IMG/VR virus record: IMGVR_UViG_3300042887_000572
Location: 1-31,259 of that record
Length of the DNA: 31,259 nt
DNA from: a virus
Direction: 5' to 3' (one strand)
Part shown: piece after piece, positions 1-31,259 of the stretch
Layout of the letters: each line of letters begins with the position of its first letter
Position numbering within the stretch: position 1 is the first letter of the stretch
The notes under the pieces: generated by a model
The model's input: the letters and a program-made list of their open reading frames with translations, nothing else
Told to the model about the DNA's origin: nothing
Databases searched by the model: none
Program-made: the position numbers and the translations under genes

Positions 1-1
1 A

Positions 2-193
2 CAAGAAATCAAAATGGCAGTCGATAGTGGAAACAATGTTTTCTGCGACAATCAAGGATACAGAGTTTTAAAAAACGAGCCTAGCGATTACTACATAACG
101 TATACCGCAACTGGTTATTCGGTCGGTTTACATGGTAGAGAAGGAACTGCATACGAAAATAAACTTAACGGAACAAAATTCTTCACATTATGA
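2..193 (+). CDS. Small phage protein, 5' end outside window
   Basis: The reading frame is open from the first bases of the window to a TGA at 191-193 and gives about 63 residues. It resembles a family of small accessory phage and plasmid proteins with the pattern EIKxAVxxGxxVxxxNxGYxVxxD...YxI......GLxxxxG..xNG..FF. Here it reads QEIKMAVDSGNNVFCDNQGYRV and later GYSVGLHGREG and NGTKFF. The family pattern begins before the only in-frame ATG (14-16), so the true start is probably left of the window. Its stop overlaps the next ATG (ATGA), which makes it the first visible member of a coupled plus-strand operon. Its function is not known. The family assignment is from memory of the pattern only. 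Confidence 0.6.
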   Translation, partial: QEIKMAVDSGNNVFCDNQGYRVLKNEPSDYYITYTATGYSVGLHGREGTAYENKLNGTKFFTL

Positions 194-342
194 GCTACAC
201 CGAAAAAAACCAAGCCACTTGCCTCCCGCCAGAAGCATATATCCGCCTCTGGCAGAAAGCTGAAAAGTCAACCGAGATGCCAAAGTTTCGGTCAACCGTC
301 TATCCAGACAGAAAGATAACCTCAATCAAATTCGAGAAATGA
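190..342 (+). CDS. Hypothetical 50-aa protein
   Basis: This short gene starts with an ATG that overlaps the preceding TGA (ATGA at 190-193). It ends in a TGA that overlaps the next ATG in the same way (ATGA at 339-342). The 50-residue product begins MSYTEKNQATCLPPEAYIRL and ends KITSIKFEK. It is polar and basic, with no signal peptide, membrane segment or recognisable motif. The coupling on both sides is the main evidence that it is translated. I do not recognise a family. Confidence 0.6.
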   Translation: MSYTEKNQATCLPPEAYIRLWQKAEKSTEMPKFRSTVYPDRKITSIKFEK

Positions 343-521
343 AAGCAACACAACTACAATATACAGAAGCAGTAACCATATACGAGAAAAGCGGTCAATA
401 TGCAGTATATGACTACGCTCATAAGATTGGAATCAATGAATGGTCTTACTGCAAGGCTTGCGAAGATGAAACCCCAGATTGCAACGATAAGAGTTGCTTA
501 GTATGCGGGAGTACAAAATGA
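339..521 (+). CDS. Small protein with zinc-finger-like cysteine cluster
   Basis: The product has 60 residues. Its C-terminal third holds CKACEDETPDCNDKSCLVCG, that is CxxC, then a further C, then CxxxxCxxC. This is the usual spacing of a small zinc ribbon or knuckle. The N-terminal part is polar and rich in tyrosine. ATG and stop codons overlap the neighbours by 4 bases on both sides, which places it in a translationally coupled series ahead of the helicase gene. A zinc-binding nucleic-acid or protein adaptor is plausible, but no specific function can be assigned. Confidence 0.65.
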   Translation: MKATQLQYTEAVTIYEKSGQYAVYDYAHKIGINEWSYCKACEDETPDCNDKSCLVCGSTK

Positions 522-694
522 GAACCCATACCTTACACAAACAGAAGCCGTTCAGAGTTAAGAATACTTACCTCGCTGATCCAGTTCGGAGAGAGATTGT
601 CGATGCCCTACAAGCGGTTGTCGATACTTTCGGGGATTCTGATTCTCTCCTTGCCCTCCAATGCAGATCAGCATTACTTAAAGCTAAACTATGA
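518..694 (+). CDS. Hypothetical 58-aa protein
   Basis: I place the start at the ATG at 518-520 because it overlaps the upstream TGA (ATGA), as at every other junction of this operon. A longer reading from 494 would overlap the zinc-cluster gene by 28 bases and is less likely. The product (MRTHTLHKQKPFRVKN...) has a basic N-terminus and a predicted helical C-terminal half (DPVRREIVDALQAVVDTFG). The stop overlaps the helicase ATG. No known domain was recognised. Confidence 0.55.
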   Translation: MRTHTLHKQKPFRVKNTYLADPVRREIVDALQAVVDTFGDSDSLLALQCRSALLKAKL

Positions 695-2319
695 ACGTCC
701 ACGATCTACTGGCAACGGTTGAATGGTCACATCCCATTCAGCTAAATACGAAACGAGGGGTTAGACTCCTCCGTAAAGCACCGATAGAGGACGCTTTCTG
801 GAAAGTCTACAAAGAAGACAAGGAGACATTCAAAGAGCAGTTGGCAGCGGCGGGAATCTCAATGGGTAAGTTCAGAGAGGAATGGGCTTTATCATGGTGG
901 TCAGATGAAAACCTCAAGTTCAAGTCCGTTATCGGTAACGATAATGTTGAGGAGAAGGTAGAGGAGTTAAATCTAATCCCTCTACTGCACCCCGAAAATC
1001 TCTTTGAATACCAGCAGACCTCCGTTCAGATGGGTGTTTCCTCGATAACTAAGTATAACCGAGTGCTGCTTGGTCACTCTACTGGTGTAGGTAAGACCTT
1101 CTGTGCTCTTGGTATTGCTAGGGAGTTAGGTAAGCGGGTCGCGGTGATCTGTCCCAAACCTATCACTACCGACTGGCATCGCGCCGCAAAACTCATGGGT
1201 GTTGAAATCTTTGAGGTTTGTGGATGGGAATGGGCCAAAACTGGTAAGTCTCAGCTAGGTAGATGGACTAACGAGAAGAAACATGAGTTCAAATTCATGC
1301 TCCCGCCTGATGTTATTCTGATCTTTGACGAGGTTCATCGCGGCAAAGGTGAAGCTACCCAGAACGCTTACCTAGTTAGAGACTCAGTAAACCAGAATGT
1401 CCAAGCTATCGCTCTCTCTGCTACTATCGCTGATGACCCCATGAAATTGTGGGCAATCGGGCAATTCTTAGGTCTGCATCAAGGAGGAAAAGATTACTAC
1501 CGCTTCTTAAACCAGAACGGATGCAAGAAAACCCGCTTTGGTATGCAGTTCCAAGGTGGAAATGGTATCTTGAAACGCCTACATAGCCGCATCTACCCCG
1601 AAAAAGGTAATAGGCTCAGACACTCTGACCTTGGTGATGCGTTCCCTGAGACGCTAATCAAAGCCAAAGCGTTCGATATGGACAACGCTAAGAAGATCGC
1701 CAATGAGTATGAAGACCTCTGTTGCAGGATCGAGGAGCTTCGTATGCAGGAAAACTTCTCTGCTAACGTCCTAGCAGAACAGACTAGAGCTAGACAACGT
1801 ATCGAAATGCACAAAGCCCCGGCTGTCTGTGCTATGGTCAGAGATTTGATCGAAGAAGGGAATAGTGTCTTCATAGCAGTCAACTACACCGAGACTCGCA
1901 AATGGATTCTGGATGAGTTGAAGGTATCTTGCTCTATCCACGGGGGTCAGAACGAAATGGAGCGTAGAGGTAACATCGACTCCTTCCAGCGGGGAGATTC
2001 TAAGGTAATCGTAGGTATCATTCAAGCGTGTCGGGAAGGCTTAAACCTCCACGATCTGACTGGTGATGCTCCTAGAGTTGCGCTAATCATGCCGACTCCT
2101 AGTATTTTTGATACACGCCAAGTCTTAGGTAGAGTTCACCGCGCTGGTGGAAAATCCCGTTCTTGCCAATTTTTAATATACGCTGCTGGCGTTCCTATCG
2201 AAGAAAACATCTGTTCAAAGTTAGATGAAAAGTTGAAGCGTATGGATTTGTTGGCAGATGGAGAATGTGATCCAACAATTTCCTTTCTTCCTAAAGAAGA
2301 AGAAGAGAATCTAATTTAA
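691..2319 (+). CDS. SF2 / SNF2-like DNA helicase
   Basis: This is a 542-aa ATP-dependent helicase or translocase of superfamily 2. The first RecA-like domain shows a Q-motif-like FEYQQTSVQMG (about 105-115), Walker A GHSTGVGKT (128-136), motif Ia-like VAVICPKP (about 150-157), a DEVH Walker B box (213-216) and motif III SAT (243-245). The second domain carries GLNLHDL (motif V) and QVLGRVHRAG (motif VI, 477-486), with arginines at 481 and 484. The arrangement is like SNF2/UvsW-type phage helicases, which act in replication, recombination or fork remodelling. The N-terminal 100 residues are unassigned. The gene is the last of a plus-strand operon and is followed at once by a rho-independent terminator. 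Its ATG overlaps the upstream stop, so it is likely coupled. A copy of the TTATCG palindrome lies inside it at 929-944. Confidence 0.9.
   Translation: MNVHDLLATVEWSHPIQLNTKRGVRLLRKAPIEDAFWKVYKEDKETFKEQLAAAGISMGKFREEWALSWWSDENLKFKSVIGNDNVEEKVEELNLIPLLHPENLFEYQQTSVQMGVSSITKYNRVLLGHSTGVGKTFCALGIARELGKRVAVICPKPITTDWHRAAKLMGVEIFEVCGWEWAKTGKSQLGRWTNEKKHEFKFMLPPDVILIFDEVHRGKGEATQNAYLVRDSVNQNVQAIALSATIADDPMKLWAIGQFLGLHQGGKDYYRFLNQNGCKKTRFGMQFQGGNGILKRLHSRIYPEKGNRLRHSDLGDAFPETLIKAKAFDMDNAKKIANEYEDLCCRIEELRMQENFSANVLAEQTRARQRIEMHKAPAVCAMVRDLIEEGNSVFIAVNYTETRKWILDELKVSCSIHGGQNEMERRGNIDSFQRGDSKVIVGIIQACREGLNLHDLTGDAPRVALIMPTPSIFDTRQVLGRVHRAGGKSRSCQFLIYAAGVPIEENICSKLDEKLKRMDLLADGECDPTISFLPKEEEENLI
929..944. 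repeat. Dispersed palindrome copy 1 (in helicase gene)
   Basis: TTATCGGTAACGATAA has perfect 6-bp arms and a 4-base centre. In the helicase frame it encodes V-I-G-N-D-N, a codon frame different from copies 10636 and 12016. Confidence 0.8.
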
Positions 2320-2340
2320 AACTAGTTTCACAAAACTTAG

Positions 2341-2380
2341 AACCAGATTGGAAGAAATTCCTTTCTGGTTTTTTTGTTTT
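2341..2380 (+). terminator. Rho-independent terminator of the plus-strand operon
   Basis: AACCAGA (2341-2347) pairs with TCTGGTT (2364-2370). An inner GGAA/TTCC helix closes a GAAA loop. A T-tract (TTTTTTTG) follows immediately. It lies 21 bases after the helicase stop codon. Confidence 0.85.
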
Positions 2381-2700
2381 CAACGCTGATTGAATCAACC
2401 TCGTTTTTTGGCAGGGCTGAACCGAGCGACAAAGTCTCCCAAAAGTTTGGGAAAACTTTGCCGCGAATCAAGACGTTTTCCGTATAGGTATTGTCACCTT
2501 CGCTTAGCAATCCACGTCCAGCGGTTTTCCTTTACCTAGACTAGTCTAATATCGTTGACTAATTGCAAGTCGCCATTGCTGGCACATTAAGTTGGCAGGA
2601 TAACACGTCTAACAGCCATTCCAACTCCACTCCTTCACCAGTACTTCCCAGACCTATGTCCCGGTGCGTCATTTACGCATTCCCGCTGGCTACACGATCC
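2381..2700. ncRNA. Putative structured non-coding RNA region, strand uncertain
   Basis: No credible gene occupies this stretch, but it is dense with complementary segments. CAAAGT-CCCAAA (2430-2443) folds back on TTTGGG-ACTTTG (2446-2460). Directly adjoining it is a nested set: CCGC 2461-2464 with GCGG 2521-2524, GACGT 2472-2476 with ACGTC 2514-2518, and GG(T)ATTG 2487-2493 with CAATCC 2508-2513. Further on are a 12-bp palindrome (2537-2548), GACT/AGTC (2557-2560 with 2568-2571), GCCA-TGGC (2572-2583), AGTTGG/CCAACT (2590-2595 with 2621-2626) and TGCGT/ACGCA (2665-2679). Read on the minus strand, the 2572-2583 hairpin closes a GCAA tetraloop of GNRA type, which slightly favours that strand. 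I cannot tell whether it is a separate RNA, an mRNA tail or a replication-related region. Confidence 0.45.
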
Positions 2701-2709
2701 AATGATGGC

Positions 2710-2752
2710 AAAAAATAGGGCCTGTTAGAATGGACGAGATTCTAACAGACCC
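2710..2752 (-). terminator. Terminator of the leftward early operon
   Basis: CTGTTAGAAT (2722-2731) pairs perfectly with ATTCTAACAG (2739-2748). The stem extends by GGG/CCC (2718-2720 with 2750-2752) across one mismatch. On the minus strand the stem is followed by TATTTTTT, which suits transcription coming from the 2844-6146 operon. The loop (2732-2738) is complementary to 2786-2792 upstream in the same transcript. Confidence 0.75.
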
Positions 2753-2793
2753 ATTGTATTAACTACAAAATCTGTTGTTACAAGTCTCGTCCA

Positions 2794-2810
2794 CTTGTAT
2801 TGGATACAAG
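2794..2810 (-). other. Short perfect hairpin in the early-operon 3' region
   Basis: CTTGTAT (2794-2800) and ATACAAG (2804-2810) form a perfect 7-bp stem with a 3-base loop. Next to it, TCTCGTCCA (2785-2793) is exactly complementary to TGGACGAGA (2731-2739), which forms the loop and two flanking stem bases of the terminator hairpin. The 3' end of this transcript could therefore fold in two ways or form a kissing or pseudoknot contact. Confidence 0.5.
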
Positions 2811-2843
2811 CAACGTAGCATTGCGACAACTAATGTCAAGTAA

Positions 2844-3125
2844 TTAAGTGATGATACGGGAAGTTTCTTCTTCCTTCTCTTCAGTATCGAAACGCTTGCG
2901 GAACTGGCTCTCTTTGTAGTAGAGGAAAGCAAGCTCCAAGTATCTAATACACTCAAACCCTTCACCCTTGCGGGATTCAGATCGGATCACCATCATCGCT
3001 GCTGTGTGCAGGAGGCTGGCGAATGCGTGTACTCGTTCGTTTAGTTTTTCATCCTCGCATTTAATGAAGCTGAATGCCTCAAGAATTGTTTTGGATGTTT
3101 CGTTTTGTTGGTTTTTTTCTGACAT
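2844..3125 (-). CDS. Small helical phage protein (93 aa)
   Basis: The protein is predicted to be mostly alpha-helical and charged, with the core LNERVHAFASLLHTAAMMVIRSESRKGEGFECIRYLELAFLYYKESQFRKRF and an acidic C-terminus. It is the last gene of the early leftward operon. It starts 3 bases after the stop of the 322-aa gene, with an AAGGA about 10 bases before the ATG. The SR...LExA..(11)..R pattern is loosely like the C-terminal part of Acb2-type proteins, phage proteins that sequester cyclic nucleotides to block CBASS. Spacing between the SR and LE elements differs, so this is only a hint. Without a structure comparison it should be called hypothetical. Confidence 0.65.
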   Translation of the reverse strand: MSEKNQQNETSKTILEAFSFIKCEDEKLNERVHAFASLLHTAAMMVIRSESRKGEGFECIRYLELAFLYYKESQFRKRFDTEEKEEETSRIIT

Positions 3126-3128
3126 AAA

Positions 3129-4097
3129 TTATTGTTCCTTTGAGAATTTGACCCACTCACCTTGTGCTGCGTCGAACCATGACATATCTTGTCGGTCGAT
3201 CAGGAAGTGATGGGCTTCTAGTTTCTCTGGTACTGAGCGGAGAACTTCAGAGTTCCCGTAGTTTCCGATGTTTAGGTTCAAATACCGATGTGGCAGGACA
3301 GACTTATCGTCCTTACCTTGCTCGTTCCTGACCCTGTTCCTGACCTCAGTAGAGGACAAACCTTCAGCTTTAGCCACCTCTAGCATGGCTTGTTGCTTCT
3401 TAGCGTTGGTTTTATCATCACCGAAGTTGGCGTTTCCGATCTCACGATAGACCGTAAATGGCAATGCAGCGTCACGTTTAGCAGCAGGGAAAGCCCTACA
3501 AGCCCTCGCATATCCTGAAACTGTGCTGTAACTCTTCTTAAAGTTAGCACAGAGTTGGTTCACTACGTCATCATGCCCGGCGTTATCCAAGGCCACCACC
3601 GCATCACCGATGATCCATTGTGCGCCTGATTCTAAAGTAAGACCGAAGGCGAACGCTGCCACCCAGTCTTTCATCTCTACTTTACCACGGGGTACGCATT
3701 GGGTCATCCCTGCGCCGATGTCGAACTTCTTGGTGAAAGAGGACAACTCTACACCTTGTTTGACACTCTCCACTAGGGCTAAGGATTCGTTCTCTGGCTC
3801 TTCTTCTGGTTCTTCTTCTGGCATATTAGCTACGTTAATCTTCTCTTCTTCCATTTCGATTGCCATGTCCCAGTCAGCGGACATCTTCTCGTACATCTCT
3901 AACATCTCATCTGGAGCGTCATCTTCAAGGTATTCATTCTTCTGGAGCTTGGCCCATGCCTTCTTAATATGGGATTCGTTAATAGTAATCCCGCGCCATT
4001 CTGTTTTGGCGAACTCCACCATCTGGCGAAGGTAGGTTGTTACGGATACAAGGATTCCTTCTTGCGTTGGACTGAATAGTTCTAGTTCTTTTTTCAT
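3129..4097 (-). CDS. Probable DNA-binding protein, ParB/LmbU-like HTH region
   Basis: The 322-aa product starts at an ATG preceded by ...CACTA, like the SSB-like gene and the 72-aa gene in this operon. Residues 1-85 are helical. Residues 86-104 are a run of acidic residues and prolines (NMPEEEPEEEPENE), likely a flexible linker. Residues about 156-257 resemble the helix-turn-helix region seen in LmbU-like and ParB-like proteins: GAQWIIGDAVVAL, then SYSTVSGYARACRAFPAAKRDAALPFTVYREI, then EVAKAEGLSSTEVRNRV. This pattern (S..T...YA.....FP...R...L.....YREI) is known to me from DNA-binding proteins of actinobacteria and phages. A role as regulator or as a replication or partition factor is an inference. 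It is the only clear DNA-site-binding candidate in the window and therefore a candidate reader of the dispersed palindrome. Confidence 0.6.
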   Translation of the reverse strand: MKKELELFSPTQEGILVSVTTYLRQMVEFAKTEWRGITINESHIKKAWAKLQKNEYLEDDAPDEMLEMYEKMSADWDMAIEMEEEKINVANMPEEEPEEEPENESLALVESVKQGVELSSFTKKFDIGAGMTQCVPRGKVEMKDWVAAFAFGLTLESGAQWIIGDAVVALDNAGHDDVVNQLCANFKKSYSTVSGYARACRAFPAAKRDAALPFTVYREIGNANFGDDKTNAKKQQAMLEVAKAEGLSSTEVRNRVRNEQGKDDKSVLPHRYLNLNIGNYGNSEVLRSVPEKLEAHHFLIDRQDMSWFDAAQGEWVKFSKEQ

Positions 4098-4138
4098 TAG
4101 TGTTGGTTAAGGTTAGTTCTGGGAGGAACCTAGGAGGA

Positions 4139-4945
4139 TTAGTATGGGATGTCGTCTGTTGGGAATGGAGCGTCGAGGTCGAGGTCAGCGGCGGCTTGCT
4201 CAACACACTTAGCGAATGGAGTACTGAACCCCTTCTCCAAGTAGAACTCATAGAGTTTAGTAAGTGCTGGCTTGCCGATCTCAGCTAGCTTCTTGCCCTT
4301 CTGTGTGCCACTAGGGACTACAGCAGATGCCCAGTCAGCCGGGTCAACTTTTGGTGGTTCTACTGGCTTCGGTTCCTCTGCTTTAACCTCAGACTTGAAC
4401 GCAATCCCCTTGCGGTTAGCTTCGATGAAGACCGACGAGACGTATGCTCGTAGGGTTTCTTCGTCTCCTACTCCCTTGTAGGCATGGCGAACGAGTGAAT
4501 CTACATACTTATGTAGCTCAACGATCTTATCCAATGCCTCCACAGGATTATCGGTAACGATAACTTTGGATGTTGATGTGACTCTGGCAGGCTCCTCGTT
4601 AGGCTGGTCAAACTCAATCTTGCCAGTAGCCGTAACCTTGATAATGTCACGATCTACCTTACCATTCTTACCCTCGTAAGACTCATGTTCCAAGGTAACT
4701 CCAGTCATACCATGCTTGCCTCGTACTGAGGACAGCGTGACTACGTTGTTCTTGATGCTCTGTTCTTGGTTGTTGTTGAAGAACTTCAACCCGTAGGTCT
4801 GTCCATCAATCTCAATCTCTCCGCCTTGGATGACAAACTCACCCTTCGGGCCATTGAATGTCTTAGGTTCCCACAATTTAGTGACCTTACCAGTCACTCG
4901 TTTGATGATATCTTTCTGTTCGATTCCGTCTAGTTGATTACTCAT
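4139..4945 (-). CDS. Single-stranded DNA-binding-like protein
   Basis: I start this gene at the ATG at 4945, giving 268 aa. That ATG lies 8 bases inside the end of the exonuclease gene, a typical coupled overlap, and it follows AAAACTA like its operon neighbours. The N-terminal 115 residues are beta-rich and OB-fold-like (IIKRVTGKVTKLW..., FVIQGGEIEIDGQTYGLKFF). A proline/lysine/glutamate linker follows (186-200). A short VVPSGTQKGKKLAEIG segment (209-224) resembles the ...GKxKGKxL... module of phage DNA-metabolism proteins. The end, DLDAPFPTDDIPY, matches the acidic DD(D)IPF tip by which bacterial SSBs recruit partner proteins. Its place next to the exonuclease supports a replication/recombination role. 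It contains palindrome copy 4548-4563. Confidence 0.7.
   Translation of the reverse strand: MSNQLDGIEQKDIIKRVTGKVTKLWEPKTFNGPKGEFVIQGGEIEIDGQTYGLKFFNNNQEQSIKNNVVTLSSVRGKHGMTGVTLEHESYEGKNGKVDRDIIKVTATGKIEFDQPNEEPARVTSTSKVIVTDNPVEALDKIVELHKYVDSLVRHAYKGVGDEETLRAYVSSVFIEANRKGIAFKSEVKAEEPKPVEPPKVDPADWASAVVPSGTQKGKKLAEIGKPALTKLYEFYLEKGFSTPFAKCVEQAAADLDLDAPFPTDDIPY
4548..4563. repeat. Dispersed palindrome copy 2 (in SSB-like gene)
   Basis: TTATCGGTAACGATAA is identical to the copies at 929 and 6232. It is read on the minus strand as V-I-V-T-D-N. Confidence 0.8.
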
Positions 4946-5807
4946 TAGTTTTGTAGTTTGCTTGGTAGTAGTGGCAGAAGGGAGCGACTGAGCAATAACG
5001 CTCACACCGCATATCTCCACCGTTTCGTTTCTCTATCGAATGCTTCGGCCCGTAGGTAGGTAGAAGGTTCTCTGCCTCTTCCTTGGACTCGCATACTTTG
5101 GCTGCGCGTTTGTTACCATCTTTCTTGATGGCGTAGGTATCTGGTTTTGCCCAGCGTTCACTTGGATCACAGGCTGGGATGTGGTCATCTGACATTGCCG
5201 CCGCTGCTTGGTGCATTTTAATGCGCTCAGTAGCGTAGCGGATAACTTCTCCATTATCCCATAGTGGAATGTCAACGATGTGCATTTGGCACTGAGGATA
5301 CTCTTTGTCAAACTCAGCCTTACTCGCTTGCCAGTCCCGAAGGATAGCTACGATCTGACCTTTCTTGACCTCGTACCCATACTCTCTCCAGAGCATCGCA
5401 TTCAGATTGATCTGTGCCTCCCACTCTTGCTTGGTTCCAAGTAAGAATGAGAAGACCGATGTAACTTTGAAGTCTGAGATGGTATGGTTCTCTGTCTCGT
5501 AGAGATCAGTCTGACCAGTTATTGTATAGTCATTGATCTCCATGTAGAGACGCTTCTCTGTCATCTCAGTCTCGCCGCCAGCCAGTTCGACTACCTTGTG
5601 AACGGACTGACCTAGCAATGCCCATACCCTATCTGCTGCGTCTTCTGTGATAGACTCAGAATGTCTCTTCTTGAGTTGGTTGATTTTCGGTGGCCCGATT
5701 AAACTTGTCACCGAGATGTCTGACCTCCTAGTGCCGGGGGTGTAGCCATCGTGCGACAATGCTCGATACATTGGGGCGGGAAGCCCGTGATTATTCGTTA
5801 TCGTCAT
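4938..5807 (-). CDS. PD-(D/E)XK exonuclease, Cas4/RecB-like, with C-terminal cysteine cluster
   Basis: The protein (289 aa) shows the conserved series of this nuclease superfamily: LLGQSVH with H70, GQTD with D101, the catalytic SDFK (D112, K114), and QINLNAMLWREYG with Q132 at the QxxxY position. Near the end, C268, C272 and C278 (CERYCSVAPFC), together with an earlier cysteine such as C213 or C239, could hold an iron-sulfur cluster as in Cas4 and AddB. I chose the ATG at 5807 (MTITNNHGLPAP) because this N-terminus is typical of phage members. The longer frame would start with a GTG at 5843. The likely role is end resection in recombination or replication, next to the SSB-like protein. The start overlaps the preceding 46-aa gene by 17 bases. 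Confidence 0.85.
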   Translation of the reverse strand: MTITNNHGLPAPMYRALSHDGYTPGTRRSDISVTSLIGPPKINQLKKRHSESITEDAADRVWALLGQSVHKVVELAGGETEMTEKRLYMEINDYTITGQTDLYETENHTISDFKVTSVFSFLLGTKQEWEAQINLNAMLWREYGYEVKKGQIVAILRDWQASKAEFDKEYPQCQMHIVDIPLWDNGEVIRYATERIKMHQAAAAMSDDHIPACDPSERWAKPDTYAIKKDGNKRAAKVCESKEEAENLLPTYGPKHSIEKRNGGDMRCERYCSVAPFCHYYQANYKTNE

Positions 5808-5931
5808 TGGAAAGGTTGGGTTCGATGCCTTGATCCATGTCACGCATAGCGCAACGATGAATGAATGCTTCGTGCCTTGCTTCTTCTACTTCTCCCGATA
5901 CGTCTGTTTCGTCCCAGTCTCGTTCGCTCAT
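5791..5931 (-). CDS. Small acidic protein (46 aa)
   Basis: The ATG at 5931 overlaps the TGA of the upstream 72-aa gene (ATGA). The frame runs to a TAA inside the start of the exonuclease gene. The product, MSERDWDETDVSGEVEEARH..., is strongly acidic, with a single short helix predicted and no recognised domain. The overlaps on both sides explain an otherwise empty 120-base gap in a tightly packed operon, so I consider it real. Confidence 0.6.
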   Translation of the reverse strand: MSERDWDETDVSGEVEEARHEAFIHRCAMRDMDQGIEPNLSNDDNE

Positions 5932-6146
5932 TTGAGGCACTGGGTCAGCAGTTCGGCTACGCCGCGAAGGTGATCTCCCTGACTAACTACTGCCTTTGCA
6001 TTCGGGAGCTTGCCGAGGTCGAACTTTCCGTCCGCCGCTGATGCTGAAATCAAACGGAGATAAATCTCACGCTTGAGTGCTGAATCTACTGTTGGTTTCA
6101 CTTCTGGTTTCACTTCTGTTTCTTGTGTTGTTGGTTTATCTTTCAT
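5928..6146 (-). CDS. Hypothetical protein, first gene of early operon (72 aa)
   Basis: I start this at the ATG at 6146 and not at the upstream GTG at 6179. The GTG would lie at or next to the predicted transcription start, whereas the ATG has about a 33-base leader and the same ACTAATG context as other starts in the operon. The N-terminus (MKDKPTTQETEVKPEVKPTV) is low-complexity and charged. The C-terminal half (ALKREIYLRLISASAADGKFDLGKLPNAKAVVSQGDHLRGVAELLTQCLK) is helical. The family is not recognised. Confidence 0.6.
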   Translation of the reverse strand: MKDKPTTQETEVKPEVKPTVDSALKREIYLRLISASAADGKFDLGKLPNAKAVVSQGDHLRGVAELLTQCLK

Positions 6147-6186
6147 TAGTTTTTTGTGGACGGGTGTTGTGCCGCTCACAAGGGCA

Positions 6187-6214
6187 AATCTACAACAGGA
6201 AATTCTAGTGTCAA
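6187..6214 (-). promoter_or_regulatory. Sigma70-like promoter of the early leftward operon
   Basis: On the minus strand a perfect TTGACA (6209-6214) is followed after 16 bases by TAGATT (6187-6192). It lies between the late-operon terminator and the first early gene, which is where a promoter is needed. The 16-bp palindrome sits 17 bases upstream of the -35 box. Confidence 0.6.
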
Positions 6215-6231
6215 TAGATTATTTTCAGAAA

Positions 6232-6247
6232 TTATCGGTAACGATAA
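6232..6247. repeat. Dispersed palindrome copy 3 (early control region)
   Basis: TTATCGGTAACGATAA lies between the late terminator and the early promoter. It overlaps the end of the terminator T-tract by one base. This position suits an operator or activator site. Confidence 0.75.
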
Positions 6248-6283
6248 AAAAAGAAGCGCACCTCAGATTTCTCCAAGGTGCGC
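6247..6283 (-). terminator. Terminator of the late (virion) operon
   Basis: GCGCACCT (6256-6263) pairs perfectly with AGGTGCGC (6276-6283) around a 12-base loop. On the minus strand it is followed by TTC and then seven Ts. It lies about 75 bases past the stop of the giant virion gene. Confidence 0.9.
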
Positions 6284-6358
6284 CACTAATGAATGAACAC
6301 GAATGAAAACAGCAACAAGCTGTGGAACTAGATTACATCTGCGTTTTAAGATGTCAAT
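6284..6358 (-). other. Short intergenic stretch with a second TTGACA and two small stems
   Basis: The stretch has ACATCT/AGATGT (6335-6340 with 6349-6354) and an ACAGC/GCTGT hairpin near 6308-6323. A TTGACA at 6352-6357 on the minus strand lies 16 bases from TAATCT. If that is a promoter, it would make a short RNA of roughly 70-80 bases ending at the 6247-6283 terminator. The support is weak. Confidence 0.3.
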
Positions 6359-9300
6359 TTATTTCTTTCTTTGTTTCTCAATGGTGAACAACGCTTCGTT
6401 CTTGGAGCTTGCGCTTATAGTTGATATTGCTTTCCTATAAGTTTCTGGGTCGATGTCATTGAGAAATTTGTAATCAGTCAAAACTGTTTTCCTATTTTCT
6501 CTAGCATACGTCTCAGTTGCTGTTCTCCACTCCTCATCAGTTAATGGACTGCCTAATTTCTTATCGAACTCAGCGCGATTCAATGGTTGTGGCCCATCAC
6601 CATTCTTGAGAGTGATTTTAGTTAGCTTTTGCTCATCCTCTGTGCCTACAGAAACAACTGTTACTGGGATGCCGATTGACTTCTTGATCTTCTCTGAGAT
6701 TTGAACATCACCTAGCGGTTGACCAAAGGCATTGATTGCTGGCTTACCAAACATAGGGCCAACGATGGGGATGTTGTTTAATATCGCGCCTTCTTTGGTT
6801 CTTGTGTCTATCGGATCAGATAAAAAGTCCGAGAAGTTTTTGGTCGCGCCATAACCAACCACAGGAACGAATGGCATTAAAGAGAATGAGGCTTCTTGTG
6901 CTATCGCCGCGATTGGATCATCTGGGTATCTACGGAAGTCAATCAATCCTTGCATCAATCCAGTAGCAGGGCCGCGCCTAGCAGCGGTCAACGCGAATGA
7001 TCCAGCAATTTGACTAAGCGTTGAAAGTAACCCTGCGTTTTCCTGTGCATTTGTTAGATCGCTTTTCTTTATTTTTACTTTGTCTTGGTAACTTCTCACT
7101 TGCCAGTCATCAATAGCACCCAAGATTTCAATCATTGGCTTTAATGGCCCCGCTGCTTTTGAGTCAATAACATATCGCTTGTCACCTATAAATAATTCAA
7201 GTGACCCCGGATTGTGTTTCTTATTCCACTGGTTGTATGTCTCTGGGTCTTTCGATTTAACTGGGCCGAACCCTGTAAAAACAATTCTTACTGGCTTTTC
7301 TTCGTCATCATCGAATGACATTGAACGCAAAAAGAAAAGTGGAAGAAGAACCGCCGTGCCTACTAATTGTTCTACCAAACGCTTCCGTTGTTGGATTGCT
7401 GTTCCGTATGTAAGAGGATAATTGCCTTTGAAGATGTGACGATAAAGCGAAATTGGAGTATAACCATAAGCAACATTTGCTACTCGCGCTACAATCAAGG
7501 GGAACCCAAAGAATATTCTTTGAAAGATACGCATTACCTCACCCTTAGTTCCTTTTACACCAGCGATTGCTTGTGATGTTAATTCGTAAATTTTAAGAAA
7601 CGGATAAGATAATGTGCCTTCATCCTTTAATTCAACTTCTCCACTGAATTGTTCTTTGAATCTTGTCTTACCAATACGAGACAATGAATCGTTGATAGCA
7701 GAATCAACTATCTCAGCAGAGTTAAGGTTCAATCCAGACATGACCCTTGAAATTTCAGCTTTCATGCGCTCATTAGCGTAGATGATAGCATCATTCTTGC
7801 TGACCCCATCTGCCATCATGTTAGCAATGTCCATCTGCCTCGCTTGAGCTATCATTCTCAATGCGCCAAGCTGATCTTTCTTTGGAATCCTTGCCATGTT
7901 CATTGCTGAAATCATGTATTGATTCAAAGCATTCTGCTGTAGAAGAGAGAATGAAGCGTCATCGAGTGCCTTCAAAACTCTGGATGTTATTTCGGGATAA
8001 CCAAAAAGATATTTCTTAATAGCTTGTTTATACTGACCATTTTTCCACAAGTTATTAGCGTCATTGTTAAGACGCTTTAGTTTTCTGTCTTGAGTCTCAA
8101 GGTAATCAACCAATCTACCACTTCTGGTAATATCATTCTTGAATGAAAAAGCAAATTCCCTTCCAGCATTTATTAGAGATGAAATATAATTCCCCCATAT
8201 TTGCATGACTTGCGATGGGCTTGTTACATTTCGTGCGCTCGCAACCGCTGCATCCCATGCAGAAAATATGATAGGATCAATAACCTGTACTGTTGCAGTA
8301 GTAAATCTACCAAGTGCTTGACCAATATAGAACGCTGAAAGTGAATCACGAACCCTTTGTGGTAGGGCAACTTTATCAATGATCTTTTTAATTCCTTCAA
8401 GTGCTACTGCTCGTTCTGCATCAGTGATGGTTTCATCGTTGATCTTGGAATCAAATTCATTGAGAGCTTTAAGTTGATCTGATGTGAATCCCTTCCATCC
8501 CAGTGATTTGCCAAACTCCTTTGCAACATTGCTGCCGGGGTTTAAGACTTGGGCGCGGATGGCTTGAATCAAAGCTACGAATCCTTGATTTGATTCTGGC
8601 TTGATTCCTTTTAAAACTCTCTTAGCAATGGCTGCCGCCGCTTCCTCTTGAGCTTTAGCGAATCGTTTTTGGAGCGATATGTCCATTAACTTTGCAATGC
8701 GTTCTGCTTGCTCTTTAGTAAGCCCTGCGTTGCGGAGATAGTCGAACATCACACCATATCTCCAGTTTGGCTTCTGTTGTTCAGCTAGTGGAGTGTTCTT
8801 GATAGCATCAATTACGTTATTAAGCGCACCTTTTTCGACGGCATTCGTGATTGTCTGTAGGTTTTTGCTGATAGAATCCAACTCAATCTGTCTGCCAACA
8901 ATGTCTGTAAGAGTTAATGCGGTAGATTCATCTACTCCGAGAGCTTGTAACTCAGCAGCGAATGACTTCTTCCAGTTGTTCATTATTTCAGTCGCCGCTT
9001 TCGGATCAAACATGGGATTCAAGACGAGCTTCAGCGCATTCCTAACTGCATCTCTTACTGGATTAGCTATCTTCTCAGATGTCGGGAAGTTAGGAGTATC
9101 AGACTGAATCCTCGCCAGCTTATCAATCTCTCTCTCTGCTTGGTTGGCTTCTACCTTTTCTTTTACCTTAACAACCTTCTTCTCCATCTGCTTTTCTCGA
9201 ACCATAGATTCAAGATTGTTTGAAAGATATTCTCTGAATAAAGAGTAGTCTGCTGGGTTCTGCCCCTCAAATGTAACGCCAGCAATCTTTTTAATGATAG

Positions 9301-12300
9301 CAGATACAATCATATTCTGTCTGCTAGTTCCAACCGTAGGGTCGTTGTTCATTAACTCAGCGAGTCCGGCTAGGTTGGTCTTGCCTTCTTTAAGCTCATT
9401 GAAGATAAGTCTGCGTAGCATTGTGTCTCCAACAGGCATATCTAGTTGCCTAGACATTGCTTCATCCCATGCCAGTTCTATCTTATCATACTTCAGATTG
9501 ATGGCATCCTTAGCGTCTTCGTCCTCTGTGGATTCCAAGTCGCTTTGCCGTTTGCGTTCGATTTCCTGTCTGATCTTCTCATCAGCAGATTTTGTTTTAT
9601 CTTGTGAAAGTGGTTTCTCTCCAAGGATACTAGCTACTTGTTCGTAGATAGACATCTTGGTATTAGGAGGAGTTCCCTGTAGTCCAAGGGATATGAGTGC
9701 GTTTTTAACTATGCTACCAAGCTCTCTGTTCTGGGCATTATCAAGCTCACCTAATGGGCCGGGCTTATTCTCTTGATTAGAGAGAGTCTTCCAGAATCCC
9801 GTCTCAAGTCCATTAGCCGCGCCTTCAATCAGTTTGCTTCTGTAGTTAGTGAGACCACCTTGCAAGATGTTCTTTACACCCTGCTTGATTTTGTTTGCTG
9901 ATTCAATAAGGGATACATATTTAGTTTCGATTGTGCCTCCAAATAGCTTCTGTAACGCAAGCATAGCTGCAACCAATGGGTCTTTAATCTCTGGCTTAGT
10001 TGCTTTATCAATTTGGGTATTGATATTCTCTACAAGTTCAGTTCCGATCTTCTCTCCAACTTGAGTGAGTTCATCAAGGATTACTTCTTCCTCGTTTACT
10101 TTTGTTTCTGCTACAGCAGTAAGGATACTCTTAACCTTGTCAATCTGGTCTTGAGTTGGGGTAGTTGTGTCAAAGAATCTCTGCGCTGCCAGTTCTATGA
10201 ACCCAGCTTGCTCAGCCTCATTTGCTTGGATGATGTAACTTTTTAGACCTTGTAGGGAACCTAAGAATCTTCCTAGATCACTAGCGGTTTTTACGCTTGT
10301 TCCAACTAGGTTAAGGTCATTGTTGAGCAGATGATTCAACATCGAATTATCACCTTGCCCAGCTAACTTAATAGCATACTGAAACAACTCATTGCGAAGT
10401 TTAGCTGCGCCTACCGTTTGTTTGATAGATTCAAAAACTTTACGTTCTCCTTCAGTCGCATCTTCTGCTACATCCACCTCCTGCATGGTTTCGCGGGTCA
10501 GTTGATTGATAGCTTCAGCATTTTCTGCTGAGTTCGCATTAGTTGCTTGCAGTCGCTCAATTAGACCCCATGCTTTGTTGGTCACAGATTCAGATGGGGT
10601 AGAGTCACCATCGAATACTCTCTGTTTGATGATCTTTATCGTTTCCGATAATATCCCCTTCGGAGTATCCTTCTCTTGTCTGATAGCTAGGCCAACGATT
10701 GTTCCCTTATCTGTGTAGCGTTCTAGCTTACCATCATCTCCAATAGTTAATGCTCCAGCCTCGCCTTTTCCGGGCAAGTAACCCATCAGTTCATTCAACT
10801 TCGCTGGCGCACCACTCACCGATTGCCATACTTCCCCAAGGAACTCTCTCACAGCATCACCGAATTGCTGGATCATCTGTTTAGCCCACGCGCCAAACTC
10901 CATTCCAGCTTCATAAATGTTCTGCCCTGCTTGGATGAAGTCTTCTTTGGTGGGGATTAGAACGCCACCTTTTTCTCCGAGTTTTGGTTTGGTTATCGTT
11001 TTCGATACTGCGGGGGTGGCAGAAGGAGCAACTGCCGCTTCTTGCGCTGCGCTATTAAGCTCAAGTCTAACGAATGGAGCTTTTCTTGTTCTCTCTTCGC
11101 TTAATTCAAGACGAACCTTCTCAACTTCTTTTCTTGCGGAATCCCTAACAGATTTCGCTCCCTTTTCAGAACGAACATAATCTTGATAATTTGCCATCCG
11201 CTTATCACCTTGCTGCAATTTAGATTGTGCAATATTGTATGCTTCTTCAGCAGTGGATGCTTCAGATTCAACCCTTGCAAGTTTTCGATTTAAAAATTGA
11301 ACAGAAGTTGTTTGCTCAACAGCTTGTTTAACCTCTGGAGAATCAATGCTGTATTTACGAACAGGCGCAACCTCTGGCGCGGGAGCTTCTGCTGGTGCAG
11401 CTTGCTCGGTGACTGGTGTGGGAGTGATTGGCTCAACTAGCGCGGCCTCTGCGATGGTGGGTGCTGGCGTAATCGTTAGTCTTTGCGATACAAGAGAACT
11501 AAATCTATTGCCATATTCCTTTCGCTGCTCTGGTGTTAGTCTCGCAATTTTTTCTCGATTGGATAAGTTTTCGGATTCTTTACTATTGGGATCAATACCA
11601 AGTATGTCATCAAGAATTTGACTCTCTTCTCCTATTTGCTCGCCAGCACTTGTAAGTTCTTGAAGTCTATCTTTAGCTGCTTCGCGCTTTTCAAGCTCGC
11701 TCACAGCTTGCTCTCTTGTCTTTGGGGCTGGCGCAACCTCTACTGGTGGCGTGACTACTTGTTCTACTGGTGCGGGTGTTGCAGCTTGTGCGACTGCGAC
11801 AACTTCGGGTGCAGCTATCTGTTTGGCTAACTCAATCTGTTGCTTTTCTGCTTCGGTTAGTTCTACACCAGCACGTTTATTCAACTCCGCTTGCATAAGA
11901 ATCAAACGATTCTCGTCCTCTTGGATTTCTAGCTTGAGAGTCTGCGCGGCTGGGTCAGTTGCTTCTAGTACAGAGTAAACTTCTTTCTTGTTAACCAAGT
12001 TGCTTTGGATTGAGTTTATCGTTTCCGATAATCCCTTACCCGCCTCATCAGTAGGATCAATGGCAAGATTGGTTGCTTCTTTGTTAGCTTGGAGGTCGAT
12101 GTTGTCTGTAGCGATTTGAACTGGTGTCTTAGGCTTTGCCTCAAATGGAAGTCCAGCCAACTTAACAGCACCACCAGCCCCCATAAACAAGGCTTGAGTA
12201 GCTAGAGTAGCAGGAGCTACATCTTTAGCTGCTTGCATGATGCCACCCGGATATTCCGTTGGCGCACCCTTTGTCGTTCCCGTTTCAGCGTATTGCCTCG

Positions 12301-13177
12301 CTGCCATCTCTGGAGCGTACTGACCAAGAGCAGTGATAGTCTCTGTGCCTACTTCAGTTCCAGCACCACCGACAACTGCCGCAGATTTCTCCGCTATCTT
12401 ACGAGCTAATGTTTTCTCTACAGCTTGGGCAGACTCCCTAGCAAGTTGAGTGGCTGCTTGCTTTCCGAAACCGAATACAAACTTACCTACTCCAAGTGAC
12501 ACGGCATTACCTACCGCTTCTGGCCCAGCTTCCCACAATGCGCTTTCTTGTGATAGTGGAAGAAGAACTTTGTACGCTTCTGCTTTTTCCTCATCAGTAA
12601 GGGAAGTGCCTTTGTTCTCTTCAAGTTGCTTGAATGCTCGATACAAGTAGTCTGCACCCTGCATTCTGTATGAAACTACTCCAGAGGCAAGTCCAGCACC
12701 AGCAGCACCTCCCAATGGCCCAGCAGCGGCAGTTCCAGCGATTCCAGCAGGAATAGCAGCAGCCAGAGGAACTGCACTTGCAGACAGGGATGGTAACGCT
12801 TCTCTCAATGCTCCACTCATCATGCCTAGCTCCCCACTAGCTTTGCGATCTTCTAGTTCTTTTTGAATCTGCGCTTGGAATGCTAGATCAGCTTCAATGG
12901 CTTCACTCTTTTTAGGCATCGCAGTACCAGATACTAACTTCTGATATTGGGCTGGGATTCCAGTTGCTAATGCTTCTGGTATCCTTCCAATCACACCAAT
13001 GGCATCTTCCAAGTCCATTGCGGTGCTTTGCAAGAAGTCACCAGCCTTATCCATCGTGTTCGTAGCACCTTCTATTTTGGGAAGTGGAGCATTAAATTCT
13101 TCTTCACTTACTTCAATGAAATCCTTTCCTCCCCCAAGATATTCCTCTTCGGTGATTTCGATGAATTCTTTAGCCAT
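6359..13177 (-). CDS. Giant internal virion / DNA-ejection protein (2272 aa)
   Basis: This is the largest gene in the window and the last of the late operon. Position, size and composition match the large ejection protein of podoviruses (T7 gp16 position), though it is far longer than T7 gp16. It starts with a duplicated decapeptide, EFIEITEEEY (4-13) and DFIEVSEEEF (19-28). An alanine/glycine-rich hydrophobic stretch follows (about 126-170), then proline/alanine/glutamine-rich linkers (about 440-650), long helical regions, and hydrophobic segments near the C-terminus (IFQRIFFGFPLIVARVANVAYG and LVGTAVLLPLFFL). These could insert in the host envelope during ejection. I see no lysozyme or transglycosylase motif. 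It starts 3 bases after the stop of the upstream gene. Three palindrome copies (one imperfect) lie inside it. Large polyvalent-type phage proteins are an alternative class. Confidence 0.8.
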   Translation of the reverse strand: MAKEFIEITEEEYLGGGKDFIEVSEEEFNAPLPKIEGATNTMDKAGDFLQSTAMDLEDAIGVIGRIPEALATGIPAQYQKLVSGTAMPKKSEAIEADLAFQAQIQKELEDRKASGELGMMSGALREALPSLSASAVPLAAAIPAGIAGTAAAGPLGGAAGAGLASGVVSYRMQGADYLYRAFKQLEENKGTSLTDEEKAEAYKVLLPLSQESALWEAGPEAVGNAVSLGVGKFVFGFGKQAATQLARESAQAVEKTLARKIAEKSAAVVGGAGTEVGTETITALGQYAPEMAARQYAETGTTKGAPTEYPGGIMQAAKDVAPATLATQALFMGAGGAVKLAGLPFEAKPKTPVQIATDNIDLQANKEATNLAIDPTDEAGKGLSETINSIQSNLVNKKEVYSVLEATDPAAQTLKLEIQEDENRLILMQAELNKRAGVELTEAEKQQIELAKQIAAPEVVAVAQAATPAPVEQVVTPPVEVAPAPKTREQAVSELEKREAAKDRLQELTSAGEQIGEESQILDDILGIDPNSKESENLSNREKIARLTPEQRKEYGNRFSSLVSQRLTITPAPTIAEAALVEPITPTPVTEQAAPAEAPAPEVAPVRKYSIDSPEVKQAVEQTTSVQFLNRKLARVESEASTAEEAYNIAQSKLQQGDKRMANYQDYVRSEKGAKSVRDSARKEVEKVRLELSEERTRKAPFVRLELNSAAQEAAVAPSATPAVSKTITKPKLGEKGGVLIPTKEDFIQAGQNIYEAGMEFGAWAKQMIQQFGDAVREFLGEVWQSVSGAPAKLNELMGYLPGKGEAGALTIGDDGKLERYTDKGTIVGLAIRQEKDTPKGILSETIKIIKQRVFDGDSTPSESVTNKAWGLIERLQATNANSAENAEAINQLTRETMQEVDVAEDATEGERKVFESIKQTVGAAKLRNELFQYAIKLAGQGDNSMLNHLLNNDLNLVGTSVKTASDLGRFLGSLQGLKSYIIQANEAEQAGFIELAAQRFFDTTTPTQDQIDKVKSILTAVAETKVNEEEVILDELTQVGEKIGTELVENINTQIDKATKPEIKDPLVAAMLALQKLFGGTIETKYVSLIESANKIKQGVKNILQGGLTNYRSKLIEGAANGLETGFWKTLSNQENKPGPLGELDNAQNRELGSIVKNALISLGLQGTPPNTKMSIYEQVASILGEKPLSQDKTKSADEKIRQEIERKRQSDLESTEDEDAKDAINLKYDKIELAWDEAMSRQLDMPVGDTMLRRLIFNELKEGKTNLAGLAELMNNDPTVGTSRQNMIVSAIIKKIAGVTFEGQNPADYSLFREYLSNNLESMVREKQMEKKVVKVKEKVEANQAEREIDKLARIQSDTPNFPTSEKIANPVRDAVRNALKLVLNPMFDPKAATEIMNNWKKSFAAELQALGVDESTALTLTDIVGRQIELDSISKNLQTITNAVEKGALNNVIDAIKNTPLAEQQKPNWRYGVMFDYLRNAGLTKEQAERIAKLMDISLQKRFAKAQEEAAAAIAKRVLKGIKPESNQGFVALIQAIRAQVLNPGSNVAKEFGKSLGWKGFTSDQLKALNEFDSKINDETITDAERAVALEGIKKIIDKVALPQRVRDSLSAFYIGQALGRFTTATVQVIDPIIFSAWDAAVASARNVTSPSQVMQIWGNYISSLINAGREFAFSFKNDITRSGRLVDYLETQDRKLKRLNNDANNLWKNGQYKQAIKKYLFGYPEITSRVLKALDDASFSLLQQNALNQYMISAMNMARIPKKDQLGALRMIAQARQMDIANMMADGVSKNDAIIYANERMKAEISRVMSGLNLNSAEIVDSAINDSLSRIGKTRFKEQFSGEVELKDEGTLSYPFLKIYELTSQAIAGVKGTKGEVMRIFQRIFFGFPLIVARVANVAYGYTPISLYRHIFKGNYPLTYGTAIQQRKRLVEQLVGTAVLLPLFFLRSMSFDDDEEKPVRIVFTGFGPVKSKDPETYNQWNKKHNPGSLELFIGDKRYVIDSKAAGPLKPMIEILGAIDDWQVRSYQDKVKIKKSDLTNAQENAGLLSTLSQIAGSFALTAARRGPATGLMQGLIDFRRYPDDPIAAIAQEASFSLMPFVPVVGYGATKNFSDFLSDPIDTRTKEGAILNNIPIVGPMFGKPAINAFGQPLGDVQISEKIKKSIGIPVTVVSVGTEDEQKLTKITLKNGDGPQPLNRAEFDKKLGSPLTDEEWRTATETYARENRKTVLTDYKFLNDIDPETYRKAISTISASSKNEALFTIEKQRKK
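10636..10651. repeat. Dispersed palindrome copy 4 (in giant virion gene)
   Basis: TTATCGTTTCCGATAA has perfect arms. On the minus strand it encodes L-S-E-T-I. Confidence 0.8.
10993..11008. repeat. Dispersed palindrome copy 5 (imperfect)
   Basis: TTATCGTTTTCGATAC differs from the arm consensus at the last base only. It lies in the giant virion gene and is read as V-S-K-T-I-T. Confidence 0.5.
12016..12031. repeat. Dispersed palindrome copy 6 (in giant virion gene)
   Basis: TTATCGTTTCCGATAA is identical to the copy at 10636. It again encodes L-S-E-T-I, in a different part of the protein. Confidence 0.8.
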
Positions 13178-13179
13178 GA

Positions 13180-14622
13180 TTATTTAACGTAAACCTTTTG
13201 GCTTTGTTTATTCAAGTAATATCTTCCTTTTGCATCAGAAAGAACTTCAACTTTTATTTTGCCAGAAGTAGGTTGTGCTGCTGCTTCTGGCTTAGATTCT
13301 TGTTTCTTTATAGATGATCTGTTAATAACTGCTTTCGCACCCATTGTTTGCATGGCAGCAGTTTTTGTTTTTAATGTGTTAAGGTCTTTTGCTTCGTCTT
13401 TTGTTATCTCAATTGGAGGAAGATTTGATCCACGAATAGATGCTTGTATTACTTCTTGCATTCCTAAACTGTAATTACCAGTACTCCTTCTTTCCTCCAC
13501 TGTTGGAGGTCGCTTTACTGGTTGATATTGAATGGAGGCTACACCACCAGCTTCTTTAAGTAGATTACGCAATCTTGGGTTGGAGTCTACACTCACGGCT
13601 GCATCTCTAAAAGCATCGAACCATTCAGCAGATTTATTAGACTCATCTCCCAACTTATCTTCTTTACCAATTGTTGTACTAATTGATTTACCAATAGTCA
13701 CTCCCTTTTTAGCCCATTGAGAGAACTTTTCTGGAAGAATAAATCCAGTTACTCCGGGAAGAACAGATTGTAAAGATGGATCAGCAGGGACAAATTTTTG
13801 TCCTTTAGGAAGTTTGCTTACATGAGTAGTTAAATCTTTTTCATTACCAAATGATATAGATGTAGCTTCATCTTGTACATTTTGTTGATCTAATGGCATG
13901 GATGACCAGTCTTCAAATTTCTTTTGGAAACGCATCTCAAGTGGGCTTGGTTGATCTTGTGGTTTCTCTTGTTTAAATGCGAGGGGTGTTGCTACTTCTT
14001 GTTCTGGTAGAGGAACTTCAACTGCTGTTTTAAGATCACCTTGTGCAGCTAATTGATCTTCTTGAGCTTGCATTGACTGTTGCTGTGCAGTTCCTTGGTA
14101 TGGAGTCAATGTTGGCTGCTGTATTCTTTGCTGCTGTATTCTTTGCTGGTTTGCCAATATTGATTGACGAATTGGAAGCCCTCTAGCTCCAGCCGACATT
14201 GATTCGGCTACGCCTTGGTCAACCATTCCTTCTCCTGTTGTGTCAGGCGTTATTCCATTTTCTGCATTTAATCCAGATATAATATCATCTGCGGTGACTT
14301 GAGCTTCACCGCTACCACCATACCTAGACTTCATTACATTAATCTGCTGACTCTTAAAGTAATCATCAGAAGCAAACTGACCAGCCTTGAATGCCATCTG
14401 GCTAATGTTCTGGATCATTGGATTGTTAGGGTTCTCCATAGCTACTGCCATGATCTTGCTGAACCCTGCTCCGCTTCTGCCAGCATCAAAGTCTGTCATA
14501 GCAGATTGGAATGCTTGCTGTATTCCGGGCAGTGCATTATTGAATTGAGTTTGTTGGACATTCCTTTCAATCCCACCAGCAATCATTGCACCTAAATTAG
14601 CTAATTGATCTGATACTTCCAT
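13180..14622 (-). CDS. Internal virion protein, gp15-like position (480 aa)
   Basis: This lies between the small Gly/Ala-rich core protein and the giant ejection protein, which is the slot of the middle ejection-core protein in T7-like phages. The N-terminus (SDQLANLGAMIAGGIERNVQQTQFNNALPGIQQAFQSAMTDFDAGRSGAGF) is helical and glutamine-rich, typical of this class. A glutamine-rich segment follows (about 150-195) that includes a tandem QQRIQ QQRIQ. The C-terminus holds a short predicted beta segment (GKIKVEVLSDAKGRYYLNKQSQKVYVK). No enzymatic motif was seen. The role as an internal or ejection protein is inferred from gene order and composition. Confidence 0.65.
   Translation of the reverse strand: MEVSDQLANLGAMIAGGIERNVQQTQFNNALPGIQQAFQSAMTDFDAGRSGAGFSKIMAVAMENPNNPMIQNISQMAFKAGQFASDDYFKSQQINVMKSRYGGSGEAQVTADDIISGLNAENGITPDTTGEGMVDQGVAESMSAGARGLPIRQSILANQQRIQQQRIQQPTLTPYQGTAQQQSMQAQEDQLAAQGDLKTAVEVPLPEQEVATPLAFKQEKPQDQPSPLEMRFQKKFEDWSSMPLDQQNVQDEATSISFGNEKDLTTHVSKLPKGQKFVPADPSLQSVLPGVTGFILPEKFSQWAKKGVTIGKSISTTIGKEDKLGDESNKSAEWFDAFRDAAVSVDSNPRLRNLLKEAGGVASIQYQPVKRPPTVEERRSTGNYSLGMQEVIQASIRGSNLPPIEITKDEAKDLNTLKTKTAAMQTMGAKAVINRSSIKKQESKPEAAAQPTSGKIKVEVLSDAKGRYYLNKQSQKVYVK
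14115..14144. repeat. 15-bp tandem duplication
   Basis: The unit GCTGCTGTATTCTTT occurs twice head to tail. On the minus strand it encodes repeated QQRIQ in the glutamine-rich part of the 480-aa protein. It is probably a recent slippage duplication. Confidence 0.85.
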
Positions 14623-14646
14623 GATATTATAGTCCGTAAATTGATG

Positions 14647-15459
14647 TTAACGCACTCCGTAAAGTGATTGTAGGAGCGATGAATAAGATGGTACTGCTGC
14701 TCCAGCAGCCAATCCACTTCCAACTCTTCCAGCACCAATGTTAAATAGTGTTCCAGCAACCCCAGACCCCATTGTTCCTGCGGCTCCTGCTGTAGCTGCT
14801 GTTCCTGCTGTTCCAAGACCCAATGCCGCCGCTCCTGATGCTAGTCCACCAAATAATGCTGGCGCAAGAACTGGTGCTGCTGCGATTGTTGCTAATCCTG
14901 TTACAGCACCCATAATATTCTTTTGTTGGGTAGCTACTGCCTTTTGGTATGTAGCTTCATCTTGAGCCGCCGCCGCTGATTTAGATTCACCATATCTTTG
15001 TGATGGCCCAGCAAATTGAGCGGCCTCAAATGGATCATAAGCAAATGCGTCAGCGAGTTGTTGCCATCCTGCGGCGGTACTAATACCTTTCTCTTGGAGT
15101 TGCTGAGATTGTAACCCAAATTGTCTTGGAACCATACCCTGCGCCATCTGGAATCCACCAACCCTACCCGCCGTTGCTGGATTAAATCCTGCTCCACCAT
15201 ACTCTGCAATGCTTCGCATGGTTTGTTCTTGTACATCTTTAGGGAGTTCTCCGCGCATCCATGCTGCTGTAATGTCACTGGCTTGCTGGCGTTGGGCGGT
15301 AGCCCCCGGCATGACTCTCTCAATCTCTGCTAACCTAGCTGCGGTAGCTTTGTTTGCCGCTTGTTCATATTGAGGTAAATCTTGAAGCAATGCAACTCCG
15401 GGACGCTCTACAAATTGTGCTGTGTCTTGCTTCTTGGGTTTACTAAACATTCCTCCCAT
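14647..15459 (-). CDS. Internal virion protein, gp14-like (270 aa)
   Basis: The protein starts MGGMFSKPKKQDTAQF. It has a helical, glutamine-rich middle (ARLAEIERVMPGATAQRQQ, FQMAQGMVPRQFGLQSQQLQ) and a glycine/alanine-rich hydrophobic segment (about 184-240, MGAVTGLATIAAAPVLAPALFGGLASGAAALGLGTAG). This combination is characteristic of small podoviral core proteins that insert in the outer membrane during ejection (T7 gp14). It is followed directly by the two larger core-protein genes. No sequence-level match to gp14 itself is claimed. Confidence 0.65.
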   Translation of the reverse strand: MGGMFSKPKKQDTAQFVERPGVALLQDLPQYEQAANKATAARLAEIERVMPGATAQRQQASDITAAWMRGELPKDVQEQTMRSIAEYGGAGFNPATAGRVGGFQMAQGMVPRQFGLQSQQLQEKGISTAAGWQQLADAFAYDPFEAAQFAGPSQRYGESKSAAAAQDEATYQKAVATQQKNIMGAVTGLATIAAAPVLAPALFGGLASGAAALGLGTAGTAATAGAAGTMGSGVAGTLFNIGAGRVGSGLAAGAAVPSYSSLLQSLYGVR

Positions 15460-15461
15460 AA

Positions 15462-15812
15462 TTATAACCCTACCTTTCTTGCTAGTTTATCCCAGTTATA
15501 GGAATGCAGTTTGTTAATTCCATCTCTACACCAGAGAACCCATTCACGTTTAGTTGGAAGTACACGCATGACCTCTTTAATCGGAGTCATCTTATCGGAA
15601 CTTGCGGCAAGCTCGATAAACCATGCGTTAGGGTGTAGTGTAAACATATCCAAATCTTTTTCTTCAGTATTATAGTGAACTTCTGTTGCTAGAATAAATA
15701 GTTTCTTTGTTATAAAAACAAGCCCAAATTCTTTGTGCCAGTCGATTCTTTCTTGTAAAGATTCATCTCCATATTGTAATTGCCATTTGTTTGCGATCTC
15801 ATATGCAGTCAT
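15462..15812 (-). CDS. Conserved-type phage protein between adaptor and core genes (116 aa)
   Basis: The ATG overlaps the stop of the adaptor-like gene (TAATG), so translation is probably coupled. It contains TAYEIANKWQLQYG at the N-terminus and LHPNAWFIELAASSDKMTPIKEVMRVLPTKREWVLWCRDGINKLHSY in the C-terminal half. Small proteins with a PNAWFI...LPxKxxWVxWxR pattern occur beside core-protein genes of environmental podoviruses. The slot is that of T7 gp13 (internal virion protein A). I cannot assign a fold with confidence. Confidence 0.6.
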   Translation of the reverse strand: MTAYEIANKWQLQYGDESLQERIDWHKEFGLVFITKKLFILATEVHYNTEEKDLDMFTLHPNAWFIELAASSDKMTPIKEVMRVLPTKREWVLWCRDGINKLHSYNWDKLARKVGL

Positions 15813-16774
15813 TACCGATATAGAAAGTAATCGTTAGCTGATGGTGATAGTAGGTCAGAACCGATTAGGTTTTCTGCTCTGCTATAGTTAGCAAATCGAA
15901 TCGGAGCGGCGGTTGGTATCTCCACGCCGCTCATTTCCTTCTCTTGCTCTTTGATAGCAAGGTCTAGGTTCATCAAGAACTCTTGAGCTTTCCTATTGTC
16001 TCTGGAGTTCAGAGCAAGGATAGCGTAGATCATTGAGTCTGGGATGAACTCAACTAATTCTTTAGGATCAGTTAAGTCAAAATACCTTTTGGATGCGTAC
16101 AATGTTATACTATCACATCTCTTTGGAGTTCTGAATCTTCGGAACGATGGGTTAATATCGCTTGGGTGATAGAGAGATATTAGCGTTTTGGTATTTAGAA
16201 TTGTATCGTAGGCGTATACCCTAATCCTTCCATTAGTAACAGGCTTAGATACTGATCTAACAGCACGGAATTGCTGGGATGTCTTAGCTAACTCACCGCG
16301 ATTTAATGCAGTTATTTTAGCTAGATGGTAAGTTCCATATTCATCTTGCGCTTCAAATGCTAACTCAACGCCAGCATCATCGTCCGATTCAACCATGATA
16401 CCAATCTGATAGGTATTGATCTCGTAGTCATTGAACAAGACGTGTAGTCCGCCAGCTTCTACGATACCTCTATGGCAAGATTGATTAGGCTGTAGGGCAA
16501 ATGCGTTTGTTGCATTGAACCATTCGTCAGCAAGTGACATTGATTCATTACCCATCCACGCCAGTTTGATTTGCTCGTACCTATTTGGAAGCGTGAAGCA
16601 TCCGTCTATGCAGCAAATTTGAACGTACTCTTCTTGAGTCGTCCAAGCGCGTTTATTCCATAGCAAGCGTCTGGCCTGATTGATTGCCTTGAAAGCTCTC
16701 TCATCAGAACACACGCCACTATCTCCGACAAAACCCTTAACGAGTTCTGCCATCTCTTTGAGGGTATCACCCAT
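15812..16774 (-). CDS. Putative head-tail adaptor / tail tubular A-like protein (320 aa)
   Basis: The protein begins with a helical segment (LKEMAELVKGFVGDSGVCSDERAFKAINQARRLLWNKRAW) of the kind seen at the N-terminus of podoviral adaptor proteins. A long beta-rich region follows, then a final helical part (ELVEFIPDSMIYAILALNSRDNRKAQEFLMNLDLAIKEQEKEM). That last part resembles the C-terminal helix region of tail tubular or ring proteins. Its place next to the nozzle-like gene supports a tail-hub role. Its start codon shares a base with the 16-bp palindrome, and no Shine-Dalgarno sequence can be present there. The distance to the upstream stop is exactly the palindrome. Confidence 0.55.
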   Translation of the reverse strand: MGDTLKEMAELVKGFVGDSGVCSDERAFKAINQARRLLWNKRAWTTQEEYVQICCIDGCFTLPNRYEQIKLAWMGNESMSLADEWFNATNAFALQPNQSCHRGIVEAGGLHVLFNDYEINTYQIGIMVESDDDAGVELAFEAQDEYGTYHLAKITALNRGELAKTSQQFRAVRSVSKPVTNGRIRVYAYDTILNTKTLISLYHPSDINPSFRRFRTPKRCDSITLYASKRYFDLTDPKELVEFIPDSMIYAILALNSRDNRKAQEFLMNLDLAIKEQEKEMSGVEIPTAAPIRFANYSRAENLIGSDLLSPSANDYFLYR

Positions 16775-16789
16775 TATCGTTAACGATAA
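16774..16789. repeat. Dispersed palindrome copy 7, filling an intergenic gap
   Basis: TTATCGTTAACGATAA is perfectly palindromic over all 16 bases. It begins immediately after the TAA of the 52-aa gene, and its last A is the A of the next ATG, so it is the whole spacer. Confidence 0.85.
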
Positions 16790-16948
16790 TTACTTTTGGT
16801 AGCCTTGTTTTGGAGTGCCAGCAGTCGTGTAGATGCTAGGCTTTTTGGCTCCAAGGTTTGGCATATTGCCCATTCCTTCGCCGATCTTGCCGCGAGTTGG
16901 TGAGCCGCCAGAGACGAGCTTTGGGTCAGTTCCTTTTAGTGGTGTCAT
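16790..16948 (-). CDS. Small Gly/Pro/Lys-rich protein (52 aa)
   Basis: This short gene fills the gap between the fibre-like 168-aa gene and the adaptor gene. It encodes MTPLKGTDPKLVSGGSPTRG...KKPSIYTTAGTPKQGYQK, a basic, probably unstructured peptide rich in glycine, proline and lysine. Its stop codon abuts the palindrome. It could be a minor virion or scaffold-like peptide. There is no family match. Confidence 0.55.
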   Translation of the reverse strand: MTPLKGTDPKLVSGGSPTRGKIGEGMGNMPNLGAKKPSIYTTAGTPKQGYQK

Positions 16949-16975
16949 AGTATTGGTTTTCTTTATGGCTATTAC

Positions 16976-17482
16976 TTACGAAGTGTGAACCGCCATCCAG
17001 TCTACACTTGTTATTTCCGCAATGTTATTCTCAATGCGGATTGAAAATCCTGTTGTTGTTTTGCTCCCACCATTCAATGAGAATAATGGTGTAGCTTGAA
17101 CTCCAATTGTAGCAGATGCTATTGGAGTAATTGATACTCCATATGTTGAAGATGGTAATGCAGTAAATGTTACGGTTCTAACTGAGTCACCAGTTGTTAC
17201 TGCTGTTATCGTTCCAGACCTTACTGTGACTACTGGGTTTGCCTCAAGTGCTGTCACTTGAGTTTGCAACGCATCAATCTCGTTCTGTTGGTTTGCAAGT
17301 TCTAAATTAATAGCAGCAATCTCTTCTGGCGTTACGTCACCAAGGCCGGGGATATTGATTGTTCCATTAGAAAGAACAGTATCAATAAACTGCTGAAGGA
17401 TTTCTGACCAATTCCCAGATGGACAAAAGTCGATTGGGACATTTGGGAAAATAATTGCAGGTGATGAATCTTGATTGTCCAA
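16976..17482 (-). CDS. Short fibre or tail-associated protein with coiled coil (168 aa)
   Basis: Translation probably starts at a TTG (17480-17482), since an AAGGAT lies at the right distance upstream and no ATG is near. Residues about 45-80 (INIPGLGDVTPEEIAAINLELANQQNEIDALQTQVTALEAN) form a heptad coiled coil for trimerisation. The rest is a beta-rich C-terminal domain (VRSGTITAVTTGDSVRTVTFTALPSSTYGVSITP...) that ends SVDWMAVHTS. This N-terminal IIFPNVPxxFCPSxxW / LSNGTINIPGLGDVTPE pattern is familiar from fibre-like proteins of environmental phages. It lies next to the nozzle gene and is probably a tail spike or fibre adaptor. Confidence 0.65.
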   Translation of the reverse strand: MDNQDSSPAIIFPNVPIDFCPSGNWSEILQQFIDTVLSNGTINIPGLGDVTPEEIAAINLELANQQNEIDALQTQVTALEANPVVTVRSGTITAVTTGDSVRTVTFTALPSSTYGVSITPIASATIGVQATPLFSLNGGSKTTTGFSIRIENNIAEITSVDWMAVHTS

Positions 17483-17486
17483 AATA

Positions 17487-19337
17487 TTATCCTTCGTTTA
17501 TTGAGTAGTCGTAATACCGTTCTGGGCAGCAGTTAATGTCTGGACACTCTTGATCGTTTTCTGGGCAGTCACCAATCGGAGAGTCTTCCAAATTCTTAAT
17601 GTTTGCCATTATCCTTACTCTGTCTACTGTTGCCGCTCCTGTCAAGGAAATCTTTAGTTGGAACTCACTTCCTTCTATTGTTGGAATATCTGAAATAGAG
17701 TTACATTCAGATGGGTCGGGTGAGTTAAACTTGTAGCGTTTGTATGTATCACCACTACGTCTTGGGTAACATTCGTTCGTTACTACTGGAGAACATGGGT
17801 TACATCCATAGGTTGTTGGGACTTTAAGTTCACTCCAGCATGGATAAGAGTCTGGTCTAAATTCTGCCCGGCTAGTCACTTCTCCTTTGATTTCAGACAA
17901 CCACATCTCGCCACCAGTGATTCTTTTCCTCAAGAACTTATTCGATGCCCCGCTTTGCGCGAAGTCATACCTTCCTGATGTGAAGAAGGATTCGATTGCC
18001 ACAGTCCCATTTACTCCGTAGTCATCAGTGTTACTTGTTGTGATTTCGTAGAGTCGATTCTTATTGTCTGTATCGAACGAGAATCCGAATCCACGCTTCT
18101 CATTTAAAATATAGGCAGAGAGTAGCTGAGTTGGTCTAAAGCCCGTCCAGAGGCCATTCCAGCGAAATGTAAGCTGTGCGTCAGGTGAGGGGGAAGATGA
18201 TTGATCTAGGTCTAGTACAACCATTCCTCTGTGGTATCTATTTAGTCCCTCTACTCCCGTTGCGCGGAAGGTTTGTGGTGCTACTGTACTGATCAGATAG
18301 TTATTGAAAAACATAGTTGAAGCGAATTGCTTCAGCCAAGGAGTATCATTTGATACCCATTTATTTACTTCCCTCGAAAGTTTACGAAGCGAAAAGTATC
18401 TGGCAAATTCTGATTGGCTATTGGAATAGAATGCCCAGCCATCATGTGATCTAAACCAAAGTTCAGAGTTGGCTAGTGCCAAGTATGGTGATGTGCATCC
18501 CCGTCCAAGCAAACTGATCGTCTGCATTTGAGATGTTGCCCACTGCGCCCTTGGTAGGCTAACGTCCATAGCGAATGCACCATTTGAAGTTAGTACAACT
18601 AGCATCCCTTGGGCGCGGAGGTTACTTCCAATCTGTGGCATTACTTTCATGCCAGTAATATTTCCCATCATTGCTGGGGTAGCAAACGCGCCACCCTCTG
18701 CCCAGTATCCGATCTCTGTGAAGTTCTCGGTATTCGTTGTATCAGTGAATCCTGCTCCGAAGATGATGTCAGATGCATAGATTTGATTGAACTTGTCAGC
18801 TACGAAGACACGCCCGAAAGCGTACTCCATGATAGTCCCAATCGGCATCTTCTTGAGGTATGGGTTCAGCCTATACGCTGCTACGTTCAAGTCTCCTCCC
18901 CACGCTATAGCATTCTGGTATCCATTCTGGATGTAAACGCGATCCTCGGCTTGCACGAACCATGTGTGCATCATGCCGGGGTCATTGCCTTCGATTAGCT
19001 TGTAGGCATACGCCGTGTTGCCTATGATCTTTAGGAAGTAAATCTTCCCGCTTACTGATAGAAGAAGACCATCTGTGCTTTGGTAGTTTACCGCCCTATA
19101 TGCAAATGAACCTTGGAAGTTACCATTCTGAATATCGTTAACGATAGTCGATGGTTGGTCAGTGCCAGCTACGATATTGATATTGCGGATGCTTGGTCTT
19201 GTCCTGTTTATTCCGCCTCGGAATGTCCGATTAACAGACTCAGCTACCATTGATGGAGGCAAGTATGATGGATGAGTATCTGCGTCTTGCGCTATGATAC
19301 TTGTGAATCCATCAAAGACTGATCCATCTGCTGCCAT
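17487..19337 (-). CDS. Tail nozzle / tail tubular B-like structural protein (616 aa)
   Basis: The protein is long and beta-rich, with repeated blade-like segments (GSFAYRAVNYQSTDGLLLSVSGKIYFLKI, MMHTWFVQAEDRVYIQNG, MEYAFGRVFVADKFNQIYASDI, ELWFRSHDGWAFYS, GMVVLDLD). This is as expected for the beta-propeller nozzle of podovirus tails (T7 gp12 position). The C-terminal 120 residues are rich in cysteine (YGCNPCSP, NECYPRR, CPENDQECPDINCCPERYYDY), which is unusual for this class and suggests metal binding or disulfide stabilisation. It overlaps the upstream 134-aa gene by one base (TAATG). It contains a near-perfect palindrome copy at 19133-19146. Confidence 0.65.
   Translation of the reverse strand: MAADGSVFDGFTSIIAQDADTHPSYLPPSMVAESVNRTFRGGINRTRPSIRNINIVAGTDQPSTIVNDIQNGNFQGSFAYRAVNYQSTDGLLLSVSGKIYFLKIIGNTAYAYKLIEGNDPGMMHTWFVQAEDRVYIQNGYQNAIAWGGDLNVAAYRLNPYLKKMPIGTIMEYAFGRVFVADKFNQIYASDIIFGAGFTDTTNTENFTEIGYWAEGGAFATPAMMGNITGMKVMPQIGSNLRAQGMLVVLTSNGAFAMDVSLPRAQWATSQMQTISLLGRGCTSPYLALANSELWFRSHDGWAFYSNSQSEFARYFSLRKLSREVNKWVSNDTPWLKQFASTMFFNNYLISTVAPQTFRATGVEGLNRYHRGMVVLDLDQSSSPSPDAQLTFRWNGLWTGFRPTQLLSAYILNEKRGFGFSFDTDNKNRLYEITTSNTDDYGVNGTVAIESFFTSGRYDFAQSGASNKFLRKRITGGEMWLSEIKGEVTSRAEFRPDSYPCWSELKVPTTYGCNPCSPVVTNECYPRRSGDTYKRYKFNSPDPSECNSISDIPTIEGSEFQLKISLTGAATVDRVRIMANIKNLEDSPIGDCPENDQECPDINCCPERYYDYSINEG
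19133..19146. repeat. Dispersed palindrome copy 8 (in nozzle gene)
   Basis: TATCGTTAACGATA is perfectly palindromic over 14 bases and lacks only the outermost pair of the 16-mer. It is read as T-I-V-N-D-I. Confidence 0.65.
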
Positions 19338-19741
19338 TAGTTAAGAATGTCAGGCCAAGTGGCTTTAATTCCTGCTAAATCATCTGGAAGCGGAGTCAAA
19401 GTAACGTCACGCAACGCTTGCTTCGCAGCAACGATTTCAGCCTTCTTTGCTTCGTCGTTACCCTCAACTGCCTTCATAAAGTCGATGTCGAGCTTTTGCA
19501 GCTTCGGTGAACGAGCAGAACGAAACTTATCAAGATGAATAGCTTTCGCCTTTTCAATGTTTACCTTTGCGCCAAGTTCAGCGTCAAATTCGTATGCGTT
19601 GAAGTAATCGTTATCAATGTCAACTGATTCAACAATCTTGTATTCTACTCCTTCTGGAACATCTTTGATTGCGTCATTAACGTCTCCGCATGGGATGACT
19701 ACTGCTACTTGTCCGTTTGGTTGTGAATAGGTGATAAACAT
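19337..19741 (-). CDS. Tail-fibre-associated / assembly protein (134 aa)
   Basis: I use the ATG at 19741 (MFITYSQPNGQVAVVIP), 4 bases after the stop of the upstream fibre gene. The longer frame would run into that gene. The pattern YKIVESVDIDNDYFNAYEFDAELGAKVNIEKAKAIHLDKFRSARSPKLQKLDIDFMKAVEGND...IVAAKQALRD...PDDLAGIKATWP is widely found in phage genes next to tail fibres. It resembles tail-fibre assembly or chaperone-type proteins in which (D..FxxAWE)...K...R.aR...L..LD are conserved. It probably helps fold or attach the fibres encoded upstream. Confidence 0.65.
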   Translation of the reverse strand: MFITYSQPNGQVAVVIPCGDVNDAIKDVPEGVEYKIVESVDIDNDYFNAYEFDAELGAKVNIEKAKAIHLDKFRSARSPKLQKLDIDFMKAVEGNDEAKKAEIVAAKQALRDVTLTPLPDDLAGIKATWPDILN

Positions 19742-19745
19742 AAAA

Positions 19746-20225
19746 TTAGTTTCCGAAGATTTGAGCGCAAACTGCTGCAACGTCTTGAACATCATACGCA
19801 TGATATGAATATGAACTTTTTATTCTTACGCTGCCGGTATTAAAAGTTTTTACGCTAATAAAACCTAAATTTTCAAAAGAATCTTGAATTGGTTGTGAAG
19901 TTGCAGAAACACTATAATTTGCATCAGCCATAGCAGTTGCAAAATTAATAGTGTAATCACCAGTTCCATTCTTCGTAACGCTTGAGACGTTAAAACTTCT
20001 ACCAGCAGAGCTTGGTGTAGTCCCATTGAAATTCACCCATGCTTTGGCAACATTTGCTCCACTAATTGATGTCGCAGGGATTGTGATATTTCCAGTTCCA
20101 TCGAATGAAACTCCGTTGATCGTCCGTGCTGTGGTTAGTTTAAGTGCTGATGGAACTCCATTCGCACTCGTCAGCGAAGTGGTATCGTTAAAAGTAATTC
20201 CAGATGATGTGATTTGTGTTGGCAT
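19746..20225 (-). CDS. Tail-fibre protein, C-terminal adhesin domain (159 aa)
   Basis: The N-terminus (MPTQITSSGITFNDTTSLTSANGVPSALKLTTARTINGVSFDGTGNITIPA) is a typical beta-helical fibre lead. The following domain (AKAWVNFNGTTPSSAGRSFNVSSVTKNGTGDYTINFATAMADANYSVSATS...) is a C-terminal receptor-binding module common in phage fibres, ending in VCAQIFGN. The domain is clearly paralogous to the one in the neighbouring upstream gene at 20227-20739. The two genes probably arose by duplication and offer alternative or combined receptor binding. Confidence 0.75.
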   Translation of the reverse strand: MPTQITSSGITFNDTTSLTSANGVPSALKLTTARTINGVSFDGTGNITIPATSISGANVAKAWVNFNGTTPSSAGRSFNVSSVTKNGTGDYTINFATAMADANYSVSATSQPIQDSFENLGFISVKTFNTGSVRIKSSYSYHAYDVQDVAAVCAQIFGN

Positions 20226-20226
20226 A

Positions 20227-20739
20227 TTATGAGAAGATTTGAACGCAAATTATGTTACTATCAGAACCATTATTTGATGGGCCATTAGTGCAATAAACTT
20301 GCAATGTTCCTGTTGCGAATGTCCGTGTCTGTAAAATTCTACTATCAGCACTACTGCCTAATGTTCCACTCATTCTTGCTGTTCCAACTGCACTATAATT
20401 AGCATCAGCCATTGCTGTAGTAAATGTAATCGTATAATCACCAGCGGCATTTTTTAAAACAGAAGATACGTTGCCGCTTGCTCTGATAGTTTGATTTGTT
20501 CCAATTGTTCCAGTTCCATCAAAGTTAACCCATGCACGGCAAGCGTAAGATGGAGCAGAACCAGTCGTAGTTGATAGCTTGGTAGCAGTATCAGAATTTC
20601 CAGTCACGTTGCCAGTCACATTCCCAACCAAGTTTCCTGTGATGCCACTAGTCGTAAATGTCGCAGAAGTAATTCCGTTTACTTTAACGTAGCCCTGCGC
20701 TAAAGACGCATCGTTTTGTAGTGTTAATGAAGTTGCCAT
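20227..20739 (-). CDS. Tail-fibre protein, paralogue of the 19746-20225 product (170 aa)
   Basis: The N-terminal part (TLQNDASLAQGYVKVNGITSATFTTSGITGNLVGNVTGNVTGNSDTATKL) contains short NVTGN repeats typical of fibre shafts. The C-terminal domain (CRAWVNFDGTGTIGTNQTIRASGNVSSVLKNAAGDYTITFTTAMADANYSAVGTARM...IICVQIFS) aligns with the next gene's domain through AWVNF.GT, NVSSV.KN..GDYTI.F.TAMADANYS and the terminal C.QIF. The intergenic gap is one base. Receptor binding is inferred from the module type. Confidence 0.75.
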   Translation of the reverse strand: MATSLTLQNDASLAQGYVKVNGITSATFTTSGITGNLVGNVTGNVTGNSDTATKLSTTTGSAPSYACRAWVNFDGTGTIGTNQTIRASGNVSSVLKNAAGDYTITFTTAMADANYSAVGTARMSGTLGSSADSRILQTRTFATGTLQVYCTNGPSNNGSDSNIICVQIFS

Positions 20740-20742
20740 AGG

Positions 20743-20913
20743 TTAAATTTCGTCTGCTGGTTCTGGAGTGTTTCCTTCTTCAAGCCATTTCAAATATTCT
20801 TGGTAGTCTTTATTTGATTCGTCAAATGGAATACAAGCGTTGTCTGCAATACGCAAAACGCTTTTTATTTCTATATTCCCATTTATATTTTTAAATGAAA
20901 TTAATTTAAACAT
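20743..20913 (-). CDS. Small tail-fibre-region protein (56 aa)
   Basis: The ATG at 20911-20913 is preceded by a GGAG about 11 bases upstream. The product ends RIADNACIPFDESNKDYQEYLKWLEEGNTPEPADEI. The pattern IPFDxxNxDYQxYLxWLxxGNTPxPAD is very common in small phage proteins encoded beside tail fibres, often as the C-terminal part of fibre-assembly-like proteins. It fills the otherwise empty gap between two fibre genes. Confidence 0.75.
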   Translation of the reverse strand: MFKLISFKNINGNIEIKSVLRIADNACIPFDESNKDYQEYLKWLEEGNTPEPADEI

Positions 20914-20916
20914 ATT

Positions 20917-21750
20917 TTATAACTCCGATGAAAATGCCATCCATGCTGTAGATATATTAGATAATAATATACTACATCTTCCCAATGTTAACCCACCAGA
21001 TGAAGCGGAACATGATATTCCTAATTGATTTCCATCTGTAGGAGAAGCACCTAAACTTATTGATGTCAACACAGAAGTAATTGATGTTCCATCATAAATT
21101 ATAAAATCACTTAAATTACTTTGAGTTATTGTTGGAATAGACCTCATTGTTACAGGTGGAGTTATTGATCCTCTAGAATTTGTTGTTTGTGCAACAAGCA
21201 AATTAAAATAATATGTATCACTTGGGGAAGTATTTGATTTTCTCCAATAATACCTCTGACACAATGCCAACTCCGTTCCGATTGGACGATTCTCAAACGG
21301 AGTTGCTACTGATCCTGCTTCAAGTTGGACTTGTGATACTGTTCCGCTTGAGAATTTAATTGTAGCGTTGGTATTGGCAGTAAGTGTGACTTGACCACCA
21401 TTGGATACTGCTGATCCATTTACCGCACCAGTTGCAGTTCCAGTCCATGAAAGTGTATATGTGCCACCTTCTATGTTTAGGGATTCAATAACTTGTTCAA
21501 TCCCGCCAGCAGGTGCAGTAACGATATTTCCAATTCCGCTTGCAGAAAATGTAAGATTCTGACCAGATGTAACTACACGCCAACGATCAACAGTATATTG
21601 ATTTGCTCCACTCGTCGCAGTTCCAGAAACATATACGCGTTGGTTGATACCAAAATTACCATTGATAATTTTATTTCTAAATGACAACGCAGTTCCGTTG
21701 ACCAATGCTGGTGTCGTAATTCCTGTTGTTCCGTCTATTGTTACTGGCAT
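20917..21750 (-). CDS. Tail-fibre protein (277 aa)
   Basis: The protein shows the signature of a widespread phage fibre family: FRNKIINGNFGINQRVYVSGTATSGANQYTVDRWRV at residues about 24-59, a carbohydrate-binding-like beta-sandwich region, then VSQVQLEAGSVATPFENRPIGTELALCQRYYWR (about 138-170), and a C-terminal variable domain. A clear Shine-Dalgarno (AAAGGAGAT) precedes the ATG, one of the few strong ones in this operon, so this product may be made at a high level. It probably forms a receptor-binding fibre. Confidence 0.85.
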   Translation of the reverse strand: MPVTIDGTTGITTPALVNGTALSFRNKIINGNFGINQRVYVSGTATSGANQYTVDRWRVVTSGQNLTFSASGIGNIVTAPAGGIEQVIESLNIEGGTYTLSWTGTATGAVNGSAVSNGGQVTLTANTNATIKFSSGTVSQVQLEAGSVATPFENRPIGTELALCQRYYWRKSNTSPSDTYYFNLLVAQTTNSRGSITPPVTMRSIPTITQSNLSDFIIYDGTSITSVLTSISLGASPTDGNQLGISCSASSGGLTLGRCSILLSNISTAWMAFSSEL

Positions 21751-21763
21751 AATTTTATCTCCT

Positions 21764-22333
21764 TTATACTACTGTCCATACTGATCCTGCGGGTACTGTC
21801 ACAATCACTCCTGCGTTGACTGTAATCGGCCCTGCGGACATTGCGTTTTTGTTAGATGTTATAGTGTAGTTTCCTGTTACGATTTGGTCGTTCTCGTAGA
21901 ACACTGGGTTGCCTACGGCTCCAGTTGGTTGTCCACTTCCTCCACCACCAGTTGCAAGGTTGATCGTAGTAGTTATCCACTGGGAACCAATGTTAGCCAT
22001 CACGTTCAGAACTCCAGTAGCACCAGTGGCTGCTGTAGCTCCGTTGATGTAAACAAAGTCTCCGTTTGATTTTCTTGCTACAAGTCCCATTGCGCCAGTT
22101 GCACCTTGTAATTGTGGTAGGCTAAATGGTTTTGTCGCACTTCCATCTTTCCAGTTTACAAGTGCGCTAGAATCGTATTGAAGTGCAGAAACATTATCTG
22201 GTGGGGCTACTGTCTTTTTGCAAAAGGCAATATCTTCCACTACGATTTTGTATGCTTCTTCCGTTGTAGTCAATGGATCACATACATTAGCGTCATTCGC
22301 TTGGCATGGAGGATATGAATTGCAGCATCCCAT
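21764..22333 (-). CDS. Fibre protein with short collagen-like segments (189 aa)
   Basis: It begins MGCCNSYPPCQANDANVCD, which is cysteine-rich. A helical region follows, then scattered Gly-x-Thr triplets (LQGATGAMG, INGATAATGATG). The end is a compact beta domain, VFYENDQIVTGNYTITSNKNAMSAGPITVNAGVIVTVPAGSVWTVV. The same C-terminal domain ends the 452-aa collagen-like protein upstream, and its NAMSAGPITV...VTVPAGSxWxVV pattern is common as a fibre C-terminal cap. It is probably a short fibre or accessory adhesin. Confidence 0.75.
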   Translation of the reverse strand: MGCCNSYPPCQANDANVCDPLTTTEEAYKIVVEDIAFCKKTVAPPDNVSALQYDSSALVNWKDGSATKPFSLPQLQGATGAMGLVARKSNGDFVYINGATAATGATGVLNVMANIGSQWITTTINLATGGGGSGQPTGAVGNPVFYENDQIVTGNYTITSNKNAMSAGPITVNAGVIVTVPAGSVWTVV

Positions 22334-22341
22334 ATTTTTAT

Positions 22342-22369
22342 AAAATAGTTTACGTTATTAAAGTGTCAA
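22342..22369 (-). promoter_or_regulatory. Possible internal late promoter
   Basis: On the minus strand TTGACA (22364-22369) lies 16 bases from TATTTT (22342-22347), the same spacing as the early promoter. The start of transcription would fall almost on the ATG of the 189-aa gene, so the message would be leaderless or begin downstream. This makes the call tentative. Confidence 0.3.
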
Positions 22370-22376
22370 GGTTTTT

Positions 22377-23735
<1,359 letters not shown>

Positions 23736-23740
23736 ATGAG

Positions 23741-23756
23741 TTATCGTTTACGATAA
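23741..23756. repeat. Dispersed palindrome copy 9, upstream of collagen-like gene
   Basis: TTATCGTTTACGATAA has perfect arms. It lies in the gap between the peptidase gene and the 452-aa collagen-like gene. Confidence 0.8.
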
Positions 23757-23773
23757 TTTTGATTTTGCATTAG

Positions 23774-24319
23774 TCAAGAATTTTGTTCCACAAGCAAGTA
23801 TGGAATTGTCTTTTGGTTGTATCTACTCATTTCTGAGTAGACGAGATTGATAAATCCATCCCATTGTGGAGGGTAGATCGTTTGGCATCCTAGCGAGCTA
23901 GTAGAATTTCTTGAACCCTTATGGATATTGATTGCTACCCCCATAGAATCGCCTTCACCATCTCTTGTAACAGGCACTTCTTCTTTTGGGTTAGAAGGTC
24001 GCAACGCAGGGTAGCCACCTCCGGGTTTAGAGATACCATGATTCCCCTTACGATACCGATGAATACCAGTCTTGAGTATCGCGATACCTTTCTTAAATAT
24101 CGACGGATCAGTATTAGCGTTAAACGTAGCATGGACGCTTGGAGATAAAAGTATGATCGCATCGTCGTAGATACCTCTGTCGTTCTTTCCTTTAACTCCC
24201 ATACTATCCATGTAATATCCACGGATGCCGACCAAAGCAACACGATCAACGATTCCCGATTTGATTACCATCGAGAGCGTCTTCTCCTTAGCTTGCTGCG
24301 GTCGGGAGTTTGGAACCAT
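23774..24319 (-). CDS. L,D-transpeptidase/YkuD-like cell-wall enzyme, probable endolysin (181 aa)
   Basis: The catalytic signature INIHKGSRNSTSSLGCQT has H133 and the S-x-G-C core with C145. This corresponds to the HG...SxGC motif of YkuD-type cysteine L,D-transpeptidases. The upstream GIHRYRKGNHG (about 85-95) is typical of phage proteins of this group. It is encoded in the lysis block, directly after two holin-like genes and a lipoprotein gene, and the ATG overlaps the previous stop (TAATG). The likely role is cleavage of peptidoglycan cross-links at lysis. A structural role in the virion is the alternative. It has no signal peptide, so export would depend on the holin. Confidence 0.75.
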   Translation of the reverse strand: MVPNSRPQQAKEKTLSMVIKSGIVDRVALVGIRGYYMDSMGVKGKNDRGIYDDAIILLSPSVHATFNANTDPSIFKKGIAILKTGIHRYRKGNHGISKPGGGYPALRPSNPKEEVPVTRDGEGDSMGVAINIHKGSRNSTSSLGCQTIYPPQWDGFINLVYSEMSRYNQKTIPYLLVEQNS

Positions 24320-24492
24320 TAGCCTTTACGGACTACGTTGATTAATCCAACAAGTCCTAGTCCTGCGACGATGATAGACTCTTGGAGTTCTGGCTCGATT
24401 TTAACCCCAACTGCAATAGCAATTAGAATCAATCCGCGCCATGTTGAGTTCTCGCTCAGTTTTTCGAGTAGTGTATTTAGTAGGTTTTTCAT
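24319..24492 (-). CDS. Holin-like small membrane protein (57 aa)
   Basis: The sequence MKNLLNTLLEKLSENSTWRGLILIAIAVGVKIEPELQESIIVAGLGLVGLINVVRKG has two hydrophobic segments (about 20-31 and 40-54). It matches the pattern KxSENSTWRGLIxxxxAxGVxxxPExxxxIxxAGLxxxGLIxV found in many phage lysis regions. ATGA overlap with the lipoprotein gene and TAATG overlap with the endolysin gene place it in a coupled lysis operon. A holin or antiholin function is inferred from context and topology. Confidence 0.75.
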   Translation of the reverse strand: MKNLLNTLLEKLSENSTWRGLILIAIAVGVKIEPELQESIIVAGLGLVGLINVVRKG

Positions 24493-24656
24493 TTTTTAAG
24501 TCCTTTGATTTCTGGGAGTTCATAACAGAATGTACCATAGTCCGTTTTGAGACATACGCTAGGATTCTTAAATCCAGCACAACCCGTTAAGAATGCCATG
24601 CCCAAAAACATAAATGATATTACTATCATTGCTAATGCTATTTTTTTTGCGTTCAT
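24489..24656 (-). CDS. Small lipoprotein in lysis cassette (55 aa)
   Basis: From the ATG at 24656 (overlapping the holin stop, ATGA) it reads MNAKKIALAMIVISFMFLGMAFLTGC. This is a classic lipoprotein signal peptide with the lipobox LTGC, so the mature protein would start at a lipidated cysteine. The rest (AGFKNPSVCLKTDYGTFCYELPEIKGLKK) is only about 30 residues and includes two cysteines. In a Gram-negative host it could be an outer-membrane spanin component or a lysis-inhibition or exclusion factor. I see no inner-membrane spanin partner. Confidence 0.7.
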   Translation of the reverse strand: MNAKKIALAMIVISFMFLGMAFLTGCAGFKNPSVCLKTDYGTFCYELPEIKGLKK

Positions 24657-24829
24657 TTTTTGATTATTTGTTTTGTCATGTAGATGCACGTTAGGACACC
24701 AGCAACAATACTGATGAGTCCACCCGCAACTCTAATTGACGCTTCTATTTCTGGTAGCATACTTACTATAAATCCTGTTGTCGATATGACAGTACCCATT
24801 AATCCGTGACTTGTTGCGTTATCGTTCAT
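24653..24829 (-). CDS. Holin-like protein, first gene of lysis cassette (58 aa)
   Basis: The product has two predicted membrane segments, HGLMGTVISTTGFIVSML and RVAGGLISIVAGVLTCIYM. It has a short charged N-terminus (MNDN) and a basic C-terminal tail (MTKQIIKK), which is typical of small two-pass (class II) holins. It starts 6 bases after the stop of the 567-aa fibre gene, and its stop overlaps the lipoprotein ATG. No ribosome-binding site is obvious. Confidence 0.7.
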   Translation of the reverse strand: MNDNATSHGLMGTVISTTGFIVSMLPEIEASIRVAGGLISIVAGVLTCIYMTKQIIKK

Positions 24830-24834
24830 TTTAA

Positions 24835-26538
<1,704 letters not shown>

Positions 26539-26569
26539 ATTTTATTGTTCCTTTTTTTAAATTATTTTG

Positions 26570-26785
26570 TCAAGCAGTTATGTCAGGGCCAACAGGCCAA
26601 GATAAGCCTTCTTTCACAATCTGCTCTTCGCATTCTTCGTGTGTTCCAACAAATAATGTTTGTGGCGTGGCAATTGATTGGTCTGTTTGTTCGTAGAAAA
26701 TAATGGTTTTCTCTTCATATGCCAATTTCCATTTTCCAACAGAATCGTCATATGACCAGCCATTTGCGCTTGGAGTAATGATCAT
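26570..26785 (-). CDS. Small protein coupled to the PATR protein (71 aa)
   Basis: I use the ATG at 26785 because it overlaps the upstream TGA (ATGA). The longer frame to 26872 would lie inside the upstream gene. The product, MIITPSANGWSYDDSVGKWKLAYEEKTIIFYEQTDQSIATPQTLFVGTHEECEEQIVKEGLSWPV, resembles small fibre-region proteins that end in an F(V/G)ThEECEEqI element. It is probably a fibre-accessory protein, and no further function can be given. Confidence 0.6.
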   Translation of the reverse strand: MIITPSANGWSYDDSVGKWKLAYEEKTIIFYEQTDQSIATPQTLFVGTHEECEEQIVKEGLSWPVGPDITA

Positions 26786-27654
26786 GGGACAGTAACTGAC
26801 AGGGTTGAGGTTGCCGAGGCATAGGTTGCTGTTGTTCCAACAGGGACGCCCGTAAGGGTTCCTATTGTCCAAGTTCCTGCTGTCGAACCTTGGAAAAAAC
26901 GGAATGTTGTAACTCCAGAAGGAGGTGAAACATTGAACGAGACGCTTAATACTGTAGTGGTTCCGTTGTTGTTAAATGTTCCAGTAGCGGTTGATGCTCC
27001 AGTTGTTTTGAACGCTCGCAAATTGCCCGCAGTGATCGTTGTCGATCCTGTGTAGGTTAATGCCCCAGACAGAACAACAGTTCCATTGCCCGTTTTGTTT
27101 ACATTGCCCGCTCCCGAAATGTTTCCAGAAATTGTGTATGTTTGTGCGCCAGCTGTGCGGTATTGCATTGTTCCGCTACTTAGGATGAAATTGTTTGGAA
27201 CGGTTACGGTTGCGGAAGTGATGATTTGGCACGGGCCGGAACAGGTCACATTCCCCGTCCCAAAAACATTCCCTGACGAGAATGTTATCGTTGCCGCCGC
27301 CGCGCTTGAACTATAATTAGTTCCACCAGAATAAGTATTATTGCCGCCAATGGTTAGTGCCAATGATCCGCTCTTTGCGAGCGTCCCCGCTCCGCTAATA
27401 ACTCCGTTGAGCGTTGATGCGCCTGTAACTTCAAGCGTTCCAGAGTTGATTTGCGTTTGCCCCGTGTAGTTGCAAGTGCCAGATAGAGTTAATTTACCAG
27501 CCCCGTTCTTAATTAGCCCTATTGCGCCAGTAATCGCTTGCGAAATCGTCGTCGCGGCGTAACACATGAATTGGCGAAACGCCGCAGTTGCAGACGCAAT
27601 TGCAGTTACATTGGTTCCACCTACTTTAGCTGCGCTGGAATTAGTTAAAATCAT
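26782..27654 (-). CDS. Fibre/adhesin protein with autotransporter-associated beta-strand repeats (290 aa)
   Basis: Three copies of the PATR-type repeat are visible: IKNGAGKLTLSGTCNYTGQTQINSGTLEVTGA (48-79), LAKSGSLALTIGGNNTYSGGTNY (92-114) and VNKTGNGTVVLSGALTYTGSTTITAGNLRAF (185-215). Each has the form (L/V)xKxGxGxLxLSGxxxYxGxTxIxxGxLxxx. Such repeats form beta-helices and are frequent in very large exported surface proteins of Verrucomicrobia and Planctomycetes. Here there is no signal peptide or autotransporter barrel, so the repeat is used as part of a phage fibre or spike. The C-terminus is a small beta domain. It lies between other fibre genes in the late operon. It was possibly acquired from the host. 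Confidence 0.75.
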   Translation of the reverse strand: MILTNSSAAKVGGTNVTAIASATAAFRQFMCYAATTISQAITGAIGLIKNGAGKLTLSGTCNYTGQTQINSGTLEVTGASTLNGVISGAGTLAKSGSLALTIGGNNTYSGGTNYSSSAAAATITFSSGNVFGTGNVTCSGPCQIITSATVTVPNNFILSSGTMQYRTAGAQTYTISGNISGAGNVNKTGNGTVVLSGALTYTGSTTITAGNLRAFKTTGASTATGTFNNNGTTTVLSVSFNVSPPSGVTTFRFFQGSTAGTWTIGTLTGVPVGTTATYASATSTLSVTVP

Positions 27655-27685
27655 GCGATATTAATAAAATATTTGTTGATATACA

Positions 27686-28003
27686 TTAGATTTCTTCTTC
27701 GGGTTGCGGGATGAGGGCAACAGCGTCAGTCATGGGGAGGATTTGCACTTGCGGGAAGATGTCGGGTGGGAGATGTGCGAATCCTTGCGCGTAGAGTCCG
27801 CCGGGGCCAGTCTCGGTGAGCAAGTCGGCGCAGAGCATGAGTCGGCCATCGGTGAGCGGCACGGGCGCGGCAACATGATGCGGATTTCCGTATTGCTCTT
27901 GAATCGCTCCTAGCGTAGCAGCTTGGTCGGGAGTGAGAACGATAGCGAGATCGAGGGCGGACTCGTAGCTGACGGGTTGCTGGATAAGGTCTGCGAGTGT
28001 CAT
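27686..28003 (-). CDS. Hypothetical protein in higher-GC segment (105 aa)
   Basis: The product starts TLADLIQQPVSYESALDLAIVLTPDQAATLGAIQEQYGNPHHVAAPVPLTDGRLMLCADLLTETGPGGLYAQGFAHL and ends in a proline/glutamate tail. The ATG overlaps the stop of the lectin-like gene by 4 bases. Its DNA is visibly richer in G and C than that of its neighbours, which suggests recent transfer. No known domain was recognised. The position suggests a fibre-accessory or chaperone role. Confidence 0.6.
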   Translation of the reverse strand: MTLADLIQQPVSYESALDLAIVLTPDQAATLGAIQEQYGNPHHVAAPVPLTDGRLMLCADLLTETGPGGLYAQGFAHLPPDIFPQVQILPMTDAVALIPQPEEEI

Positions 28004-28788
28004 GGTATTGCGGCGGCTAGTGCGGTCATGAGGGTGGACACGCGTGTGTTGAGGAGGGCGAGGTTGAGAGATTCCCCTATGCTGTAAAAAGCAAGACGGC
28101 CATTTGAGCGGCTAGCAATTGCGCCATTGGAATTTATTCCAAAAACAAAAATGTTGCCGTTATATGTTCCTGTTGGTACGTTTGTACTGGTTCCAGTCGC
28201 GCCAGCCCATCTGTAGTTAAAGCTATTGCTTGCCGTCCTTGAAATGCCAGCAAGTCCTGTTCCAGCCCTGTTTGAATTTAAGATATTACCTCCACTTCGG
28301 ATGCCAAGTCCCACATTTGTTGAGATCCCGGTTATGACAAGTGGAGTTGGCGTTGTTTTAATCGCGCCCATATAATAAATATTTATAGCTGTCGCGGGCG
28401 TTGATACCCATATAGCTACGCTGGCATTATTTTGGGGATCTGCATCAGCGGCGCGATTGCTATTGAGATATTTAGTCGTGGAATTTCCTACCAAACCAGT
28501 TTTGCGGTTGTAGTCTCCCGAAACAAAATTGATGGATGTTGGGGCTGCACCTACGAGCGGCACTAATGCGCCAGACAGAGTTCGCGCCCCCGCGAGAATA
28601 CATGAGCTTTTGATTGCGCTCCAGATGCCATCCGATTTGCATCCTCCCACAAAATTGTTGATTGCGGTTTTGACGGCAGACTCCAACGATTGTCCATCAG
28701 CAGTTTCTATCGCGGATATATAAGCTGTAGCGTCAGCATCTTCTAAAAAATCTGTCAACGCAAACCGATATGGATTGATGAGAAACAT
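28000..28788 (-). CDS. Lectin-like tail protein (262 aa)
   Basis: It begins FLINPYRFAL and contains AYISAIETADGQSLESAVKTAINNFVGGCKSDGIWSAIKSSCILAGARTLSGALVPLVGAAPTSINFVSGDYNRKTGLVGNSTTKYLNSN. This is a pattern I know from many environmental phages, where it leads into a concanavalin/LamG-like sandwich. The remainder (ASVAIWVSTPATAINIYYMGAI...GNIFVFGINSNGAIASRSNGRLAFYSIGESLNLALLNTRVSTLMTALAA) fits a lectin fold ending in helix. It probably binds a surface glycan. The start overlaps the preceding stop (TAATG). Confidence 0.75.
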   Translation of the reverse strand: MFLINPYRFALTDFLEDADATAYISAIETADGQSLESAVKTAINNFVGGCKSDGIWSAIKSSCILAGARTLSGALVPLVGAAPTSINFVSGDYNRKTGLVGNSTTKYLNSNRAADADPQNNASVAIWVSTPATAINIYYMGAIKTTPTPLVITGISTNVGLGIRSGGNILNSNRAGTGLAGISRTASNSFNYRWAGATGTSTNVPTGTYNGNIFVFGINSNGAIASRSNGRLAFYSIGESLNLALLNTRVSTLMTALAAAIP

Positions 28789-29471
28789 TAGCGGGTTCCT
28801 ATGAGCCAGACTTTGAGACCTTTTCCTGCTGTTGTGCTTCCAATTTGGTCTACATCAATTGTAATTTCAGCATCGTCGGCTAATGCAGAATTGCTAATTA
28901 CAGTTGGGGTTGCTGCCGTTGTTGATGTTTTTTCAGAAGCATCAATCGAAAGTTTGGTAGAAAGAATAGATGTGCCACCTACGTTGATGTCAACAATAAT
29001 TGTTGATCCAACTGGAGCAGTATTAACATTAGCGCGAACAGATGTTAGAGTAATGCCGCACGGCATACGGAATGTTACTTTAGCAACACCAGTTGTAATC
29101 GAGGTTGTCTCGTCCGAGCAAGCAAGTCCAATCTCTATAGGAACGGGAGGTGCTACACTAATATCGGAAAGGGTAGCAATCGTACCAGAGGCACTAGGAA
29201 GCGTGAAAGTTTTTGTAGTACCTCCTGCCGTTATGGTGAGGTTACTATTGTTTTGCAGTTCTAGTAATTGACTGCTATCAGGAGAGTAAATTTCGTCGTG
29301 CGAATGCACAGACATACCACCAATTTCTTGGATTGCACCCGTAGATGGATGCTTGGCATAGAGTTTTTTATCTGCGTGATTTATGCAAATCTCACCAGAT
29401 GCAAGGTCTGCGTTTGCAGGAACCCGTGCAGCAATTGTGCTTTTTTTAGGGACTATGATTGGATTAGCCAT
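28788..29471 (-). CDS. Tail-fibre / receptor-binding protein (227 aa)
   Basis: The N-terminal region (ANPIIVPKKSTIAARVPANADLASGEICINHADKKLYAKHPSTGAIQEIG) is a shaft-attachment module of the form ...P...L..GE..IN..D.KLY.K...G.I, shared in outline with the upstream 223-aa fibre. The C-terminal part is a beta-sandwich (IEIGLACSDETTSITTGVAKVTFRMPCGITLTSVRANVNTAPVGSTIIVDINVGGTSILSTKLSIDASEKTS...ADDAEITIDVDQIGSTTAGKGLKVWLIGTR) that is very common in phage receptor-binding proteins. It is one of several parallel adhesins in this cluster. Confidence 0.8.
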   Translation of the reverse strand: MANPIIVPKKSTIAARVPANADLASGEICINHADKKLYAKHPSTGAIQEIGGMSVHSHDEIYSPDSSQLLELQNNSNLTITAGGTTKTFTLPSASGTIATLSDISVAPPVPIEIGLACSDETTSITTGVAKVTFRMPCGITLTSVRANVNTAPVGSTIIVDINVGGTSILSTKLSIDASEKTSTTAATPTVISNSALADDAEITIDVDQIGSTTAGKGLKVWLIGTR

Positions 29472-29486
29472 TATAGAATGGGGATG

Positions 29487-29514
29487 CCTCTAGGGGTTTT
29501 GATCCCCCTAGAGG
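29487..29514 (-). other. Strong hairpin between two fibre genes
   Basis: CCTCTAGGGG (29487-29496) pairs perfectly with CCCCTAGAGG (29505-29514) around an 8-base loop. No T-tract follows on either strand, so it is more likely a processing or attenuation element than a full terminator. Confidence 0.65.
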
Positions 29515-29532
29515 ACTTTAGTTTAGGGACTA

Positions 29533-30204
29533 TTAGTAGGTTCCGCCGTCGATGGTTGTTTCGAGTGCAGTTACGCGAGTGTCGAGAGCCGAATCAGCCG
29601 ATGTACGGGCCGAAACTTCCGAAGCCAAAGCAGCGTTGTTGCTCGTTACATAACCAGCGAAAGCCGAGTCATTTGCCGTATCAACGCTGTTGATAAGGGA
29701 AACGATTTCAGCAAACGTGTCACTGTCTGCGCTTGCGGCAGAAAGGATTGCGTCGATGCGGTTTTTCTCAGTTGTGATTTTGCCGTCGAGGGCCGAATCA
29801 GCACTGGTGCGGTTGCTCGTCTCAGTGGAAAGATTACCAGCGATTACACCTTCAGCGGCGGTAGCGCGGGAAACCTCTGCTGAAACTGCCGATGTCAATG
29901 TGCTGTCAGCAGCAATGCGAGCAGACTCTTCAGCAGAAAGATTGCTGGTGAGGGTGCTGTCAGCACTGATACGAGCGGCTTCTTCTGCGGCGATAGCGGC
30001 AGTAAGAGTCGAGTTCGCGGCAGATACAGCGGCATCAGCATACGATTTGGTAGCGAATGTGCCTTCGCCGCCGACGATGAGTACTGATCCGTCAGCTTTA
30101 CCGACGAAGAGGTTTTTATTGGTTAGGTCGATTGCCAACTCTCCAGAAGAAAGGCTTGCTGGAGCGGAAGAACCGCGTTTGATACGAATGATTGGATTTG
30201 CCAT
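29533..30204 (-). CDS. Coiled-coil tail fibre with Mtd-like N-terminus (223 aa)
   Basis: The N-terminus (IIRIKRGSSAPASLSSGELAIDLTNKNLFVGKADGSVLIVGGEGTFATKSYADAAV) matches the attachment module of fibre proteins related to the N-terminal part of phage major tropism determinants. The rest is a regular series of (A/S)xEEsARIsADSTLTSn units and NRIDAILSAASADSDTFAEIVSLINSVDTANDSAFAGYV, typical of long trimeric coiled-coil shafts in short-tailed phages. It has an unusual A-rich leader (30205-30232) and no Shine-Dalgarno sequence. No diversity-generating retroelement is visible here. Confidence 0.8.
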   Translation of the reverse strand: MANPIIRIKRGSSAPASLSSGELAIDLTNKNLFVGKADGSVLIVGGEGTFATKSYADAAVSAANSTLTAAIAAEEAARISADSTLTSNLSAEESARIAADSTLTSAVSAEVSRATAAEGVIAGNLSTETSNRTSADSALDGKITTEKNRIDAILSAASADSDTFAEIVSLINSVDTANDSAFAGYVTSNNAALASEVSARTSADSALDTRVTALETTIDGGTY

Positions 30205-30253
30205 AGTTTTTTTTGTTTTTTGTTTTTTTGTTTTTCTGGTTATTCAGAAAGTT

Positions 30254-30427
30254 TTAAGGTGCTGGACTATATTCTCCAGCATCAATTTCAGCTACATTTG
30301 TAAGTTCTCCGCTTTGTATTTGAGCAACTTCATTTCCATTAGGCAATGTGCCATCAACGCTGATTGTGAGCGAGGCACTTGGACTAAAGTCTAGCTTGCC
30401 AGTAAATGGATTGAATCTAACTGCCAT
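30254..30427 (-). CDS. Small protein with [10 protein letters not shown] tag (57 aa)
   Basis: The frame from the ATG at 30427 reads [20 protein letters not shown], then TISVDGTLPNGNEVAQIQSGELTNVAEIDAGEYSPAP. The first 14 residues match the start of the 567-aa fibre ([14 protein letters not shown]) almost exactly, which strongly supports that it is a real gene. It may be a minimal attachment adaptor, or the relic of a longer fibre that lost its distal domains. It starts 4 bases after the stop of the 91-aa gene. Confidence 0.7.
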   Translation of the reverse strand: MAVRFNPFTGKLDFSPSASLTISVDGTLPNGNEVAQIQSGELTNVAEIDAGEYSPAP

Positions 30428-30430
30428 AAA

Positions 30431-30706
30431 TTAAGGGTATGTTACAGTTATAGTCGTTAGATTTGCATCATTAGTTGTCGGAGGATTAACTGAGTAGAAC
30501 AAGTTTAATGTAGCTACTGCAACTCCAGCATTGAGGTATTGCACTGTTGCAATGTTGTTTGTTATTCCGTAATACGCAATATCAATCTGATCGTAGGCAG
30601 GAATATCAAATCCCGCGATCTGTTTTAGAGACTCGTAGATATTGTAGTTCTGTTGATCTGGAGCCAGATCAGTAAAGCAGGGTTGTGATAGTGCTGGAGT
30701 AGCCAT
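30431..30706 (-). CDS. Hypothetical late protein (91 aa)
   Basis: The product begins MATPALSQPCFTDLAPDQQNYNIYESLKQIAGFDIPAYDQIDIAYYG and ends in a beta-rich part (NIATVQYLNAGVAVATLNLFYSVNPPTTNDANLTTITVTYP). This composition is like small neck or fibre-base proteins of phages. The adjacent 84-aa protein has a similar size and style. Between the two genes lies only a palindrome plus 7 bases. No family is recognised with confidence. Confidence 0.65.
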   Translation of the reverse strand: MATPALSQPCFTDLAPDQQNYNIYESLKQIAGFDIPAYDQIDIAYYGITNNIATVQYLNAGVAVATLNLFYSVNPPTTNDANLTTITVTYP

Positions 30707-30713
30707 AAGATTG

Positions 30714-30729
30714 TTATCGTTAACGATAA
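30714..30729. repeat. Dispersed palindrome copy 10, in intergenic gap
   Basis: TTATCGTTAACGATAA is identical to the copy at 16774 and again begins directly after a TAA stop codon. The next ATG follows 7 bases later. Confidence 0.85.
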
Positions 30730-30984
30730 TTAAAGCGCGGCAGCTACTGCTTCATTAAGAACAAAGAGTTGCTGGTCTTCTGTCTTTTGAACAAAACAAT
30801 TTTCACTTACAGGCGTAAGTCCACCGATTGTAGCAAAAGCCAAATAGAATTGATAAAGTTTTGAAGCGTCACTAGCTGCATCAAAGCATCCGAAAGAAAT
30901 TGGAGTAATGCCAGCGGCAGCAGACACCGTAATGAGAAGTGGATAGAATTTGTCGCGGTAAGGTAAAGATGTAAAGCAAGCCAT
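30730..30984 (-). CDS. Hypothetical late protein (84 aa)
   Basis: MACFTSLPYRDKFYPLLITVSAAAGITPISFGCFDAASDASKLYQFYLAFATIGGLTPVSENCFVQKTEDQQLFVLNEAVAAAL is mildly hydrophobic, mostly helical and has three cysteines. There is no signal peptide and no recognised domain. It lies between the partial structural gene at the window edge and the 91-aa gene, and its ATG follows AAAACT. Confidence 0.6.
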   Translation of the reverse strand: MACFTSLPYRDKFYPLLITVSAAAGITPISFGCFDAASDASKLYQFYLAFATIGGLTPVSENCFVQKTEDQQLFVLNEAVAAAL

Positions 30985-31007
30985 AGTTTTAGAAAAGGTT
31001 ATGGGCA

Positions 31008-31027
31008 GGGAGGGTTAAAGACCTCCC
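31008..31027 (-). other. GC-rich hairpin in the gap after the right-edge gene
   Basis: GGGAGG (31008-31013) pairs with CCTCCC (31022-31027). A second complementary pair (CCCA...TGGG) lies just beside it at 31029-31041. Without a T-tract, termination would be partial. It may separate the expression of the strongly expressed upstream gene from the fibre cluster. Confidence 0.45.
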
Positions 31028-31048
31028 CACCCAATAATGGGGAATGGG

Positions 31049-31259
31049 TTAGTAGTAGATACCAACAACGTAGGCGTTCACATAAAGTGCGCCAACACGT
31101 CCAGCGGTATCTGCACCAGAAACAACGTCAACACCAGCGTTTGCGTAGGTGAATGCAGTTGTGCTAGTAACGATGATTTCAGCTTGCACGTCATCGAACG
31201 TAGAATCGGTCATGCTGGCAATCGTGATGACATCGCCCGTGGAGAAACCATGAGCAGCA
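31049..31259 (-). CDS. Structural protein, 5' end outside window (69 aa seen)
   Basis: The minus-strand frame is open to the window edge and ends in TAA at 31049-31051. The visible C-terminus (AHGFSTGDVITIASMTDSTFDDVQAEIIVTSTTAFTYANAGVDVVSGADTAGRVGALYVNAYVVGIYY) has the HGFSxGDxVTIxxxTxxxFxxxxxxVxxTTxFTYxNAG pattern. This is a beta-sandwich repeat frequent in phage structural proteins and fibres. It is followed by hairpins, as is common for abundant virion genes. Confidence 0.65.
   Translation of the reverse strand, partial: AAHGFSTGDVITIASMTDSTFDDVQAEIIVTSTTAFTYANAGVDVVSGADTAGRVGALYVNAYVVGIYY

Follow-up and report, generated by a model that had tools for sequence, protein, structure and literature searches.

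A compact PATR beta-helix protein and its coupled partner gene: a probable exchangeable host-recognition cassette in phages

Introduction

Autotransporter-associated beta-strand (PATR) repeats usually reside in giant bacterial surface proteins. Passengers of the ShdA, IcsA and Hbp type, which carry these repeats (PF12951, TIGR02601), are mostly 1,000 to 5,500 aa long. Here we describe a phage protein that has the same repeat by HMM and that matches the beta-helix of these passengers, but that is only 290 aa long, lacks barrel and anchor and, judged by eye, has no signal peptide. Also unlike the bacterial passengers, it has terminal caps that we find in phages only, and it is coupled to a partner gene.

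A second group of relevant proteins are the tailspikes P22 gp9, Dettilon gp208 and LKA1 gp49. These likewise form a right-handed beta-helix and are encoded in an adhesion cluster; their structures match the model of our protein with Z of about 8–10. In contrast to these tailspikes, the predicted helix here is made of PATR repeats, is shorter and contains no recognised enzymatic domain.

The third comparison concerns gene arrangement. In the Alteromonas phages A5 and V22, host-recognition modules consisting of a fibre (369–462 aa) and a chaperone (195–240 aa) are common to unrelated phages (PMC10579305). As in these modules, our putative fibre gene is followed by a small cognate gene, the two are exchanged between distant phages, and there are domain insertions. 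The likeness lies in gene arrangement and exchange; the partner here has 71 aa and belongs to no known family.

PATR-like phage proteins are already annotated in databases, and shared fibre-plus-chaperone modules are a known kind of system. The family phrog_15824 (“tail fiber protein proximal subunit”) is a partial and weak match to our protein (E = 1.9e-7), as is the BFVD entry A0A6J5M3L0 from an uncultured phage (“Autotransporter-associated beta strand repeat”; Foldseek E = 0.39, probability 0.95). Within the limited literature collection searched, no paper joins the PATR names with phages.

We argue that the gene at 26782–27654 probably encodes an exchangeable phage receptor-binding protein, which together with its 71-aa partner would form a mobile host-recognition cassette. 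Such a protein would link phage adhesins to the passenger fold of bacterial autotransporters, and the compact pair (290 + 71 aa) is open to direct expression and binding tests.

A small PATR protein in a tail fibre cluster

The window, by which we mean the whole stretch of DNA analysed (31,259 nucleotides of the IMG/VR record IMGVR_UViG_3300042887_000572), contains a minus-strand run of fibre-like genes in which the PATR gene lies (Table 1). The gene starts with ATG, and its product of 290 aa contains three PATR repeats. Both profiles of the PATR repeat family exceed their curated cut-offs on this protein, each over three stretches. TIGR02601 reaches 61.1 bits (cut-off 19.85; hmmscan, E = 6e-17), and the Pfam model PF12951 reaches 56.4 bits (cut-off 27; E = 3e-15). 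The protein is a member of the repeat family by this measure. It lacks the C-terminal beta-barrel translocator of a type V autotransporter; residues 210–290 fall in the phage-specific cap. Pfam and NCBIfam scans of the protein returned neither an autotransporter barrel nor an anchor family, and inspection of the N-terminus by eye revealed no apparent signal peptide.

The gene is flanked on both sides by collagen-like fibres and PHROG tail families, which places it in a tail fibre gene cluster. Two collagen-like fibres near the PATR gene (24835–26538 and 22377–23735) match PHROG tail fibre families with E-values down to 7e-56. Homologues of the upstream genes 28788–29471 and 29533–30204 accompany the PATR pair in many contigs; the phrog_17104 protein adjoins it in three related loci only.

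Table 1. Positions of the features discussed, in coordinates of the window
Feature	Position	Strand	Basis
PATR protein of 290 aa, predicted beta-helix, putative receptor-binding fibre or spike	26782..27654	-	TIGR02601, PF12951, AlphaFold2, at least 95 viral relatives
N-terminal cap, residues 1-40	27535..27654	-	kept across the phage family (alignment); N-cap HMM without match in the cellular ORFs checked
PATR repeat 1, residues 46-77	27424..27519	-	best TIGR02601 stretch, model 1-32 of 32
PATR repeat 2, about residues 92-123	27286..27381	-	placed by inspection of the translation
PATR repeat 3, about residues 183-214	27013..27108	-	placed by inspection of the translation
C-terminal cap, residues 212-290, all-beta, phage-specific by HMM	26785..27021	-	AlphaFold2 strands 210-289; HMM without match in cellular ORFs
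Partner protein, 71 aa, putative fibre chaperone or cap	26570..26785	-	ATG overlaps PATR stop (ATGA)
Collagen-like tail fibre with Phage_tail_C-like end, downstream	24835..26538	-	Collagen PF01391 4e-33; Phage_tail_C 9e-4, below cut-off; PHROG tail fibre
phrog_4492 tail fibre gene	20917-21750	-	PHROG
phrog_17104 protein, upstream	28000..28788	-	phrog_17104 1.8e-82; tblastn matches in cyanophages only
Putative fibre or baseplate-associated adhesin, upstream	28788..29471	-	phrog tail matches; C-terminal half common to freshwater phages
Protein with weakly Mtd_N-like N-terminus, upstream	29533..30204	-	PF18454 3.5e-4, 20.9 bits, under the 26.3 cut-off
Palindrome TATCG-N4-CGATA	930, 4549, 6233, 10637, 10994, 12017, 16775, 19133, 23742, 30715		

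The initial annotation of this DNA, made from the letters alone, had described three PATR repeats in a small protein without signal peptide or anchor, encoded in a phage fibre cluster. The profile searches and the neighbouring genes agree with this description, with the signal peptide judged by eye. Its proposal that the protein is an adhesin is also the best reading of our data, although we infer this role.

The same surroundings bear on whether the pair acts on the virion at all. One could imagine that it works in the infected cell instead, for example by masking receptors or by blocking superinfection. PATR proteins are normally found at the cell surface, and the partner has no known family in Pfam or PHROG, which would both suit such a function. 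Yet a signal peptide is not apparent on inspection, barrel and anchor are lacking, and the pair is not only located within the fibre cluster but also keeps company with it across lineages. We therefore give a role outside the virion very little credence, and a location on the virion appears more plausible.

Predicted fold and architecture

We predicted the structure of the PATR protein with AlphaFold2 from a family alignment of 38 rows (mean column identity 72%). The resulting model (pLDDT 91.2, pTM 0.87) has right-handed beta-helix strands up to about residue 205, followed by an all-beta C-terminal part. Foldseek searches with the model against PDB and BFVD returned nothing at E ≤ 0.001, and the fold match depends on VIA-align, which served as a second look at Foldseek’s list. 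By this measure the Hbp passenger ranks first (Z = 13.4, 4.3 Å over 221 residues); pertactin reaches a Z of 11.6, IcsA 10.8 and the P22 tailspikes about 9.5. Hence, the right-handed beta-helix expected of a tailspike or receptor-binding protein is present at the level of prediction, by AlphaFold2 and VIA-align.

The protein consists of three parts with different relatives. An HMM of the middle (residues 36–212) repeatedly matches giant cellular proteins, with a best domain E-value of 9.6e-25. HMMs of the N-terminal part (residues 1–40) and of the C-terminal part (residues 212–290) found nothing significant in the ORFs of 43 cellular loci, a limited cellular sample that was fetched by two peptide motifs. 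In viral ORFs, on the other hand, the two caps co-occur in 140 proteins. Judged by these profiles, the caps are phage-specific and the middle is of bacterial type, and the repeats may ultimately have come from bacteria.

Among 78 distinct proteins that extend from cap to cap, 63 measure 280–299 aa, and variants range from 147 to 542 aa. In one relative (L227) both caps are kept and the middle is not seen by the middle HMM, yet PATR-like stretches persist. The C-terminal cap also occurs elsewhere: two phage proteins of about 1,100 aa (L065:4974-8315 and L063:6685-10053) have the same cap at their end and an unrelated start, and the one in L065 immediately follows a PATR gene with its partner.

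This architecture suggests a division of labour. The N-terminal cap would probably dock the protein to the tail or to a fibre, the PATR beta-helix, of the kind seen in autotransporter passengers, would display a variable surface, and the all-beta C-terminal cap would shut the end of the helix.

A coupled partner gene

The initial annotation did not include the 71-aa partner gene, which belongs with the PATR gene as one unit. The motif ATGAT is found at the PATR stop in 88 of 97 loci, and in 87 of 97 a partner homologue lies just downstream; its offset from the PATR gene is fixed in nearly all loci. Most of the remaining loci either break off at a contig edge or, like L063 and L065, have the partner at another PATR copy. 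There are two true exceptions: a different 146-aa gene occupies the same overlap in L138, and an 18-aa ORF is found in L075. The partner in L222 starts with GTG. Searching in the reverse direction, from the partner, we found that a PATR-family C-terminal cap precedes every homologue with sufficient upstream sequence. PATR protein and partner are a near-obligate pair across at least five terminase lineages.

A small co-inherited gene immediately downstream is what one would expect of a fibre with a cognate chaperone. Homology of the partner to the known fibre chaperones Tfa, gp38 and IMC was not seen: 25 partner sequences yielded no significant family in Pfam or PHROG. Its structure prediction is poor (pLDDT 46). 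In analogy to fibre chaperones, the translationally coupled partner would most likely help the PATR protein to fold or to trimerise, or would cap its tip. Their reciprocal pairing recommends the 71-aa protein as a strong candidate for a new family of fibre-assembly or cap proteins.

Exchange between phages

In IMG/VR, the PATR protein has at least 95 relatives (two scans gave 78 and 95), most of which span residues 1–290 with identities of 55–83%. No relative was found when the PATR protein and the longest member of the family (542 aa) were compared with 50,697 isolate phage records by tblastn. The terminases of the contigs that carry the cassette fall into five groups, which share less than 28% identity, if they match each other detectably at all.

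Several observations show that the gene is mosaic. The nearest relative of the window is the contig G027 (L129, L155, L156), and most of the window aligns to it with 87–93% DNA identity. The flanks are 88–92% identical to this contig. The alignment breaks off within the PATR gene, at position 27057, and the region from 27057 to 29185 is unaligned. Allele swaps are visible, for instance between L004 and L036, which are 100% identical in residues 1–35 and 50% identical in residues 93–150. According to segment identities, the PATR alleles diverge most in their middle segments. The PHI test on 540 informative sites gave z = -34, and none of 2,000 permutations was as low. The number of repeats also differs among family members. 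A tree of PATR units would not be meaningful, because the units are only about 32 aa long and the PHI test indicates strong recombination. In one contig of 60.5 kb (IMGVR_UViG_3300042938_000567), the PATR gene and its partner are present twice, as two different copies (L128, L136).

Could the protein simply be a structural part, a beta-helical rod that serves as spacer or decoration of a fibre or the capsid, while the neighbouring fibre proteins contact the receptor? Bacterial PATR repeats do form stalk-like passengers, and the variation in repeat number is reminiscent of a ruler. The annotation of the best PHROG match as a proximal subunit and the presence of other fibre candidates next to the PATR gene also fit a spacer. 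However, allele swapping and mosaicism between phages that are otherwise 88–92% identical are typical of receptor-binding parts, and it is the middle segments that diverge most. We consider a spacer unlikely for these reasons.

Receptor binding by the PATR protein itself thus remains the explanation that we prefer. Under this explanation, the PATR and partner cassette would recombine between alleles and move between phage lineages, and repeats would be gained and lost. A bolder version is possible, and we put it forward more tentatively: phages may have domesticated an autotransporter-type beta-helix as a self-contained, repeat-variable adhesin, with the partner as a new, unrelated chaperone or cap family and the pair as a plug-in host-range cassette of unrelated aquatic phages.

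The host

The initial annotation had called the repeats Verrucomicrobia/Planctomycetes-type, had suggested that a host surface module was captured, and had taken the repeats as the best hint to the host phylum. Our results do not support the first and the last of these claims. The top cellular matches are giant proteins of Pseudomonas, Pantoea and Xanthomonas. PATR is widespread: cellular matches are also found in Verrucomicrobia, Planctomycetes, Chlamydiae and others, and in our E. coli and C. glutamicum controls. In addition, at least five terminase lineages that are unrelated to each other share the cassette, which therefore tracks recombination and not the host phylum. Assigning the host by PATR was ruled out because PATR is so widespread, and a PATR match in a phage contig should not serve to assign a PVC host. 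The idea of a captured module fares better for the middle (residues 36–212), which matches bacterial giants, than for the caps, which match none of the cellular ORFs checked.

One might still argue that the capture was recent and from the phage’s own Verrucomicrobia or Planctomycetes host, in which case PATR would mark that host. After all, PATR is abundant in those phyla (several Verrucomicrobia genomes have 129 matches or more), and the middle segment has homologues among cellular giants. We think this scenario is highly unlikely. The best cellular matches are from Gammaproteobacteria, the phage proteins (at least 95) form a family of their own with phage-only caps, and isolate homologues of the cluster genes occur in cyanophages and in phages of Proteobacteria. 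Furthermore, when 194 Verrucomicrobiota and 199 Planctomycetota genomes were searched for DNA matches or CRISPR spacers to positions 1–19900 of the window, nothing convincing emerged, although this is a weak test that is insensitive to spacers. The matches in these genomes are short and 80–90% identical, and three of five cover 14773–14814 in the gene at 14647–15459.

The neighbouring genes point, weakly, in another direction. Isolate homologues of the 28000–28788 protein, at 30–50% identity in tblastn, are found in Synechococcus phages only. The C-terminal half of the 28788–29471 protein occurs in phages of Synechococcus, Microcystis, Planktothrix, Sphingomonas, Rhodobacteraceae and Polaromonas, and the fibre at 20917–21750 matches 74 isolate records, 47 of which are Synechococcus. 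For the helicase, the exonuclease and two terminases from carrier contigs, the matches are distant and lie in isolate phages of mixed hosts. The 616-aa and 2272-aa proteins have no isolate-phage relatives. No photosystem gene (PF00124) was found in 32 carrier contigs; these are fragments, hence their lack of the gene is uninformative. The isolate homologues of the neighbouring genes weakly suggest Synechococcus and other freshwater hosts. If a single guess had to be made, cyanobacteria would be the most likely host.

Only 4 of 25 genes checked (window 691–30984) have a Shine-Dalgarno-like site upstream, a possible hint of a host with low SD use.

Other features of the window

The largest protein mentioned above, the 2272-aa ORF at 6359–13177, has no PHROG and no significant Pfam match. 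The window also contains 10 copies of a 14-bp palindrome, TATCG-N4-CGATA, often in the form TATCGTTAACGATA, which is possibly an operator or stoperator-like site. When up to two mismatches to TATCGTNAACGATA are allowed, there are 20 matches on both strands against 0.47 expected. Three copies lie 1–9 bases upstream of start codons, and the 12-base core of the palindrome is present in 47 of the 233 loci fetched.
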